Assembly (NCBI RefSeq): GCF_009695745.1
Contig: NZ_VUNH01000008.1
Span: 1 to 64,000, forward strand
DNA length: 64,000 bases
Reading direction: 5' to 3'
From: Pyramidobacter porci
GTDB taxonomy: Bacteria; Synergistota; Synergistia; Synergistales; Dethiosulfovibrionaceae
Shown here: piece after piece, positions 1-64,000 of the stretch
Position numbering within the stretch: the stretch's first letter is position 1
Layout: each line of letters starts with the position of its first letter
Notes under the pieces: model-generated
Told to the model about the DNA's origin: nothing
The model's input: only the letters and a program-made list of their open reading frames with translations
Database searches by the model: none
Position numbers and translations under genes: made by a program

Positions 1-152
1 CGCGCGGCTTCGGCCACGAGGAGATGGAGAGGATCGCCGGCTGGATCGACCGCGTCGTCACCCACATCGACGACGAAGCGGAGATCGGGAAAGTCCGCGC
101 CGAGATCACCGAGCTCTGCGAGGCAAAGCCGCTTTATCCCGGGATGTACTAA
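1..152 (+). CDS. glyA: Serine hydroxymethyltransferase, C-terminal end (partial at window edge)
   Basis: The reading frame is open from the window edge to a TAA at 150-152. It encodes the typical SHMT C-terminus ([16 protein letters not shown]..., ending KPLYPGMY). SHMT is a cytoplasmic PLP enzyme that interconverts serine and glycine with tetrahydrofolate. Only about 49 residues are visible, so the active site cannot be checked. The stop is 10 bases before the next ATG and the Shine-Dalgarno of the next gene overlaps it, so the downstream symporter is probably co-transcribed. A decayed copy of the same 3' end lies at 1590-1874. Confidence 0.85.
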   Translation, partial: RGFGHEEMERIAGWIDRVVTHIDDEAEIGKVRAEITELCEAKPLYPGMY

Positions 153-162
153 GGAGGTAAAC

Positions 163-1557
163 ATGTTTCAATATCTATCTGAAATTACAGATGTTCTTTG
201 GGGAACCCCTCTTACTATTTTGATGATTGGCGTCGGTCTGTATCTAAGCATTCGCACAAAATTTTTTCAATTTACAGGCTTTAGAACTACTTATCGATTA
301 ACAGTCAATGAAATATTCGGGAGAAATAAAAAGACGGATGATGACCATGCTAAACACTCGGGAACGCTGAAGCCTTTTCAGGCGCTCTCGACCGTTTTAG
401 CGGGTACAATCGGGTCAGGTAATATTGCAGGAGTTGCTGCAGCAATTGCCGTAGGCGGCCCCGGGGCCGTTTTTTGGATGTGGATCATTGCATTTGTCGG
501 TATGATCACAAAAATGGCCGAAGTGACCCTTGCGCTGGCATTCCGCAAAAAAGGGACAGACGGTGAATTCTATGGCGGGCCAATGCATTACATGCGCAAA
601 GGCCTCAGCAAAGGCGGCAAAACACTCGCGGCTATTTATTCTGTAGCGTTACTCATCTATGTTATTACTGACGCATGCTTTATTCAGGTGCATACCTTGG
701 CGGAGACAACACAGAGAGTCTTTCGTGTTCCGCTTCTCATTGCGGGGGCTGTGACGGTTCTCGTCGCAATCGTTATCGTCGTAGGCGGCACAAAACGAAT
801 CGGTGAGTTCTGCGGCAAAATGGTACCGCCCATGTGCGTGCTTTACATTGTGGGAGCAATTGCAGTTATCATTGCAAACGCGAGTGAAATTTCGCATGCT
901 TTCCAGATGATTTTCAAGTATGCCTTTGCCCCTACCCCAGCGGTAGGTGGATTTTTAGGCGCTACTACCTCGCTGGCAATAGGGCAGGGTGCAGCTCGCG
1001 GAATTTTCTCAAACGAAGCCGGCATTGGCACAGCCTCAACCGTCCACGCCACATCAAAGACGGATCATCCGGCGCATCAGGGCATGTACGGCATTCTTGA
1101 AGTGTTTATTGATACCATTATCGTATGTACGCTCACTGCGTTGGCAATTTTGACCAGTGGCGTATGGACCGGAGGAGAATCCGGCGTCAATCTGACCATC
1201 AGCGCATTCGAAACTGCATGGGGCAACCAGGGGATTATTGTGCTGGGTATTGCCATCATTCTTTTTACATTTTCGTCGTATCTCGGATTCTTCGTTGAGT
1301 ATCGTACCTGCATCGAAACGATTTTCGGGGAGAAAGCGGTTAAATATTTGCAGTGGTTTTTCTTCGTACCGCCGATGCTTGCAGTCACAATGCAGGTAGA
1401 AGAGGTTTGGACAATGGCAGATATGGCAATCGGGTTCATTGTCATACCGAATATGATTGCGATAGTAATGCTTTCAAATAAATTTATTGCGTATTTCAAA
1501 GAGTATAAACAGATTCTTGCAGGAAAAACTATGAAGAGAATGCCGTGGGGAGAATAG
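163..1557 (+). CDS. AGCS-family Na+/amino-acid (alanine or glycine) symporter
   Basis: A 464-residue polytopic membrane protein of the alanine/glycine:cation symporter family, which imports alanine, glycine or D-alanine with Na+. Seen: the family signature [12 protein letters not shown] near residues 80-92, followed by [12 protein letters not shown], the FYGGPMHYM segment and the [10 protein letters not shown] motif. The start is supported by AAGGAGG at 151-157. Position directly behind glyA suggests glycine or serine supply. Base composition is clearly more AT-rich than the flanking glyA sequence, and the gene sits between an intact and a broken glyA 3' end, which suggests insertion or rearrangement. 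The exact substrate is not determined. Confidence 0.9.
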
Positions 1558-1589
1558 TTATTAAAAAGCATGTTCGGTTGTTCCACGGG

Positions 1590-1874
1590 GCTAAAGGCAT
1601 GACCGGCAAACAGGTGCAGCTCGTCCTCGACCAGGCTGGCATCACCCTCAACCGCAACATCGTCTCGTTCGAGACCTTCAGCCCGATGCTCACCAGCGGC
1701 GTGCGCATCGGCACGGCGGCGGCCACGCGCGGCTTCGGTCACGAGGAGATGGGCAAGATCGCCGGTTGAATCAAGCGCTTCGTCGCCTACATTGGCGGCG
1801 AAGCCGAGATCAAAAAAGTCCGCGCCGAGATCACCGAGCTCTGCGAGGAAAAACCGCCCTATCCCGGGCTGTAG
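1590..1874 (+). pseudogene. Remnant of a second glyA 3' end
   Basis: From about 1590 the plus strand reads [17 protein letters not shown]..., then [24 protein letters not shown], which is SHMT-like. An in-frame TGA at 1767-1769 replaces the Trp codon found in the window-start copy. Beyond it the same frame continues with SHMT-like residues to TAG at 1872-1874. The last ~150 bases are clearly homologous to bases 1-152 but have diverged at many positions, so this is an old duplicate. There is no N-terminal part: the similarity begins abruptly about 30 bases after the symporter stop. A short ORF up to 1769 should not be called a gene. Confidence 0.8.
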
Positions 1875-1980
1875 TTAGAAAAAACACCTCAATAGGGCTC
1901 TTGAGAACAGATTGAATTTATAAGCGCCCTTACCGGCAAAACAAAGGATTTAGGAGAAACGAACCGCGGAAGAGGAAATT
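1875..1980 (+). other. Leader of the M20/YfcC cluster
   Basis: About 100 AT-rich bases between the glyA remnant and the next gene. A TATAAG box is present at 1919-1924 but no well-spaced -35 was found. AGAGGAAATT just before 1981 serves as ribosome binding site. Confidence 0.3.
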
Positions 1981-3291
1981 ATGAACACAGAGAATATCAA
2001 AGCAGCTGCCGCAAAATATGAAAAGGACATGACGGCATTTCTCAGGAAGATCGTGAGACATCCAGGGGAAAGCGCACAAGAGAGCGCTCACGCAACCGTC
2101 ATAGCGGAAGAGATGAGGAAGCTTTCTTTTAACAGAGTCAAAACGGATCCCATGGGCAATGTACTGGGATACATGGGAACAGGGAAAAGACTTATTGCCT
2201 TTGACGCGCATATTGACACCGTAGGCATAGGAAACAGAGACAATTGGGATTTTGACCCATATGACGGGTATGAAAATGAAACAGAAATCGGGGGAAGAGG
2301 AGTATCAGACCAACTCGGAGGAGTTGTAAGCGCGACATACGGAGCCAAGATCATGAAGGATCTGGGAATATTGAACGACAAATTTACCGTTTTGGTGACT
2401 GGCTCCGTTCAGGAAGAGGACTGCGATGGACTTTGCTGGGAATACATCATCAAAGAAGACGGTATAAAGCCCGAGTTTGTAGTGTCTACCGAACCCACAG
2501 ACGGCGGTATATACAGAGGCCAGCGCGGGCATATGGAGATACGCGTAGATGTGAAAGGAGTTTCATGCCATGGCTCGGCGCCTGAAAGAGGCGACAACGC
2601 CATATATAAAATGGCAGACATTTTACAGGATATCAGAGCGCTTAACGAAAATGGGTTCTCTGCCGGAGACAAGATCAAGGGTCTCGCGAAAATGCTCGAC
2701 AGCAGGTACAACGCGGATTATGCCGAAGCAAACTTTTTAGGGAAGGGAACGATCACCGTATCGGAAATTTTTTTCACCTCTCCAAGCCGATGCGCCGTAG
2801 CTGACTCCTGCTCCATATCGCTGGACAGGCGCATGACTGCCGGCGAGACCTGGGAAAGCTGTTTGGCCGAGATAAGGACGCTGCCGGCGGTTAAAAAATA
2901 CGGGGATGACGTAAAGGTCAGCATGTATCAATATGCCCGAGCGTCGTACACAGGGCTTACATACCCCATAGAGAGCTATTTTCCCACGTGGGTGCTTCCA
3001 AGAGACCATAAGCTCACCCTCGCCATGGAACAAGCGCACAAAGAACTTTATGGAAACGACAGAACTTCTCCCCCGTCTCAGGAAAGCGTACGTGCGGAAC
3101 GCCCCCTCGTGGATAAATGGACTTTTTCAACAAACGGAGTGTCCATCATGGGAAGAAATCATATTCCCGTCATCGGATTCGGCCCCGGCAGCGAGGCCCA
3201 AGCCCACGCTCCCAATGAAATCACTTGGAAACAGGACCTGGTAACATGCGCCGCTTTGTACGCTATGCTACCGCTTACGTATTTCAAATAA
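1981..3291 (+). CDS. M20-family metallohydrolase, YgeY-like (selenium-metabolism-linked hydrolase type)
   Basis: A 436-residue cytoplasmic M20/M28-type zinc amidohydrolase. Metal ligands seen: DAHID (His77, Asp79), GRGVSDQ (Asp110), QEED (Glu145/146), STEP (Glu171) and HAPNE (His409). The text around [38 protein letters not shown] and [17 protein letters not shown] matches my memory of the YgeY family, found beside selenium-dependent purine/ureide catabolism genes. The true substrate of that family is not settled; deacylation or hydrolysis of an N-substituted amino acid is inferred. First of three M20 paralogues in the window; forms a cluster with the carrier and second M20 gene downstream. 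Codon use is more AT-rich than in the surrounding core genes. Confidence 0.85.
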
Positions 3292-3426
3292 GAGAATGGA
3301 GACAAAACATATCAAACCATCAAGGAGTTTTTATCGGCCGTATCTTTTTTACAACTGTCAGGCACAGCAAAAGCGCTTTAGTTGAGATGTCCTGTATTGG
3401 ACTTAAGACGAAGAGGGAGGGAAAAT

Positions 3427-4845
3427 ATGTGTAAAGAAAATATTAGCGAGAAGAAAAAATTTACCATGCCCCATATCTTTATCATCCTTTATGCCATCAT
3501 ACTGCTTGTAGGACTTCTGAGCTACGTACTGCCTGCGGGGGTATATGACAGAGTCGCGGACGCGACCACGGGTAGAATGATTATTAACCCCGCATCCTAT
3601 CATGTGGTCAAATCGAACCCTACGGGCGTTATGGATCTGCTTGAAGCGTTTCCCAACGGTTTCGTCGATGCAGGGTATGTAGTTGTTCTTACATTCTGCG
3701 TATGCGGCGGATTCTACGTTGTCAACCAGAGCGGAGCCATAGGGGGCGCCATATCATGGCTGGCCAAAAAGATGAAGAACCGCGGCATATGGATAATTCC
3801 GATACTCATGATCACTTTCGCTGCCATAGACTGTTTTATTGGCATGTGCGAGTTATGCATGGTCTACGTGCCGATCATACTTCCGCTCATGCTGGCGCTG
3901 GGATTTGACTCCATGACGGCGTGCGCTACCGCGCTTTGCGGTTCCGCCATCGGATTCACGTCAGCTATAGCAAATCCGTTCACAACCATCATCGGTCAAA
4001 AAATCGCAGGTCTCCCGTTGCTGTCGGGCTGGCAACTCAGACTTATCTCTCTTATAGTCGTCGGGCTTGCGGGCATAGTTTATGTAATGTCGTACGCAGC
4101 CAAGATAAAAAAAGATCCCACGTCTTCCATCATGTACGAAGAAGACCTCGTTCTCAGAAAAGAACTCGAAACATCGTCAAATCAGGAAAAAAAGATGACA
4201 GGCAGGCAAAAACTCGCCGGTATCGCCGCTCTTGTCATGTTCGTCGTCATGGTATACGGAGTGTTTCAATGGGGCTGGGACACGCCTGAAATCGGCGGCA
4301 TATTCATGGGAATGGCCATGGTATCGGGCCTTATTTCAGGGATGAGACCCAACGAGATCTGCTCTACGTTCCTGAACGGATGCCAGCAGGTTCTTTTGGG
4401 AGCCTTGATCGTCGGACTTTCCAGAGGCGTATCTGTGGTTATGAGCAGCGCTCAGATTACAGATACCATCATACACAATCTGGCGACCGTGCTTCAAAAC
4501 CTGCCGGCAAGCGTTACATCCGTGGGTATGCTCATAGTGCAGACCATCATGAACTTCCTTATCCCCTCAGGTTCGGGGCAGACTGTCGTCACCATGCCCA
4601 TCATGGCCCCTCTTTCGGATCTGGTCGGAGTTACGAGACAAACGGCTGTTCTTGCCCTTCAGTACGGCGACGGTTTCTCCAATATTTTTTATCCCGTCTC
4701 AGGATATTTTATGGCGACTCTCGCTCTCGGTCACGTTCCCTATGGAAAATGGATGAAGAAGATGGCGCCTCTGTTTGTCATATGGACTGCGTTAGCCGCC
4801 GTATTCATGGTTATCGCTCAGCTTATTAAGTGGGGACCATTCTAA
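3427..4845 (+). CDS. YfcC-family membrane carrier (DcuC-like)
   Basis: A 472-residue polytopic protein starting MCKENISEKKKF with the family's LSYVLPAGVYDR segment near residue 35. Hydrophobic helices run to the C-terminus, with the re-entrant-type segment NFLIPSGSGQTVVTMPI near residues 378-394. YfcC/DcuC-like carriers move carboxylates, amino acids or small peptides; the substrate here is unknown. The ATG at 3427 is chosen because GAGGGAGGG lies 6-14 bases upstream; the frame is open from 3382 without another good site. The stop is directly followed by the ATG of the next M20 gene, so import and hydrolysis are probably coupled. Confidence 0.8.
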   Translation: MCKENISEKKKFTMPHIFIILYAIILLVGLLSYVLPAGVYDRVADATTGRMIINPASYHVVKSNPTGVMDLLEAFPNGFVDAGYVVVLTFCVCGGFYVVNQSGAIGGAISWLAKKMKNRGIWIIPILMITFAAIDCFIGMCELCMVYVPIILPLMLALGFDSMTACATALCGSAIGFTSAIANPFTTIIGQKIAGLPLLSGWQLRLISLIVVGLAGIVYVMSYAAKIKKDPTSSIMYEEDLVLRKELETSSNQEKKMTGRQKLAGIAALVMFVVMVYGVFQWGWDTPEIGGIFMGMAMVSGLISGMRPNEICSTFLNGCQQVLLGALIVGLSRGVSVVMSSAQITDTIIHNLATVLQNLPASVTSVGMLIVQTIMNFLIPSGSGQTVVTMPIMAPLSDLVGVTRQTAVLALQYGDGFSNIFYPVSGYFMATLALGHVPYGKWMKKMAPLFVIWTALAAVFMVIAQLIKWGPF

Positions 4846-6042
4846 ATGAATGACGAGTCCCGGATAAAAAAGATCATAGACGAGATAGCGCAGGACGTTA
4901 TTGATTTTGCCGTAAAGCTCGTACAAACAAAATCCATGACTTGCTCCGAGAAGCCGGTAGCAGAGATCGTCGCGGACAAGATGCGCCGTCTCGGTTACGA
5001 CGAGGTAACTATAGATCCTTGCGGTAATGTGATTGGAAGAGTGGGAAGCGGAAAGAATGTATTATTCTTTGATTCCCACATGGACACCGTCGCAGTAAAC
5101 GACGGACCAAAATGGAAGTACCCGCCGTTTGGCGGCGAAATTCATGACGGCAAGATCTACGGGCGAGGCGCGGTAGACATGAAGTGTCCATTGGCAGCGT
5201 CTGTGTACGCCGGATATATAGCCAAGCAAATAGGAATTCCTGATAACGTCACCGTCATGGTATCCGCCTCCTGCATGGAGGAAGACTACGATGGAGAGGC
5301 AGTGAGAGAGTATTTTAGTTGGTCGTCTCTCAAACCCAACGCCGTGGTCATTTGTGAACCGACTGACCTAAAGATAGCGACAGGCCATCGGGGAAGGGCT
5401 CTTCTAGAGATCAACATGCCTGGAAAAAGTTGTCACGCCAGCGCTCCGGAAAACGGGATCAACCCCGTATACCTATTGAGTTCCGTAATAAAAAGAGTCG
5501 AGCAGCTTTGCACTGATTTGGCGGCACAGAAAAATGTAAGCGGCGAGTGCGGCTCGGTCACGATATCAAACATATACTGCAATACAGCCTCCAATAATTC
5601 CGTTCCCATGGACGCGACAATAATACTTGACCGCAGACTTGTCACAGGCGAAGACAAAAAGTTTATAGAAAAGGAGATGGACAGCCTTGTAGCGGGAACG
5701 CCCGCTACATGGAAGTACAGCGATATTCCTGGCGTCAGCTGGACAGGCATGAATTTCATGTTCCACTCGTTTCTTCCGGCATGGGATATAGACGAGAACA
5801 GTAGCCTTGTCAAAGCCGCCGCGGAAGCGTACAAGTCGATCCGGAAATCAGAACCGGTCCTTTTCCACATGGGCGCCTGTACAAACGGAGTTGCTACGGC
5901 CGGTATGCTCGGACTTCCCACAATCGTATTCGGTCCCGGAGACATAAGCACAGCCCACTCGGCAGACGAATGCTGCGACATACAGAGCATGCTCGACGCA
6001 TGCTGCATGTACGCTCAAATGGCTGTGCAAGGCAAATTCTAG
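4846..6042 (+). CDS. M20-family metallohydrolase, YgeY-like (second copy)
   Basis: A 398-residue M20 hydrolase whose ATG abuts the preceding stop (TAAATG), so it is translationally coupled to the carrier. Metal-binding pattern: DSHMD (His78, Asp80), GRGAVDMK (Asp111), MEED (Glu145/146), CEPTD (Glu171) and a histidine in the C-terminal STAHSADE. It is clearly related to the M20 protein at 1981 but shorter and well diverged, so the pair probably acts on different or sequential substrates. Cytoplasmic; no signal peptide. The precise substrate cannot be read from the sequence. Confidence 0.83.
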   Translation: MNDESRIKKIIDEIAQDVIDFAVKLVQTKSMTCSEKPVAEIVADKMRRLGYDEVTIDPCGNVIGRVGSGKNVLFFDSHMDTVAVNDGPKWKYPPFGGEIHDGKIYGRGAVDMKCPLAASVYAGYIAKQIGIPDNVTVMVSASCMEEDYDGEAVREYFSWSSLKPNAVVICEPTDLKIATGHRGRALLEINMPGKSCHASAPENGINPVYLLSSVIKRVEQLCTDLAAQKNVSGECGSVTISNIYCNTASNNSVPMDATIILDRRLVTGEDKKFIEKEMDSLVAGTPATWKYSDIPGVSWTGMNFMFHSFLPAWDIDENSSLVKAAAEAYKSIRKSEPVLFHMGACTNGVATAGMLGLPTIVFGPGDISTAHSADECCDIQSMLDACCMYAQMAVQGKF

Positions 6043-6056
6043 GGGATTATCAATTC

Positions 6057-6087
6057 TTTGGAAGAAAACTTAGCCGGTTTTTCCAAA
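6057..6087 (+). terminator. Possible weak terminator after the M20/YfcC cluster
   Basis: Imperfect hairpin TTTGGAAGAAAAC ... GTTTTTCCAAA, 15 bases after the M20 stop. The stem is interrupted and the T-tract lies inside the 3' arm, so function is uncertain. Confidence 0.3.
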
Positions 6088-6171
6088 GCAGCGCCAGGCG
6101 AGCGTCTCTTCAAGAAAAGCAACTCCCGGCATCACGTTTTCATTTTATTAAATTAATAAGGAGGAATCATT

Positions 6172-7257
6172 ATGGTCAAAGCGTGTTTTATGAGAAAGGT
6201 ACTCGCTGCAGCAGCCGTCGTTATGATTTTGGGCGCCGGCACGGCTTCCGCCGCGCCGGAATACAAGTGGCGCTTCGGGCAGACTTCGGTCCGCGCCTCG
6301 CAGGGCAAGTCTTACAAGCTCTTCTGCGAACTGATCAAGAAGTACAGCAACGGCCGTATTGAGGTCGAATTCTTCCCCGACAACCAGCTTGGGACTCTCA
6401 ATGAGATCTTCCACGCCGTACAGGACGGCGAAATTGAGATGTGCGGCTTCGCTCCTTACGTCAATCTCGTTCCCGGCGGCATGTTCAACTGGATGCCGTG
6501 GACTGTCGAGTCGTGGGAAGAGTGCAAGATGGCTTTCTCGCGTCCCGACGGATGTCTCTACGTGCCTCTCGAGGAGGCCATGAAGGAAGTCGGCGTTCAC
6601 ATTCTGTTCACCGTTTCACAGGGATCCTACGGTATCGGCAACAGCGTGCGCCCGATCAAAACGCCGGCTGATTTCAAGAATCTGAAAATGCGCGTCTCTT
6701 CGTCGCTCGGCTGCGTCCGCGGCCTGCAGAACATGGCCGAGGGAACGGGCATGACCGTCGAAACCGTGCCGTGGGGCGATCTTTACAACGCTCTGGCGAA
6801 AGGCGTGGTCGACGGCTGCTGGGATATGTGGCCTTCGCTCGTCGAGGAGCGTCACTGCGAGGTCATGAAATATTACACGTCTCTGGATTGGATGTGGGAC
6901 GCCAATCAGGTCGTCATCAACGCCGAACTCTGGGCGAAGCTGCCCGACGATCTCAAAGTCGCAATCCAGAAGGCGGCCGACGAGGCCGAAGCCGATCAGT
7001 ACGCCATCCAAATCGCCGAAGAGAACAACTTCAAAGAATTCCTCAAGAAGCAGCCTCACTTCGAGATTTACTATCCGACCGAGGCGGAGCGCGCCGAATT
7101 CCGCAACCGCGCCCGCAATCTCGACAACTGGAACGATCTTTGCAAGCCGTGGCTCGACAAGCACTTCCCCGGTCAGGATATGACCGCGAAGATTCTCGAC
7201 CAGCTTCGAATCAATCGCGAAAAGGTATTAGCCGACAAGGCCGCAGCTGCAAAGTAA
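6172..7257 (+). CDS. TRAP transporter substrate-binding protein (DctP family)
   Basis: A 361-residue periplasmic solute-binding protein. Residues 1-28 form a signal peptide (MVKACFMRKVLAAAAVVMILG...ASAA). The mature part has the DctP-type pattern YKWRFGQTSVRASQGKSY, IEVEFFPDNQLG and LKMRVSSSLG, ending in a lysine/alanine-rich tail. The start has an excellent site, AAGGAGG at 6158-6164. TRAP-P proteins bind carboxylate-containing solutes and deliver them to the Q/M permease encoded next. Gene order P-Q-M. An attenuator-like hairpin separates it from dctQ, as expected when the binding protein is needed in excess. With the deacylase downstream, an N-acyl amino acid is a plausible ligand (inference). 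Confidence 0.9.
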   Translation: MVKACFMRKVLAAAAVVMILGAGTASAAPEYKWRFGQTSVRASQGKSYKLFCELIKKYSNGRIEVEFFPDNQLGTLNEIFHAVQDGEIEMCGFAPYVNLVPGGMFNWMPWTVESWEECKMAFSRPDGCLYVPLEEAMKEVGVHILFTVSQGSYGIGNSVRPIKTPADFKNLKMRVSSSLGCVRGLQNMAEGTGMTVETVPWGDLYNALAKGVVDGCWDMWPSLVEERHCEVMKYYTSLDWMWDANQVVINAELWAKLPDDLKVAIQKAADEAEADQYAIQIAEENNFKEFLKKQPHFEIYYPTEAERAEFRNRARNLDNWNDLCKPWLDKHFPGQDMTAKILDQLRINREKVLADKAAAAK

Positions 7258-7270
7258 CAATCAGTATCAC

Positions 7271-7302
7271 AAGGGGGCGGCCCGAAAGCCGTCCCCTTTT
7301 TT
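7271..7302 (+). terminator. Intra-operon attenuator hairpin between dctP and dctQ
   Basis: AAGGGGGCGGC - CCGAAA - GCCGTCCCC followed by TTTTTT. A compact intrinsic-terminator structure inside the TRAP operon, 14 bases after the dctP stop; it would leave more dctP than dctQM mRNA. Confidence 0.75.
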
Positions 7303-7338
7303 GAAGCAAGATCTCTTTGACAGAAAAGGCGGTGCATT

Positions 7339-7854
7339 ATGAAAAAACTCTTTTCTTTCCTGCAGAAAACCGAATTCTTTCTCGGTTCTCTCGGGCTCCT
7401 GCTGGCCATAATTCTCACGTTCTGTCAGGTGGTAAACCGCTACTGGCTTCACTTTGAAATTATGTGGATCAGCGACGCGGCGCTGTACATCTTTATTTTT
7501 ACTATTTATGTGGCGATTTCCTACGGAGCCGCCGTAAAAACGCATATCGCCGTCGATATCCTTCCCGATGTCTTGTGCAAAAACAGCCGGGCGAAGCGCG
7601 CTTTATTCGACATGGCGAAAAGCGCCGTCACCGTCGCGATGATCCTGGCCATGTGGAGCCCCACGCTGCGCGTCGTCAAACGCGCCTGGAAGCATCCCGA
7701 GTTCGCCACGCTGGTGCGCTGGTTCAACACGAGCTGGCTCGTATACGCCATGGGCGTCATGCTCGTGCTGAACCTCCTCCATTACGGCTGGCATGTCTGC
7801 GAGGATATTTTCGAGCTGCAAAAACTCCGTTGGGAAAAAGAGGTGAAGGAGTGA
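7339..7854 (+). CDS. TRAP transporter small permease (DctQ family)
   Basis: A 171-residue inner-membrane protein with four predicted helices. Typical features are FCQVVNRYWLHFEIMW after the first helix, then ALYIFIFTIYVAISYGAAVKTHIAVD, the hallmark of the small TRAP subunit. It pairs with DctM to form the membrane part of the Na+-driven uptake system. Its TGA overlaps the ATG of dctM. Confidence 0.9.
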   Translation: MKKLFSFLQKTEFFLGSLGLLLAIILTFCQVVNRYWLHFEIMWISDAALYIFIFTIYVAISYGAAVKTHIAVDILPDVLCKNSRAKRALFDMAKSAVTVAMILAMWSPTLRVVKRAWKHPEFATLVRWFNTSWLVYAMGVMLVLNLLHYGWHVCEDIFELQKLRWEKEVKE

Positions 7855-9188
7855 TGTTCGATCTCGGCACTTCCACAACACTCGTTACGTTCCTCGCCGG
7901 TATCGTCGCGGGGCTGCCCATCGGCTGGGTTTTCATCGGCGCGACCGCTCTCGGCGTCATTCTCGGCGGCGGCACGATGACCTTCATCGCCAACTCCTTT
8001 TTCCATTCGCTCGATTCCTCGACGGTCATGGCCATTGCCTTTTTCGTCTTTTCCGGCGCTCTCATCGGCGAGGCAGGGCTGGCGGACCGCATCGTCAATT
8101 TTTCTTACGCGCTGGTCGGACGTCTCAAGGGCGGCCTGACGGCCGTCGGCATCGTCGCCACGCTGTTCATGGGGGCGCTTACGGGCTCTTCGGTTCCCTG
8201 TATCGCCGCGCTGATTCCCCTGCTTGTCCCCAAACTGGAAAAGTTCGGTTACAGCCGCGTCTACACGACGGCGCTGCTCTGCTCGTCCAGCTATCTGGGA
8301 TATCTGATCCCGCCCAGCGTGCCGGCCATGATTTACTGTCTGCTGGCCGGACAGTCGGTCGGCGCCCTGTTCCTTTCCACCGTCTTTCCCGGTCTGCTGC
8401 TGGCTCTCGGCTACTGCATCCTCAATTACCTTTACGTCGACAAATACACATCATCCAGCGCCGAAGTTCCGGAACTGCCCAAGACTTTTGCAGCTTCCGT
8501 CAAACAGGTGTGCCGCACCGGCTGGGTGGCTCTGCCGGCGCTGGGCTGTCCGGCGCTGATTTTGATCGGCATTTACGGCGGCATCTTTACGCCCAACGAA
8601 GCCGGCGGCATCGCGGCCATTTACTGTCTGCTGGTCGGCTGGTTCGCTTACCGCGAGCTGACCTGGAAACGCCTGAAAAAAGCCTTGTCCAGCACAGTCG
8701 GGACGTTCGGCATGACTACGCTGCTGCTTGCCGGCGGCACGGTTTTGACCCGTTACCTGACACGTCAGGGCGTGGCTCAGCAAGTGGCGTCGGCCATGCT
8801 TTTGATGTTCTCGAGCAAATACATGATTTTGCTCATGCTCAACATATTCCTGCTTTTCCTCGGCATGTTCCTCGACGGCATTCCCATTCTCATTCTGGTC
8901 GTACCGCTGGTGCTGCCCCTGATGACGGAGCTGGGGGTCAATCTGGTTCACCTCGGCGCGATCATGGTGGTCAACGTCGGCATCGGCGTGATGACGCCGC
9001 CGTTCGCCATGTCGATCTTCGTCGGATCGCGTTTGTCGGAAATCTCCGCGGCCAACCTGACGAAAACGATGCTGCCTTTCCTGTTCTACGTTTCCATCCC
9101 CGTCCTGCTGCTGACAACGTATTTCCCTTTCCTGTCGTGCTGGCTGCCCGAGCTGCTTCTGGGCGCGAACGTCGTCGGCGCGTGGTAA
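7854..9188 (+). CDS. TRAP transporter large permease (DctM family)
   Basis: A 444-residue polytopic membrane protein. The true start is the ATG at 7854, overlapping the dctQ stop (TGATG); the frame is open further upstream only because of high GC. Family motifs seen: GLPIGWVFIGATALG at the N-terminus, MGALTGSSVPCIAALIPLLVPK, SYLGYLIPPSVPAMIY, GGIFTPNEAGGIAAIY and GMFLDGIPILILVVPL. It forms the substrate/Na+ translocation path. No terminator follows before the deacylase gene 69 bases later, so both are probably in one transcript. Confidence 0.92.
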   Translation: MFDLGTSTTLVTFLAGIVAGLPIGWVFIGATALGVILGGGTMTFIANSFFHSLDSSTVMAIAFFVFSGALIGEAGLADRIVNFSYALVGRLKGGLTAVGIVATLFMGALTGSSVPCIAALIPLLVPKLEKFGYSRVYTTALLCSSSYLGYLIPPSVPAMIYCLLAGQSVGALFLSTVFPGLLLALGYCILNYLYVDKYTSSSAEVPELPKTFAASVKQVCRTGWVALPALGCPALILIGIYGGIFTPNEAGGIAAIYCLLVGWFAYRELTWKRLKKALSSTVGTFGMTTLLLAGGTVLTRYLTRQGVAQQVASAMLLMFSSKYMILLMLNIFLLFLGMFLDGIPILILVVPLVLPLMTELGVNLVHLGAIMVVNVGIGVMTPPFAMSIFVGSRLSEISAANLTKTMLPFLFYVSIPVLLLTTYFPFLSCWLPELLLGANVVGAW

Positions 9189-9257
9189 ATGGACGGCGGA
9201 AGCTTTAGCCCGCGCTCGAGAGATTCTCGGTTTAAATTTTTTTGAGGAGGGAAGGCA

Positions 9258-10847
9258 ATGACGTACGATCTGTTGCTCAAAAACGGCATGTGCTACGCCG
9301 GCGACGGCAAGGAAGGCTTCTGCGCCGACGTGGCGGTCAAAGACGGCAAAATTGCCGCCGTCGGCAGCGTTCAGGCCGAGGCGCGACGCACGATCGACGC
9401 CGCGGGGCTGGCGGTGGCTCCCGGTTTTATCGACACGCACAGCCACTCCGACCTCGTGGCTCTGGTCGAACCCGAAATCGCCAACAAGACGACTCAGGGG
9501 GTCACGACGGACATCATCGGTCAGGACGGGATGTCGCTGGCTCCCGTCGTGCCGGAATTTCTGTCTTCATGGGAAAAGACGATGGCCGGCCTGGAGGGGC
9601 AATATCCGGTCGACTGGAAATGGCGCTCCGCCGAAGATTATCTGAAACGCCTCGACGCGATGCCGTTAGGGCCCAATCTCGCCTACCTGGCGCCGACGGG
9701 CAATATCCGTATGTGCGTAATGGGTCTTGAGAACCGTCCCGCCACGGCCAGCGAGATCGATATGATGAAAGATCTGCTGGAAAAGTGCATCGGCGCGGGC
9801 GCGGTCGGCCTCTCCACAGGTCTGATCTATCCTCCCAGCAACTATATGACGGAAGATGAGATCGCCGCGGTCACCAGCGTTCTGACCAAATACAACCTGC
9901 CGTTCGTCATTCATCAGCGCAGCGAGGCCGACGACATTCTCAACTCGATGGACGAGGTGTTCCGTATCAGCCGCAAATCGGGCTGCCCCATTCATTTCTC
10001 GCATTTCAAAGTCTGCGGCATGAAGAACGCCCACCTGTTCGACGCCGTCATGAAAAAACTCGACGAAGGGGAAAAAGATATCCAGCTTTCGTTTGATCAG
10101 TACCCTTACGCCGCCGGCAGCACCGCGTTCAGCGTCATCCTGCCGCCGTGGGCCCACGACGGCGGCGCGGAAAAATGCCTTGCCCGCCTCGCCGACAAGG
10201 ACGCCCGCGCGCGCATGAAAACAGACATCGCCAAGGGGATCCCCGGCTGGGACAATTTCGTCGATTTCGCCGGCATGGAAAACATTTTCGTGACATTCGT
10301 GAAGACGCCGAAGAACGCCGATCTGGTCGGCAAGAACATGATCGAAATCGGCCAAATCCGCGGCAAAGATCCCTTCGACGCCTCGTTCGATTTGCTGCTC
10401 GAAGAGGAACTGGCGGTCGGCCTGGTGGACTTTTACGGACTGGAAGAGCACGTCGAGGCCATCATGGCGCATCGTCTCCAAAATCCTTGCACCGACGGCA
10501 TTCTCGGCGCCCGTCCGCATCCGCGCGTGTACGGTTCGTTCTCGCGCATCCTCGGTCGTTACGTGCGCGAGCGCAAACTGATGACGCTGCCCGAAGCGAT
10601 CCGCAAGATGACCTCCCGTCCCGCCTCCATCTTCAAGATGAAAGAGCGCGGTCTGCTCAGGGAAGGTTACGCCGCCGACATCGCCGTCTTCGATCCCGAG
10701 ACGGTGGCCGACAAAGCGACGTACACCGATCCCACGCAGTATTCCGCCGGCATTCCCTACGTTATCGTCAACGGCCGGTTGGTCGTCGACGGCGGTCAGA
10801 TCGCCAAGGGGAAAGCGGGCAAGGTGCTGCGATTCGACAAGGAGTAA
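9258..10847 (+). CDS. N-acyl-D-amino-acid deacylase (amidohydrolase superfamily)
   Basis: A 529-residue metal-dependent amidohydrolase. The N-terminal beta-sandwich is followed by APGFIDTHSHSD (metal ligands His61 and His63), a D-aminoacylase-type segment VGLSTGLIYPPSNYMTEDEI near residues 188-208, VIHQRSEAD, and SHFKVCGMKN. The C-terminal part has LMTLPEAIRKMTSRPASIFKMKERGLLREGYAADIAVFDP, typical of D-aminoacylase/dihydroorotase-like enzymes. It removes acyl groups from N-acyl-D-amino acids in the cytoplasm. GAGGAGG precedes the ATG. Between TRAP and AGCS carrier genes it suggests uptake and deacylation of N-acyl amino acids, followed by handling of the free (D-)amino acid. Confidence 0.87.
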   Translation: MTYDLLLKNGMCYAGDGKEGFCADVAVKDGKIAAVGSVQAEARRTIDAAGLAVAPGFIDTHSHSDLVALVEPEIANKTTQGVTTDIIGQDGMSLAPVVPEFLSSWEKTMAGLEGQYPVDWKWRSAEDYLKRLDAMPLGPNLAYLAPTGNIRMCVMGLENRPATASEIDMMKDLLEKCIGAGAVGLSTGLIYPPSNYMTEDEIAAVTSVLTKYNLPFVIHQRSEADDILNSMDEVFRISRKSGCPIHFSHFKVCGMKNAHLFDAVMKKLDEGEKDIQLSFDQYPYAAGSTAFSVILPPWAHDGGAEKCLARLADKDARARMKTDIAKGIPGWDNFVDFAGMENIFVTFVKTPKNADLVGKNMIEIGQIRGKDPFDASFDLLLEEELAVGLVDFYGLEEHVEAIMAHRLQNPCTDGILGARPHPRVYGSFSRILGRYVRERKLMTLPEAIRKMTSRPASIFKMKERGLLREGYAADIAVFDPETVADKATYTDPTQYSAGIPYVIVNGRLVVDGGQIAKGKAGKVLRFDKE

Positions 10848-10942
10848 TTTTTTCAGGCGATAGCGGCGGCGCGTTCCATTGGCGCGCAACAAGTCCGGCG
10901 TCTTCCGCATTTCATCACAAGCCAAAAAGGAGGCAAGCGATC

Positions 10943-12295
10943 ATGTCGAAATTTTTGAACTGGTTGGCAGGCGAGCTTTGGGGCTGGCCCATGATGATTC
11001 TCATCTTCCTGTGCGGTCTGATTTTCGGCTTGGGAACGGGATTCTTTCAAGTCCGCAAGCTGCCTTACGTCCTCAAAGAAACGCTCGGCAAGTGCTTCAG
11101 AAAGGACGCGCTTGAAGGCGAAGGCACGATCACGCCGCTGCAGGCCGTTTCTTCGGCTCTCGCCGGATGTATCGGCAACGGCAATATCGCCGGAGTGGCG
11201 ACCGCGATCGCGACCGGCGGCCCGGGAGCCGTTTTCTGGATGTGGATCATGGGGCTCTTCGGCATGATGACAAAATTCGTCGAGGTCGTTCTGGCCGTGC
11301 ATTTCCGCGAACAAACCGAGAGCGGTGCCTTTTACGGCGGGCCGATGTACTACATCGAAAAGGGCATGGGCAGGAAATGGAAGCCGCTCGCCACGTTCTA
11401 CGGCGTGATGATGATCGTCGGAGCCCTCGGCACTGCCGTATGGGTCCAGCCTCACACGATGGCTTCGGCCCTCAAGAGCACTTTCGGTATCCCGCCTCTG
11501 GCTACCGTGGTCTGCGCCGTCATTCTTACCGCGCTCGTATGTTTCGGCGGTTTCAAACGCATCGGGCGTTTCGCCGAAAGTATTATGCCCTACTTTGTCG
11601 TCGTCTATACCGTATTTTCTCTCGGGGTCATTTTTACGAACATTGCGCGACTGCCCGAAGTGGCCGGCATGATCTTTAAATACGCTTTCACCCCTCATGC
11701 GGCCGTCGGCGGTTTTGCCGGAGGCACGATGATTCTCGCCGTCCGGTACGGCGCGGCGCGAGGCGTTTTCTCCAACGAAGCCGGACTCGGAACGGCTTCG
11801 ATGGTTCACGCCACGTCGATCACCAAGCACCCCTGCCGGCAGGGCCTGTACGGCATCGTCGAAGTTTTCGTCGATACGATCGTGATGTGTTCGATGACCG
11901 CGTTCGTTATCCTGCTTTCGGCTCCCGACGTATGGAGCAGCGGTTTGAACGGCATCGCCCTTACTATTTCTGCGTTCGATACGCTTTACGGAAAATTCGG
12001 CGCGTGGATCGTCTCCATATCCGTCATGCTCGCAGCTCTCACGACGATGATCGGCTACTACTTCGAATACAAAACGTCCGTCGTTTATGTCTTCGGCGAA
12101 AAGAACATGGGTATTTTCAACATTTTCTGGCTGATCCCGCCGTTCGTCGCCGTAACGCAGGACGTCGATCTGGTCTGGACGATCGTCGACATTTCGACCG
12201 GCATCGAAGGAATCCCCAACATGATCGCCATGCTTGCGCTCGCGCCTATATTTTTCAAGGTTTACAAGCAATGGATCAAGGACGGCAACTTATAG
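10943..12295 (+). CDS. AGCS-family Na+/amino-acid symporter (second copy)
   Basis: A 450-residue membrane protein related to the one at 163. Family motif GCIGNGNIAGVATAI near residues 72-86, [27 protein letters not shown] and VFSNEAGLGTASM. The ATG at 10943 follows AAGGAGG at 10926-10932; an overlapping frame running in from 10148 is a GC artefact. Unlike the first AGCS gene it shares the GC-rich composition of its neighbours. Probably imports or exports alanine, glycine or D-alanine in the same catabolic operon. Confidence 0.9.
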   Translation: MSKFLNWLAGELWGWPMMILIFLCGLIFGLGTGFFQVRKLPYVLKETLGKCFRKDALEGEGTITPLQAVSSALAGCIGNGNIAGVATAIATGGPGAVFWMWIMGLFGMMTKFVEVVLAVHFREQTESGAFYGGPMYYIEKGMGRKWKPLATFYGVMMIVGALGTAVWVQPHTMASALKSTFGIPPLATVVCAVILTALVCFGGFKRIGRFAESIMPYFVVVYTVFSLGVIFTNIARLPEVAGMIFKYAFTPHAAVGGFAGGTMILAVRYGAARGVFSNEAGLGTASMVHATSITKHPCRQGLYGIVEVFVDTIVMCSMTAFVILLSAPDVWSSGLNGIALTISAFDTLYGKFGAWIVSISVMLAALTTMIGYYFEYKTSVVYVFGEKNMGIFNIFWLIPPFVAVTQDVDLVWTIVDISTGIEGIPNMIAMLALAPIFFKVYKQWIKDGNL

Positions 12296-12361
12296 CCAGA
12301 CTCAATAATTACGCAGAAAAAACCGAAACCATTCGTTAAACGTTCAAGGAGGCTTTTCCCG

Positions 12362-13543
12362 ATGAGTGAAAAATGGCAGGACGAATTGGTTGAACTGGTT
12401 CGCGGCATGATTCGCTGCCCCAGCCTTTCCGGACATGAGGACAAAATCGCCGATTTTGTCGAAAACGCAATGAAGCGCTTCGGCTTCGACTCCACCGAAC
12501 GCGACTGTTACGGCAACGTTTCGGGCCGCATGGTGTTCGGCAAAGGCGGCAAAAGACTGCTCTTCGAAGGCCATATGGACCACGTCGACGTCGCCGACCG
12601 CTCCAAATGGACCCACGATCCTTTCGCGGCCGAGATCGTCGGCGGGCGCATGTACGGCCGCGGCACGAGCGACATGAAGGGCAACCTGGGCGCCGCGATC
12701 ATGGCGGCGAAACTGCTCAAAGAAAATCATGCTGAACTTAACGGCGAACTGATCGTCTGCGGCGGCGTGCACGAAGAATGCTTCGAGGGCGTCGCTTCCG
12801 AAGAACTTGGGATCCGCTGGAAGCCCGACTGCGTGATCATCGGCGAAGCTTCGTCGCTGAATCTGAAACGCGGCCAGCGCGGCCGCGCCGAAGTGGTTCT
12901 GGAGACTCTGGGGAAATCCGCCCACTCGTCCAATCCCGAGGTCGGCCTTAACGCCGTGAAGACGATGGCGCCGCTTCTGACCGCCATCGAGCGTGACTTC
13001 AAGCCAAAAGAGCAGCCCGTGCTTGGCAAAGGCATTCTCGAACTGACCGACATCATTTCCTCCCCGTATCCCGGCGCCAGCGTCGTGCCCGAGAGGTGCC
13101 GCGTCACGTACGACCGGCGTCTGCTCGTGGGCGAAACCGACGCCGAGGTGCTGAAGCAGATTCAGGACATCGTCGACGCGCAGAAGAAGCTCGATCCCCG
13201 TCTGGACGCCAGAGTTTATCTGGCTACCGGCACGGAAAAATGCTACACCGGCGAGACGATCTCCGCGACGCGCTATGCGCCCGGCTGGCTGTTCCCCGAA
13301 GACAACTGGTTCGTCGCGGCGGCGATGGAAGGGCTGAGGAACGCCGGGTTAAATCCCGAATTCTCCCATTACGCTTTCTGCACCAACGGCAGCTATTACG
13401 CCGGCAAGGCGGGGATCCCCACCGTCGGCTTCGGCGGCTCGCTCGAATCGCTGGCCCACGTGGTCGACGAATACATCGAGATCGACCAGCTCTGCAAGGC
13501 CTGCGAAGGATATCAGGGCATCGTTCGCGCCGTTCTTCGCTAG
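12362..13543 (+). CDS. M20-family metallohydrolase, YgeY-like (third copy)
   Basis: A 393-residue M20 hydrolase. Ligands seen: EGHMDHVD (His71, Asp73), GRGTSDMKG (Asp104), HEEC (Glu138/139), GEAS (Glu161 region) and a C-terminal HVVDEY histidine. The overall layout (LGKSAHSSNPEVGLNAVKTM, VVPERCRVTYDRRLLVGE, CTNGSYYAGKAGIPTVGFG) matches the YgeY/ArgE-DapE group. GC-rich codon use fits its operon and differs from the two paralogues at 1981 and 4846. AAGGAGG at 12347-12353 supports the start. The next gene begins 12 bases after its stop. Substrate unknown; an N-substituted amino acid is inferred from context. Confidence 0.83.
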   Translation: MSEKWQDELVELVRGMIRCPSLSGHEDKIADFVENAMKRFGFDSTERDCYGNVSGRMVFGKGGKRLLFEGHMDHVDVADRSKWTHDPFAAEIVGGRMYGRGTSDMKGNLGAAIMAAKLLKENHAELNGELIVCGGVHEECFEGVASEELGIRWKPDCVIIGEASSLNLKRGQRGRAEVVLETLGKSAHSSNPEVGLNAVKTMAPLLTAIERDFKPKEQPVLGKGILELTDIISSPYPGASVVPERCRVTYDRRLLVGETDAEVLKQIQDIVDAQKKLDPRLDARVYLATGTEKCYTGETISATRYAPGWLFPEDNWFVAAAMEGLRNAGLNPEFSHYAFCTNGSYYAGKAGIPTVGFGGSLESLAHVVDEYIEIDQLCKACEGYQGIVRAVLR

Positions 13544-13554
13544 AGGCCCGTCTC

Positions 13555-14784
13555 ATGGCTTTCTACACACTCAAATGCGCCCTCTGCGGGCGCGAATTCC
13601 CCGCCGAAAGCGAATTGAAAACGTGTCCCGACTGCGGGATCCACGGCACCATGCACGTACTGTACGACTACGACGAAGCGAAAAAGCAGATCGGCCGCGC
13701 GTCGTTGGCGGCGGATCGGCGCGTTGACCTCTGGCGCTACGAAGCACTGCTTCCGGTACGTAAAAACTCGCGCCGCCCCGCGCTTCAGGTCGGCTGGACG
13801 CCGCTCTACGACATGCCGCAGCTCGCCTCCGAATACAATGTCGGGCAGCTTTTGATCAAAGACGACGGGCGTAATCCCACGGCTTCGCTCAAAGACCGCG
13901 CCAGCGCCGTTGCCGTGACGCTCGCCGCGGAACAGAACCGCAGCGTTCTCGCCTGCGCGTCGACGGGTAACGCCGCCAGTTCGCTCGCAGGTTTCGCCGC
14001 CAACATGGGATTGAAAAGCGTGATCTTCGTTCCGGAAACGGCGCCGGTCGCCAAAGTAACGCAGCTGCTCGTGTTCGGTGCGCGGGTGTTCCTCGTCAAG
14101 GGAGATTACGCCGCCGCGGTGCGTCTGGCGATCGAGGCCATCGAGCACTACGGCTGGTACGACCGCAACTGCGCGATCAACCCGTTCCTCGTCGAAGGCA
14201 AAAAGACCTGCGCGATGGAGATCGCGGAACAGTGCGGCTGGGACGTTCCCGACAAAGTTTTCGTTTCCGTCGGCGACGGCTGCATCGTCAGCTCGACGTA
14301 CAAGGGCTTTTACGACCTGTACAAAGTCGGCGTCATCGACCGTATTCCTCAGATCATCGGCGTTCAGGCGGAAGGCGCCTGCCCGATCCACAGGGCGATT
14401 CAGGAGGGCGCCGATAAAGTCATATTCGGCCCCTCGCACACGATCGCCGACAGTATCGACGTAGGCGCGCCGCACAACTGGGCGAAAGCGCTTCACGCGA
14501 TCCGCGCTTCTCGCGGGAACACGACCGCCGTCAGCGACGCCGAAATCCTTTCCGCCGTCGCCGAACTGCCGCGAAAAAGCGGCGTGTTCGCCGAACCCGC
14601 GGGAGCGACTGCCTACGCCGGTTTCGTCAAATTTGCTCGCGAAGGACGGCTCAAGGCGCCGGACCGCGTCGCCGTGATTATTTCCGGCAACGGACTCAAG
14701 GATGTCGCCTCGGCGCAGAAAGCGGTTCCATCTGCGGACAAAGTCGCCCCCGATATGAAGGAGTTGATAAAGATATTCGGTTAA
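13555..14784 (+). CDS. thrC: Threonine synthase or close fold-type-II PLP homologue
   Basis: A 409-residue cytoplasmic PLP enzyme. The first 35 residues carry a small Cys4 knuckle (Cys8, Cys11, Cys24, Cys27) as in many bacterial threonine synthases. WTPLYDMPQL and NPTASLKDRAS follow, giving the PLP lysine as Lys113. STGNAASSLAGFAAN is the substrate/phosphate loop region. Threonine synthase turns O-phosphohomoserine into threonine. The setting, inside a hydrolase/transport array and beside another PLP enzyme, makes a catabolic lyase role possible. The start at 13555 is chosen because the frame upstream (from 13096) overlaps the M20 gene and has no conserved content. Confidence 0.75.
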   Translation: MAFYTLKCALCGREFPAESELKTCPDCGIHGTMHVLYDYDEAKKQIGRASLAADRRVDLWRYEALLPVRKNSRRPALQVGWTPLYDMPQLASEYNVGQLLIKDDGRNPTASLKDRASAVAVTLAAEQNRSVLACASTGNAASSLAGFAANMGLKSVIFVPETAPVAKVTQLLVFGARVFLVKGDYAAAVRLAIEAIEHYGWYDRNCAINPFLVEGKKTCAMEIAEQCGWDVPDKVFVSVGDGCIVSSTYKGFYDLYKVGVIDRIPQIIGVQAEGACPIHRAIQEGADKVIFGPSHTIADSIDVGAPHNWAKALHAIRASRGNTTAVSDAEILSAVAELPRKSGVFAEPAGATAYAGFVKFAREGRLKAPDRVAVIISGNGLKDVASAQKAVPSADKVAPDMKELIKIFG

Positions 14785-14887
14785 CGGCGTTTCTCCGCTC
14801 AAAGTTCTTCATGACTCCAGTCTTTCGATCCATATCTCTGCTTTCCACATTTTTATTTTCGAATTTCATTTTTAAGGAGAAGAGTAA

Positions 14888-16363
14888 ATGTATAACCAAA
14901 TCAACCTGAGCATCGACAAAGCAAAACAAAAAAACTGCATCGAACGCGCCCGCTCCCGCGGCATCCGTATCCCCACCTTCCGCCAGATGAAAAACCCCGA
15001 TAAGGAAACGCCTGTAAAAGTCAAAGAAGGGCTGAAAGAAACCGGCTTGTGGGACGTCAATCCGCTCAATCTGTTCCGCATCACCTGGAAGAACGAACCC
15101 AAAACTTCCGGCGGTCTCTACGGCGGCGTCAACTTCATCGAGTTTCCCAGTTCGCTGACGGGAGTGAAGGCGCGCATTTTCGCCCTCGTCGGCAAATGGT
15201 TCCCCACTGGTGCCCACAAAGTCGGCGCAAGTTTCGGATGCCTCGTTCCCCGTCTGATCACCGGGCAGTTCGATCCCACCCGCGACTGGGCCGTCTGGCC
15301 GTCAACGGGCAACTACTGCCGCGGCGGCGCGTACAACTCCCAGCTGCTCGGCTGCCGTTCTATCGCCATCCTCCCCGAAGGCATGAGCAAGGAACGCTTC
15401 GACTGGCTCCGCACCGTAGCCGGCGAGATCATCGCCACGCCCGGCACGGAGAGCAACGTCAAAGAAATTTACGACAAAGTCCATGAACTGCGCTCGACCC
15501 GCGACGACGTGGTGATCTTCAACCAGTTCGACGAGTTCGGCAACTATCTGTGGCATTACGAGGTCACGGGCGGCGCGCTTGAAGAGGTGGCGAAGGCACA
15601 TATGCGCCCGGGCGACCGCGTCGCCGCGGCCGTTTATACGACCGGTTCCGCCGGAACGATCGCCAGCGGCGACTATCTGAAACGGTTGTGGCCTGCGATG
15701 AAAATCGTCGCCAGCGAAGCGCTGCAGTGCCCCACTCTGCTGCGCAACGGCTGGGGCGCGCACCGCATCGAAGGCATCGGCGACAAACACGTGCCATGGG
15801 TCCACAACGTCCGCAACACGGATATGATCACGGCCATCGACGATAACGACTGCATGGCGCTGATCCGCCTGTTCAACGAACCTGCCGGACGCGAATATCT
15901 CAAAAGCGCGGGAGTGCCTGCGGTCCTGGCAGAGCGACTGGATCTGTTGGGGATCTCAGGCGTCGCCAACTTGTTGAGCGCGATCAAGGCCGCCAAGTAC
16001 TACGAAATGGACGAGCACGACGTCGTCTTCACCATTCTTACCGACTCGATGGAAATGTACGGCTCGCGCCTGCAGGAACTCGAAGCGGAATTCGGGGCGT
16101 ACGGCGCCGTTAACGCCGAAGTCGACTTCGCAAGCCGTCTGCACGGGCAAAAAACCGATAATGCGCTGGAGCTCACCTATCCCGAACGCCTACGCGTCCA
16201 CAACCTGAAGTACTACACATGGATCGAACAACAGGGAAAGAGCAGCGAAGAACTGCACAGCCAGTGGTACGACGCCGACAATTACTGGGGCGAGATCCGC
16301 ACGATGGCGCCTAAGATCGATAAACTCATCGATGAATTCAACGCCGCCACGGGACTGAATTAA
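14888..16363 (+). CDS. PLP-dependent fold-type-II enzyme (cysteine synthase/tryptophan synthase-beta-like), unknown substrate
   Basis: A 491-residue protein with ARIFALVGKWFPTGAHKVGASFG, which gives Lys111 as the probable PLP lysine, and a glycine-rich loop PSTGNYCRGGAYNSQLLG that would hold the substrate. TTGSAGTIASGDYLK near residues 251-265 resembles the phosphate-binding segment of this fold. It is longer than cysteine synthases (~310 residues), with extra N- and C-terminal segments. I recall such proteins annotated only as PLP-dependent lyase or subunit beta next to YgeY-type hydrolases. AAGGAGAAG lies just upstream. Last gene before a clear terminator. Confidence 0.7.
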   Translation: MYNQINLSIDKAKQKNCIERARSRGIRIPTFRQMKNPDKETPVKVKEGLKETGLWDVNPLNLFRITWKNEPKTSGGLYGGVNFIEFPSSLTGVKARIFALVGKWFPTGAHKVGASFGCLVPRLITGQFDPTRDWAVWPSTGNYCRGGAYNSQLLGCRSIAILPEGMSKERFDWLRTVAGEIIATPGTESNVKEIYDKVHELRSTRDDVVIFNQFDEFGNYLWHYEVTGGALEEVAKAHMRPGDRVAAAVYTTGSAGTIASGDYLKRLWPAMKIVASEALQCPTLLRNGWGAHRIEGIGDKHVPWVHNVRNTDMITAIDDNDCMALIRLFNEPAGREYLKSAGVPAVLAERLDLLGISGVANLLSAIKAAKYYEMDEHDVVFTILTDSMEMYGSRLQELEAEFGAYGAVNAEVDFASRLHGQKTDNALELTYPERLRVHNLKYYTWIEQQGKSSEELHSQWYDADNYWGEIRTMAPKIDKLIDEFNAATGLN

Positions 16364-16381
16364 TCGCTCCGCTCGAAACGG

Positions 16382-16432
16382 CGGGGCGCGGATGGAAAAG
16401 GCCGAAAGCCGCCACTCCGCGCCCCGTTTTTA
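16382..16432 (+). terminator. Intrinsic terminator after the catabolic array
   Basis: GGGGCGCGGATGG ... CCACTCCGCGCCCC followed by GTTTTTA, 19 bases after the PLP-enzyme stop. The left half of the loop also carries a GGCC...AGCCGCC element. Ends the 6172-16363 unit. Confidence 0.8.
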
Positions 16433-16521
16433 TTTGAAAAAAAACTTCCCCAAACCTTACCAACTTTTACTTTTCGTCCTGTGATTTTACGAAGGTATTT
16501 TGTGTATCTTGTCCATAAAAA

Positions 16522-16530
16522 TGCTATACT
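16522..16530 (+). promoter_or_regulatory. Candidate extended -10 promoter for the GntR gene
   Basis: TGCTATACT fits an extended -10 (TGnTATAAT-like) in an AT-rich stretch about 110 bases before the GntR start. No -35 with 16-18 base spacing is obvious, which is acceptable for an extended -10 promoter. Confidence 0.4.
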
Positions 16531-16641
16531 TGTCTCTGTTGCATATCGCACATAAATCCTCTGCAAAACGGCCAAAAAGCGCGCTGCAGGATCAAGGCGA
16601 ACGGAACAGCACAAAATTCAACGACAGCCAGGGGAAAAACA

Positions 16642-17307
16642 ATGCCTATTCCTCAGAGAAAACAAAAATTCGTACGCGAGAGCGCCAAAGAGAAAATCTA
16701 CAGGACCCTCCAAAGCTGGATCGTCAACGGCACGATGAAGCCCGGGGAACGCATCAACGATCAGGAAATCGCCGAGTATTTCGACGTCAGCCGCACGCCG
16801 GTGCGCGAAGCGCTGCAGCGTTTGTCGGAGCAGGGGCTGGTATATGTCGAGCCGTCGAAGGGGACCCACGTCTCCCCGCTCGACGAAAACAACACGTTCA
16901 CGATCTACGAAGCGCTGGCGCTGCTTTCAGGCTGCGCGGCGCGGCTCGCCTGCCAGAAGCAAAAAAACGGCGACGTACAAAAGCTGCGCGAATTGAACGC
17001 CGTCTTTCAGAAAGCTATCGAAGCGGGAGAAAACCAAAAACTTGCCACTTTCGACAATCAATTTCACGGATATCTTTTGGAGATGGCCGACAACGCTTAC
17101 ATCTCTGATATAATATACACGTTGACGCTTCACGCCAACCGCTGCGAGAATCTGTATTTCGAGAGAGGCCCCGACAAGATGGCGTCCGTACGCGAGCACA
17201 ACGCCATCATCGACGCCATCGAAGCGCGCGAGTCGGAGGCAAGCGGCCGCTACGCCGAAGAAAACTGGCTCGGCTTCTACCACCGGCGTCTCGCCAAGAT
17301 ACTGTAA
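16642..17307 (+). CDS. GntR/FadR-family transcription regulator (FCD domain)
   Basis: A 221-residue DNA-binding regulator. Winged helix at residues 12-78 with the recognition-helix pattern DVSRTPVREALQRLSEQGLV, then an all-helical FCD ligand domain with NQFHGYLLEMADNAY and VREHNAIIDAIEARE, which supply metal/ligand residues. FCD regulators usually sense carboxylic or amino acids and control adjacent transport and catabolic genes; the array ending at 16363 is the likely target (inference). The start has only a moderate site (AGGGGAAAAAC). Confidence 0.88.
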   Translation: MPIPQRKQKFVRESAKEKIYRTLQSWIVNGTMKPGERINDQEIAEYFDVSRTPVREALQRLSEQGLVYVEPSKGTHVSPLDENNTFTIYEALALLSGCAARLACQKQKNGDVQKLRELNAVFQKAIEAGENQKLATFDNQFHGYLLEMADNAYISDIIYTLTLHANRCENLYFERGPDKMASVREHNAIIDAIEARESEASGRYAEENWLGFYHRRLAKIL

Positions 17308-17330
17308 GCTCCCCGCGTTTTGGTTTGAAG

Positions 17331-17347
17331 CTTTACGAGCGGTAAAG
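17331..17347. promoter_or_regulatory. Perfect dyad upstream of fhs
   Basis: CTTTAC-GAGCG-GTAAAG, a 6-5-6 inverted repeat 66 bases before the fhs start. An ATAAT (17352-17356) lies just downstream and TTGAAG (17325-17330) just upstream, so the dyad may overlap a promoter and act as an operator. Confidence 0.35.
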
Positions 17348-17413
17348 AAACATAATTACGGTGTCGCAACGATCAGACGGCCGTAAAATCCATTCAGAAG
17401 GGTTGGGGTTCAC

Positions 17414-19090
17414 ATGTCCTACAAGTCCGACATCGAGATCGCGCAGTCAACGCCCATGCTTCCGATCGAGGAAGTGGCGCGCGGCGCGGGGATCGACGGG
17501 AAGTATCTGGAGTTCTACGGCCGCGCCAAGGCCAAGATCGACTACGTCAACCTGCTGAAAGACAGCCCGCGTCCCGACGGCAAACTGGTGCTGGTCACGG
17601 CCATCACGCCGACGCCCGCCGGCGAAGGCAAGACGACGACCACGGTCGGCCTGGCCGACGGCCTGCGCAAGATCGGCAAGAACGCTATGGTGGCGCTGCG
17701 CGAGCCTTCGCTCGGCCCCGTCTTCGGCGTCAAGGGCGGCGCGGCCGGCGGCGGCTACGCCCAGGTCGTGCCCATGGAAGACATCAACCTGCACTTCACC
17801 GGCGACTTCCACGCCATCGGCGCAGCCAACAACCTGCTGGCCGCCATGCTCGACAACCACATCCAGCAGGGCAATGCGCTCGACATCGACACGCGCCGCG
17901 TCATCTGGCGGCGCTGCGTCGACATGAACGACCGCCAGCTGCGCAGCATCGTCTGCGGCCTCGGCGGCAAGCCCAACGGCGTGCCGCGCGAGGACGGCTT
18001 CGACATCACCGTCGCGTCCGAGGTCATGGCCGTCTTCTGCCTCGCCTCCGGCATCGACGATCTCAAATCCCGTCTGGCGCGCATCATCGTCGCCTACAGC
18101 CGCAGCGGGGCTCCCGTCACGGCCGGCGACCTGCACGCCCAGGGCGCCATGGCGGCGCTGCTGGTGGAAGCGCTCAAGCCCAATCTGGTGCAGACGCTGG
18201 AGCACACGCCCGCCTTCATCCACGGCGGTCCGTTCGCCAACATCGCGCACGGCTGCAACTCCGTCATGGCCACGCGCCTGGCGCTGAAGATGGGCGATTA
18301 CGCGATCACGGAGGCCGGATTCGGCGCCGACCTGGGGGCCGAGAAATTCCTCGACATCAAGTGCCGCTTCGCCGGCCTCAAGCCCGCGGCCGTCGTGATC
18401 GTCGCCACGGTGCGCGCGCTCAAGCATCACGGCGGCGTCGCCAAGGCCGCGCTGAACGACGAGAATCTGCCCGCGCTCGAAAAGGGGCTGCCCAACCTGC
18501 TGCAGCACGTGGAGAACATCACCAAGGTCTACAGGCTGCCCGCCGTGGTGGCGATCAACCGTTTCCCCACCGACAGCGAGGCCGAGCTGAAACTCATCGC
18601 CGACAAATGCCGCGAGCTGGGCGTCAACGTCGCCCTGTCGGAAGTCTGGGGCAAGGGAGGCGACGGCGGCGTGGAGCTGGCCAAGGAAGTTGTGCGCCTC
18701 TGCGAGCTGCCCAACGACTTCGCCTACGCCTACGACCTCGACATGACCATCGAGCAGAAGCTCGACGCCATCGTCAAAAAGATCTACCGCGGCGACGGCG
18801 TGGTCCTGACGGCCAACGCCCGCAAGCAGATGAGGCAGCTGGAAGAGCTGGGCTTCGGCAACATGCCCATCTGCATGGCCAAAACTCAGTACAGCTTCTC
18901 CGACGACCCGACGCTGCTGGGCGCGCCCCGCGGTTTCGAAGTCACCGTGCGCAACCTCAAGGTCAGCGCCGGCGCGGGCTTCATCGTAGCGCTGACGGGC
19001 GAGATCATGACCATGCCCGGACTGCCCAAAGTCCCCGCCGCCGAACGCATCGACGTGGATTCCGACGGCAAAATCTCGGGACTGTTCTAA
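17414..19090 (+). CDS. fhs: Formate-tetrahydrofolate ligase
   Basis: A 558-residue cytoplasmic enzyme that makes 10-formyl-THF from formate, THF and ATP, or runs in reverse to yield ATP. Seen: the P-loop [16 protein letters not shown] at residues 65-80, the folate/formate region [22 protein letters not shown], and [18 protein letters not shown]. Length matches the family (~555). It heads the C1 set fhs-fchA-folD; with glyA at the left edge this set would process serine/glycine C1 units. A strong terminator follows directly, so it is probably transcribed alone. Confidence 0.97.
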
Positions 19091-19098
19091 AAAAATCG

Positions 19099-19129
19099 GG
19101 CGGACTGCGCACACAGTCCGCCTTTTTTT
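19099..19129 (+). terminator. Intrinsic terminator after fhs
   Basis: GGCGGACTG - CGCACA - CAGTCCGCC followed by seven T. Perfect 9-bp stem, 8 bases after the stop codon. Confidence 0.9.
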
Positions 19130-19154
19130 CAGGCACGCCGCGCCCGCACGAAAA

Positions 19155-19170
19155 TGTTCCACGTGGAACA
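19155..19170. other. parS-like centromere site 1
   Basis: TGTTCCACGTGGAACA, a perfect 16-bp palindrome (18 bp counting the flanking A/T). It matches the bacterial chromosomal parS consensus for ParB (TGTTNCACGTGAAACA) with symmetric G/C in place of A/T. It is intergenic, just after the fhs terminator. An identical 16-mer occurs at 39793-39808. Confidence 0.75.
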
Positions 19171-19260
19171 TCATCGCGCCGCGCCAGTCAAAATCAGTCG
19201 TTCACGCATATATCTCTTTTCAAATTCGAATGACCGTATGAAAAAAGGAGAATCCGTCCC

Positions 19261-19893
19261 ATGAAGATGACCGAAAAATCCTGCGCGGATTTCGTCGCCG
19301 TCCTCGCCACCAAAGCGCCCGTCCCCGGCGGCGGCGGCGCCTCCGCGCTCTGCGGCGCGATCGGAACCGCGCTGGGCAACATGGTGGGCAGCCTCACCGT
19401 CGGCAAGAAAAAGTACGCCGCCGTCGAGGAGGAGATCAAAAGCCTGCAGGCCAAATGCGACGCGCTGCAGGCCGATCTGCTGGCGCTGGTGGAACAGGAC
19501 GCCGAAGTTTTCGCGCCGCTGGCCGCCGCTTACGGCCTGCCCAAGGACACGGAAGAACAGCGCGCGGAGAAAGACCGCGTCATGGAAGCGGCGCTGGGCG
19601 CCGCCTGCGGCGTGCCGCTGCGGATCATGGAGAGATGCTGCGAAGCCATCGGCCTGATGGCCGTCTTCGCCGAAAAAGGTTCGCGCCTGGCCGTCAGCGA
19701 CGCCGGCGTGGGCGCGGCCCTGTGCCGCGCGGCGCTCGAAGGCGCGGCGCTGAACGTGTTCATCAACACCAAGGCCATGAAAGACCGCGCCAACGCCGCC
19801 GCCATCGACGCCCGCGCCGAAAAGATGCTGGCCGGCAGCCGCGGCCGCGCCGACGAAATTTACGAAACCGTCATGAACTCCCTGCGCGCCTGA
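19261..19893 (+). CDS. fchA: Cyclodeaminase/cyclohydrolase-family protein; probable methenyl-THF cyclohydrolase
   Basis: A 210-residue, mostly helical cytoplasmic protein of the formiminotransferase-cyclodeaminase C-terminal family. The N-terminus KSCADFVAVLATKAPVPGGGGASALCGAIGTALGNMVGSL carries the glycine-rich PGGGG...A..G folate-site signature; the C-terminus is a helical bundle. FchA converts 5,10-methenyl-THF to 10-formyl-THF; the related FTCD enzymes deaminate formimino-THF. Placement between fhs and folD, and a FolD that seems to lack its own cyclohydrolase residues, favour the cyclohydrolase role. AAAAGGAG precedes the start by about 10 bases. Confidence 0.82.
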   Translation: MKMTEKSCADFVAVLATKAPVPGGGGASALCGAIGTALGNMVGSLTVGKKKYAAVEEEIKSLQAKCDALQADLLALVEQDAEVFAPLAAAYGLPKDTEEQRAEKDRVMEAALGAACGVPLRIMERCCEAIGLMAVFAEKGSRLAVSDAGVGAALCRAALEGAALNVFINTKAMKDRANAAAIDARAEKMLAGSRGRADEIYETVMNSLRA

Positions 19894-19904
19894 CGCGCCT
19901 ATTT

Positions 19905-20115
19905 CAAAAACAGCGACAACCGCGGAGAAACGGAGAAAACGCAGAGCAGGCAGGGCAAGACGCAAAAAAGCAAGGGACTTTTTTTGAACGACCTCTCAGC
20001 GAAGCAGGATATTTGCAAAAATCCTTCAAATCTTTTCGCAGAGAGTTCCAGAAATCCCGTTGTCCTGTTCTCCGTTTCGCCGCTCCGCTGCTTCTCCGTG
20101 GCTGCTTCAGTTCTC
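19905..20115. repeat. Imperfect intergenic inverted repeat rich in CGGAGAA words
   Basis: The left arm (about 19909-19955) reads GACAACCGCGGAGAAACGGAG then AAAACGCAGAGCAGGCAGG. The right arm (about 20060-20112) is the complement-type sequence CCTGTTCTCCGTTTCGCCGC then TCCGCTGCTTCTCCGTGGC. Between them is about 110 bases with no convincing ORF. Such GGAGAA-word repeats look like a dispersed palindromic element rather than a gene. It interrupts the fchA-folD junction. Confidence 0.5.
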
Positions 20116-20146
20116 CGATTTCAATCAGGAAAGGCATGTGATTCTT

Positions 20147-20995
20147 ATGGCTCAGATTCTGGACGGCAAGGTCGTGGCCGCCGCTCTCACCGAACAGCTC
20201 AAAAACGACGTGCAGAAGCTCAAAGACCGCGGCGTTTTCCCCTGCCTCGCCATCGTGCGGGTAGGCGAGCGCGGCGACGACCTGGCCTACGAACGCGGGG
20301 CGACCAAGCGCGCCGCGGCCGCGGGACTGGAAGTGAAACAGTTCGCGCTGCCCGCGGAAGCTTCGCAGGACGAACTGCTGGCGGTCATCGCCAAAATCAA
20401 CGCCGACGCCTCGATCCACGGCTGCCTGATCTTCATGCCGCTGCCGAAGCAGATCGACGAGGCGGCCGTGCGCGCGGCGCTGGCTCCCGAAAAGGATGTG
20501 GACGGCATCACCGCCGCGTCGCAGGCCGGGGTTTATTCCGACAAATCCGTGGGCTTTCCTCCGTGCACGCCCTCGGCCTGCATGGAGATCATCAAACATT
20601 ACCAGATCGAGCTGAAAGGCGCAAACGCCGTCGTCTTCGGGCGCAGCCTCGTCGTCGGCCGCCCGCTGGCGATGATGCTGCTGGGGCAGCACGCCACCGT
20701 GACCATCTGCCACACCAAGACCCGCGACGCCGCCGCCGTCGCCCGCGGCGCCGACGTGCTGCTGGCCGCCGTCGGGCATGCGGGGGCCGTCGGCGAGACG
20801 TTCGTCACTCCCGATCAGGTGCTGATCGACGTGGGCATCAACGTGAACGCCGAGGGCAAGCTCTGCGGCGACGTCGCCCCCGAAGCGGCGCAGAAAGCCC
20901 GGGCCTACACGCCCGTGCCCGGCGGCGTCGGCTCCGTCACCACTACCGTGCTCGCCAAGCACGTGATCGAAGCGGCCCGGCGGACGCTGGACTGA
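20147..20995 (+). CDS. folD: Methylene-THF dehydrogenase FolD, apparently lacking cyclohydrolase residues
   Basis: A 282-residue cytoplasmic FolD-type protein. PCTPSACMEIIKHY, VVFGRSLVVGRPLAMMLL (NADP-binding Rossmann loop) and YTPVPGGVGSVTTTVLAKH identify it. Aligned without gaps to E. coli FolD from memory, Tyr50 is kept (Tyr48) and Lys56 is kept (Lys54), but catalytic Lys54 is Ala52 and Gln98 is Phe96; Asp121 of KDVDG is kept. This predicts dehydrogenase without cyclohydrolase activity, complemented by FchA. The ATG at 20147 is chosen; a GTG at 20138, closer to AGGAAAGG at 20127-20134, is an alternative. Upstream open frame from 20060 is not conserved. Confidence 0.93.
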   Translation: MAQILDGKVVAAALTEQLKNDVQKLKDRGVFPCLAIVRVGERGDDLAYERGATKRAAAAGLEVKQFALPAEASQDELLAVIAKINADASIHGCLIFMPLPKQIDEAAVRAALAPEKDVDGITAASQAGVYSDKSVGFPPCTPSACMEIIKHYQIELKGANAVVFGRSLVVGRPLAMMLLGQHATVTICHTKTRDAAAVARGADVLLAAVGHAGAVGETFVTPDQVLIDVGINVNAEGKLCGDVAPEAAQKARAYTPVPGGVGSVTTTVLAKHVIEAARRTLD

Positions 20996-21111
20996 TTTTC
21001 AATCGAAAGACATCAGTAAAAACGCCGCACATACGCACGCCGCAAAGCAAGTCTTTTAGGACGCGATTTACGAAGTTCGCGCGGCGTTCGCCTATGTCGC
21101 GGCAAGATCGA

Positions 21112-21153
21112 AAAAGAGAAGGCTGCGCCGGCAAGCAGCCTTCTCTTTTTTTT
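21112..21153 (+). terminator. Intrinsic terminator after folD
   Basis: AGAGAAGGCTGC - GCCGGCAA - GCAGCCTTCTCT followed by T7, with an A-run on the other side, so it could work on both strands. It lies only 30 bases before the next start codon, so the SRPBCC gene would need a promoter overlapping this region, or readthrough. Confidence 0.8.
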
Positions 21154-21182
21154 CGCTCAAGGGAAACAGGGAGGAACGAGAA

Positions 21183-21584
21183 ATGCCCGTTTCGAGAGTT
21201 CACGCCGTTTTGCCCGCCCCGGTTCAAAGCGTATGGGAAATCGTCACTTCGCTTGAAAATTACGCGTGGCGGAGCGACGTTAAAAGAATCGAAATCATCG
21301 GGGAAAAACAGTTTGTCGAGCACACGGCGGACGGCTTCGCGACCCTTTTCACCGTCGTCGTCCAAGAGCCGTACCGGCGCTGGGAATTCGATATGGAAAA
21401 CGACAATATCTCAGGCCGTTGGATCGGGCTGTTTACGCCCCAAGGCGGCCAAACTGAAATCGACTTTACTGAAAACGTTGTCGCGCGAAAGTTTTTCTTG
21501 AAACCGTTCGTAAAATTTTATCTGAAAAAGCAACAGGCGCGATATCTTTCGGATTTAAGACGAGCAATCGAGGCGAAGCGCTGA
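21183..21584 (+). CDS. SRPBCC/START-fold protein (polyketide cyclase-like), function unknown
   Basis: A 133-residue small soluble protein with the helix-grip pattern: N-terminal strand VSRVHAVLPAPVQSVWEIVTSLENYAWRSDVKRIEII, central strands, and the long C-terminal helix FFLKPFVKFYLKKQQARYLSDLRRAIEAK. Such folds bind small hydrophobic ligands; no specific role can be assigned. GGGAGGAACGAG gives a good ribosome binding site. The stop lies 17 bases from the end of the convergent Sel1 gene. Confidence 0.75.
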   Translation: MPVSRVHAVLPAPVQSVWEIVTSLENYAWRSDVKRIEIIGEKQFVEHTADGFATLFTVVVQEPYRRWEFDMENDNISGRWIGLFTPQGGQTEIDFTENVVARKFFLKPFVKFYLKKQQARYLSDLRRAIEAKR

Positions 21585-21601
21585 TTCGCTTCGCAGGACA
21601 G

Positions 21602-24043
21602 TTACGGCTTCGGGGGCAGCTGTCGCGCGGCGTCCCGACGGGGCTCTTTTTCCTTTCGGTCGAGGCGCTGCAAGGCTTCGACCGCGCGTCTGCTGCCGGC
21701 GTCGCGGGCGAGCTGGTAATATTGGCGCGCTTTGGCAAAGTCGGCTTCGACGCCGCGCCCTTCTTCGTAAGCGCTGCCGAGGTACCAGGCGGCAAGCGCG
21801 TGCCCCTGATTGGCCGCCTGTTCGAAGCAGCTGACGGCCGCGGAGGGGTCGCCTTCGGGGCTGTAGCTGTAGAGCAGCCCGAGATTGAACTGCGCGGCGG
21901 CGGAGCCGCTCTCGGCGGCGGCCTGCAGCCAGCGCTGCGCCACGTCGAAGGAACGCTTCACCACAACGCCTTCGGAATAAAGCGTGCCCAACAGGTTCTG
22001 AGCGGGAGCGCAGCCCGATTTGGCGGATTCTTCCAGCCATTTGAGAGCTTCGCCGGCATCTTTCCAGGTGCCGATGCCGCGCAGCCGCATCAGGCCGAGG
22101 TTGTACTGCGCCTGCGCGCTGCCGCCTTCGGCTGCAGCCGTGTACCAGCGGAAAGCCTCGCGTTCGTCCTTGTCCACGCCGGAACCGGCGGCGTACATGG
22201 CGGCCACGTTGCACTGCGCCAGTTCGCTGCCCTGCCGGGCGGCGGCCAGATACCAGCGGAACGATTCCTGCAGGTTGACCGAATAACCGTAGTCGCCGCG
22301 CTTCATGATGCCGGCCAGACGGATCTGCGCGTTGGCGTCGCCGCGTTCGGCGGCGCGCCGGTAATGGATGACGGCGCTGCGGATGTCGCGTTCTCCAAGC
22401 TGTCCCTGCTCGTACAGCAGCCCCAGCGTGTACTCGGCGGGAACGTAGCCGGCTTCCGCCGCCCGGTCGATCATCGCCGCGGCGGCGCGGATCTCGCTGT
22501 CCTTTTCGGCCGCGTCGAGACGGAACAGCCCCATGGCGCACATCGCCGCGGGATGTCCCTGTTCGGCGGCGGCGTTGTACCACTTGACGGCGCGGACCAG
22601 ATCGGGCGCATGCCAGTGATCGTCGGAGTAACATTGGGCCAGCGCGAACTGGGCGTCGGCGGAGCCGCTCTCGGCGGCTTTTTCGTAATATTTCAGGGCC
22701 TGCTCCATTTTTTCCCGGTCGGTGTCGGATTTAAGCTGCTCGCCCATGACGAACTGCGCGCGCGGATTGCCGCGTTCGGCGGCTTCGCGGTAAAGGCGCA
22801 GGGCTTCGCCGCGGTTGGCGGCGACGATCTTGCCCTCCATGTAAAACGTCGCCAGAGCGGTCATCGCTTCCGATTCTCCCATTTCGGCCGCTCTTTTCAG
22901 CTTGGCCAGACCGGCCTGTTCGTTCTTCTCGGTGCCGAGGCCGTAAATCTCCATACGTCCCAGGTTGTACAGGGCTTCGCCGTTGCCGCCTTCGGCGCCG
23001 AGCGCGTAAAGACGGTAGGCGTTCGTATAAGACTGCGCGATGCCGCTCCCTTTTTCGGTCAGGCGCCCCAGTTCGTTGCATCCGGCGGGATCGCCGGCAT
23101 CGGCGGCCATTTTGTAGTAGCGCGCTGCGGCAGCCGGATCCTTTTTCACGGTTTTGCCTTTTTCGCTCATGCGTCCCAACAGGACGTAGGCGCCCCACGA
23201 ACCGTTTTTGCCCGCTTTCAGCAGCAGCTCGGAAGCTTCGGCGCCTTTGCCTTCGTCCAGAGCGAGGCGTCCCAGCTCGTACATGGAGGGGGCGTAATCC
23301 GCCTTGGCTGCCAGCCCGTGCAGTCTTTTGGCTTCATCCACGTGGCCGCGTTTTTTTTCCATGTCGGCGGCCACGTAATAGGCGGCCGCATCGCCCTTGG
23401 CCGCGGCTTTTTTCAGCAGTTCCAGACCGGCGGCCGCTTCCGCAGCGGATTCGCGTTCGCCCAGCGCCGCGCCGTAAGCGGTCATGGCCCAGAGCTGCTC
23501 GTCTTCGGCGCATTTTTTCACGTATTCGAGCGCGTCTTCGCCCTTCCCTTCCTGGAGAAGCACCTGGTAATATTCCTGACAGGCCATGGGGATGTTCTTC
23601 TCAATGGCGGCCTCGAGCATCTCCATGGCTTCGCCGGGATGGGCCTCGCGCTCCGGATGCGCGTGCATGAGTTCGTAGAGGGCGTACATGGCGTACGGCT
23701 CGCCGGCGGCGGCCGCCATACGGTACCAGCGCATGCCGACTGTGAAATCTTCGGCGACGCCGCTGCCCATCGTGTACATGTAACCGAGAGCCGTCATGGC
23801 CTGCGGCGAGCCCTTTTCGGCGTTGGCCTGAAAAATGCGGTAGGCCAGCTCGTAATCCTTGGAGCTCCACGCCTGGATGCCTTCGTTGAAAGTCGCCGGT
23901 TCGCCGGCTTCGGGCGACTGATCGCCGCTGGCCGCCGGGGTTTTGTCCCCGCTCGCGGGCGAGGGCGCGCCCCATGCGGAGACGCTCCACAAAAACACGG
24001 CCAGGATCAGGAGCGCCCGCCTTTTCATTGCATTTTTCGTCAT
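21602..24043 (-). CDS. Large secreted Sel1-repeat protein
   Basis: An 813-residue protein with a signal peptide (KRRALLILAVFLWSVSAWGA) and a short Pro/Ala/Ser-rich linker. Then come many ~36-residue Sel1-type helical repeats with the pattern A..W...AA..G...A...LG.LY..G.G, from about residue 50 to 790. Repeats such as AVKWYNAAAEQGHPAAMCAMG and AFRWYTAAAEGGSAQAQYNLG are diagnostic. Sel1 proteins are periplasmic or surface interaction scaffolds; partners unknown. A start at the internal ATG 24028 is possible. It has a relative at 39819-41807, and there is no functional neighbour. Confidence 0.85.
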   Translation of the reverse strand: MTKNAMKRRALLILAVFLWSVSAWGAPSPASGDKTPAASGDQSPEAGEPATFNEGIQAWSSKDYELAYRIFQANAEKGSPQAMTALGYMYTMGSGVAEDFTVGMRWYRMAAAAGEPYAMYALYELMHAHPEREAHPGEAMEMLEAAIEKNIPMACQEYYQVLLQEGKGEDALEYVKKCAEDEQLWAMTAYGAALGERESAAEAAAGLELLKKAAAKGDAAAYYVAADMEKKRGHVDEAKRLHGLAAKADYAPSMYELGRLALDEGKGAEASELLLKAGKNGSWGAYVLLGRMSEKGKTVKKDPAAAARYYKMAADAGDPAGCNELGRLTEKGSGIAQSYTNAYRLYALGAEGGNGEALYNLGRMEIYGLGTEKNEQAGLAKLKRAAEMGESEAMTALATFYMEGKIVAANRGEALRLYREAAERGNPRAQFVMGEQLKSDTDREKMEQALKYYEKAAESGSADAQFALAQCYSDDHWHAPDLVRAVKWYNAAAEQGHPAAMCAMGLFRLDAAEKDSEIRAAAAMIDRAAEAGYVPAEYTLGLLYEQGQLGERDIRSAVIHYRRAAERGDANAQIRLAGIMKRGDYGYSVNLQESFRWYLAAARQGSELAQCNVAAMYAAGSGVDKDEREAFRWYTAAAEGGSAQAQYNLGLMRLRGIGTWKDAGEALKWLEESAKSGCAPAQNLLGTLYSEGVVVKRSFDVAQRWLQAAAESGSAAAQFNLGLLYSYSPEGDPSAAVSCFEQAANQGHALAAWYLGSAYEEGRGVEADFAKARQYYQLARDAGSRRAVEALQRLDRKEKEPRRDAARQLPPKP

Positions 24044-24235
24044 TCAGAGAGCCTCGTTTCACTCAGGTTTTTCATGCGTTCCCGCGCCGCGCTCTTCCAT
24101 AAAAGCTTTCTCTCGCGCGTTTTTATCTTACCGCCGCGGCGAAATTCCATCTTTCCTCCGTCACGACGTCAGTTTCGCGTTCATTTTATCTCATCGAACA
24201 GCGCCGGTCAAAATTTTGCCCGCGGACGCAAACAA

Positions 24236-24275
24236 ACAAGGGAACCGCCCACGCTGCGGCTCCCTTGTGTTTTTT
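24236..24275. terminator. Terminator downstream of the YjiH-like gene
   Basis: ACAAGGGAACCGC ... GCGGCTCCCTTGT, one mismatch. T-rich on the minus side (TTTGTTTG) and six T on the plus side, so probably bidirectional. It lies between the stop of the minus-strand gene at 24314 and the start of the Sel1 gene. Confidence 0.7.
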
Positions 24276-24313
24276 CGGATCTGCGTGCCTTTCGCGGCAC
24301 TGTCTTTTTCCCG

Positions 24314-25663
24314 TTATTTCGCGACCGCCTGCACCGCGTCGCTGAAGCCCATCCACATGCCGATGGGGACCGTGATCAGGATCGAAAGCACGACGCGCTC
24401 GAACCAGATCACAAGGATGTCGCGCATCTTCAGCGGGATGTCGGTGCCCATGATGCAGGGAATGCTGGCCGAGAAGAACAGGATCTCGGAGATGCTGACC
24501 ACGGCGATGACGAACTTGAGCAGCATCGTGCCGGAACTTTTGATCAGGATCGCGGGCAGGAACATCTCCGGCAGGCAAATCGCCGCCGCTTTGCCGCCGA
24601 GCACGGGCTGCGCCACGCCGAAGACCTTGAAGAACGGATAGAAGATGTAGCCGAACCAGTCGAACACCGGCGTGAATTCCGCCAGCCAGAGCCCCAGCAG
24701 CCCCACCGACGTGATCGCGGGGATCACGGCGAAAGCCATCTTCAGCCCCGCCCACAGATTGTCGCCGCAAAGTTTGAACACGTTGGGCTGGGCGTCGGCC
24801 GTGCGGATGCCGATCTGCCAGGCGCGTTCCAGACGGCCGCCCTCGAGCTGAGGCTCGGGCGCCGCCGCGCCGCCGAAATACGTGTCGGGAATCGAACACA
24901 GCGGCCACAGGCGCGCCGTGATCGCCGTGACGACGAACGTCACCAGCATCGCCACGAAGAAATACGGCGTCCAGTGATCCATCAGCCCCAGCGTGCGCGC
25001 CACCACAAGCAGGAAGGTCATCGAAACCGTCGAGAACCCCGTGGCGATGACGGCCGCCTCGCGGGCCGTGTAGCGGTTGGAGCGGTACACGCCGTTGGTG
25101 ATGATCAGGGCGATCGAATAGCTGCCCACGAACGAAGCCACCGCGTCGATGGCCGAACGCCCCGGCGTGCGGAACAGCGGACGCATGACGCAGTCCACCA
25201 GCACGCCGATGAACTCCATCAGGCCGTAGCTGGCCAAAAAGGCGAGGAACACCGAACCGATGGGGATCACCAGCCCGACCGGGATCGCCAGTTTGTTGAA
25301 CAGGAACGGGCCGATGTCGCCGCGCCACAGCCAGGCGTTGCTCTGCCACAGGTTGAAATAAAGAATCGTGCCGATCACGGCGCCGCAGACTTTGGCTATC
25401 GACATGAAGATATCCATGCCGTTTTTGTTCCATGTGCCTTTGATAAAGGGCATCGCCGCGCCGACGTACATGACCGCGAGGATAAAAATCTTCACGGCCG
25501 GCATCGCGCGGCTCTGCAGCGAGCCGACGATGAAATCGACCGGCACGCTCTTCAGGTTCGGGCTGAGCCACTCGAGCTTGAAGAAAAACATGAACAGGCC
25601 GAACAAACTGAAAACGACGAACTTCAATAAAGCCGAACTGCGGGGCGCTGCGTTTTCGGACAT
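24314..25663 (-). CDS. YjiH-family membrane protein (nucleoside-recognition/GATE domain)
   Basis: A 449-residue polytopic inner-membrane protein. The N-terminus is MSENAAPRSSALLKFVVFSLFGLFMFFF. Two gate-type segments follow: LMEFIGVLVDCVMRPLFRTPGRSAIDAVASFVGSYS and FGVAQPVLGGKAAAICLPEMFLPAILIKSSGTMLLKFV. The family is thought to transport small organic solutes; substrate unknown. The ATG at 25663 is chosen over an in-frame start at 25732 because conservation begins there, although its ribosome binding site is weak. A promoter lies about 100 bases upstream. Confidence 0.78.
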   Translation of the reverse strand: MSENAAPRSSALLKFVVFSLFGLFMFFFKLEWLSPNLKSVPVDFIVGSLQSRAMPAVKIFILAVMYVGAAMPFIKGTWNKNGMDIFMSIAKVCGAVIGTILYFNLWQSNAWLWRGDIGPFLFNKLAIPVGLVIPIGSVFLAFLASYGLMEFIGVLVDCVMRPLFRTPGRSAIDAVASFVGSYSIALIITNGVYRSNRYTAREAAVIATGFSTVSMTFLLVVARTLGLMDHWTPYFFVAMLVTFVVTAITARLWPLCSIPDTYFGGAAAPEPQLEGGRLERAWQIGIRTADAQPNVFKLCGDNLWAGLKMAFAVIPAITSVGLLGLWLAEFTPVFDWFGYIFYPFFKVFGVAQPVLGGKAAAICLPEMFLPAILIKSSGTMLLKFVIAVVSISEILFFSASIPCIMGTDIPLKMRDILVIWFERVVLSILITVPIGMWMGFSDAVQAVAK

Positions 25664-25764
25664 TCGAACACCACGACCTTTCGTAAAATCGCAGGAGGCC
25701 GGAGGCCTCCCGCAGCAAAAAACGGAAACCACCCTCCGATTTTTTTAACTTCAATCACGTGTTT

Positions 25765-25792
25765 ATTATATGTTTTAGGCGCAAAAAATCAA
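25765..25792 (-). promoter_or_regulatory. Sigma70-type promoter for the YjiH-like gene
   Basis: On the minus strand TTGATT (25787-25792), 16-base spacer, TATAAT (25765-25770). It lies about 100 bases before the ATG. Confidence 0.6.
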
Positions 25793-25901
25793 TATCATCG
25801 TTAATTTCTCTTGCCCCTTTGCCGGCTCAGCTTTCGGCGACGCAGCAGCCGGACGAACTGCGCGCGGCGCATTTCCGTCCCTCGAGAAGAAACCGGCCGT
25901 A

Positions 25902-25930
25902 TTGACTTTGTCAGGCGCTAATGAGATACT
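25902..25930 (+). promoter_or_regulatory. Sigma70-type promoter for the MGMT-type gene
   Basis: TTGACT (25902-25907), 17-base spacer, GATACT (25925-25930), about 95 bases before the start codon. Confidence 0.55.
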
Positions 25931-26024
25931 CATAGTGTCTAAATAACTTTGTTGATGACAAATTGATTTTCAGCCGCGCGGCGGGGCGCCGTTTTGCGCA
26001 GACGATCAGACAGGAGGCGGGCCG

Positions 26025-26393
26025 ATGAGAAACGAAAAATTTGCGGGCGAGATCCCCGTCACGCCGGCCTTCGAACGGGCCGTCCATAAGATCGTGGCGA
26101 CCATTCCCAGAGGAAAAGTCGCCACCTACGGGCAGATCGCGGAAATGGCGGGCGCGCCCGGCGCCGCCCGCGAAGTGGGGCACGTGATGGCCCGCGTCAG
26201 AGCGGAGCAGGATCTCCCCTGTCACCGAGTCGTCAACAAGACGGGAACGCTGGCGCCCGACTTCGCCTTCGGCGGGCAAGAACGTCAACGGCTCATGCTG
26301 GAAGAGGAAGGCGTCACGTTCCTCGCCGACGGACGCATCGACATGTCGCGGCACCAATGGGGCCGCGGCGAGCAGCTGACGCTGTTTCCGTAA
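26025..26393 (+). CDS. MGMT-family protein, DNA-binding/alkyltransferase domain only
   Basis: A 122-residue protein matching the C-terminal domain of O6-alkylguanine-DNA alkyltransferases. It has VATIPRGKVATYGQIAEMAG, the helix-turn-helix with arginine finger region GHVMARV, and the active-site motif PCHRV with Cys66. The N-terminal ribonuclease-like domain of Ogt/AdaB is absent. Because the cysteine is kept (not Trp as in many alkyltransferase-like proteins), direct repair activity is possible, but a damage-recognition role cannot be excluded. ATG at 26025 after a weak GGAGGCGGGCCG site. The next gene, DNA polymerase IV, fits a DNA-damage theme. Confidence 0.85.
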   Translation: MRNEKFAGEIPVTPAFERAVHKIVATIPRGKVATYGQIAEMAGAPGAAREVGHVMARVRAEQDLPCHRVVNKTGTLAPDFAFGGQERQRLMLEEEGVTFLADGRIDMSRHQWGRGEQLTLFP

Positions 26394-26524
26394 AGGACCG
26401 ACGGGAAGCCGTCTTGGCGAAGGGAAACGGCGCGCCCATCGCCCGGAAGCGGCCAGTCCGCTTCCGGGGAAAAAGACCGTCAGGCGTTGCGTACTGACAG
26501 CGCACGGGGAAAAGGAGGGGGACC

Positions 26525-27790
26525 ATGACGCAATCGGCCGTAAAGACGCCTATACAGAGGACCGTCATCCACGTCGACATGGACGCGTTCTACGCCGCAG
26601 TCGAGATCCGCGACAACCCGGCCCTGAAAGGCCGGCCGCTGATCATCGGCGCGCTGCCCGACGAACGCGGCGTCGTCGCCACGTGCAGCTACGAAGCGCG
26701 CAAGTTCGGCGTGCGTTCGGCCATGAACATCAAGGAAGCGTACCGGCGCTGCCCGCGGGGGATCTTCATGCACCCCAACCGGGAAAAGTACCGCCGGGCC
26801 TCGGCCCGGCTGCACGCCATCTGGAGCGCTTACGCCGACGCCACCGAATACGTGGCGCTCGACGAGGGCTACCTCGATGTCAGCCGTTCCGCGCGCCGGT
26901 TCGGCGGCGCCCGGCGCGTCGCCCGCCTCATCAAGGAGCGCACGAGAATCGAAACCGGCCTGACCTGCTCCGTCGGCGTCGGCTACTCGAAAACGTCGGC
27001 CAAGCTCGCCAGCGAAGAGAAGAAACCCGATGGCTATTTCGAGATTCTCACGCCGCGGGACTTCATCGGCCTCATCGTCGACCGCGACATCACCGTGCTC
27101 TACGGCGTCGGCGCCAGAACCGCGGAGAAACTTTACCACGCCGGCATCTACACCGTGCGCGACGTTCAGAACAACCGCGACCGCCTTCCCGCCCTGCTTG
27201 GCGGCAAAACCGGCCGCCACCTCGCCGAACTTTCCTTCGGCGTCGACGACCGCCCCGTCACGCCCTCCGACGCCGCCGACGCCAAGTCCGTCAGCCGCGA
27301 AGTCACGTTCCAGAAAGACACCTCCCATTTCGGCTACCTGCGCGACGTGCTCCTGCTGCTGTCGCTCGACCTGGGCGGCAAACTGCGCGCTCTCGGACTC
27401 AACGGCCGCACCGTCACGCTCAAGGCGACCTACTGGAACATGAAAACCGTCACCCGCTCCCGCAGCGGCGAGAGCGTCGATCAGCCCTACGAGATCTACC
27501 AGACGGGCTGCGCCCTGCTCGCCGGGATCGAGAAAAACCCCGTGCGCCTGATCGGCGTCGGCCTCCAGAACCTGAGCGAAAGCTCCGTGCGCCAGCTCAC
27601 CTTTGCTACTCTCGGCGGGGAACGCGAACGCCTGAACGCCGAACGCCTCCGCGCCCGCCTGCTCGACCTGCAGCGCCGCTACCGCGTGGACCTGCGCCCG
27701 GCGCTGCGGGACCGGACCGGAGAACTTCTGTACCAACTCATCGACCTGATGCAGACCCGCGCCCTCCCGACGACGCCCAACGGGGCATAA
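26525..27790 (+). CDS. dinB: DNA polymerase IV (Y-family translesion polymerase)
   Basis: A 421-residue Y-family polymerase. HVDMDAFYAAVE (catalytic Asp/Tyr) near residue 16, IIGALPDERGVVATCSYEARKFGVRSAM in the fingers, and VALDEGYLDVS with the second acidic pair near residue 110. Then SVGVGYSKTSAKLASEEKKPDG, a helix-hairpin-helix region (LYGVGARTAEKLYHAGI), and the little-finger domain. It bypasses DNA lesions and is error-prone. Length is slightly above the usual 350-400. AAAAGGAGGGGG precedes the ATG. No LexA-type box was recognised. Confidence 0.93.
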   Translation: MTQSAVKTPIQRTVIHVDMDAFYAAVEIRDNPALKGRPLIIGALPDERGVVATCSYEARKFGVRSAMNIKEAYRRCPRGIFMHPNREKYRRASARLHAIWSAYADATEYVALDEGYLDVSRSARRFGGARRVARLIKERTRIETGLTCSVGVGYSKTSAKLASEEKKPDGYFEILTPRDFIGLIVDRDITVLYGVGARTAEKLYHAGIYTVRDVQNNRDRLPALLGGKTGRHLAELSFGVDDRPVTPSDAADAKSVSREVTFQKDTSHFGYLRDVLLLLSLDLGGKLRALGLNGRTVTLKATYWNMKTVTRSRSGESVDQPYEIYQTGCALLAGIEKNPVRLIGVGLQNLSESSVRQLTFATLGGERERLNAERLRARLLDLQRRYRVDLRPALRDRTGELLYQLIDLMQTRALPTTPNGA

Positions 27791-27840
27791 AAAGTTCCGC
27801 GGGACACCGACCCAACGGTGTCCCGCGGAACTTTTTATGC
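27785..27840. terminator. Bidirectional terminator with perfect 25-bp arms
   Basis: Arms 27785-27809 and 27816-27840 are exactly complementary, with loop ACCCAA; the outer part supplies AAAAA/TTTTT. It sits between the convergent dinB and CdaR-like genes and can stop transcription from both sides; its left arm overlaps the dinB stop codon. Confidence 0.92.
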
Positions 27841-27872
27841 CCTGTTTCTTTTCGGCGTTTCGATCGCTCGCT

Positions 27873-29027
27873 TTATAAATGCAGCGCGCCGGCCGCCGTG
27901 TCGGATCTCAGCGTCTTGAGAATGGCGAGGGCGACCTCGAAAATCGCCGCGTTTTTCAGGCTACGCGGATCGAGACGGGTCAGCTGGTGGATACGGCGCA
28001 GCTTGTACTGCACGGTGTTTTTGTGCAGACAAAGCTCTTTCGCAGCGGCCTGAATCGAACCGTTGCAGCGAAAATAGACGGACAGGAAATCCGCGATTTC
28101 GCCGCAGTCGCGTTCGGAGCACCCTCGAAAAAGGCGCGCGACGAAATCCTGGCGCGTTTTGAGGGGCATTTCGCCGGCGATAAATTCAATATCGACGCCG
28201 TTATAGAAGGCGCAACGCTCCCCGTTCTGCACCGCGGCCCGAAGCGCTTTGCCGGCGCGGTCGTAAGCGCCGCGGACGTGTCGGCAGTCGACAGGCTCGG
28301 CGTCGATGCCGATAAAAGAGCGAAAACCGCAGCGTTCCACGTTTTCATAGACGCGGCCGGCCATCTCGCGCAGCCGTTTCTCGCTGACAGGGGATACGAA
28401 ACAGACATAACGGAACGGCAGTTTATAGTAAAAACCTCCCGTTGCCTCCCGCACAACCTGCCGAACCGCCTCCTCAACGCGAGCGAGGCGCTCCTGCTCT
28501 TCCGCCGCGCCGCGTTGTTCCAGCGCGACGACAAAAATCTGAAACGGCTTGCGGATGTCGATGCCGAGCTCGAGTCCGCGCTCGACGAAACGCTCGGCGA
28601 TCTGCTCCTCGGCCGAAAAAAGCCATTCCTCCATGAACTGACTCCACATGGCGGCGCGCAACTGCTTCTGACGCTCGCCCCAGGAATCCAGCAGCAGGAT
28701 CTCGGTCATTTTCTTGATGATCTGGCTGTATTGCTGCACCTCGTTCCCTTTGCCGGTAATGCCGATCACGCCCACCGTCGCGCCTTCGAAGCAGACGGGC
28801 AGGTTGATGCCTTGACGAGCCCCGGGATATTCGCCGTCGCTGGCCACGATGAGTTCGTCAAGCTCCTGACGGAACAGTTCGAGCGCTCCGCCATGGAAGG
28901 TGCCGAGGCGTTCGGGGTCGGTACTGGCGATGATGACGCCGCGGTCATCCATCATGTTGACGTCGTGCCCGATGACGGAGCTCATTTCGGTGACGATGCG
29001 CATGGCGCTGTCGTGAGAGATGTTCAT
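27873..29027 (-). CDS. CdaR/PucR-type transcription regulator (sugar-diacid recognition)
   Basis: A 384-residue regulator. The N-terminal sugar-diacid-recognition domain (ISHDSAMRIVTEMSSVIGHDVNMMDDRGVIIASTDPERLGTFHGGA) runs to about residue 130, followed by a GGDEF-like middle part. The C-terminal PucR-type helix-turn-helix is FRCNGSIQAAAKELCLHKNTVQYKLRRI. CdaR activates glucarate/galactarate/glycerate genes in enterobacteria. The divergent glycerate kinase is the natural target here. The ATG at 29027 is chosen because GAGGAGGA lies 9 bases upstream. Confidence 0.9.
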   Translation of the reverse strand: MNISHDSAMRIVTEMSSVIGHDVNMMDDRGVIIASTDPERLGTFHGGALELFRQELDELIVASDGEYPGARQGINLPVCFEGATVGVIGITGKGNEVQQYSQIIKKMTEILLLDSWGERQKQLRAAMWSQFMEEWLFSAEEQIAERFVERGLELGIDIRKPFQIFVVALEQRGAAEEQERLARVEEAVRQVVREATGGFYYKLPFRYVCFVSPVSEKRLREMAGRVYENVERCGFRSFIGIDAEPVDCRHVRGAYDRAGKALRAAVQNGERCAFYNGVDIEFIAGEMPLKTRQDFVARLFRGCSERDCGEIADFLSVYFRCNGSIQAAAKELCLHKNTVQYKLRRIHQLTRLDPRSLKNAAIFEVALAILKTLRSDTAAGALHL

Positions 29028-29253
29028 CCCAAAAGTCCTCCTCCGTTTGCGATGCGGCAATTCCGCGTCCTTCCCAAACACGCGTCGGGAGCGCAACGGT
29101 GCACACTGAAAACACGCGTGCGCAAGAACGGGATGTTTTCCATAATAGTATTATACATAAAATTTTATTTTACAAGACATGGCAATGGCGTACGGCTTTT
29201 TTTATAATCGTTTTACGGAATTCGAATATCCCGGTTTGAAGGAGAAGATCAGC
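29028..29253. promoter_or_regulatory. Divergent control region for the CdaR-like and glycerate kinase genes
   Basis: Contains a consensus -10 TATAAT on the plus strand at 29204-29209 (weak -35 TGGCAA, 17-base spacing) and the 12-bp palindrome ATAAAATTTTAT at 29157-29168, a possible binding site for the regulator. Confidence 0.4.
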
Positions 29254-30414
29254 GTGAAGATTGTGGTGGCGCCGGATTCATTCAAGGGATGCTGCACGGC
29301 TGTGGAGGCGTCGCGTGCGATTGCGCAAGGGATCGCAGCCGTTTTTCCGCAAGCCGGGATCGTGCGTCTGCCCGCGGCCGACGGCGGCGAGGGCACGGCA
29401 GAGGCGCTGCTGTCGGCGCTGGGCGGCGTGAAGAAAACGGCGAACGTCACAGGCCCTTTGGGCGATCCGGTCGCAGCCGCGTTTGCGATATTGCCCGACG
29501 GGACGGCCGTCATCGAGACGGCATCGGCTTCGGGGCTGCCGCTGGTACCGCGCGAAAAGCTGAATCCGCTGCTCGCCACAAGCCGCGGCACGGGAGAACT
29601 GATACGAGCGGCGCTGGACGAGGGCTGCCGGAAGTTTCTGATCGGGCTCGGCGGCTCGGCGACGAACGACGCAGGCATGGGGATGGCGCAAGCCCTGGGC
29701 GTTTCGTTTTCCGACGCCGCGGGGCGCGAGCTTGGCCCCGGCGGCGCCGGGCTGGAACGTCTGGCACGCATCGACGCGTCGCGCCTGGACGCGCGGCTGT
29801 CGCAAAGCCGCTTCACGGCGCTCTGCGACGTGAGAAACACGCTCTGCGGACCGGACGGCGCGTCGGCGGTCTACGGGCCGCAAAAGGGCGCGACGCCCGA
29901 GACGATCGCGCGGCTTGACGCGGCGCTGTATCGTTTCGCGCAGATCGCGCGGCGCGACCTGGGGCGCGACATATTGGACGTTCCCGGCTGCGGCGCGGCC
30001 GGCGGATTGGGAGCGGCGCTGCCCCTGTTCTGCGGCGCACAGATCCAGTCGGGCATCGACACCGTGCTCGACCTGATCCGATTCGACGCGCACATGAGCG
30101 GCTGCGATCTGGTCATCACCGGCGAAGGCAGCATCGATGGGCAGTCAGCGTACGGCAAAGTGCCCGCCGGCGTGGCCCGAAGAGCCAAACGTCACGGGGG
30201 AATCCCCGTGGCGGCCGTCGTCGGCGCCATGAAACCGGGCGCGGAGAAAGTGTACAAATACGGCATCGACGTGATCATGCCGACGGCGACAGGCCCGATG
30301 ACGCTCGGCGAGTCGATCGCCCGCGCGCCTGAACTGCTGTCCGGCGCGGCGGAACGGCTGATGCGCATCGTCAGAATGACCTTAAAACACGTCCACCTAA
30401 GCACAGAACAATGA
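29254..30414 (+). CDS. Glycerate kinase (GarK/GlxK family)
   Basis: A 386-residue cytoplasmic kinase that phosphorylates D-glycerate (2-phosphoglycerate in the GarK/GlxK family). Seen: N-terminal KIVVAPDSFKGCCTAVEAS, LPAADGGEGTAEAL, LIGLGGSATNDAGMGMAQALG, and DLVITGEGSIDGQSAYGKVPAGVA. The GTG at 29254 is the likely start: it aligns with the conserved N-terminus and has AAGGAG 9 bases upstream; in-frame codons further up (to 29179) are unsupported. Divergent from CdaR. Its stop lies 10 bases before the permease start, but base composition changes sharply there. Confidence 0.92.
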   Translation: MKIVVAPDSFKGCCTAVEASRAIAQGIAAVFPQAGIVRLPAADGGEGTAEALLSALGGVKKTANVTGPLGDPVAAAFAILPDGTAVIETASASGLPLVPREKLNPLLATSRGTGELIRAALDEGCRKFLIGLGGSATNDAGMGMAQALGVSFSDAAGRELGPGGAGLERLARIDASRLDARLSQSRFTALCDVRNTLCGPDGASAVYGPQKGATPETIARLDAALYRFAQIARRDLGRDILDVPGCGAAGGLGAALPLFCGAQIQSGIDTVLDLIRFDAHMSGCDLVITGEGSIDGQSAYGKVPAGVARRAKRHGGIPVAAVVGAMKPGAEKVYKYGIDVIMPTATGPMTLGESIARAPELLSGAAERLMRIVRMTLKHVHLSTEQ

Positions 30415-30424
30415 GGTGACATCA

Positions 30425-31660
30425 GTGAACTTTTTAAGAAAAATCCACATGCCAGTTGCCTTCTATCTGCTCTTGGTCAGCGTTGTACTTTCGCTGGCAA
30501 CAGGATACGGAGTGCCGTATCGGCAGTTAATTGAAGGTGAGTTTGGTTATTTGAATATTGTCGTGGTCATCCTGACAGGTGTAATGTTCCTCCGCGTTTA
30601 TGAGGCTAGTGGCGCAATTGACCTGTTGATGCAGCGCTTGGCCCGTATGATGGATCGCTATCCGTTGTTTTTCCTGTTTACCGTTATGGCGCTGCTTTAT
30701 ATACCTGGCATGTTTACCGGCTTAGGAGTTCCAGCCGTGTTGATCATTGGCGGGCTGGCCTATCCATTGCTGATAGAAATGGGCTTCGTTCCTGAAAAAG
30801 CAGTGGCTTTTATATCTCTCGGCGCCATGCTGGGCAGCGTTACCGGGCCGCTCAATATTCCTGTTATGATCATTGCCTGTGCGATTAACATGCCTTATGA
30901 AGGGTTTGGGCTCGTTCTGCCAGCAGTTACAATTCCACTGGGAATCACGACCGTTTTGTGTATGGGGACTAAGACAGCACGCCGTTTTAAAACATCTGAG
31001 AATCATGAATTGACGAACAAACCGCTCTTTAGTACTCTGAAACCTGTTGTATACCTCCCCATCATTGTACTCCTTCTGCTGATTGGCCTGCCCCGCGCAT
31101 TCCCCAGACAGGTTCCCGACCTTGGCACGCCGTTGGCGTTCACAACAGCCATGTTATGTGTGTTACTGACAGGACATGTCAAAGGTATGGGAGCGGTGCT
31201 GCTCAGATCGATCGACAGTCCCGTGCTCGACACAGCGGCACTGCTCCTTAGCGTCGGCGTTCTGGTGCAGATTGCAACGTTGACCGGCATCAAGGGTGAC
31301 ATCATCACCGCTTGTATGAGCCTGCCGCCAGTTGGTATTTATCTGGTTCTGCTGGTTGCGCTGCCGTTGTTGGGCGGTGCGGTTTCCATGCTGGGCGGAG
31401 CGGCGCTGTTTGGACTGCCGTTGGTCCTGGCTCTGCTGGAACATAACACGATCGTGGTTACGGCCGGCTGCTCGGTGCTGTGTGCTTTGAGCCAGCTTAT
31501 TCCGCCCACAGCCATCGTGAGCAAGGTCGCCGGTGAAGCGCTGGGGGTCAATGATTACGGCAAAATTTTGCGTTCCATGATGCCGTATATCATCATGATC
31601 GCTCTGTTCTCGCTGCTTTTCGTGATTTTTTCCAACATGATTGCTCGTGTATTCGTATAG
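30425..31660 (+). CDS. Polytopic permease (ion-transporter superfamily, DctM-like), substrate unknown
   Basis: A 411-residue membrane protein with about eleven helices. PGMFTGLGVPAVLIIGGLAYPLL and GAMLGSVTGPLNIPVMIIACAINMPYEGFG look like the two-fold repeated re-entrant segments of TRAP-M/DctM-like carriers, but no binding-protein gene is adjacent. The GTG at 30425 follows GAGGTGAC; a GTG at 30416 is an alternative. It could take up glycerate (after the kinase) or, more likely given the composition shift, belong with the hydrolase genes downstream. The function is inferred only. Confidence 0.6.
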   Translation: MNFLRKIHMPVAFYLLLVSVVLSLATGYGVPYRQLIEGEFGYLNIVVVILTGVMFLRVYEASGAIDLLMQRLARMMDRYPLFFLFTVMALLYIPGMFTGLGVPAVLIIGGLAYPLLIEMGFVPEKAVAFISLGAMLGSVTGPLNIPVMIIACAINMPYEGFGLVLPAVTIPLGITTVLCMGTKTARRFKTSENHELTNKPLFSTLKPVVYLPIIVLLLLIGLPRAFPRQVPDLGTPLAFTTAMLCVLLTGHVKGMGAVLLRSIDSPVLDTAALLLSVGVLVQIATLTGIKGDIITACMSLPPVGIYLVLLVALPLLGGAVSMLGGAALFGLPLVLALLEHNTIVVTAGCSVLCALSQLIPPTAIVSKVAGEALGVNDYGKILRSMMPYIIMIALFSLLFVIFSNMIARVFV

Positions 31661-31674
31661 GTGGTGGCTTGAAA

Positions 31675-31836
31675 ATGGGCATCTACAATGGAATCACATG
31701 GTGCTACCGTCTCATTTTCATCCTGATAACTGTGCTGTTCGCCGTTAATATCTTCAGGCATAATTCGATGACGAAAAAAATTCTCGGCGTCATCGTTCTA
31801 TTGCCGTTGCTGCTGCGGCTGTTCAACATCAAGTAG
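31675..31836 (+). CDS. Small two-helix membrane protein (53 aa)
   Basis: An ORF of 53 codons from ATG 31675 to TAG 31834-31836, preceded by GGTGG. Sequence features: MGIYNGITWCYR, hydrophobic helix LIFILITVLFAVNIF, a basic turn RHNSMTKK, second helix ILGVIVLLPLLLRLF, tail NIK. Its stop adjoins the next gene. Placement between a permease and a membrane-anchored hydrolase, in tight spacing, suggests it is translated, perhaps as an accessory subunit of the permease, by analogy with DctQ. No family recognised. Confidence 0.6.
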   Translation: MGIYNGITWCYRLIFILITVLFAVNIFRHNSMTKKILGVIVLLPLLLRLFNIK

Positions 31837-31848
31837 GTGGCGGAGACC

Positions 31849-33000
31849 ATGGATAAAAGAGTCTTTTCCTCCGACAATCTGGTTAAATCGCTCTGCGCAT
31901 TTGCCATTCTTGGCGGACTGTTCGTCGCCAGTCGGAAGATTTTCATTGAATCGAGACAACAGTTCCCTATTTATCCTAGCGCCGCTCTGACTCGTATCGC
32001 CCGTCTCAGCGAATATTTCGACGGCGTCCGAGGAACAACAGCCGACGGTGAGGTTTATGTGTTCGACAGCGGCATGCCCGGTGCTTCCATACTCATTCTC
32101 GGCGGGACACATAACGATGAGCCTTCAGGTCACGTCGCCGCGATTGCGATGATTGAAAATCTTCACGTAAAAAAAGGACGCATTTTTATCGTACCACGTG
32201 CCAATCCCAGCGGTCTGACACATACAACGCCACTGGAAGGCTTCTTCGACCGCTATTACGTTGATACACCGAACGGCAAACGCTGGTTCAAGTTTGGTTC
32301 GCGCTACACCAATCCCATCTACCAGTGGCCAGATCCCGATATTTTTGTGCATCACCAATCGTTGCAGAGCATGGCTGGCGAAGAATCGCGCAATCTAAAC
32401 CGTTGCTGGCCCGGCCGCCCTGACGGTACCTATACGGAAAAGCTCGCATACGCTTATATGGAACTGATGCGCAAGGAAAAAATTGATCTTGCCGCCGACT
32501 TTCACGAAGCACCGCTGGAATATTTCTTAATCAACGCTATCTGCTATCCCGAGAAGAGCAGCAAAGTGGCGTTGGGAGCCGAATTCAACCTCTCCATGGA
32601 AGACCTGCAGTACACCATGGAAGCTTCTCCAGGCAACCTTCATGGATTCTTTCATCGCGAAGTTGGCGATTACTCCTCCACGACCATGCCGTTCTTAATG
32701 GAAACGCCTAATCCGTCACAGGGACGTTTTCATGGCAAAATGACAAACGACTTGATCGTAACCGGTCAGGATACAAATTATATCAAAGCCGGTAAATTGG
32801 GACGTCTGTTCGTTGATATGGATGAAAATGGCTGGCCGTTGTCGTTGCGCGTCGCGCGTCAGATCAAGAGCGCTGAAGAAATTATCAATTCCTTTAATGA
32901 GCTTTATCCAGATCGCGCCATTGAAGCAGAGGGCATTCCACCGTACAGGGAAATTGTGGAAAAAGGCGTGGGAGCCTTTCTTCACGCGCCAGAGAAATAA
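31849..33000 (+). CDS. Membrane-anchored AstE/AspA-like zinc carboxypeptidase/deacylase (M14 clan)
   Basis: A 383-residue protein. One N-terminal helix (LCAFAILGGLFVASR, residues 15-29) probably anchors it with the catalytic part in the periplasm. Zinc ligands: GGTHNDEPSG (His88, Glu91) and a later histidine in ADFHEA (His219). RNLNRCWPGRPDG near 181-193 matches the substrate-binding DLNR.FPG element of succinylglutamate desuccinylase/aspartoacylase. It should cleave an amide or peptide bond next to a free carboxylate. The ATG at 31849 is preferred to GTG 31837. Composition is lower in GC than the glycerate kinase upstream. Confidence 0.75.
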   Translation: MDKRVFSSDNLVKSLCAFAILGGLFVASRKIFIESRQQFPIYPSAALTRIARLSEYFDGVRGTTADGEVYVFDSGMPGASILILGGTHNDEPSGHVAAIAMIENLHVKKGRIFIVPRANPSGLTHTTPLEGFFDRYYVDTPNGKRWFKFGSRYTNPIYQWPDPDIFVHHQSLQSMAGEESRNLNRCWPGRPDGTYTEKLAYAYMELMRKEKIDLAADFHEAPLEYFLINAICYPEKSSKVALGAEFNLSMEDLQYTMEASPGNLHGFFHREVGDYSSTTMPFLMETPNPSQGRFHGKMTNDLIVTGQDTNYIKAGKLGRLFVDMDENGWPLSLRVARQIKSAEEIINSFNELYPDRAIEAEGIPPYREIVEKGVGAFLHAPEK

Positions 33001-33026
33001 AACGATATTGTTAAGGAGGAATCATT

Positions 33027-33581
33027 ATGAAAACGCTGAAAGCTGCCATTTTTGCTCTTCTGACCATAATGCTCGTGACAGGCTCCGCTCTTGCCCAGAA
33101 TACCTTTGAGGCGCCTGTGCTCATCACGTCAGCCGGTCAAAGCATCGAAGCGGCTACCGTAAATTTTCACTTTGAAAAAGCCAACATCAAGGCCGTTTTA
33201 GAAAACCTAGCTAAGCCCGCCAAGCTCGAAGGCATTAAAACTCTCGTCGTCGTTCCCGGACACAGCCTGAAAGGGCTCGGCAGCGCTGGTATCGACGAAG
33301 CATCCGAGCTGACTCGCGTCAACGATCTGGTCGAAGCCGCCCACACCGCCGGCATTCCCATCATTTGCATCCATATTGGGGGCAAAGCCCGACGTGGGAC
33401 CACCTCGCAACCTTTTATCGAAGCGAGCATGAAATACGCGGCTACCTGCATCGTTTATGATGCTGGCAATGAAGATGGTTACTTCACTGACACCTGTGCA
33501 AAGAACAACATTCCGTTGATCACTATGCCCAAGGCCGCCTTCCTCGCCAAGAACCTAAAAAACCTGTTCCCCAATCAGTAA
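33027..33581 (+). CDS. Small secreted protein of unknown function (possibly DUF6305)
   Basis: A 184-residue protein with a clear signal peptide (MKTLKAAIFALLTIMLVTGSALA, cleavage near residue 23). The mature part starts NTFEAPVLITSAGQS and contains an alpha/beta pattern with VVVPGHSLKGLGSAGI and IPIICIHIGGKARRG. I recall APVLITSAGQS-type proteins under DUF6305, but this is not verified. It sits between two predicted extracytoplasmic hydrolases, so it may bind or present a shared substrate. The 18-base leader TAAGGAGGAATCATTATG is identical to the one in front of the TRAP-P gene at 6172. Confidence 0.65.
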   Translation: MKTLKAAIFALLTIMLVTGSALAQNTFEAPVLITSAGQSIEAATVNFHFEKANIKAVLENLAKPAKLEGIKTLVVVPGHSLKGLGSAGIDEASELTRVNDLVEAAHTAGIPIICIHIGGKARRGTTSQPFIEASMKYAATCIVYDAGNEDGYFTDTCAKNNIPLITMPKAAFLAKNLKNLFPNQ

Positions 33582-33687
33582 ACTTGCAGGAACTATGTGT
33601 GCAGTACGGGCACCGCTGCAACACGCACCCGGCGCCCTCAGGTAAAAAACTTTAAACGCTGTTCGATTCATGAAAGGAGAATGTTCT

Positions 33688-35154
33688 ATGCGTAAGGGGC
33701 TCAGAAAGTTCAGCGTCGCTATGGTTATTGTTTCTCTGGTTGCTAATATGGCCGCAGCATGTGACATGGTTGTCGTCACCCCCAAAGGAAGCGCTGACGG
33801 CAACATGATGTGGGCCAAAAATAGCAATCGTAACAACGAAGAGTGCATGACCTTCAAGTTCCATCAAGGCGGCAAGCACGCCGCCGGCGAGACCGTCAAG
33901 GTCAGCCACTGCGAAATTCCCCAAGCTCCTGTTACTTACTCCGTGATCGGCGCTGAACCCTATTGGGGCTGGGGCGGCGAGATCGAAATGAATGAAAAAG
34001 GCGTCTGTTGCGGTAATGAACTAATCCTTACCAAAGACCCTGTTCATCATGAAGAAGAGGGCATGAACGGCCATGACCTGAACCGTCTTGCCGTTGAACG
34101 CGGCGCCACCGCTTATGAAGCTATGCATGTCATCATTGACATGATCGAAAAGTACGGTCAGGGAGGCAATGCCAACCCTCCCAGCGCTTCCGACCTGTAC
34201 GTATACTGGAATTCCTTCCTGATTGTTGATCCTCATGAGGCCTGGGTGCTCGAGACCTCAGACCGCCGCTGGATCGCCCGCAAGATCGACCCTAATGAAG
34301 GCGTTTTTGCCCTCACCAATATGTGCTCTATCGGCGCCGTTTACGATGAGTGTAGCGAAGATCTGATTCAGCATGCCATCGACAAAGGCTGGTATGCCCC
34401 GGGAGACGAATTCAACTTCTTCAAAGTTTACAGCCAAATCACTCCTCGCCCCAACTTCGAAACTAAAGGGCGCCGTGCTTATGACATGCTTGCAAAGAAA
34501 ATGGGCAAGATCGTCCCCTCAGACATTATGGAAGTTATGAGAGACAACAAACTAGCCGGTTCATTCCTTGAGTCTCGCTTTGGTATGGCTAAAGTCACCC
34601 GAGCCCTCAGCGAGCACATGATCGGCAACAGCATTGCCGGCAGTGCCGTCGTTCAGATGCGCACGAATCCCGAGATTCCTGAAGCAATGCGCACTCTGAT
34701 CTGGGCCGCCATGGCTTCGCCGGACTGCTCCGGTTATCGTCCTTTCTACTTCTGCGCCAAGGTTCCTGAAGAGCTTTCTATTGGCGAAAACACCTACGAC
34801 ATCAAGTCGCCCTGGTGGTGCTTCGACATGCTCGACCGCATGGCACGTGTCAACGAAGACTGCTACTTCGACGTGCTCAAGGCTGTCTGGACACCTTATG
34901 AAAACCGCATGTTCAATGAGAACAAGATGATGGAAAAGCAGGCTGTCAAATTGTTCAACGCCGGTAAAGACGAAGAAGCCCAAAAACTTATCAGCGACTT
35001 CGTCCAAGCTTATTGTGACAATAGCTGGGACATCGCCAAGGGACTTCAAGGCGTGTTTAAAGAACTCAACAAGGTTGTTCCTGGCCCCAAGGTGAATCTA
35101 ATTGATCCTGAAGGCGTCAGCAACAAAAACGCCAAGGTCGTGCTGTTCCAGTAG
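33688..35154 (+). CDS. Secreted C69-family peptidase (N-terminal-nucleophile dipeptidase type)
   Basis: A 488-residue protein with a signal peptide ending AAA before Cys25. Removal of the leader would expose Cys25 as the N-terminal nucleophile (CDMVVVTPKGSADGNMMWAKNSNR), the arrangement of C69/acid-ceramidase-type hydrolases. WGWGGEIEMNEKGVCCGNE and FLIVDPHEAWVLETSDRRWIARKI are further family blocks. C69 enzymes such as PepD/PipD cleave dipeptides. The ATG at 33688 is preferred because AAAGGAGA is 8 bases upstream and the upstream ATG (33670) lacks a site. With the AstE-like protein it would digest short peptides outside the cytoplasm. Confidence 0.88.
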   Translation: MRKGLRKFSVAMVIVSLVANMAAACDMVVVTPKGSADGNMMWAKNSNRNNEECMTFKFHQGGKHAAGETVKVSHCEIPQAPVTYSVIGAEPYWGWGGEIEMNEKGVCCGNELILTKDPVHHEEEGMNGHDLNRLAVERGATAYEAMHVIIDMIEKYGQGGNANPPSASDLYVYWNSFLIVDPHEAWVLETSDRRWIARKIDPNEGVFALTNMCSIGAVYDECSEDLIQHAIDKGWYAPGDEFNFFKVYSQITPRPNFETKGRRAYDMLAKKMGKIVPSDIMEVMRDNKLAGSFLESRFGMAKVTRALSEHMIGNSIAGSAVVQMRTNPEIPEAMRTLIWAAMASPDCSGYRPFYFCAKVPEELSIGENTYDIKSPWWCFDMLDRMARVNEDCYFDVLKAVWTPYENRMFNENKMMEKQAVKLFNAGKDEEAQKLISDFVQAYCDNSWDIAKGLQGVFKELNKVVPGPKVNLIDPEGVSNKNAKVVLFQ

Positions 35155-35193
35155 CATCCACATGTTACACTGATTCTCGAAGGTCCAGAAAAG

Positions 35194-35237
35194 GCGGCCG
35201 GAACGCGAAGGGAAATTTTCCTTTCGCGTTCCGGCCG
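35194..35237. terminator. Long hairpin between convergent genes
   Basis: GCGGCCGGAACGCGAAG ... TTCGCGTTCCGGCCGC, about 20-bp stem with one wobble and an A/T-rich tip. The T-tract is weak on both sides, so it may act as a barrier or 3'-end structure more than a classical terminator. Confidence 0.6.
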
Positions 35238-35308
35238 CTGCCGCGTTTTACGCAGGATACCGGCGTTCGATTTTTTCAGCCCGACCGCCGCGGCGCGCAC
35301 GCTTTTGG

Positions 35309-38300
35309 TCAGTCGCGTTCTTTGGGTGGACAGGGGACTTTATAGACAACGGCGGTGAGAACGGGGATGACGATCAGGGTCAGGATGGTGCTCACGGTGA
35401 GCCCGGCCATGATGGTGACGGCCATGGGGCCGAACATCAGGTCCCAGATCAGCGGGACCATGCCGAGCACGGTAGTGAGCGCCGACATGGCGACGGGCCG
35501 CAGGCGGCTGACGCCGTCTTCGACGATGGCTTCGTAGCGGTCGCGCCCGGCGGCGAAATCGGCGCTGACCTGATCGAGCAGCACAATCGAGTTCTTGGCC
35601 AGCATGCCCACGAGGCTGAGCGTGCCGACGATAGCCAAAAAGCTCATGCTCATACCGGCCAGCCACAGGCCGCCGACGACGCCGATGAGAATCAGCGGCA
35701 GCGCGCCGAATATGATCAGCGGCTGGCGAAAGCCGTTAAACAGAAACACCATGATCGTGAACATGATCAGCAGCGCGGGCAGAAAGGCCACCTTCATGCC
35801 GCCGACGGCGTCGTCGGAAAGTTCTTTTTCGCCGCCCCATTCCAGCGAGTAGCCCACGGGCAGCCCGATGGCTTCGATGGGGGCGCGCACGCGCTCCAGC
35901 ATGGCGTCGGCGTTATGCCCCAGTTTGACCTCGCTGGCCACGGTGAGCACGCGGCTGCGGTTGCGGCGCATGACGATGTTGTCTTCGTAGTCGACGTCGA
36001 GGGACGAGATCACGGTGCCCAGCGGCACGGTGGCGTTCGCGGCCGGCGCCCAGACGGGCAGCGATTTGATCCGGTCGATCTGATTGCGCTGCTCCGGCAC
36101 GAGGGCCGCCAAGATCGCCAGCGTTTTGTCGCCGTCGCGGAAGGCACCGATCGGCAGCCCCGTAGTGGCGATGAGCAGCGCCTGATTGATCTGCGGCCGC
36201 GTCAGGCCGAGGTTCTGCATCTGATCCTTGAGCACGCGCGGATGGATCACTTCCACTGGCTGGCGCCAGTCGATGCGCGCGAAATTATGGCTGGGATCGG
36301 CTTCGACGATGCGCAGCGCCTGCGCGCCCAGATCGCGCAGCACGGCCGGATCGTCGCCGTAGAAGCGGGCTTCGAGCTTCGGAGCCATGCCGCTGCCCTT
36401 GGAGAAGAGCTTGCACACGCCCGTCAGCTGCGGCATTTCCTCGTCGAGACGCTTTTGCGTCCGCAGCAGCATGGCACGTGTGTCTTCGGGGTCTTTCATC
36501 TCCACCAGCAGCTGCGCGTAGGCCGTGTCGGGATCGGGCGGCGAATAGGTGAGCATGAAGCGCAGGCTGCCGCCGCCGATAAAATCGGTGACGTTTTTCA
36601 CGTTGGGCTGCGAGCGCAAAAACCGCTCCAGCTCCATGGCGGCGGAGCGCTGCGCCGCCAGCGACGCGCCCTCGTCGCTCCACAGATCGACGGTGTAGTA
36701 GACCGTGTTGGCGTCCGGGAAGAACGACGTGTCAAGGCGCGTCAGGCCCCAGCAGGAGAGCGCGAACAGCGCCGCCGTCAGCGCCATCGAGATGGAACGA
36801 TGGCGCAGGCACCCTTCGAGCAGGGCGCGGTAAGCGCGGAACAGCGGCCGGTCGTAGGGATCGCCCTTCTGCGGCGACGGCTTGAGCATGAGCTGTCCGA
36901 AGACGGGCGTCACGGTCAGGGCCGCCCCCCAGCTGAGCATCATGGAGATGCCCACGACCTGCAGCAGCGAGCGGCAGAACTCGCCCGTGCTGTCCTGCGA
37001 CAGGCCGATAGGAGCGAAAGCCAGCACGGCGATAAAAGTGCCGCCCAGCATGGCCCATTTGGAACCTTCCACGGCCTGATCGGCGGCGTCTTCGGCGTTC
37101 ATGCCGCGCTCCACGCCGACGAGCATGCCCTCGGAAACGACGATGGCGTTGTCCACCAGCGAGCCGAGCGCGATGATCAGCGAAGCCAGCGAGACGATCT
37201 GCAAAAAGATGTCGCAGGCGTTCATGATCGCGAACGTGCCCGCCACGGTGAGCAGCAGCACGGCGCCGATGATCAGCCCGGTGCGCATGCCCATGAACAC
37301 GAGCAGCACGCCGACGACGATGGCCAGCGATTCGATCAGGTTGACGATGAAATTCTGCACCGAGCGCGTCACCTGGTCGGACTGCATGTAGATTTCGTTC
37401 AGCTCCATGCCGATCGGGCGGTGCACTTCCAACTCGCGCAGGCGCTTCGAAACGCCCTCGCCCATCGTCACGACGTTGCCGCCGGCGACCGTGGCGATGC
37501 CGATGCCCAGCGCCGGACGGCCGTTGAAACGCATCATGAAACTCTGCGGATCGACGAAATCGCGTCGCACCGTCGCCACCTCGCGCAGGCGGATCAGCTG
37601 CCCGCCGACGCCGCCGATGACGAGGTCGCCGATGTCGTCCACCGACATGATGGCGCCCGTCGGCGAGACGCGCACAAAGCGGTCGCCCAGCGTCGTCGTG
37701 CCCAGCGCCGAGAGCGTGTTCTGCTGGTTCAGCACGTTGAATATAGCGTTCGGCGGCAGCCCCAGCGACGACAGGCGCGTCGCCGAGAACTCCACGTACA
37801 CGGCTTCCTTCTGCTCGCCGAGGATCTTCACGCTGGCCACGCCGGGCACGAGCACGAGCTGTTTTTTGAGGAAATCGGCGTAGTCCCACAGCTCCTTCAT
37901 CGTGTACCCGTCTCCGACGAGCGCATAATACTGACCGTAAACGTCGCCGAAGTCGTTGTCGACCATGATCGTGCTGCCGGCGGGCATGAAGACCTGCACG
38001 TCGTTCAGCTTCTGGCGCAGCACGTCCCAAATCTCCGGCAGATCCTTCGACGTGTATTTGTCCTTGATGTCCACGTAGACGATCGCCATGCCGGGGACGG
38101 AACGCGAGCGGATGCGCTTGATCTCGCCCATGGCCTGCACGGCGTCCTCGACGCGGCTGGTGACTTCGCGTTCAACTTCGTAAGCCGTGGAGCCCGGATA
38201 GACGATGGTGACCACGGCGGTCTTGATCGTGAACGAAGGATCCTCCAGCTTGCCGATGCGGAAATACGCCGCCACGCCCGCGACCGCCGTCAGGGCGCAG

Positions 38301-38350
38301 AGGAACAGGACGACGGCGCGGTGTTTCAAACTGGCGCGCGCGACGCTCAC
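35309..38350 (-). CDS. RND efflux transporter, inner-membrane pump
   Basis: A 1013-residue HAE-type RND permease with the standard double layout: one N-terminal helix, large periplasmic loop, six helices, and repeat. TM4 carries GSLVDNAIVVSEG, that is Asp-Asn where AcrB has Asp-Asp. The second half ends with LSLVGMLAKNSIVLLDQ and RPVAMSALTTVLGMVPLI. It pumps substrates out with H+ or Na+ drive, together with the adaptor encoded 4 bases overlapping upstream and an outer-membrane channel not seen in the window. Its presence supports a diderm envelope. Confidence 0.92.
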   Translation of the reverse strand: MSVARASLKHRAVVLFLCALTAVAGVAAYFRIGKLEDPSFTIKTAVVTIVYPGSTAYEVEREVTSRVEDAVQAMGEIKRIRSRSVPGMAIVYVDIKDKYTSKDLPEIWDVLRQKLNDVQVFMPAGSTIMVDNDFGDVYGQYYALVGDGYTMKELWDYADFLKKQLVLVPGVASVKILGEQKEAVYVEFSATRLSSLGLPPNAIFNVLNQQNTLSALGTTTLGDRFVRVSPTGAIMSVDDIGDLVIGGVGGQLIRLREVATVRRDFVDPQSFMMRFNGRPALGIGIATVAGGNVVTMGEGVSKRLRELEVHRPIGMELNEIYMQSDQVTRSVQNFIVNLIESLAIVVGVLLVFMGMRTGLIIGAVLLLTVAGTFAIMNACDIFLQIVSLASLIIALGSLVDNAIVVSEGMLVGVERGMNAEDAADQAVEGSKWAMLGGTFIAVLAFAPIGLSQDSTGEFCRSLLQVVGISMMLSWGAALTVTPVFGQLMLKPSPQKGDPYDRPLFRAYRALLEGCLRHRSISMALTAALFALSCWGLTRLDTSFFPDANTVYYTVDLWSDEGASLAAQRSAAMELERFLRSQPNVKNVTDFIGGGSLRFMLTYSPPDPDTAYAQLLVEMKDPEDTRAMLLRTQKRLDEEMPQLTGVCKLFSKGSGMAPKLEARFYGDDPAVLRDLGAQALRIVEADPSHNFARIDWRQPVEVIHPRVLKDQMQNLGLTRPQINQALLIATTGLPIGAFRDGDKTLAILAALVPEQRNQIDRIKSLPVWAPAANATVPLGTVISSLDVDYEDNIVMRRNRSRVLTVASEVKLGHNADAMLERVRAPIEAIGLPVGYSLEWGGEKELSDDAVGGMKVAFLPALLIMFTIMVFLFNGFRQPLIIFGALPLILIGVVGGLWLAGMSMSFLAIVGTLSLVGMLAKNSIVLLDQVSADFAAGRDRYEAIVEDGVSRLRPVAMSALTTVLGMVPLIWDLMFGPMAVTIMAGLTVSTILTLIVIPVLTAVVYKVPCPPKERD

Positions 38351-39519
38351 TGCCGTTCGCCGGATTTCAGCAGGCGGACTTTCTGCCCGTCCCGCAAAAA
38401 ATGCACGCCGGCCGTGACGATCAGATCGCCGTCGCGCAGCCCCTCACCGCTCACCTCGAGCCGATCGCCCTTCCAGCCGGCCACGGCCACGGGCGCGCGG
38501 CTGACCTGCCCGTCCTCGAAGCGCCACAGCCAGTGCGCGCCGTTCTCTCCGGCCAGCACGGCCGGCTCGGGCACGAGAAAGCGTTTTTCCGCTGCACCGG
38601 CGGAGAAATCAACCGTCACGGTGACGGCCATGCCGGGCAGCACGCGCGCGCCCTCGGGCTGAGGCATGGTGACGGTGACGGGGTACGTTTTGGTGCGCGG
38701 ATCGGCCTGCGCGGCGAATTCCTTGAGGCGCACGGGAAACGACCGGCCAGCGATGGCGTCGAACTGGGCCTCCATGCCGAAGGAGGCGGCGTACCGCGCC
38801 AGATCGCGAGCATCGATACCGGCCGGCACGGGGACGCTGAGCACATCCTTGTCGGGCACGGCGAAGACGATCTCCAGCGCGGAAATGTCCTGCAGGCTGA
38901 GAACGGGCTGCTTGGGCAGCACATCCTGAAACTTCTCGGCCATGCGGTCGACGACGACGCCGTCGAAGGGAGCGCGCAGCTCGGTGTCGCGCAGCGCGTC
39001 GGCGGCCGTGCGCGCCTGGGCCTCGGCCTGCTGCACGGCGGAGCGCGCCACGTCCAGCTGCGTCTTGTAGGCGTCGTACTGCGCCGCGGCGATGACTTTC
39101 TGCCTGTAAAGCTCGTCGTAGCGTTTGAAGTTGGTGGCGGCGTCGCTGTACTGGGCGCGCGCCTGCGACAGCGCGGCCTGCGCCTGCGTCAGGCGGGTCT
39201 GGAAATCGCGCGGGTCGACGCGCCCCAGCAGGTCGCCTTTTTTCACGGCAACGCCCTTTTCGGCCGGCAGTTCGAGCAGCGGCCCCGAGACGCGGAACGA
39301 CAGATTGACGCGCTGCGCCCCCTGCACGGTGCCGAAATAGCGATGTACGTTCTCGCCCGCGCCGCCGTTGAGCCTGACCGTGCGCACGGGGCGGACGATC
39401 TCCGGCTCGGGCTTCGGCTCGTGCAGCTGGCGAAATCCCTCGATCCCCGCGCAGGCGGCGAAGATCGCGGCCAGCCCGGCGGCCGTTTTCAGCAGCGAAA
39501 AAGCGGAAAACTTTCTCAT
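38347..39519 (-). CDS. RND efflux periplasmic adaptor (membrane fusion protein)
   Basis: A 390-residue adaptor. N-terminal anchor or signal (RKFSAFSLLKTAAGLAAIFAACAG), then a lipoyl half GPLLELPAEKGVAVKKGDLLGRVD, the coiled-coil hairpin (LTQAQAALSQARAQYSDAATNFKRY...), the second lipoyl half ELRAPFDGVVVDRMA, and beta-barrel/membrane-proximal domains. It links the RND pump to an outer-membrane channel. The ATG at 39519 is favoured by GGAGGA six bases upstream; an ATG at 39525 is closer than usual. The stop overlaps the pump start. Confidence 0.88.
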   Translation of the reverse strand: MRKFSAFSLLKTAAGLAAIFAACAGIEGFRQLHEPKPEPEIVRPVRTVRLNGGAGENVHRYFGTVQGAQRVNLSFRVSGPLLELPAEKGVAVKKGDLLGRVDPRDFQTRLTQAQAALSQARAQYSDAATNFKRYDELYRQKVIAAAQYDAYKTQLDVARSAVQQAEAQARTAADALRDTELRAPFDGVVVDRMAEKFQDVLPKQPVLSLQDISALEIVFAVPDKDVLSVPVPAGIDARDLARYAASFGMEAQFDAIAGRSFPVRLKEFAAQADPRTKTYPVTVTMPQPEGARVLPGMAVTVTVDFSAGAAEKRFLVPEPAVLAGENGAHWLWRFEDGQVSRAPVAVAGWKGDRLEVSGEGLRDGDLIVTAGVHFLRDGQKVRLLKSGERQ

Positions 39520-39739
39520 CCTCATTCCTCCAGTGCCATTCTTTCCCTTTCGCGGGCGGCGCATCGCGCCCGCGGATCCGACGAACCTGTCGCGTTGATT
39601 GTATCACGCGCGCCCGGCCTTTGCACGGACGGCGCGGACAAAACCGCCGCGGAGCGGCGCGGGAAGAAATTTCGTCATGCGATTAGCACCCCGCGGAAAG
39701 CGATTTTATGAAAAGAGCCTTTTGAACCGCGGCCGACGA

Positions 39740-39789
39740 AAAGCGGCCGGAAGCCGATGGATCCTCGATCATCAGCCTCCGGCCGCTTT
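39740..39789. terminator. Hairpin after the second Sel1 gene
   Basis: AAAGCGGCCGG ... CCGGCCGCTTT with further pairing inside (GATG/CATC). On the minus strand it is followed by TTTTC. It lies directly beside parS-like site 2. Confidence 0.6.
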
Positions 39790-39792
39790 CCA

Positions 39793-39808
39793 TGTTCCAC
39801 GTGGAACA
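39793..39808. other. parS-like centromere site 2
   Basis: TGTTCCACGTGGAACA, identical over 16 bases to the site at 19155-19170. Intergenic, 10 bases from the end of the Sel1 gene and beside a terminator hairpin, in the same context as site 1. Confidence 0.75.
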
Positions 39809-39818
39809 CTGGTGTCGG

Positions 39819-41807
39819 TCAGCGGTTTTCCGTTTCATCATCCGCGGACGATGAAGCGTTCATCTGTTCAAAGAGATTCTGCGCGGCCTCCCGTGCGCGT
39901 TCGCATTTTCCCGCCGAAAGCCTGGCGCCGCGTAACATGCCGCGCCCTTCCAGCCTGTTGATGAGGCGCGTCGTGCCGACGGCGCCGTTCAGGCGAGCCA
40001 GCCACGTCCACTTATAGGCCTCCTCGTCGTCGCGGGGCACGCCGGCCCCCTTGCTGTACAGCTCGCCAAGAGCCTTCTGCGCGGGAGCGTAGTTCTGACG
40101 GGCGCTTTTCAGGAACCACGAAGCGGCCTCAGCCAGATTTTGTCCGACGCCGCGGCCGGCGCGATAGCAGCCGCCAAGGCTGAACTGCGCCAACTCGTTG
40201 CCCTGGCGGGCGGCGCGCAGATACCAGCGGGCCGCTTCGTCGACGTCTTTCTTCACGCCGGCGCCCCGTTCGCACAGACTGGCGTAACGTTCCTGAGCGG
40301 CGTCGCTGCCCTGCTCGGCGGCCAGCCGGTACCATTTGGCCGCTTCGAAGGGTTCTTTTTCGCCGCCCCAGCCGTTTTCGCAGATCTGCCCGAGCAGGAA
40401 CTGCGCGCGCTCGCGCCCCTGACCGGCATAGACACGGCAAAAGTTCGCCAGCGCCGCGTAAATTTCGCCGCCGCGCCGCGCCAGATCTTCGTGACGGGCC
40501 AACAGGGCGCCTGCCCGGACGCGTCCCTGAGTCACGCCGAGGCTGCCGCGCCGTAGCTGCGCCTCCACATAGCAGGGCACGGGAGCGTCGGGATGGAGGC
40601 GCTGCAGTTCCACCGCCATGCGCCGCGCCGCGCCGTCCTCGTGGTTGAACCACGCCGTCAGCAGATCCAGCGTCTCCACGGGCGCGTTCACGTTCGCCAG
40701 CACGCGCCAAAAACCGCGGCGAAAATGCGTCATGTCGAAATCGCCGGACTCCATGGACTCGAGCACCACAGGGCTGATCTGCGTTTCCGCCTCGAACAGC
40801 ACGTTGTTGCGCACGGCCGTCATCCCCGCCTTGCGGTCGCCCAGCGCCCAGCTGACCGTGCCGTAAAAGAGATTGTCGAGCCAATCGCGCGGCCCGATGT
40901 TCTCCCTGATCTCGGCCAGCAGCTCTTTGAGGCGGGACGGCGGCAGGCTTTTGTCGAGCAGAATGCGCTGTTTGGCCGTCTGCACCTTGTACGGGTCGCG
41001 GCGCAGCACGCGCCGCCACTGGCGGTCGAACTCGTCGAAGCAAGCCAGCGCCGTCTTCACATCGCCGCAGCGGCCGGCCGCCTCGCCATAGTAATACCAG
41101 AACGGCGGATAGGCGCCAAAAGACTTCTTCAACGCCGGGAACATCAACAGCGCTTTGTGCTTGTCGGGCTGCGCCAGCGTCTGCTCGAGATAGTCCAGAT
41201 CCTCCTGGCTGATGCGGTAGGCGTCGGGCAGGCGGTATTTGCGCAGCAGCGCCCACGAGTCGGCCAGCAGCTCCTTCTGCAAGTCGTTCAGCGCCGTCAG
41301 CGCTTCTTTTTTCAGCGACCACATCTTCTGATCCACCGTGTTGCGGATCTCCGCCATCTCGCTGCGGTAACCGAAATAAGCCGTGATGCCGCCGCTGAAC
41401 AGCGAGGCGAAGAAACTGTCGAGGTCGCCGCCGACCGGCCACATTTTCGACAGCGACGAGATCAGGGCATGATGCTGCTGCTTGTCGTACACGCCCTGAA
41501 AAACTTTGCCTTCCTCCTCGGTCAGACGATAGGTGTTGATCGTGTCCAGCAGCCGGCTGTAAAGTTTGACGATCTCGCCGTCGCTGGCGATGTCGCCGAG
41601 ACTGAGATTGTTGATGATGCTGCGGTACTCCTGATCGAGCACGATCCGGTCGCGGCTGGCCGTCATGTGCTTGACCGAGACCACGGCCATGTTCAGCGCC
41701 ACCGCCGTGTTGACCGGATCGTAATCGTCGGCCGCCGACGCCGTGGGCACGACGCACAGCCACAGCGCCGCCAGCGCTGCGGAAATTCTCCTGATGAACC
41801 GTTTCAT
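39819..41807 (-). CDS. Secreted protein with C-terminal Sel1 repeats
   Basis: A 662-residue protein with signal peptide (MKRFIRRISAALAALWLCVVPTASA). Residues ~26-480 are a helical region without a recognised domain, with a possible glycine-rich hydrophobic turn near DSFFASLFSGGITAYFGY. From ~480 on there are four or five Sel1 repeats (AAKWYRLAAEQGSDAAQERYASL, AARWYLRAARQGNELAQFSLGGCY, AASWFLKSARQNYAPAQKALGELY). The N-terminal region has no equivalent in the Sel1 protein at 21602. The start at 41807 gives the signal peptide; an upstream in-frame start at 41933 does not. Confidence 0.78.
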   Translation of the reverse strand: MKRFIRRISAALAALWLCVVPTASAADDYDPVNTAVALNMAVVSVKHMTASRDRIVLDQEYRSIINNLSLGDIASDGEIVKLYSRLLDTINTYRLTEEEGKVFQGVYDKQQHHALISSLSKMWPVGGDLDSFFASLFSGGITAYFGYRSEMAEIRNTVDQKMWSLKKEALTALNDLQKELLADSWALLRKYRLPDAYRISQEDLDYLEQTLAQPDKHKALLMFPALKKSFGAYPPFWYYYGEAAGRCGDVKTALACFDEFDRQWRRVLRRDPYKVQTAKQRILLDKSLPPSRLKELLAEIRENIGPRDWLDNLFYGTVSWALGDRKAGMTAVRNNVLFEAETQISPVVLESMESGDFDMTHFRRGFWRVLANVNAPVETLDLLTAWFNHEDGAARRMAVELQRLHPDAPVPCYVEAQLRRGSLGVTQGRVRAGALLARHEDLARRGGEIYAALANFCRVYAGQGRERAQFLLGQICENGWGGEKEPFEAAKWYRLAAEQGSDAAQERYASLCERGAGVKKDVDEAARWYLRAARQGNELAQFSLGGCYRAGRGVGQNLAEAASWFLKSARQNYAPAQKALGELYSKGAGVPRDDEEAYKWTWLARLNGAVGTTRLINRLEGRGMLRGARLSAGKCERAREAAQNLFEQMNASSSADDETENR

Positions 41808-41932
41808 TGTGATCGTCTTCTCCCTTCCAACGGAAAGAACGCGCTCGCGCTTTCCCCGTAGAATTTTATTATACACAATCAGCGAGGCGCGCGTAAATTC
41901 CTGCCGAAAGCAGACGACGAGCGCCTTTGCCA

Positions 41933-41966
41933 AAATAAAAATTCCCCGCGATATTTCGCGAGGAAT
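41933..41966 (-). terminator. Terminator after the minus-strand GntR gene
   Basis: On the minus strand ATTCCTCGCGA - AATA - TCGCGGGGAAT followed by TTTTATTT; one G-T wobble in the stem. About 50 bases after the stop. Confidence 0.8.
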
Positions 41967-42014
41967 CGATGATGAGCATGCACGTGGAAGCGAAAAGCGC
42001 TTTACCTTCTACGA

Positions 42015-42710
42015 TTATTGCCTATTTCCCTTAAGGTCCTCATAAAGAGTATCCGTCCAGGCTGCGTCAATATGTCTGAGCATGGCAGCCCGTGCGGCCT
42101 CCGGACGATGATCCTTCACCATTTCGTAAATCTCGCTATGCTCCCGGCTGTACGTCGTGAGAATTTCTTTGGGCAGCAGTCCGTATTTTTTCCTCAATGA
42201 ATTTAATTCGGCTTTCACCGAGGTAAAAATCTTGGACAGAAGCTGATTGCCGGCAATATCCATCAGCATTCTATGAAAATTCTGATGCGCTTCTGTGATA
42301 TCCGCACCAGCTGGTGGTTCAAGTACATCGTGCAACTGTTTAATCTGCTCGGGAGTGGCGCGCTTTGCCGCCAAATAGGCCGCGTGCCCCTCCAACAGAT
42401 CGCGCATTTCCTTCAGTTCCCACAAAGAGTTGCTGCCAAAGGCGGTCGAGGCCAATTGCGGCCCCTCAATATTCTGCAATGCATCCTCAGTTATAAAGGT
42501 GCCGCTGCCAGGGTAGGCTTTGACAATGTTCGCCAGCGCCATGGCTTTCAAAACCTCTCGGATACAATTACGACTCACCTGAAACTGCTGAGCCAGAACC
42601 ATTTCTCCCGGCAGCCGCTCACCAGGTTTCCATTGTCCGTTTTTTATTCCGTCGATCAGCTGAGCAAGGACATTGTCGTGCAAAGACGCCCGATTAGCTG
42701 GCTTTATCAT
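42015..42710 (-). CDS. GntR/FadR-family regulator (FCD domain), divergent from the TRAP-reductase module
   Basis: A 231-residue regulator from ATG 42710 (GTG 42722 is an alternative and closer to AGGAAAGA). Winged helix MVLAQQFQVSRNCIREVLKAMALANIVKAYPGSGTFI, then the helical FCD domain with HQNFHRMLMDIAGNQLL and SREHSEIYEMVKDHRPE (metal/ligand-binding Asp/His positions). Divergent placement from the TRAP operon, with ~450 bases of AT-rich control DNA between, makes it the likely regulator of 43178-49738. A dyad inside its own promoter suggests autoregulation. Confidence 0.88.
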   Translation of the reverse strand: MIKPANRASLHDNVLAQLIDGIKNGQWKPGERLPGEMVLAQQFQVSRNCIREVLKAMALANIVKAYPGSGTFITEDALQNIEGPQLASTAFGSNSLWELKEMRDLLEGHAAYLAAKRATPEQIKQLHDVLEPPAGADITEAHQNFHRMLMDIAGNQLLSKIFTSVKAELNSLRKKYGLLPKEILTTYSREHSEIYEMVKDHRPEAARAAMLRHIDAAWTDTLYEDLKGNRQ

Positions 42711-42754
42711 GCCATACGTCACTCTTTCCTGATTGATTATTTGTAGTATTTTTA

Positions 42755-42783
42755 ATTATAACATGCCTTACAAGGCTGTCCAA
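42755..42783 (-). promoter_or_regulatory. Promoter of the GntR gene with operator-like dyad in the spacer
   Basis: Minus strand TTGGAC (42778-42783), 17-base spacer, TATAAT (42755-42760). The spacer contains GCCTT-AC-AAGGC (42765-42776 on plus), a symmetric site a GntR dimer could occupy. Confidence 0.65.
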
Positions 42784-43078
42784 TATTTAATAGAGAAAGC
42801 CAACAGAAATGATCGCCTTATTATCTTCGAAAAAATTTCTGAAAAATGCAGGAACTTTTTTGAATGTCGTTTTGTTGGCCTATAACATACTTCCAAAGAA
42901 TTTATAGTTCATTCATCATTTATTGTGCTAACAGACTAATAAACGTAATATTCCTCTGTTATTTTGTCTAGTCCATACTAAAAAATGAATTAAAAAATAA
43001 AGTATTATATTTCATAATAATACACATTCCTGTTTAGCAATTGACTTCCTCTGGATTAAATGTTAATGTTCTATTGTT

Positions 43079-43114
43079 GAACATGTTCGATGACTCGCCT
43101 ATTTGACGTATAAT
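43079..43114 (+). promoter_or_regulatory. Candidate promoter/operator of the TRAP-reductase module
   Basis: TATAAT at 43109-43114 with a weak -35 (TTCGAT, 17-base spacing). The 10-bp palindrome GAACATGTTC (43079-43088) overlaps the -35 region. Confidence 0.4.
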
Positions 43115-43177
43115 TCTTTTGTTTTATGTGGTCGATCGTACAGGAATGGAAATTTAAATTAAGTGGAGGTGACCACC

Positions 43178-43708
43178 ATGAATGATTCGGGAACGCATTG
43201 TGTTTTGAGATGCGCTGCCGATAAACTGCAGGATATTCTTCTCGTCCTGCTGATAACGATCGTGGCTTCGCTTGTGTTCGTTCAGGTCGTCCTGCGCTAC
43301 ATTTTCCACGCGCCGCTGATGGGTATTGAAGAGTTGTTGCTATTTCCGACAACATGGCTCTTTATGATTGGCGCTGTCAAAGCTTCGTCTGAGAAAACTC
43401 AGATCGTCGCCCGAGTGCTGGAGGTCTTTCTGAGAACTCCTCGCTCCATAAGCGCTGTCCGCGCTCTCGCATCGTTCTTTACCTGCTCTGTGCTTGTCTG
43501 GCTGATTCGTTGGGGTTATGACTACTTTAAATATCTGATCCGCATGGAGAAAGAGAGTCCCACGCTCTACCTGCCGACGATTTGGTATGAAGGGCTTGTT
43601 TTTGTCGCACTGATTCTCATGCTTGTCTATTCCTGTGTCGAGCTGTACGAACATATCAGTCATTTTAGGCACGGTACTGCGGCCAGTCTGCGTCAGGAGG
43701 GTGAATGA
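43178..43708 (+). CDS. TRAP transporter small permease (DctQ family)
   Basis: A 176-residue membrane protein with four predicted helices. VFVQVVLRYIFHAPLMGIEELLLFPTTWLFMIGAVKASSEKTQIVARVLE is the typical DctQ central block. The ATG at 43178 is set by GGAGGTGA at 43165-43172; the GTG at 43163 overlaps the ribosome binding site. First gene of a Q-M-P operon (the TRAP set at 6172 has order P-Q-M). Its TGA overlaps the next ATG. Confidence 0.88.
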   Translation: MNDSGTHCVLRCAADKLQDILLVLLITIVASLVFVQVVLRYIFHAPLMGIEELLLFPTTWLFMIGAVKASSEKTQIVARVLEVFLRTPRSISAVRALASFFTCSVLVWLIRWGYDYFKYLIRMEKESPTLYLPTIWYEGLVFVALILMLVYSCVELYEHISHFRHGTAASLRQEGE

Positions 43709-45021
43709 TCATGGTTAGTCTTGCTCTGGCGTCGCTAGGGGTTCTTATCATTCTGCTGACCTTTGGCGTGCCGCTCCCGTTTTGCTTTGGCGGGGCGTTG
43801 GCTTATATGAGTATTATCGGCGGCGTCTCCATGAAGGGAATGCTCATGTGGGGACTGCAGCAGATTCTCAGCCCAACGCTACTTTGCGTACCATTGTTTA
43901 TCTTCGCCGGCGGCCTCATGGGAATCAGCGGCATTGCCAAGTATCTGCTTGACTTTGTCGACGGTTTCGTAGGACGTAAGAAAGGCGGATTGGGCGTAGT
44001 GGCAACGGTAACCTGTGCGATCATTGGAGCCATTTCCGGCAGCGGTTTTACTGGCGTGGCAGCAACAGGGCCTCTACTGATCCCCAGAATGGTGGAACGA
44101 GGTTATCCGCGCGGCTATGCGACTGCCCTGATTACCGATTCGTCCATTCTTGGTCTGTTAATTCCGCCCAGCGTGATCATGATCGTTTTCGGCTGGGTCA
44201 CGGAGACGTCAATTCTGGCCTGTTTCCTTTCCACGGTCATTCCTGGATTGCTGGTGACTTTGCTGTTCTCGATTATTAATCTAGTTTGGTCACGCCGGTT
44301 CCCGCTGGTGCTTGAACCGGAGACCAGCAAAGCCGAGCGTCGCAAGGAAATCATGCGCCGCGGTTGGAAAGCCCTGCCCGCTTTGATGATGCCCGTTATT
44401 ATCCTCGGGGGCATCTACGGCGGAGTGATGACGCCAACCGAAGCTGCGTCCGCTGCCATTATCTATTCAATTCCAATCGGCATTTGGGTCTACGGCGGCC
44501 TCAAAGGCAGGGATTATTTCCGCATCGCCAAGGATTCAGCCGTCTCCGTCGGTTCAATTATGCTGATGATCATGTGCAGCATGATGCTGAGCCAAACGTA
44601 TGTCATGCTTCAGATTCCCCAAAGTATCGTCAAAACGGTTTTCGGCATCACGCAAAACAGGACGCTACTTTTGATTCTGATTAATTTACTGCTTCTGTTT
44701 GTCGGCATGATCGTCAACGACTTGACCGGAGTTATTCTCGTGGCGCCGCTGCTTCTCCCGTTGGTAAAGGCCATCGGCATCGATCCCATTCACTTCGCCG
44801 CGATTATGGGAGTGAACCTGGCGATCGGCGGCGTCACTCCGCCCTACGCAAGCATTCTCTACTTGGGGATGCGCGTCGGCGATGTGGAATTCACCGATAT
44901 TCTTGGTCCCGCTATGGTGTTTGTGCTTCTAGGTTATCTTCCGGTCATGATCATGACGTCGTTCTGGCCCGCGTTGTCTCTGTGGCTCCCCAGCCTGCTG
45001 GGGTACGTTGTTCTCCCTTAG
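43705..45021 (+). CDS. TRAP transporter large permease (DctM family)
   Basis: A 438-residue polytopic permease starting MIMVSLALASLGVLIILLTFGVPLPFCFGG. DctM hallmarks: GAISGSGFTGVAATGPLLIPRMVERGYPRGYATALITDSSILGLLIPPSVIMIVFG, GGIYGGVMTPTEAASAAIIYS, and GVNLAIGGVTPPYASILYLG. Overlaps dctQ by 4 bases. Imports an anionic solute together with the binding protein encoded next. Confidence 0.92.
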   Translation: MIMVSLALASLGVLIILLTFGVPLPFCFGGALAYMSIIGGVSMKGMLMWGLQQILSPTLLCVPLFIFAGGLMGISGIAKYLLDFVDGFVGRKKGGLGVVATVTCAIIGAISGSGFTGVAATGPLLIPRMVERGYPRGYATALITDSSILGLLIPPSVIMIVFGWVTETSILACFLSTVIPGLLVTLLFSIINLVWSRRFPLVLEPETSKAERRKEIMRRGWKALPALMMPVIILGGIYGGVMTPTEAASAAIIYSIPIGIWVYGGLKGRDYFRIAKDSAVSVGSIMLMIMCSMMLSQTYVMLQIPQSIVKTVFGITQNRTLLLILINLLLLFVGMIVNDLTGVILVAPLLLPLVKAIGIDPIHFAAIMGVNLAIGGVTPPYASILYLGMRVGDVEFTDILGPAMVFVLLGYLPVMIMTSFWPALSLWLPSLLGYVVLP

Positions 45022-45086
45022 GGGCTCTGTTGCCAAAGGCAATAAAATCGATTCGATGTTCTAATTTTTTTCAGGAGGCGATGGTT

Positions 45087-46082
45087 ATGAAGAAGTTTGG
45101 TATTGTCGTACTTGCTGCGCTGTTTTGCTGCTCCAGCGTCTGTGCCGCGGAAAAGACCTATACGTGGAAGATTTCTACGATTCGTCCGGCCGGTACCGCC
45201 ATAGACAATGATGTGAAAGCTTTCATCAAAGAAGTCAAAACCAAGTCCAACGGCCGAATCAACATCGAGATTTACCCCAACGCTCAGCTCGGCGACTACA
45301 CGGTGGTGCAGGAGCGTATCAGCGTCGGTTCCGTGGAGATGGCTGTGCAGTCCATCAGCACATCGGTGGACCGTCAGTTGCAGATGGTCAATCTGCCCTA
45401 TCTTGTCAAGGACTGGAGCGGCATCCGCAAAAATTTCCGCACCGGTTCGCCCTTCATGAACTGGCTTGCTGAACGTCTTGCCAAACAAGACATCAAGCTC
45501 TTAGGCATGTGGCCCTCCTACTTCGGCGGCATCGCGCTTGCCAAAGAACCGCCCAGCCCCGGCAATCCTTCCGTCAACAAGGGCTTGAAGGTCCGCGTCA
45601 TGCCTCAGAAATCCTACGAACTGCTCGGCGAATCTCAGGGCTACATGGCTACGCCTCTGCCTCTGGCTGAGACATTCACAGCCTTGCAGACCGGCATTGT
45701 CGACGGCATTTTTGGAGCCGGCGCTGAGGGCTATTATGCCAATTACCGCGACCTGGTAAAGTTCTATATCCCTTCCAACACTCACGTTGAAGCGTGGCCT
45801 TTGATTATGAACATGGAGCTGTGGGAGTCCCTTTCCGACGGAGACAAGAAAATCATCGTCGAGGCCGCCAAGCACTTCGAAGATCATCGCATGGAAGTCG
45901 GCGAAGCGGATACCGCGTACAACGAAAAACGCCTTGAGGACTACGGCGCAAAGATCATCCGTCTTACCCCCGAGCAGCTGACCGCCTGCGCTGAGGCCGC
46001 CCGCAAAGCGATTTTCCCCGCGATCCGCGAAGCCATCGGTCCAAAAAATTTTGACGCCGTCGTCAGTATGATCAACGAGTAA
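45087..46082 (+). CDS. TRAP transporter substrate-binding protein (DctP family)
   Basis: A 331-residue periplasmic binding protein with signal peptide MKKFGIVVLAALFCCSSVCA. Mature features: TYTWKISTIRPAGTAIDNDVKAF, GRINIEIYPNAQLGDYTVVQERISVGSVEM, KGLKVRVMPQKSYELL and TGIVDGIFGAGAEGYY. ATG 45087 has AGGAGG at an 8-base distance; ATG 45081 is too close. It should capture the substrate consumed by the adjoining component-B reductase, which for known Grd systems would be glycine, sarcosine or betaine. A strong terminator follows the gene. Confidence 0.9.
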   Translation: MKKFGIVVLAALFCCSSVCAAEKTYTWKISTIRPAGTAIDNDVKAFIKEVKTKSNGRINIEIYPNAQLGDYTVVQERISVGSVEMAVQSISTSVDRQLQMVNLPYLVKDWSGIRKNFRTGSPFMNWLAERLAKQDIKLLGMWPSYFGGIALAKEPPSPGNPSVNKGLKVRVMPQKSYELLGESQGYMATPLPLAETFTALQTGIVDGIFGAGAEGYYANYRDLVKFYIPSNTHVEAWPLIMNMELWESLSDGDKKIIVEAAKHFEDHRMEVGEADTAYNEKRLEDYGAKIIRLTPEQLTACAEAARKAIFPAIREAIGPKNFDAVVSMINE

Positions 46083-46100
46083 GAAATCTGCTTGCTTTAT

Positions 46101-46132
46101 GGAAAAGAGTCATTCTCTTTTCCATTTTTTTC
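46101..46132 (+). terminator. Intrinsic terminator between dctP and the reductase genes
   Basis: TGGAAAAGAG - TCATT - CTCTTTTCCA followed by T7, 18 bases after the stop. The reductase genes therefore need readthrough or their own promoter. Confidence 0.85.
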
Positions 46133-46203
46133 CGATTCCAACTTGTTCAACAGCTTGCGTTTCCAGCATAACATTTCAATCGCTCTGTGGAGGTGTAGAA
46201 GTT

Positions 46204-47496
46204 ATGGAACTCTTTCACTTAAGAAGGATCAAGATCGCCGACATCACATTGTCAAACCGAAATGCCGTAGAAAACGGCAATCTTTATGTCAATGAAGCCG
46301 AATTGAGAGCGATGCTGCTTGAGGATCGCCACCTTAAAGACGTAAGGATCGAAGTGGCGCGTCCTGGCGAAAGCGTGCGCATTGTTCCCGTAAAAGACAT
46401 TCTCGAACCTCGCTCACGCCTGAACGACGACGAGGAATCCTTTATCGGCACCATCACCGACGCTAACTACCAAGCGGGAACCGGCACATCGATCGTGATG
46501 GACGGCGTATGTGTCGTTACATCAGGCAACATGGTCAACTTTCAAGAAGGGCTGATCGATATGAGCGGCCCCGGCGCGGAATTTAATCTATTTTCAAAAA
46601 AGTGCAATCTCGTCTTGGTCATGGAGCCTGCCGAAGGCATCACCAAGCCTGAGCACGAACGTGCCGTCCGCCTTGCCGGCGTTCGTGCCGCCCGCTACAT
46701 CGGCGACATCGGCCGCGGCGTGAAGGAGTTCAAGGAAGTGACCTACCCGGTATACACGCTGGAAGAGCGCCTTGAAAAGTTCGCCAAGCTGCCCAAGGTC
46801 GTCTACGTCTGCCAGGCTATCGCCGAGGGCCTGCTCCACGACAACTATTTCTACGGCGTGAATGCCCAGGGCTGCCTGCCCATGCTCTGCAATCCCACCG
46901 AGCTTATGGACGGCGCGGTCGTCAGCGGCAACTGCGCCGCGCCTTGCCACAAGCATACCACCTACCACCACCAGAACAATCCGCTCATCGAAGACCTGCT
47001 CGACGAAGACGGCAAGACAATCAATTTGATGGGGATCATTGTCGCACCGGTGAAGACGGCTTTCGCCGAAAAGGAACGTATCGCCCGCCAGATTCTCAAG
47101 ACCGCCCAGATGCTTGGCGCTACGGCGGCCATTGTCAGCGAAGACGGCGGCGGCAATCCGGAAGCGGATCTGATGATGGCCGCCCGTTACTTTGAAAAAG
47201 TCGGTATCAGAACCGTGCTTGTTACCGACGAATACGCCGGTTCCGACGGGGCCTCCGCGGGACTTGCCGACATCACGCCCGAGGCTGACGCAGTGATCAC
47301 CAACGGGAACGGCAACCAGCGCGTCATCCTTCCGCCCATGGACAGGGTCATCGGCGTGATCGACGCGGTCGACTACATCACCGGCGGTCATGTAGGCAGT
47401 TTTCGTCCTGACGGTTCCATTGACATGGAAATCGCCGGCATCATGGGTTCGACAAACGAACTTGGCATTGAAAATCTCAAGACTGTGGCCATCTAG
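46204..47496 (+). CDS. Glycine/sarcosine/betaine reductase component B, proprotein subunit (GrdE/GrdG/GrdI-like)
   Basis: A 430-residue proprotein. SGNCAAPCHKHTTYHHQNNP at 241-260 holds the Asn243-Cys244 pair at which such proproteins are cleaved. Cys244 would become the pyruvoyl group that forms a Schiff base with the substrate amino group. KCNLVLVMEPAEGITKPEHE and EFKEVTYPVYTLEERLEKFAKLPKVVYV are family blocks. The ATG at 46204 follows GGAGGTG; the open frame upstream runs through the terminator. Together with the GrdB-like selenoprotein it forms substrate-specific component B. Whether it acts on glycine, sarcosine, betaine or another amine cannot be told from sequence alone. Confidence 0.88.
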   Translation: MELFHLRRIKIADITLSNRNAVENGNLYVNEAELRAMLLEDRHLKDVRIEVARPGESVRIVPVKDILEPRSRLNDDEESFIGTITDANYQAGTGTSIVMDGVCVVTSGNMVNFQEGLIDMSGPGAEFNLFSKKCNLVLVMEPAEGITKPEHERAVRLAGVRAARYIGDIGRGVKEFKEVTYPVYTLEERLEKFAKLPKVVYVCQAIAEGLLHDNYFYGVNAQGCLPMLCNPTELMDGAVVSGNCAAPCHKHTTYHHQNNPLIEDLLDEDGKTINLMGIIVAPVKTAFAEKERIARQILKTAQMLGATAAIVSEDGGGNPEADLMMAARYFEKVGIRTVLVTDEYAGSDGASAGLADITPEADAVITNGNGNQRVILPPMDRVIGVIDAVDYITGGHVGSFRPDGSIDMEIAGIMGSTNELGIENLKTVAI

Positions 47497-47508
47497 GAGG
47501 AAGAGAAG

Positions 47509-48822
47509 ATGTGTGCAGTAAAAACAATTCACTATATGAACCAGTTCTATGGTCAGATCGGCGGCGAAGAAAAAGCCGGCGTAGGCCCTTCCGTTCTCGA
47601 TGGAGCTAATAACCTTGGCAAACAGATCGAAAAGGCTTTTAACGATGAAATCGTTATTGCTAAAACCATCATCTGCGGCGACAACTACGCTGCCGAGCAT
47701 CCTGAAAAAATCAAGGATTTCGTTTTTCAGGTAATCAAAGACAACGATGCAGGGTTCTTTATCGCCGGTCCCTCCTTTGCCGCCGGCCGCTATGGCATGG
47801 CGTGCGGCATGCTGTGTCAGGCTGTCGCCAGAGAATTGAAACTGCCAGTTATCGCCGCCATGAACGAAGTCAGCCCCGGCGTCGATATCGCCAAACGCGA
47901 CGTGTACGTCGTAAAAACGAGCGATTCCGCTCGCGATATGAAAAACGCTTTGGCCGGAATGGCACGTATCGGCACCAAGCTACTCAAAGGCGAACGCATC
48001 GGTCTGCCCGCCGAAGAAGGCTATCACCCCCGCGGCATCCGCGTTAATATTCGCGAGAAAAAGCGCGGTTCCCGCCGCGCCGTCGACATGCTGATTGCCA
48101 AAGCAACCGGCACCCCCTATCTCACGGAATTGCCCATGCCCACCTATGATCACGTACCGCCTGCGCCAGCAGTGAAAGACATCAAGCACGCGCTTCTGGC
48201 CATTGGCACTGAAGGAGGCATCGTTCCCCGAGGCAATCCCGATCACATCGAGGCCCACAACGCTTCCAAGTGGAAGAGTTACAGTCTTGTCGGCATTGAA
48301 ACGCTGAAAGCCGGCGACTACGAAGTAGCCCATGGCGGTTACGATCCTGTCCCCGGCAACGCCAATCCCAATCGCGTCCTGCCGTTGGACGTGGCGCGCG
48401 CCTGTCAAAAAGAGCTTGATTTTGGCGCGTTGCTTGATGAATACCCAGTGACCGTCGGTAACGTGACCGCCGTGAAATCCGCCGAGAAGTACGGTCACGA
48501 AATGGGACTGAGACTTCAAGAGAAAGGCGTGCAAGGCATCGTTCTGACGTCCACTTGAGGCACTGGTACGCGTTGCGGTGCAACGCTTGCCCGTGAGATC
48601 GACCGTGTCGGCATCCCTGCGGTTCTGATCACGGCCGTTCCCTCGATCGCTCTGACCGTCGGCGCTAACCGCATTGTTCGCGGCGTTGCCATCCCTACAC
48701 CTATCGGCAAGCCGGACGAAGAGCCTAACGACGAGTATGCAATCCGCATGAAGATCTTCAAAAAAGCGATCGAAGCTCTTGCAACTTCAATCGACAAGCA
48801 GACGGTCTTCAACGTTGACTAG
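47509..48822 (+). CDS. Selenoprotein: glycine/sarcosine/betaine reductase component B selenocysteine subunit (GrdB/GrdF/GrdH-like)
   Basis: 437 residues when the in-frame TGA at 48556-48558 is read as selenocysteine (Sec350); stop TAG 48820-48822. Before the TGA the text is VQGIVLTST, after it GTGTRCGATLAREIDRVGIPAVLITAVPSIALTVGANRIVRGVAIPTPIGKPDEEPNDEYAIRM; the Sec-centred motif T-U-GTGTRCGA is diagnostic. The N-terminus FYGQIGGEEKAGVGPS is also typical. The Sec removes the amine and passes the carboxymethyl group to selenoprotein A. GGAGGAAGAG precedes the ATG. A plain ORF caller would truncate this gene at 48558. Confidence 0.93.
48556..48590 (+). promoter_or_regulatory. Bacterial SECIS element
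   Basis: The TGA is followed after 11 bases by a perfect stem GCGTTGC (48570-48576), loop GGT, GCAACGC (48580-48586), with outer pairing GGC (48559-48561) with GCC (48589-48591). Position and small G/U-containing loop suit SelB binding. It is inside the coding sequence. Confidence 0.8.
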
Positions 48823-48824
48823 AA

Positions 48825-49247
48825 ATGTTAGTTCTGTCCAATAATCCTCAGGTCTGGGATTCTTGTCAGGTGAACTATGAACGGATTGAAGGCACGCCGC
48901 GGGAAGTCCTGTATAGAGCGCTTGACCTGGTGGGAAGCGGGGAGTATTCTCTCTTTGCGCACCCCGTCGCAGGGAATGAACGTCTTCTGCGCAACCCTTA
49001 CCGCACGGTGGTTTTGACTCAGACCCCGCCGGCGCGCAGACGCATCCCGCAGGATCGACAGACGGCTTTCATCAACAGAGCCCTGGACAAAGTGGAAGAC
49101 ATCGAATACGGCGAGATTCCCGCCGGAACTCACGCGGATTACGCAACCGTCGATTTCGAGCTTTTCAAAACGACGATGAACAGCGCTGAAAACGGGGAGC
49201 GGCAAGAGCTCCTCTCTCTCCGGCAGCAAAAATTCAAAACGTGGTGA
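48825..49247 (+). CDS. grdX: GrdX-family protein
   Basis: A 140-residue cytoplasmic protein starting MLVLSNNPQVWDSC and containing ALDLVGSGEYSLFAHPVAGNERLLRNPYRTVVLTQ, which I recognise as the GrdX family. GrdX is regularly encoded with glycine/betaine reductase genes; its function is not established. It starts 2 bases after the selenoprotein stop, so it is in the same operon. Confidence 0.8.
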   Translation: MLVLSNNPQVWDSCQVNYERIEGTPREVLYRALDLVGSGEYSLFAHPVAGNERLLRNPYRTVVLTQTPPARRRIPQDRQTAFINRALDKVEDIEYGEIPAGTHADYATVDFELFKTTMNSAENGERQELLSLRQQKFKTW

Positions 49248-49252
49248 TTGGC

Positions 49253-49738
49253 ATGAGCATCAAAGAAAGACTGAAAGAACTGGGCATCGAGCTTCCGCCC
49301 GCGAACAAGCCCACGGGATCCTATGTGCCCGCCACGGCTTCGGGAACGCTGTGCTTCTCCTCCGGACAGACGCCGCGCGTCAACGGCGAGGTCGCGTACA
49401 CCGGCACAATGGGCGCAGAAAACGGCCCCAGCCTCGAAGAAGCCTACGCGGCCGCCCGCGTCTGCGCCATCAACTGTCTGGCCGCCGTCGACATGGCCGC
49501 CGGGCTGGACAACGTGGCACGCGTCCTCAAGGTCACAGGCTTCATCAACGCCGCTCCGGGCTTCACGCAGACGGCCAAAGTGCTGAACGGCGCCTCCGAT
49601 CTGCTGCTCGAGGTGTTCGCTCAGGCCGGTCGCCACGCCCGCAGCGCCATCGGCATCCAGGCCTTGCCCGGCAATGCGGTCGTCGAAGTGGAAATCGTTG
49701 TCCGCCTCAAGGAGCCACGCGAATTCCCCGCAGACTGA
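49253..49738 (+). CDS. RidA/YjgF-family protein (enamine/imine deaminase type)
   Basis: A 161-residue member of the larger RidA subgroup. KPTGSYVPATASGTLCFSSGQTP, AYAAARVCAINCLAAVDMAAGLDNVARVLKVTGFINAAPGF and GRHARSAIGIQALPGNAVVEVEIVVRL include the conserved arginine (in HARSAIG) that hydrolyses enamine/imine intermediates. The ATG at 49253 is 5 bases after the grdX stop; a GTG at 49241 overlaps grdX. In this operon it may clear reactive imines linked to the pyruvoyl chemistry of component B (inference). Confidence 0.88.
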   Translation: MSIKERLKELGIELPPANKPTGSYVPATASGTLCFSSGQTPRVNGEVAYTGTMGAENGPSLEEAYAAARVCAINCLAAVDMAAGLDNVARVLKVTGFINAAPGFTQTAKVLNGASDLLLEVFAQAGRHARSAIGIQALPGNAVVEVEIVVRLKEPREFPAD

Positions 49739-49752
49739 CCCCATGCTCTGCA

Positions 49753-49787
49753 AAAAATCCCTGCCGCTTTCGCGGGCAGGGATTTTT
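49753..49787 (+). terminator. Intrinsic terminator after ridA
   Basis: AAAAATCCCTGCC ... GGCAGGGATTTTT, 13-bp stem with loop of 9. Ends the reductase operon. Confidence 0.88.
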
Positions 49788-49844
49788 CATGCCGCTTAAA
49801 AACAGGAACGCTTTCGCAGCTTCCAGCCGCCGCGGATCTTCGCA

Positions 49845-50600
49845 GTCAGGACCACCGGCTAAGCCGGTGGCTTGCTCTGGCCCTATAAGGGCCTCTTACC
49901 GGCCACCCTCTCGGGCTCTGAAAAGGCTGACAAGCGCACCTCTATCACAGGCAAGCCACTAAAGTGGCTCTTTACTTGCCTCTTCTCACCGACTCACCCG
50001 TAAACGGGTCTTCCAGTTCTTTCAGGGTGAGCTGATCTGTCAGCTTGTCCTCCTGAAGTTGATTGTGAATATATTCTATTATCTTCTTTTCATTGCGCCT
50101 TACTGTATCCACATAATAGCCTCGGCTCCGGAATTTTCGGTTCCCATACCTGTATTTCAGGTTCGCGAATCTATCAAAGATCATCAGTGAACTTTTGCCT
50201 TTCAGAAATCCAATGACTTCCGATACGCTGTATTGAGGCGGTATTTGCAGCAGCATGTGGATATGATCGGGACACGCGTTTGCCTCCAATATTTCTACTC
50301 CCTTGCGTTCACACAGCGTTCTCAGTATTTTCCCAATTTCTGCTCTGAGCTTGCCATATATGAGACGACGTCTGAATTTAGGGGCAAAGACAACATGATA
50401 TTTGCAGTTCCAAGTCGTATGTGATAAAGTTTCATTGGCATTCTGTGCCATTTCTAAGCTCCCTTCGATTATTTCGGATGCGGTTGCCAGCCTCATCTAT
50501 CTTAATCTCAGGGAGCATTTCTTTCACTTCGATAAAAAACAAAATACTTGACCATAGCTTAAAGCTTCCTGAACCCCCGGCACAGCCGGGGGGTTTCTTT
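49845..50600 (-). mobile_element. IS200/IS605-type insertion sequence (tnpA only)
   Basis: About 750 bases around a Y1 transposase. The right end has tandem hairpins CCACCGGC-TAA-GCCGGTGG (49852-49870) and GGCCCT-ATA-AGGGCC (49879-49893). The left end has CCCCCGGC-CACA-GCCGGGGG (50573-50592). There are no terminal inverted repeats or target duplication, as expected for single-strand-transposing elements. It lies between two terminators. Exact cleavage sites were not determined. Confidence 0.8.
49972..50451 (-). CDS. tnpA: IS200-family Y1 (HUH) transposase TnpA
   Basis: A 159-residue transposase, full length for IS200. TTWNCKYHVVFAPKFRRRLIYG is the family N-terminus, ACPDHIHMLLQIPP holds the HUH metal motif (His63, His65), and RGYYVDTV the catalytic tyrosine (around 112-113). 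The ATG at 50451 follows GGGAG; open frame to 50496 is not conserved. The ORF looks intact, so the element may be active. Confidence 0.95.
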   Translation of the reverse strand: MAQNANETLSHTTWNCKYHVVFAPKFRRRLIYGKLRAEIGKILRTLCERKGVEILEANACPDHIHMLLQIPPQYSVSEVIGFLKGKSSLMIFDRFANLKYRYGNRKFRSRGYYVDTVRRNEKKIIEYIHNQLQEDKLTDQLTLKELEDPFTGESVRRGK

Positions 50601-50606
50601 GAACAA

Positions 50607-50643
50607 CAAAAAACCGCCTTCCCGACGCCGGGAAGGCGGTTTT
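50607..50643 (-). terminator. Terminator after iadA
   Basis: AAAACCGCCTTCCC - GACGCC - GGGAAGGCGGTTTT. On the minus strand it is followed by TTTTTTG. Placed 24 bases after the iadA stop. Confidence 0.85.
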
Positions 50644-50666
50644 CGATATCGATTTTTCGCGGAGCG

Positions 50667-51806
50667 TTACGCTTCGAAGGTGCCCTTGGCGAGCACTTCG
50701 CCGTCGCGCATCATCACGCGGCCGCGGCCGATCAGCGTGCGCAGGCGGCAATCCTTGTCGAGGAGCATCAGGTCGGCGTCGAAGCCCTTTTCCAGCCGGC
50801 CCTTGCCGGGCAGCTTGAGCCAGGCAGCGGGATTGGCGCCGGCGAACGCGAAGATCTTTTCCAGCGGCGCGTCGCCTGCGCGTGCGCAGTCGCCGATCGC
50901 CTGAAGGATGGAGGCGGGGTCACCCACGCCCATGCCGGCGAAGTTACCCGCCGCGTCGAAGCGCGGCATGCTGCCGTTGCCGTCGGAGCTGAAGCAGACG
51001 TGCGACAGGTCGGCTCCTTCGGCCACGTAGCGGGCGATCGCGCCGGGCGTCTTTTCGTCGGCGGTGATGTCGGCCACGCCGCCGGCCTTGACCCAGGCGA
51101 TCGCGTCGTCGAGGAGTTCGGGGCAGCGCGTCGTGTGCGTCGGCATGAACTGGCTCAGCGGCACGCCGGTGCCGCTCACGGCTTCGCGCAGCGGCTCCAG
51201 TCCCGAAGCCTCGCTGCCCATGTGCACGCAGACGACGCCGGCTTTGCCGGACAGCATCCCGGCCACGCGCGCTTCGGAAACCAGCGCGCGGATCGTCTCC
51301 ACCGCAGGATGCGAGGAGCGGTGATCGGACAGCGCGATCTTGCAGCCGATGACCTTGTCGATCCAGGCGATGTCGTGGCCGACCCTGCCCGTGATCGTCG
51401 GCCCGGGCAGCTGATAGGAGCCCGTGTACATCCACGTGCTCAGCCCTTCGATGTCGAGCGCGCGGGCTTTGGCCAGCAGTTCGGTGAGCGAGCGGCTGAA
51501 GCCGTCGGTGCCCAGCAGGCCGACCGCGGTCGTGATGCCGGCCTTGACGAACGTAGAAAGCTGCGCGGGCGGCGTGCGGAAGTTAAACGCGCCCTCGCCG
51601 CCGGCGCCGCCGAAATGGTTGTGATGATCGACGATACCGGGCGCGGCGACGCCCCCTTCCGCGTCGATGATTTCGAGACCGGGAATTTTCACGTCGATCC
51701 CCCTCTCCACGGCGGCGATTTTGCCGCCAAGGATCAGCAGATCGGTCAAGCCCACGTGTTCGGGCGCGTACAGATCGATGTTTTTCAGAAGCAGCGGATT
51801 ATGCAT
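50667..51806 (-). CDS. iadA: Isoaspartyl (beta-aspartyl) dipeptidase
   Basis: A 379-residue M38 amidohydrolase. VDHHNHFGGAGGEG at 59-72 supplies the first metal histidines (His62, His64), with the glycine-rich E-loop and RTPP that bind substrate in IadA. GSYQLPGPTITGRVGHDIAWIDKVIGCKIALSDHRSS matches the family's lysine/metal region. It releases L-aspartate from beta-aspartyl dipeptides formed in aged proteins. GAGGAAAAAATA precedes the ATG. Downstream of, and probably co-transcribed with, the NhaC-type antiporter through a hairpin. Confidence 0.93.
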   Translation of the reverse strand: MHNPLLLKNIDLYAPEHVGLTDLLILGGKIAAVERGIDVKIPGLEIIDAEGGVAAPGIVDHHNHFGGAGGEGAFNFRTPPAQLSTFVKAGITTAVGLLGTDGFSRSLTELLAKARALDIEGLSTWMYTGSYQLPGPTITGRVGHDIAWIDKVIGCKIALSDHRSSHPAVETIRALVSEARVAGMLSGKAGVVCVHMGSEASGLEPLREAVSGTGVPLSQFMPTHTTRCPELLDDAIAWVKAGGVADITADEKTPGAIARYVAEGADLSHVCFSSDGNGSMPRFDAAGNFAGMGVGDPASILQAIGDCARAGDAPLEKIFAFAGANPAAWLKLPGKGRLEKGFDADLMLLDKDCRLRTLIGRGRVMMRDGEVLAKGTFEA

Positions 51807-51850
51807 TTATTTTTTCCTCGATTCGCAACAAACAATCCATAGAAATTCAC

Positions 51851-51886
51851 GAAAAGAAATCGCAGGCCGGTTCGGTCTGCGATTTC
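51851..51886 (-). terminator. Hairpin between the NhaC-type gene and iadA
   Basis: Minus strand GAAATCGCAG ... CTGCGATTTC followed by TTTTC. A 10-bp perfect outer stem plus inner pairing. May be a partial terminator lowering iadA expression. Confidence 0.65.
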
Positions 51887-51902
51887 CCCCCGACGTGCGC
51901 CC

Positions 51903-53315
51903 TTATTTGCTTTCCGCGGTCTTGTTGCGGAAAATCGCGATGTTGCAGAACGCGTAGATCCAGGCCAGCACCGCGCCCGCGTAGCACATGATCGTCCAGG
52001 GCAGGTACTCCAGCACCGGCACGTCGAGCACCGACGCCATATAAACGCCGGCGGCCGACCAGGGAATCAGCGGCACGACCACCGTGCCAGAATCCTCGAG
52101 CGTGCGGGACAGCACGTTGCGGCGGATGCCGAACTCGTCGAAAGGATCGCGGTACATGATGCCGGGCATGATGATGCTCAGGTAGGAATTGCCCGTGCCG
52201 AGAGCGGTGATAATACCCGTCAGCGAGGTGGAGAACACCAGACGGCCAACGCTGCTCTTGATGAAGCGCTCGCGCATAGCGCTGGTGATCACCTTGATCG
52301 TGCCGGTGCACTCGAGCTGCCCGGCGAAAATGTAGGCGAAGAACACGACCACGACCGAGCCGGACATGAAGGAAAGCCCGCCGCGGCTGAGCAGGCTGTC
52401 GACCACCTTGACGCCCGTCGCCGCCTTGGGACCGCTGGCCATGATCTTGACGATCGCGGGGAGCGAATGCCCCTGCATCATCGCAAACGGCACGGCGGCG
52501 ATCATCGAGGCCCAGAGCACTGGGATCGTGGGCTTGCCCATGTAGGACAGCACCAGCATGACGGCGGCGGGAAGCAGCACGAGCGGCGTCAGCTTGTAGG
52601 ATTTCTCGATCGCGCCGACGATCTCGTTGATGCGGGTCATGTCCATCGTGTCGGCGCCGGACGAGCCGACGTAGGCGTACACGGCCAGGCCGATGCAGAA
52701 CGCCGGCAGCGTCGTCCACATCATCGATTTGATGTGATCCATGATGTCGCACTCGGCGGTCGCGGCCGCCAGGACCGTGGTGTCGGAAATGGGACTGATC
52801 TTGTCGCCGAAGTAGCTGCCCGCGATGACCGCGCCCGCGGTGGCGGCGGGATTGATGCCGAGACCGTGACCGATGCCCATCAGCGCCACGCCGAACGTGG
52901 CCGCCGACCCCCACGAAGTGCCCGTCAGCACCGAGGAGATAGCGCAGATCACCGACGCCGAGACGAGGAACGTGCTGGGACGGAGGATCGACAGGCCGAC
53001 TTTGATCAGATAGGGCACCGTGCCGCCGGCCATCCAGATGGCGATCATCGGGCCGACGATCAGCAGGATCAGGATCGCCCCCGAAGCGCGGGCGACCATC
53101 GGGATGACGCCTTCCTTGAACATATAATCCCATGTGAAGCCGTAGCCGAACACATAGACGATCGTCGTCGCCAGCGCGACGATCAGGCACAGCATGCCCG
53201 TGTCGAAGTTCATGAACAGTTTGCCGACGATCATGATCGCGAGGATCATCACCATGATCGCAATCGCGCCGCCCAATGTGACTTCCTTGTGCGGCTTTGC
53301 CGTTTTTTCCGCCAT
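51903..53315 (-). CDS. NhaC-family Na+/H+ (or Na+-coupled solute) antiporter
   Basis: A 470-residue polytopic protein. ICAISSVLTGTSWGSAATFGVALMGIGHGLGINPAATAGAVIAGSYFGDKISPISDTTVLAAATAECDIMDHIKSM is the core NhaC signature with the GDK.SP.SDT motif. Members exchange Na+/H+ or malate/lactate-type solutes. Next to iadA, a role in amino-acid (for example aspartate) export or import is possible but unproven. AAGGAG lies 2-7 bases before the ATG. A near-consensus promoter and a structured leader lie upstream. Confidence 0.88.
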   Translation of the reverse strand: MAEKTAKPHKEVTLGGAIAIMVMILAIMIVGKLFMNFDTGMLCLIVALATTIVYVFGYGFTWDYMFKEGVIPMVARASGAILILLIVGPMIAIWMAGGTVPYLIKVGLSILRPSTFLVSASVICAISSVLTGTSWGSAATFGVALMGIGHGLGINPAATAGAVIAGSYFGDKISPISDTTVLAAATAECDIMDHIKSMMWTTLPAFCIGLAVYAYVGSSGADTMDMTRINEIVGAIEKSYKLTPLVLLPAAVMLVLSYMGKPTIPVLWASMIAAVPFAMMQGHSLPAIVKIMASGPKAATGVKVVDSLLSRGGLSFMSGSVVVVFFAYIFAGQLECTGTIKVITSAMRERFIKSSVGRLVFSTSLTGIITALGTGNSYLSIIMPGIMYRDPFDEFGIRRNVLSRTLEDSGTVVVPLIPWSAAGVYMASVLDVPVLEYLPWTIMCYAGAVLAWIYAFCNIAIFRNKTAESK

Positions 53316-53461
53316 ACTCCTTCAACCTCCCGTATCAAAAACCAAGGCCGCGCCCTTCGTCAGGGCCCTTTACGCCGCCAGCCGGCATCAGACCGCCGGC
53401 CGCAAAAAAAACGAGGCGTCGCCCGCCGGGCGACAGAATATTGGATACAGATTTGAATCCG
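53316..53461 (-). promoter_or_regulatory. Structured ~145-nt leader of the NhaC-type gene with attenuator-like hairpin
   Basis: Between the promoter and ATG, the transcript contains GTCGCCC-GGC-GGGCGAC, then GCCTCG and eight T (a terminator-like unit at about 53409-53432 on plus). GCCGGCGGTCTGATGCCGGC and a GGGCCCTGACGAAGGGC segment follow before GGGAGGTTGAAGGAG. No known riboswitch class was recognised. Confidence 0.5.
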
Positions 53462-53467
53462 CGTGAT

Positions 53468-53496
53468 TAGTATAATTTAAAATATTTACTCTGTCA
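53468..53496 (-). promoter_or_regulatory. Strong sigma70-type promoter of the NhaC-type gene
   Basis: Minus strand TTGACA (53491-53496), 17-base AT-rich spacer, TATACT (53468-53473). Predicted start near 53461. Confidence 0.8.
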
Positions 53497-53617
53497 ACGG
53501 AAAATTTTTCGGTGCGGAAAAACGTCCCCAACGCGGCCGGAAACGGGAAAGACGGGAACGCGCGCAAAAAAATGACGGGGCGCCCGTCGAGAGCGTTCCG
53601 TCACTGAAAAATGCGCG

Positions 53618-54325
53618 TTATTGCCTTTCCGTTTCCTCCAACAGCGAACGGTAACGAAACGTGTTCAGCACGTGTTCCTCCATCAGCCGGCGGCTGCGCT
53701 CGGCCTCGTGGGCCTCGAGCGCGTCGATGATCAGGGAATGTTCCTTCCAGCTCGGCACGTTTTCCCCCGTCGAACGCGTTCGTTCCCGATAAAATCGGGT
53801 ATAAAGCAGCGTATACATCGTAGAGCGCCAATAGCTGCTGTTGAAGAAGCGCAGCAGGTACACGTTGCCGGAAAAAGAGACGATCAGGCGGTGCAGTTCT
53901 TCGTTCAACTGCGCGTACTGTGCTTTCTCCTCGGGAGTTTGCCGCTCTCGTCCGAACAATTCCGCCTCTTTGGCGTTGATCGCGCGCAGCACCGTCACGT
54001 GTTCCGGCGTGCAGCCATGCGCCAGCCACGCCGCGGCGGCCCCCTCCACGGCGGCGCGGCTGTAGAAGATCTGCCGCATGTCCTCCGACGACAGCGCCGG
54101 CAGCAGATAGCCTTTGCGGCCCCGCTCCTTGACCAGGATGCCCTCCGCGACCAGCCGGCTGAGCGCGGTGCGCAGCGGCGTACGGCTCATCGACAGGCGT
54201 TCGGACAGATCCGGCTCGAAAAGCCGCTGCCCGGGAACGATCTCGCGCTGACGGATCAGCTCCACCACGGTGTTGAACGCGCGCAGCTCGGCGTTTTGCT
54301 TCAACGCTTCTACCTCTTGCTCCAT
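53618..54325 (-). CDS. GntR/FadR-family regulator (FCD domain)
   Basis: A 235-residue regulator. Winged helix with LSERLSMSRTPLRTALSRLVAEGILVKERGRKGYLL near residues 40-76, then an FCD domain with NEELHRLIVSFSGNVYLLRFFNS and WKEHSLIIDALEAHEAERSRRLMEEHV. GGGAG precedes the ATG. It is encoded upstream of, and in the same direction as, the NhaC-iadA unit (about 150 bases from that promoter), which is a plausible target. Confidence 0.87.
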   Translation of the reverse strand: MEQEVEALKQNAELRAFNTVVELIRQREIVPGQRLFEPDLSERLSMSRTPLRTALSRLVAEGILVKERGRKGYLLPALSSEDMRQIFYSRAAVEGAAAAWLAHGCTPEHVTVLRAINAKEAELFGRERQTPEEKAQYAQLNEELHRLIVSFSGNVYLLRFFNSSYWRSTMYTLLYTRFYRERTRSTGENVPSWKEHSLIIDALEAHEAERSRRLMEEHVLNTFRYRSLLEETERQ

Positions 54326-54424
54326 CGAAAATCTCCCTTCCGACGTCGCTCTCGACGCTCGAAAAACGTTCCTCCGGCAATGAAGCGCCGCCGAACGGGA
54401 ACTCTTTTTCCGGATATCCGCTCC

Positions 54425-55819
54425 CTATTGGCCGGTACGCGCGGCGAGACGGCGGCTTTTCAGCTTCCAGCGGCCGGAGTTGAAATAAAGCCACAGCAGC
54501 GCGCCGCGCACGCCCAGGTCGAGATCCATGGCGTACCACGCGCCAGCCAGCCCCAACCCCAGCTTGTTCACGAACATCCAGGCCGCGCCCAGACGCAGCC
54601 CCAGCATGGAAAAAATGCCCAGCCACAGCGGCGCGGTCGTGTCGCCCGCGCCGCGCAGCGCGCCCGAACTGGTCAGCGCCGCGCCGAAAAGCGTCTCCAC
54701 CCACGCCACGATGCGCAGCGCCCGCGCGCCCTGCTCGATCACGGCCGCGTCGGACGTGAACACGCGGATCAGCCATTCGGCCCCGAAGTACATGCCCGTG
54801 CTCACCGCCGCCATCACGCCCAGACAGAGGTGGATGCAGGCCCGCCCTTCGGCTTCGGCGCGCCGTTCGTCGCCCGCGCCCAGGGCCTGGCCGACCAGCG
54901 TCGTGGCGGCGATGGCGATGCCGTAAACGGGATTGTAACACACGCCTTCGGCCGTCGTGGCCAGATAATGCGCCGAGACCGACACCGTGCCCAGCGCGGA
55001 GATCACCGACATGTAGAGGATCTGCCCGCTGGAGAGCACGATGCGTTCGGCCGCGATCGGCAAACCGACGCGCAGCAGATCGTTCAGGCGCTTTTTTTCG
55101 AAGCGCAGGAACCGCGGCGCCGACAGTTGGAGATCGCTCCGGCACCGTCTCAGCGCGGCCGCCATGGCAACCGCCGCCAAAACGATCGAAACCGCCGTCG
55201 ATACCGCCGCGCCGCGCACGCCCCAGCCCATGCCCCACACCGGCAGGCCGCCCAGCCAGTCAAGATTCCGGCTGGGATAGATGAGCAGAAAGTTGCCCGC
55301 CACGTTGCACAGGTTGGCGGCGACTGAGATCTTCATCGGCGTCACCGTGTCGCCGGCGGACTGGAGCACGCTCGCCATCGAACGCTCCGCCACGAGGAAG
55401 GGCATGGACGCGCCGACGATACGCATGTAGGCCGCCGCGTCGGGAGCCACGTCGGGGGCGGCGCGCATCCAGGCGACGTACAGGCCGGCGCAGGATTCGG
55501 CGGCCGCGGTCATGCACAGGCCGATCAGCGTGCCGAGCATGACCGCCTGCGCGGCGTAGTGCCCCGCCAGCGCGTAGTCCTTCGCGCCCCAGCAGCGCGC
55601 CACCAGCACGGAAGCGCCGCCGGCGGCGATCATCGTCACCGCGTAGGCCAGCCACATGGGCTGCGCGTTCAGCGCCGCAGCCGCCGTCGCCGCGGCCCCC
55701 AGCGAACCGACCATGGCCACGTCGACGATGTTCACCAGCGTGAACATCACGTTTTCGAAGACAGCCGGCAGCGCCAGACGGATCACCCGCCTCAGCGTGC
55801 CCCGAGGTTTCTTTTCCAT
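54425..55819 (-). CDS. MATE-family efflux transporter
   Basis: A 464-residue, 12-helix exporter of the MOP superfamily. N-terminal LALPAVFENVMFTLVNIVDVAMVGSLGAAATAAAALNAQP and the repeat-half block ERIVLSSGQILYMSVISALGTVSVSAHYLA are typical, as is GIAIAATTLVGQALGAGDERRAEAEG. Exports cationic compounds or drugs with Na+ or H+. Ends ~100 bases before the GntR gene; operon with it is possible. A separate upstream terminator (55940) isolates it from the DUF362 gene. Confidence 0.92.
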   Translation of the reverse strand: MEKKPRGTLRRVIRLALPAVFENVMFTLVNIVDVAMVGSLGAAATAAAALNAQPMWLAYAVTMIAAGGASVLVARCWGAKDYALAGHYAAQAVMLGTLIGLCMTAAAESCAGLYVAWMRAAPDVAPDAAAYMRIVGASMPFLVAERSMASVLQSAGDTVTPMKISVAANLCNVAGNFLLIYPSRNLDWLGGLPVWGMGWGVRGAAVSTAVSIVLAAVAMAAALRRCRSDLQLSAPRFLRFEKKRLNDLLRVGLPIAAERIVLSSGQILYMSVISALGTVSVSAHYLATTAEGVCYNPVYGIAIAATTLVGQALGAGDERRAEAEGRACIHLCLGVMAAVSTGMYFGAEWLIRVFTSDAAVIEQGARALRIVAWVETLFGAALTSSGALRGAGDTTAPLWLGIFSMLGLRLGAAWMFVNKLGLGLAGAWYAMDLDLGVRGALLWLYFNSGRWKLKSRRLAARTGQ

Positions 55820-55939
55820 GCCTCTCCCCGTCCCTTCGCGCCCACTTTACCAGCTTCGCGGCGTTTTTGCAAAAAGAAAATGAAAGGCAATCTTTAAATA
55901 AAACTGATACGGCGAGCTGCGCGATTCATGCGGGGGACG

Positions 55940-55986
55940 ATCCGAAAAAAGCCGGAGATCGTCGTGATCTCCGGCTTTTTTCGGAT
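55940..55986. terminator. Terminator with perfect 21-bp arms
   Basis: Arms 55940-55960 and 55966-55986, loop GTCGT, with A6/T6 inside the stem. It ends the DUF362 transcript on the minus strand and could work both ways. Confidence 0.88.
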
Positions 55987-56002
55987 GTTTTTTCGCGGCG
56001 GA

Positions 56003-57145
56003 TTATTCGCCCTCGCCCTCTTCGATGTGGATCGTCCTCAGCTCGTAGTCCAGCGAGCCCATACCGATCTTCGCGCCGTGCTCGAACTGAGCGTGCGGAG
56101 CGGCGGCCGGATGAAGGAGCTGGAACTTGTCATCGCCCGCGTGGAAATAATGTTCTTCCACAGCCGAGCCCGAAGCGGCCACGACCATGTCGTAACAGGC
56201 TTTGTCCAACGCCACGGGGTCGGTGCTGGCGGCAATGCCGATATTGGGGACGATGGGCGTGTCGCTCCAGCCGCAGCAGTCGCACAGCGGCGTGATGTCC
56301 ATCATGACGTTGATGAACAGCGGGCGCACCTTGTCCTTGATCGCGCCCCAGGCGTACTCGGCCATGCGGCAGTTGAAGCTCGACTTGTCCTCGTCGGCCG
56401 TCCAGATCATGCCGACGGCCCTGGTAGGGCAGACGGTCATGCACTCGCAGCAGCCCAGGCACGGTTCGGCGTGAATATGCGACGTCGTTTTGCCGGCGGC
56501 GTCTTTCTCCATCGTGATGGCGTGTCCGGGGCAGTTGCGGAAGCAGCGGCCGCAGCCAATGCATTTTTCTTCGTCGACTTCGAGATGAACGGCGTGCTGG
56601 GCCTTTTTGCCGCGTGCCGGCACGCAGCCCATGGCGAGGTTCTTGATCGTGCCGCCGTAGCCGGCCGCCACGTGCCCCTTAAAGTGAGACACGACGACGA
56701 GCGCGTCGGCTTCGGCGACGGCGGACGAGATTTCGACTTTTTTGAAGTACTGGCCGTCGATTTCAACTTCGCGGAAATCGTTGCTCTTCAGGCCGTCGGC
56801 GATAATCAGCGGCGCGCCGGTCACTTCGTAGCCGAAGCCGTTTTCGATGGCGGTGATCAGGTGATCGACGGAGTTCTTGCGGCTGCCCACGTAGAGCGTG
56901 TTGCTGTCGACGAGGAACGGCTTGCCGCCGCATTTCTTGATCTCGTCCACGACGGCGCGGATGAAAATGGGGCGCAGATAGGTGTCGTTGCCCTTCTCGC
57001 CGAAGTGCAGCTTCACGGCCGTGAGCGCGTCCTTCGCGACGGTCCTTTTGAACTCTACGGCCTCGACGGCCTTTTTCAGCACGTCCACCTTGCTGACGCC
57101 GGGCGTGAAGGGCGCGAACCAGACCATCGACTTTTTATTTCCCAT
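56003..57145 (-). CDS. DUF362 protein with two [4Fe-4S] ferredoxin motifs
   Basis: A 380-residue cytoplasmic protein. N-terminal DUF362 domain (AVKLHFGEKGNDTYLRPIFIRAVVDEIKKCGGKPFLVDSNTLY; HFKGHVAAGYGGTIKNLAMGC). Then CIGCGRCFRNCPG and CLGCCECMTVCPT, each Cys-x2-Cys-x2-Cys-x3-Cys-type cluster ligands near 197 and 231, followed by the rest of DUF362. Probably redox or electron transfer; no defined reaction. The ATG at 57145 after GGGGGG is chosen over GTG 57175, whose extension is not conserved. Monocistronic between a terminator and the divergent MscS gene. Confidence 0.88.
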   Translation of the reverse strand: MGNKKSMVWFAPFTPGVSKVDVLKKAVEAVEFKRTVAKDALTAVKLHFGEKGNDTYLRPIFIRAVVDEIKKCGGKPFLVDSNTLYVGSRKNSVDHLITAIENGFGYEVTGAPLIIADGLKSNDFREVEIDGQYFKKVEISSAVAEADALVVVSHFKGHVAAGYGGTIKNLAMGCVPARGKKAQHAVHLEVDEEKCIGCGRCFRNCPGHAITMEKDAAGKTTSHIHAEPCLGCCECMTVCPTRAVGMIWTADEDKSSFNCRMAEYAWGAIKDKVRPLFINVMMDITPLCDCCGWSDTPIVPNIGIAASTDPVALDKACYDMVVAASGSAVEEHYFHAGDDKFQLLHPAAAPHAQFEHGAKIGMGSLDYELRTIHIEEGEGE

Positions 57146-57278
57146 TGTGAAAATCCCCCCTGCGAATTTTTTCACCGCAACGACTCCCCCCGGAACCGCC
57201 CGCGGCTGTTCGACGAAAGTTTACCACATAAAGCGAACTCCAAGTCAAGCGGGCACTCAAAATAGGCGATTTTACCGA

Positions 57279-57308
57279 TTCGCATTTTCAGACACACTGG
57301 CTTATAAT
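57279..57308 (+). promoter_or_regulatory. Candidate promoter of the MscS-type gene
   Basis: TTCGCA (57279-57284), 18-base spacer, TATAAT (57303-57308), about 40 bases before the start codon. Confidence 0.5.
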
Positions 57309-57347
57309 TTCTCAATGAGACCCATCAGGATTCAAGGAGTGTTGCCG

Positions 57348-59660
57348 ATGAAAAAAATCTTCTCGTTCGCCGCCGCGCTTTTGCTCGCGTGCTCTTTCGT
57401 TCGCCCGGCCGAGGCCGTCGACGCGCTGTCGGTCATCGCCGGCGGCGCCGCGGAACCCGCCGCCGATACGGCGGCGTCCGCGGACCAGACCGCCGCCAGG
57501 GACGAAATCCCCCAGCCTTACGTTCCCTCCGCCGCCGATGCGGAGGCCTGCAGCAAGCGCCTCGCCGAGATCGAACGGATTCTCGCCGAATTGGAAAGCC
57601 TCAAAGCCGACGAAGCCGCCGCCCGTTTCGGCGTCACCGCCGAAGACGTGACGAGGCGCGTCGAAAATCTGACGCTGCTCAAAAACGCTTACCCGCGCCT
57701 CATCAACGCCATCGGGCGCAAAAAGCAGGACGACGCCGACCTGGCCCGGCAGAAGGGCGACACCAGTTCGCCCGAACTGACGCTGAACGACAAACCGCCT
57801 TACAAGCTCAGCTACTACGACTCTTACATCGGCAACCTCGACGATATCCGCAAGCAGATCGACGACGCCAAAGAAGGTCTGGCGCGCTTCGACTCGTACG
57901 CCGCCGCCTCGCAGAAACTCGTCGAGGAGCGCGAAGCGGCGTGGCGCCTCGCCCGCGACAACTATCAGAAAGAGCAGAACCAAAAGACTTCCTGGCAGCT
58001 TCAGGGCGCCGCGTATCTGCTGGAAATCGCCCGCGCCCAGCTGATCCTCGACGGTTTCGAAAAAGAACGCGCCGCTACCGCCCTCGCGAAATACGAGCTG
58101 CAGTATCAGCGCCGCGGCTATCTGCAAAAATATATCCGCGAGAACCTCGACCTGAGCGCAGAAAGTTTTGCCGCCCAGATCGCCGCGCTGAACGCCGAGA
58201 TCAAAAAGCTGGAAGACTCGCGTCCGGCCCTGAACCGCCAGCTCAAACAGGCGGAAGCCGCCGCCGAGACCGCCGAAATGAAATACGCCGCCGTCGCCGA
58301 CGACAAAGACAAAGGCGCCGCCCAACTGGAAATGAGCTACCGCACCGCCGAGCGCGACCGCTACCGCCTGCAGCTCGAACAGCTTCAGGAGACGCTGGTG
58401 CTCTACGCCGAGCGCAAGCGCCTGTGGACGCTGCGCTACGACCTGGCCCGCGGCGCCGTCGACGAAACGACCATTCCCGCCGTCGTCAAAAACATGAACG
58501 CCGAAATCAAAACCCTCGAAAACAACCTGCTCGACGTACAGAAGGATCTGCTCTCGCTGCAGAGCCGCCAGTCCGCTATCAGCAAGATGCTCGACAGCGA
58601 AACGACCGAGGCCAAATATCTGCCGGGGCTGAAAAAATACAGCTCCGCCGTGCAGGCCTCTATCGACAGCTGCCTCAGTTACACCGCCGCCGTCATCTCG
58701 CTGTCCGCGCAGGAGCGCGCTTTCGCCGGCGAACTGCAGGAGACCTACAAGACCGTGTCCACCTTCGACAAGATCCACGCCTTCTGGAAAACGCACGCCG
58801 CCACGCTTCTGAACACCGAGCTGTGGCAAAGCGGCGGCTACGCTGTGCGCCTCAAGGAATTCCTGATCGCGCTCGCCATCATCGTCTTCGGCACGTGGGG
58901 GGCCCGCAAACTGGTGCACATGTTCTCGTGGGTCGTGGGCAAATATTTCAAGTTCGACGAGACCAGCCGCCGCACCTTCGACCGTTTCGTGTTCTACCTC
59001 GCCGGCATCGCCATCTTCCTGACGGCGCTGCACATCGTCGGCATCCCGCTGACGGCCTTCGCGTTCCTCGGCGGCGCTGTCGCCATCGCCATCGGTTTCG
59101 GCGCTCAGAACATGTTCAAGAACCTCATGGGCGGCATCCTGCTGACGCTCAACCGACCCTTTCGCCTCGGCGACGTCATCGAAGTGGCCGGCGTCTCCGG
59201 CACCGTTACCGACTTAGGCGTACGCTCCACGCTGATCCGCACGTTCGACGAAAAAGAAGTCGTCGTCCCCAACAGCCAGCTGCTCGACAACCAGCTCATC
59301 AACTGGAGCCTGTCCGACGCGCTGCTGCGGGTCAGCGTCGATTTCGGCGTCGAGTACGGCACGCCGGCGAAGAAAGTCAAAGACGTGGTTCTGCGCATCG
59401 CCGACGCCAACCCCAAGATCCTCAAGAATCCCGCGCCGTGGGTCTATTTCGCCGATTTCGGCGACAGTGAGCTCAACTTCTCGCTCTACTTCTGGGTCAA
59501 CCAGAAGATCGCCAGCGGCATGAAAGTCAGCGGCGAACTTCGCGAGGCCATTCAGGAAGTCTTCGCGCAGGAAGGGCTGCGCATGGCTTACCCGCACATT
59601 GACGTGAGCATTTCCAACGCCGGCGAAAAACAGCGGACATCACAGCTGCAGAATCTTTAA
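57348..59660 (+). CDS. MscS-family mechanosensitive channel with long periplasmic coiled-coil domain
   Basis: A 770-residue protein. Signal peptide (MKKIFSFAAALLLACSFVRPAEA), then ~450 residues of heptad-rich helix (many Lys/Glu/Ala/Gln, for example LNAEIKKLEDSRPALNRQLKQAEAAAETAEMKYA). Several membrane helices follow at ~505-640, and a C-terminal MscS core with AFLGGAVAIAIGFGAQNMFKNLMGGILLTLNRPFRLGDVIEV and VVPNSQLLDNQLINWS. The architecture resembles large MscK/MscM-type channels. Releases solutes upon osmotic downshock. ATG 57348 has AAGGAGTG; the open frame upstream to 56982 is antisense to DUF362 and not real. Confidence 0.92.
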   Translation: MKKIFSFAAALLLACSFVRPAEAVDALSVIAGGAAEPAADTAASADQTAARDEIPQPYVPSAADAEACSKRLAEIERILAELESLKADEAAARFGVTAEDVTRRVENLTLLKNAYPRLINAIGRKKQDDADLARQKGDTSSPELTLNDKPPYKLSYYDSYIGNLDDIRKQIDDAKEGLARFDSYAAASQKLVEEREAAWRLARDNYQKEQNQKTSWQLQGAAYLLEIARAQLILDGFEKERAATALAKYELQYQRRGYLQKYIRENLDLSAESFAAQIAALNAEIKKLEDSRPALNRQLKQAEAAAETAEMKYAAVADDKDKGAAQLEMSYRTAERDRYRLQLEQLQETLVLYAERKRLWTLRYDLARGAVDETTIPAVVKNMNAEIKTLENNLLDVQKDLLSLQSRQSAISKMLDSETTEAKYLPGLKKYSSAVQASIDSCLSYTAAVISLSAQERAFAGELQETYKTVSTFDKIHAFWKTHAATLLNTELWQSGGYAVRLKEFLIALAIIVFGTWGARKLVHMFSWVVGKYFKFDETSRRTFDRFVFYLAGIAIFLTALHIVGIPLTAFAFLGGAVAIAIGFGAQNMFKNLMGGILLTLNRPFRLGDVIEVAGVSGTVTDLGVRSTLIRTFDEKEVVVPNSQLLDNQLINWSLSDALLRVSVDFGVEYGTPAKKVKDVVLRIADANPKILKNPAPWVYFADFGDSELNFSLYFWVNQKIASGMKVSGELREAIQEVFAQEGLRMAYPHIDVSISNAGEKQRTSQLQNL

Positions 59661-59665
59661 ACACG

Positions 59666-59712
59666 AAAAATGCAGACAGTCCATCGGAACTCAGGATTGT
59701 CTGCATTTTTAT
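59666..59712 (+). terminator. Intrinsic terminator after the MscS-type gene
   Basis: AAAAATGCAGACA ... TGTCTGCATTTTT, with further pairing TCC/GGA inside; T-rich tail. The A-run on the other side may also terminate the convergent TetR gene. Confidence 0.85.
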
Positions 59713-59761
59713 TTATACGCAGGGACATGTCCGTTCATGCCCGCTTCATTTTCCTCGTACA

Positions 59762-60343
59762 TTATCTTCCGCGGCTCGAACTTTTCGGCGGCGGTTTAGA
59801 TTCATTCGCTCCTTCCGAAGCGGCATGCGGCGAAAAAAACACGTCCAGCACCGACGTGAAGGAACGAATATCAGAGTTCATGCCATCGTGGAGCCAGTAC
59901 ATAAAGAATCCCATCAATACATGCTCATAGAATGAAACCAGCGTTGTGCGATCCTTTTCATAAAAGGGATGGTTCTGCTGCTTTTCCCGTACGTACCGCA
60001 CCGCGCTGCGTTTCACAAATGTCTCGATATTCCGCACCAGGATCGTCTTGTAGACCGAATGAAAGAGCCGCAGAATCTCTCTGCGGTGAGCCAAGCAGTT
60101 GTTCGCCAGCGACGCCACGCTGTCGTACAGACCGCTCAGTTCGCGGTCCTCCCCGACAGGAGCCAGCCATTCCTTCAGTACCGCCTCCATCAGCGATTGA
60201 ATGCTGTCGTAGTAATAATAAAAGGTGTTGCGGCTGATCTCGCAGCGATCGGTGATGTTCTTCACCGTAAGCTTGCCGTAACTGCTCTCCTTAAGGATCT
60301 GCACAAACGTATCATGAATCGCTTTCTCCGTGTAATTAATCAT
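59762..60343 (-). CDS. TetR-family transcription regulator
   Basis: A 193-residue regulator. The N-terminal helix-turn-helix KLTVKNITDRCEISRNTFYYYYDSIQSLMEAVL (residues 24-56) is typical TetR; the C-terminal part is all-helical ligand domain with a charged, serine-rich tail. GGAGGTACAACC supports ATG 60343. Target unknown; neighbours are the MscS-type and SLH-porin genes. Confidence 0.88.
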   Translation of the reverse strand: MINYTEKAIHDTFVQILKESSYGKLTVKNITDRCEISRNTFYYYYDSIQSLMEAVLKEWLAPVGEDRELSGLYDSVASLANNCLAHRREILRLFHSVYKTILVRNIETFVKRSAVRYVREKQQNHPFYEKDRTTLVSFYEHVLMGFFMYWLHDGMNSDIRSFTSVLDVFFSPHAASEGANESKPPPKSSSRGR

Positions 60344-60684
60344 GGTTGTACCTCCGCTCAACTTGCCGTGAGCAGTCTCCGCGGCCCCGCTCCGAAGCCC
60401 GCGGGGGCGGCTTTCCCTTCCCTGCAGAAGGTCTTATATCATTGCACGAATTCAATGGAATTTATTGTACTGCCTGAAGAGCGGTTTATGTCATCCGTAA
60501 AAACTACAGTTAACTTTTTTCGGAACTCTCCATGAAATCCGCTGAATCCCTCCTGACTAAAAACGATCCCGAGAAATATTTTCTGCTTTTTGCGGAACGA
60601 AGAAGGCGGCCCGAAACGGGCCGCCTTCTTTTCTTTACCGCATTCCGCCTTGTGGAGCACAGCAAGAAAGCTCGTTGATTCAGT
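60344..60684. other. Intergenic region between the TetR and SLH-porin genes
   Basis: About 340 bases without a credible ORF. Contains the porin terminator at 60600-60630 and, nearer the TetR gene, AT-rich stretches (60440-60520) that likely hold its promoter; no well-spaced boxes were found. Confidence 0.5.
60600..60630. terminator. Terminator after the SLH-porin gene
   Basis: AAGAAGGCGGCCCG - AAA - CGGGCCGCCTTCTT, perfect 14-bp stem; T-rich on both flanks. Confidence 0.82.
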
Positions 60685-62121
60685 TTAGAAGTTCAGGAAT
60701 GTGCGGAAACGAACCAGATTGTTATCGTACGTCGGATCAACCGTGGTACCGTTCATGCGGCCGTCGAAATCGGTGTAGTCAAGATAGAAAGCCAGGTTCG
60801 GGCTGTACTGATAACCAACACCGACGGTCCACTCCTTGGCGTCTCCATAGTCGTCCATATCGTACTTTCCATAACGCTCGTACGTGCTGAACTTCGCACC
60901 CCACATCTGGACAGCGGAAACCTTCCAGACTTCAAGATCTTCGGCAATGGGCGAAGAACCGCTGATTTTGTTGATTTCGAAATTGGTATTCAGCGTGAAA
61001 GGAGCGGCGCCGTTCTGATAGATCCAGCCCTTGTCATACTGCATGTATTCGGCGCGCAGGTCGGTGAATTTCAGCACGTCCTGGCTGACGTCAAGGACCA
61101 CCTTCCAGGCCTTGGGATCATCGTCAACAGCGCCGTCGATGTCTTCCATGAAGTAAGCGCCGCTGAGCTTCAGACCCTGGCCGAAGTTGAAACCGAGTCC
61201 GAACCAATAAGCATCCATATTGAGGTCCTTGGCGCCGCCCGTGCCGTCGCCGTTGAACCAATAGCCGTTGGCGCTGACGAAGAAACGTTCGCTCTCGTAC
61301 TTCAAACGGGCTCCGTAAATTTCGTCGCCGACGTTATCGGTGTAAACGCCCTTATCGCCCGCTCCTACGTTGCTGGCGGCAAAGCCCTCGACGGTGAGCC
61401 CGCCGCGGTTGTACTTCAGATCGGCACCGCGGATCGTGGTATCGAAGAAGTTGGATTCGTCATCCCACATAGGCGTGGTCACATGCAGGCCGTCTTCGCC
61501 TTCCCAGTCGTTGGCGAAAGCGCCCAGCTTGGCAGTGAGCCCTTCGGCGCCAAACAGATCTTTGACGGTGACCCAGTAGCGGTCGATCTTATCGTTGTGC
61601 CACCGCATTTCAAAGCTTACGCCGTCAGACAGATCCTTGTGCATGAACAGACGGGCGCGGTTGTACTGAAAGCCGTCGTCCATCACGCCGGAACCGCCGT
61701 CGTTATCCCAACCGTGATAGTCGAAGCGCAGCTGCCCCCAGATCCTCAGGCCGCCGAGGCCCTTCTCGAGCGCGCTCAGGCGGCTGTCGAAGCCGTCCAC
61801 TTTCACGCCCAAGGCTTCCAGCTCCGGCTGGAATTCCACCACCAGCGCCTTCAGCTTCTCCAGGTCTTCACCGCTCAGGCCGCCCGCGGCCATCATGCGC
61901 GCCACCATCGTGGCGATCTCGTAGCGGGTCATGGCGCGGTTGCCCTTGAACGTGCCGTTCGGATAACCCTCCAGGATTCCCTTCGCGCTCAGCTGCTCCA
62001 CGGCGTCGTACGCCCAGTGGTTCATCGGCACGTCGCTGAACGGGTTCGCGGCGAACGCCGGCGCGGCTGCGGCCGCCAGCGATGCGGCGGCGACTACGGC
62101 GAGCATTTTCTTCATACTCAT
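60685..62121 (-). CDS. SLH-domain outer-membrane porin
   Basis: A 478-residue protein: signal peptide (residues 1-25, MSMKKMLAVV...AFAA), one S-layer homology domain (NPFSDVPMNHWAYDAVEQLSAKGILEGYPNGTFKGNRAMTRYEIATMVARMM, 26-78), a short coiled coil (84-120, EDLEKLKALVVEFQPELEALGVKVDGFDSRLSALE), then a beta-barrel region rich in alternating aromatic/polar strands ending in Phe (RFRTFLNF), as recognised by the BAM complex. This layout is typical of major envelope proteins of Synergistota and relatives: SLH binds the cell wall, the barrel sits in the outer membrane. GGAGGAG lies 8 bases before the ATG. Confidence 0.93.
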   Translation of the reverse strand: MSMKKMLAVVAAASLAAAAAPAFAANPFSDVPMNHWAYDAVEQLSAKGILEGYPNGTFKGNRAMTRYEIATMVARMMAAGGLSGEDLEKLKALVVEFQPELEALGVKVDGFDSRLSALEKGLGGLRIWGQLRFDYHGWDNDGGSGVMDDGFQYNRARLFMHKDLSDGVSFEMRWHNDKIDRYWVTVKDLFGAEGLTAKLGAFANDWEGEDGLHVTTPMWDDESNFFDTTIRGADLKYNRGGLTVEGFAASNVGAGDKGVYTDNVGDEIYGARLKYESERFFVSANGYWFNGDGTGGAKDLNMDAYWFGLGFNFGQGLKLSGAYFMEDIDGAVDDDPKAWKVVLDVSQDVLKFTDLRAEYMQYDKGWIYQNGAAPFTLNTNFEINKISGSSPIAEDLEVWKVSAVQMWGAKFSTYERYGKYDMDDYGDAKEWTVGVGYQYSPNLAFYLDYTDFDGRMNGTTVDPTYDNNLVRFRTFLNF

Positions 62122-62336
62122 TCTCGAAACTCCTCCTCAAAACGGAACCATGACTTGCGGCGTCTCATGACGCCGTTTCCCGGCCGGGAACAAACCGTCA
62201 GGAGAGAGTTCACAAAAAGCTTTGGGAAGGAGTGGCCTCGTTTCCTCATTCCTCTTCGCCTTTTTTCGTCTCGTTCCCCTGAGTCTTCTCCAGACCGTGA
62301 AACCGTGTTCTCTATCGTACAGGAAACCATTCTTTT

Positions 62337-62708
62337 TCATGATTTCCCTGAACGCAGATCCTCTTCGGCGCAGTTGGAATTCTCTTTTCGTTCGAGATAT
62401 TTCACGCGCTTTTTCAGCACATGGCGTTCAGCTTTCAGGTTTCCGATGCTGGCTTTCAGACAACGGTTCTCCACTTTCAAGCGTTCCAACTCGCCCATGG
62501 GCGGGCTTTCCTTACGGCTGCGTCCCGTTCCGCGAAGATCGTCAAGACCGTGCTCGCCGTATTTGCGGAACTTGCTGACCCAAGAATACACCTGACCATA
62601 ACTGACGCCGTACTTGCGAATGGCTTGAAGGTAGTCGGCACCGTGATCAATGCAATAGTTCACGATCTCCAGCCGTTGCTCTTTACTTGTCTGTTTTACC
62701 CCGCTCAT
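62337..62708 (-). CDS. IS3-type OrfA-like helix-turn-helix protein, no OrfB (orphan)
   Basis: A 123-residue protein. EQRLEIVNYCIDHGADYLQAIRKYGVSYGQVYSWVSKFRKYGEHGL is a transposase-type helix-turn-helix, followed by RGTGRSRKE and a leucine-zipper helix ELERLKVENRCLKASIGNLKAERHVLKKRVKYLERKE as in IS3/IS150 OrfA. No DDE integrase (OrfB) follows on either side; the next gene downstream is the porin. GAGGAGG precedes the ATG. Likely an insertion-sequence remnant, or an OrfA domesticated as DNA-binding protein. Confidence 0.75.
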   Translation of the reverse strand: MSGVKQTSKEQRLEIVNYCIDHGADYLQAIRKYGVSYGQVYSWVSKFRKYGEHGLDDLRGTGRSRKESPPMGELERLKVENRCLKASIGNLKAERHVLKKRVKYLERKENSNCAEEDLRSGKS

Positions 62709-62927
62709 GGAAATTCCTCCTCAGTTCATCGGGAAAGGCTTGCAAAAGACCGAAAACTTCTTTCCAGAATCGCTGTGGAATTTCGCCCGACGCGCGGTCT
62801 TTATGCCCAAAAGCCACACAGGCACCCTCTACGAACCGACGCTCAGCCCCGCTGTTCACAAAACAGAACTCTCGAGGTTTTTCGGAATCATTTTACGAAA
62901 CTCACATCTTTTCTCAATTGTCAGTAA

Positions 62928-62958
62928 TTGAAAGTGACCATTTTTTGTTCACTTTCAA
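62928..62958. repeat. Inverted repeat upstream of the OrfA-like gene
   Basis: TTGAAAGTGA - 11 bases - TCACTTTCAA, perfect 10-bp arms. May be an operator or a relic of an insertion-sequence end. Confidence 0.45.
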
Positions 62959-63092
62959 AGAGCTGTATAGAATTTAACGATTTTTAAACGGACGGGAACT
63001 GTCCAACCGGGGACAAACGCCGCCGCGATACCCAAACTCAGGCGCAAAGCCCGGCGTCGTCCTCCAAACCCAAGGGACATGCTCCACAGGGA

Positions 63093-63150
63093 ACAAAAGA
63101 GCGCGGAATGCCGATGACTCGGGAGTCATCGGCATTCCGCGCTCTTTTGT
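63093..63150. terminator. Terminator with perfect 28-bp arms
   Basis: Arms 63093-63120 and 63123-63150 are fully complementary around GG; outer part ACAAAA/TTTTGT. It lies 31 bases after the stop of the minus-strand YhcH-family gene. Confidence 0.88.
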
Positions 63151-63181
63151 TTTTCGTTTCGCCACTCCAGACGGTCAGACG

Positions 63182-63658
63182 TTACGACAGTTCCCGGTGC
63201 GGGATCAGCGAGCGGTGAATCTTCGCCACGATCTTGCGGATCCGCCGCGGCGTTCCCGGCGCCACGCAGGGACGATGGGCGTCCTCGGGGAAGAAGACGG
63301 CGAACATGCCGCCCGTGCAGTCCAGCGTCAGCCCTTCGCCCTTGAAGAACTGGATGTCGCGATCTTCGTCGTACTCCCCAAGCGGCGTCACCCGCCCCAG
63401 CGGCGCGCAGCCGATCAGCTCGTCTCCGGCGATCGTCATCTGCACGTCCACAAACTCGCGGTGCGCCTCGAAAAGCGTCCGCTCGAGCGGCTTCGTCTCC
63501 GGCTCGTCGATGGAAAACCACGCCTTGCCGGGAATCAGCTCCGTCGTGCCGGGACTCAGCTCCTTCAGGTCGGCGCGGGCCAGCTGGCGCACGGCCCAGG
63601 CGAAGACTTCGCCGAGGCCGCTGTAATTTCTCGCGTCGTCGATATGCGCGTAAATCAT
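63182..63658 (-). CDS. YhcH/YjgK/YiaL-family (DUF386) protein
   Basis: A 158-residue cupin-like protein. Signatures: HREFVDVQMTIAGDELIGCAPL, YDEDRDIQFFKGEG, FAVFFPEDAHRPCVAPG and the C-terminal RKIVAKIH. The conserved His/Glu residues form a metal site. Members are linked to sialic-acid or other sugar catabolism, sometimes as anomerase; no such pathway is visible in the window. GGAGAGAGAG precedes ATG 63658; open frame to 63997 overlaps the next gene. Confidence 0.87.
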   Translation of the reverse strand: MIYAHIDDARNYSGLGEVFAWAVRQLARADLKELSPGTTELIPGKAWFSIDEPETKPLERTLFEAHREFVDVQMTIAGDELIGCAPLGRVTPLGEYDEDRDIQFFKGEGLTLDCTGGMFAVFFPEDAHRPCVAPGTPRRIRKIVAKIHRSLIPHRELS

Positions 63659-63690
63659 AGACTCTCTCTCCTTCGGATAAAAAACGCCGT

Positions 63691-64000
63691 TTATCTGAAA
63701 CAGTCGAAAAGCTCTTTCACCTCGTAGCCGGCCACCCGGCGCGAGGCGAAAGAGTCGTACAGGCGCATGGACGCCTCCTCGAGCGCCGAGGGGCGCACGC
63801 CGATGCGGATCGACTCGCGCGCTTCGATGTAGGCCGACAGCTTGTCGCAGACTTCGATAACGCGGCCGTCGACGGGATCCATCTCGTCGCGCCCCTCGGC
63901 GTCGGCAAGATCGCGGCCGATGACGCGCACGCGGCCGTTCGTGCGGACGCGGTTTTCGAACTCGTCCATGACCATGTAGAGCACGTCGTCGCGCCACGCC
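63691..64000 (-). CDS. C-terminal part of a probable HD-domain phosphohydrolase (YfbR-like), cut by window edge
   Basis: The frame is open to the window end, reading AWRDDVLYMVMDEFENRVRTNGRVRVIG, then DGRVIEVCDKLSAYIEARESIRIGVRPSALEE and ending ELFDCFR. The CDKLSAYIEA segment resembles the last metal-binding helix of YfbR-type HD 5'-nucleotidases. The HD motif itself lies outside the window, so the call is tentative. Its stop is 33 bases before the YhcH-family start; probably one operon. Confidence 0.5.
   Translation of the reverse strand, partial: AWRDDVLYMVMDEFENRVRTNGRVRVIGRDLADAEGRDEMDPVDGRVIEVCDKLSAYIEARESIRIGVRPSALEEASMRLYDSFASRRVAGYEVKELFDCFR

Follow-up and report, generated by a model that had tools for sequence, protein, structure and literature searches.

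The window (the whole stretch of 64,000 nucleotides analyzed) carries, in its segment 42015-49738, a GrdE-like and GrdB-like protein pair next to genes of a TRAP transporter. We predict that the pair is a substrate-specific component B of the glycine-reductase type and that it acts on a non-classical amine, i.e., one other than glycine, sarcosine, betaine, D-proline, and fluoroacetate. We put the probability of this reading at roughly 70%. Judged by its sequences, the pair lies on a branch of its own, apart from the reductases known to act on glycine, sarcosine, betaine, proline, and fluoroacetate. Since this branch is conserved and separate from them, its hosts probably gain energy by reducing a yet-unassigned compound.

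Organization of the locus

Profile searches find the genes of this segment in the families and at the positions that an earlier note on this DNA had given from inspection of the letters. The features are as follows.

42015..42722, minus strand: GntR/FCD transcriptional regulator, divergent from the operon (Pfam FCD 87 bits, GntR 56 bits)
43067..43083, no strand: palindrome TGTTC-N7-GAACA, candidate operator upstream of dctQ, single copy in the window
43163..43708, plus strand: DctQ, TRAP small permease (PF04290, 62 bits)
43705..45021, plus strand: DctM, TRAP large permease (PF06808, 275 bits)
45087..46082, plus strand: DctP, TRAP solute-binding protein (PF03480, 133 bits)
46099..46125, plus strand: terminator-like hairpin with a T run in the interval between dctP and the GrdE-like gene (11-bp stem, -14.1 kcal/mol, z -5.4)
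46204..47496, plus strand: GrdE-like component B proprotein (PF09338, 542 bits), SGNC at residues 241-244
47509..48822, plus strand: GrdB-like selenoprotein with Sec350 (PF07355, 458 bits)
48556..48558, plus strand: in-frame UGA read as selenocysteine (Sec350), context TSTUGTGTRC
48570..48586, plus strand: SECIS-like stem-loop 3' of the UGA, 7-bp stem, GGU apical loop
48825..49247, plus strand: GrdX (NF038093, 60 bits, cut-off 40)
49253..49738, plus strand: RidA/YjgF family protein (PF14588/PF01042)
49752..49788, plus strand: intrinsic terminator 3' of ridA (-25.2 kcal/mol, z -4.3)

The likely start of DctQ is the ATG at 43178, which has a ribosome-binding site. All of the Q, M, and P subunits of a DctP-type TRAP transporter are present, and the adjoining PF09338 and PF07355 subunits place the pair in the Grd-type component B superfamily.

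Genes for GrdA, GrdC, and GrdD are neither at the locus nor next to it. One copy of each is found in the genome, GrdA at G000:C10:7468-7908 and GrdC with GrdD at about G000:C1:224061-226860, i.e., on other contigs. This supports the proposal of the earlier note that the locus is a cassette dedicated to one substrate and served by a core with its genes elsewhere. The genome has three further GrdEB pairs, which are glycine-type, sarcosine-like, and betaine-like; the pair in the window is the fourth and has no assigned type. In a metagenome-assembled genome assigned to Myxococcota, the related pair adjoins Trx, a GrdC-like gene, and the start of GrdA.

The lack of core genes at the locus would also fit an enzyme that does not pass its product to GrdA and, like D-proline reductase, performs an intramolecular C-N cleavage and releases the product. 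A cyclic or alpha-substituted amino acid could, for example, be opened or deaminated reductively. GrdA, GrdC, and GrdD would not suit alpha-substituted substrates, and the frequent neighbors include OCD-type enzymes, a group with some members that make proline or pipecolate. However, the pair scores 55 bits with the PrdA model TIGR04480 (cut-off 700) and 77 bits with the PrdB model TIGR04483 (cut-off 300), it keeps the GrdE/GrdB architecture, and at locus L021 its relative adjoins core genes. We therefore consider such a reaction quite unlikely.

Selenocysteine and pyruvoyl sites

The UGA codon of the GrdB-like gene is conserved in 16 of 16 members of the clade described below. When the 42 nt after the UGA are folded, the expected hairpin forms; a 55-nt fold gives a competing structure. 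The genome encodes tRNA-Sec on another contig, so the superfamily trait of UGA-encoded selenocysteine with a downstream hairpin and a genomic tRNA-Sec is complete. Asn243-Cys244 of the GrdE-like proprotein, recognized in the earlier note, is borne out and lies within SGNC. Such an Asn-Cys pyruvoyl site is expected in E subunits except those of the betaine and Far types.

The E-subunit signature SGNCAAPCHK is invariant in all 16 members, as are the B-subunit signatures UGTGTRC and GPxF[AG]AGR. The GrdB-like subunits of the clade have lost the Cys after Sec and have gained new invariant residues. The invariance of SGNC favors an amine substrate and argues against a haloacetate reductase of the FarEB kind. 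FarEB does occur in the same phylum, where a fluoroacetate-reducing FarEB has been described (PMC10838667), FarB is also without the cysteine of UxxC, and in both, position 235 is acidic and residue 251 is Asn. However, the pyruvoyl cysteine region is lost in FarE, the FarE model NF053623 gives 131 bits against a cut-off of 675, and the clades are separate in both trees. A haloacetate substrate is therefore very improbable.

Specificity models, motifs, and phylogeny

NCBIfam specificity models with cut-offs were applied to the pair; in these models, assigned members exist only for the glycine, sarcosine, betaine, D-proline, and fluoroacetate enzymes. The pair falls below every cut-off. The scores are 470 bits against 602 for the glycine GrdB model TIGR01917, 448 against 780 and 504 against 800 for the sarcosine GrdG and GrdF models NF040793 and NF040794, and 446 against 775 for the betaine GrdH model NF040795. 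The published GrdF motif is absent from the GrdB-like subunit. The lack of the pyruvoyl Cys that marks betaine-type E subunits (as in PMC10838667) is not seen either, since SGNC is present.

In both the GrdE-like and the GrdB-like subunit trees, the pair groups with 15 other loci in a clade of its own (support 100/100 in each tree); all but one of these 15 loci are from Synergistota. Among 188 Synergistota genomes, 14 have a member of the clade. References for glycine, sarcosine, betaine, and FarEB all fall outside it, with few references for sarcosine and betaine and with sarcosine represented by one locus plus motif-positive relatives. Thus neither the 46204 nor the 47509 product lies inside a characterized clade, which supports the earlier suggestion that the substrate may lie outside the classical three (glycine, sarcosine, and betaine); we regard this as probable.

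Most of the glycine GrdB motif published in PMC9751293 is retained in the GrdB-like subunit. Four of five variable blocks match, among them AHGGxD[QTAP], RV[IL]PxD, and TxGNxTxV, and in the E tree the closest group to the clade is the Synergistota glycine/sarcosine group (95/87). Divergent glycine reduction is thus conceivable, in which the pair would be a second glycine isoform with its own regulator and the TRAP transporter would import glycine or another small amino acid. However, the block GPxF[NF]AGRYG fails in 16 of 16 clade members, and the GrdB cut-off is missed. The loss of the Cys after Sec and the new invariant residues also speak against it. Moreover, the genome already has a canonical glycine pair on contig C13, which passes the glycine motif. 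In our view, glycine is an unlikely substrate.

Linkage to the TRAP transporter

An orthologous TRAP transporter adjoins the pair in 13 clade loci, where the DctM orthologues are 64-87% identical; at L063 and L068 the pair occurs without an adjoining TRAP. The TRAP subfamily is present in 14 of 14 clade genomes versus 17 of 174 others, in a test that ignores relatedness. TRAP-GrdE-GrdB-GrdX, which the earlier note had grouped with RidA, recurs as a conserved unit in Synergistota. Literature searches of open-access papers on TRAP with Grd proteins, and on opines with the partner enzymes described below, yield no description of such a unit.

The closest relatives of DctP among solved binding proteins are distant (best E 5e-26), and a ligand assignment from them was rejected for this reason. 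Fold searches find no solved structure at E<=0.001 for the GrdE model and weak matches (TM about 0.2) for the GrdB model. The linked binding protein opens the substrate to direct testing.

Regulatory elements and history of the cassette

GntR homologues adjoin most clade loci. The palindrome upstream of dctQ occurs once in the window versus no copy in 100 shuffles. Among the other clade loci, only L015 shows the same candidate operator, likewise upstream of dctQ (at 135). Hairpin 46099-46125 is a possible attenuator; as it lies between dctP and the GrdE-like gene, the cassette may not be a single uniform transcript. The terminator that the earlier note saw closing the cassette 3' of RidA is confirmed.

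RidA, which that note had counted as part of the module, has no homologue in any of the other clade loci. Its GC3 is 0.80, host-like, compared with 0.56-0.70 for the cassette, and RidA persists, adjoining a truncated GrdX, in sibling species from which the cassette was deleted. RidA as a conserved part was therefore rejected; it is probably a resident neighbor outside the module. GC is about 0.53 in the cassette and 0.65 in the flanks. An IS200 element adjoins the cassette. A recent gain by this genome, considered in view of the low GC and the IS200, is not supported, given a deletion that two sibling species have in common and whose junction leaves the 5'-truncated GrdX as a scar. The common ancestor therefore most likely had the cassette already. 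An older transfer is conceivable, since L015, the nearest relative, belongs to another family.

Proposed function

The processing, chemistry, coupling to the core, and substrate class that we infer are as follows. A small anion would enter through the TRAP transporter. Self-cleavage of the GrdE-like proprotein at Asn243/Cys244 would give a pyruvoyl group, which would form a Schiff base with a primary or secondary amine of the substrate. Sec350 of the GrdB-like subunit would then attack the carbon adjoining the carboxylate, and the remainder would leave as an amine. The genome's one GrdA would take over the carboxymethyl-selenoether, and GrdC/GrdD would produce acetyl phosphate and thus ATP. 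Because only one GrdA/C/D core is found, the substrate is most likely an N-substituted glycine, X-NH-CH2-COO-.

At other clade loci, the usual partners come from the opine-dehydrogenase family, from the OCD/mu-crystallin group, or from Fe-S serine-dehydratase-like enzymes. Their recurrence suggests that X may be an amino acid, so that the substrate would be an opine-like imino-diacid such as N-carboxymethyl-alanine. These partners occur both with and without GrdEB, and they are absent from the loci in the window and L015. An opine-like substrate, e.g., an N-carboxymethyl amino acid, is a tentative proposal with rather long odds, and the exact compound is a guess. Equally speculative is the extension to the whole clade, in which the imino-diacid would be imported by TRAP and cleaved by GrdEB to an amino acid and acetyl phosphate. 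In many relatives, opine dehydrogenase, OCD-type dehydrogenase, and Fe-S ammonia-lyases would oxidize either this imino-diacid or the C3 amino acid set free from it, yielding pyruvate. The two processes together would amount to a Stickland-type opine dismutation.

Component B determines which Stickland-type electron acceptors are open to anaerobes. The conserved, transporter-linked clade with its invariant signatures points to a further electron acceptor for the amino-acid fermenters among the Synergistota that carry it.

Comparison with known systems

The pair resembles glycine reductase GrdE/GrdB (40-48% identity) in its Asn-Cys pyruvoyl proprotein, Sec at residue 350, adjoining GrdX, and shared GrdA/C/D core. 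Unlike glycine GrdB, it is without GPxF[NF]AGRYG and the Cys of UxxC, has a TRAP transporter, and forms its own clade. Sarcosine GrdG/GrdF are the best-scoring NCBIfam models for both subunits, the pyruvoyl site is kept in both systems, and APC follows SGNC as in the sarcosine reference L091; however, the pair is without the IHGGYDR/TTGTGT motif and lies apart in the trees. Betaine GrdI/GrdH belong to the same two-subunit families, but the betaine-type GrdI of this genome (contig C3) has no pyruvoyl cysteine, and a BCCT-like transporter comes after it, whereas the E subunit in the window keeps SGNC. FarEB of Synergistota (PMC10838667) is likewise a non-classical component B with its own transporter and without the Cys after Sec; FarE is without the pyruvoyl site and FarACEB has an MFS antiporter, whereas the pair has SGNC, TRAP, and a separate clade. 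D-proline reductase PrdA/PrdB has a homologous pyruvoyl and Sec mechanism, but its protein sizes and architecture differ from those of the pair.

Organization of the TRAP–GrdEB locus

The GrdE-like (46204-47496) and GrdB-like (47509-48822) genes are flanked by the TRAP genes dctQ, dctM and dctP (43163-46082) and by grdX (48825-49247). The gene set, its coordinates and single direction, and the divergent GntR/FCD regulator are as the earlier note described them. The GrdE-like product carries Asn243-Cys244, as proposed, and the context of these residues is SGNCAAPCHK. The in-frame UGA at 48556-48558 corresponds on read-through to residue 350 of the GrdB-like product, the same residue number as the Sec of C. 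sticklandii GrdB (PMC3091704). A hairpin with a 7-bp stem and a GGU loop begins 11 nt 3' of this UGA, and a tRNA-Sec in the genome scores above the gathering score. GrdX, recognized from the sequence before, passes its family cut-off, and RidA followed by a strong terminator is likewise confirmed at the 3' end. Two further features are located in the locus.

43067-43083, palindrome TGTTC-N7-GAACA, the only copy in the window; the nearest relative, L015 from another family, has a copy at the same place
46099-46125, between dctP and the GrdE-like gene, a hairpin resembling a terminator, with a T run

Inspection by eye of the dctP–GrdE-like gap of L015 (about 3160-3210) shows another inverted repeat that has a T run; the two intergenic hairpins are unrelated in sequence. 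Judging from these elements, attenuation may operate between dctP and the GrdE-like gene, leaving the binding protein in excess over the reductase. A second TRAP system in the window (6190-9158) is only distantly related, with a DctP and a DctM that are 23% and 35% identical, respectively, to those of the cassette.

A separate clade of component B

In maximum-likelihood trees of both subunits, the window pair and 15 related loci form one clade with support of 100/100. The clade is separate from the glycine, sarcosine, betaine, FarE/FarB (fluoroacetate reductase) and clostridial sequences included; the sarcosine reference is thin, since in 188 Synergistota genomes a single locus exceeds the NCBIfam cut-off, and motif-positive relatives supplement it. 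The pair scores under the cut-off of every specificity model tested (score/cut-off in bits), including the sarcosine models GrdG (448/780) and GrdF (504/800) and the betaine model GrdH (446/775).

The glycine GrdB model gives 470/602. The E signature SGNCAAPCHK and the B signature UGTGTRC, in which glycine replaces the cysteine of UxxC, are invariant across the clade. His249 of E and Glu235, His250 and Asn251 of B are also invariant, and differ from the glycine enzymes; a divergent form of glycine reduction is an unlikely reading of the pair. A reaction like that of D-proline reductase is less probable still, with scores of 55/700 for PrdA and 77/300 for PrdB, and a haloacetate reductase is highly improbable, the FarE model giving 131/675. 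The B subunits of the clade also share an invariant GPxF[AG]AGR; its [AG] position is Asn or Phe in the enzymes for glycine, sarcosine and fluoroacetate. The exchange of Asn for a small residue, combined with the gain of polar residues, would suit a substrate of greater bulk and polarity. Structure searches found no solved structure of the GrdE/GrdB family on which to map these positions.

Other unusual component B sequences were also seen. L084 (G029, 1498-4117), on a long branch near FarEB, has an E subunit without SGNC and a B subunit with UGTSTRC, and is possibly a further unassigned component B type. The clostridial GrdE-like proteins L025, L028 and L026 have NGCC, NGTC or NGNC replacing the expected SGNC, and the Asn preceding the pyruvoyl Cys is altered in some of them; a single contig of Anaerovorax odorimutans SL.3.17 carries two of these pairs, L025 and L028.

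Distribution and genomic neighborhood

When one genome per species was scanned, GrdE proteins 57-78% identical to that of the window came from records of Synergistota and from a single MAG with Deltaproteobacteria in its title (L021; Myxococcota in the taxonomy used for the trees), and clostridial matches are about 40% identical. The clade is carried by 14 of the 188 Synergistota genomes searched, the window's included, at 57% identity or more; the next matches, at 49% or less, leave a clear gap. The neighborhood search suggested in the earlier note finds, for 13 loci, an orthologous TRAP (DctM 64-87% identical) no more than 10 kb from the pair. No such TRAP is seen beside the second copies L063 and L068 or on the short contig L064, and L021 has a TAXI-type TRAP instead, with Trx, a GrdC-like gene and the start of GrdA adjoining the pair. 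The TRAP subfamily is present in 14/14 clade genomes vs 17/174 others (Fisher 5.5e-13, uncorrected for relatedness).

Most clade loci have near the pair an octopine/nopaline-dehydrogenase-family protein, one or two OCD/mu-crystallin proteins (best model alanine dehydrogenase, under cut-off) and a fused Fe-S serine-dehydratase-like enzyme, often with a second SDH-alpha protein. The same TRAP subfamily and enzymes occur without GrdEB in many other Synergistota loci (L143-L162), indicating that the transporter is part of a broader module for amino-acid derivatives, which only some loci combine with GrdEB. These modules probably share their substrate with the GrdEB clade. The window and L015 show just TRAP-E-B-GrdX, the minimal form. 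Of the partner enzymes, the window's genome encodes no more than a distant OCD and an opine-dehydrogenase relative on contig C6. There (L163, 9150-12941), an OCD/mu-crystallin gene, a transporter-like gene with no Pfam match and an opine-dehydrogenase-family gene lie in a row.

Reductase core and putative substrate

The shared GrdA/C/D core is absent from the surroundings of the cassette and encoded elsewhere, as predicted. In this genome (2.5 Mb, 22 contigs, 98% complete), the single GrdA is on C10 (7468-7908), and GrdC and GrdD are adjacent on C1, all above curated cut-offs. Of the four GrdE/GrdB pairs, three are on C13, C12 and C3; the window pair, the fourth, is unassigned. The C13 pair scores above the cut-off for glycine GrdB and matches the motif published for glycine. 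The C12 pair groups with a clade in which most members carry the published sarcosine GrdF motif, and itself has IHGGYDT instead of IHGGYDR. The C3 pair is nearest to betaine GrdH but under its cut-off, and has no pyruvoyl cysteine; the gene after it we take, by sequence recognition only, to be a BCCT-like transporter.

By homology to glycine and proline reductase (PMC3091704), the pyruvoyl group of the GrdE-like subunit would bind the substrate amine, and the alpha carbon would be attacked by the Sec of the GrdB-like subunit. Because a single GrdA/C/D core is found, a carboxymethyl-selenoether is the expected product, and the substrate should therefore be an N-substituted glycine. Since opine-type enzymes surround the same transporter, an N-carboxymethyl amino acid is the most coherent guess, to which we give a probability of about 0.2.

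RidA and probable loss of the cassette

RidA, which the earlier note counted as part of the module, has no homologue in any other clade locus. Its GC3 is 0.80, the cassette genes are at 0.56-0.70, and the genes that border the region, one on each side, are at 0.82-0.87. Sibling loci (L100, L102 and L101) were compared for block loss. In the sibling species G117 and G118, window 41923-48891 is missing, and the upstream sequence joins GrdX lacking its first ~22 residues, followed by intact RidA; in a third, G116, all of 41902-50601 is missing. In the simplest reading, the siblings lost the whole cassette in one block and RidA outlasted the loss. Protection against imines by RidA may be conceivable in P. 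porci, but it does not characterize the module. An IS200/IS605 family transposase (49972-50466; 134 bits, cut-off 55) lies directly 3' of the cassette, and is missing from the siblings' flanks.

Comparison with known systems

FarEB, described from Cloacibacillus and Pyramidobacter, is the precedent in Synergistota for a component B of non-classical type that has a transporter of its own (PMC10838667). Species of the same genus (G116-G118 and others; L070-L078) have a FarE above cut-off, and the window's genome has none, so that the non-classical component B that is retained varies between siblings. No description of the window clade was found in the searchable open literature. The clade departs from FarEB in its tree position, in retaining the pyruvoyl site and in having a TRAP transporter.
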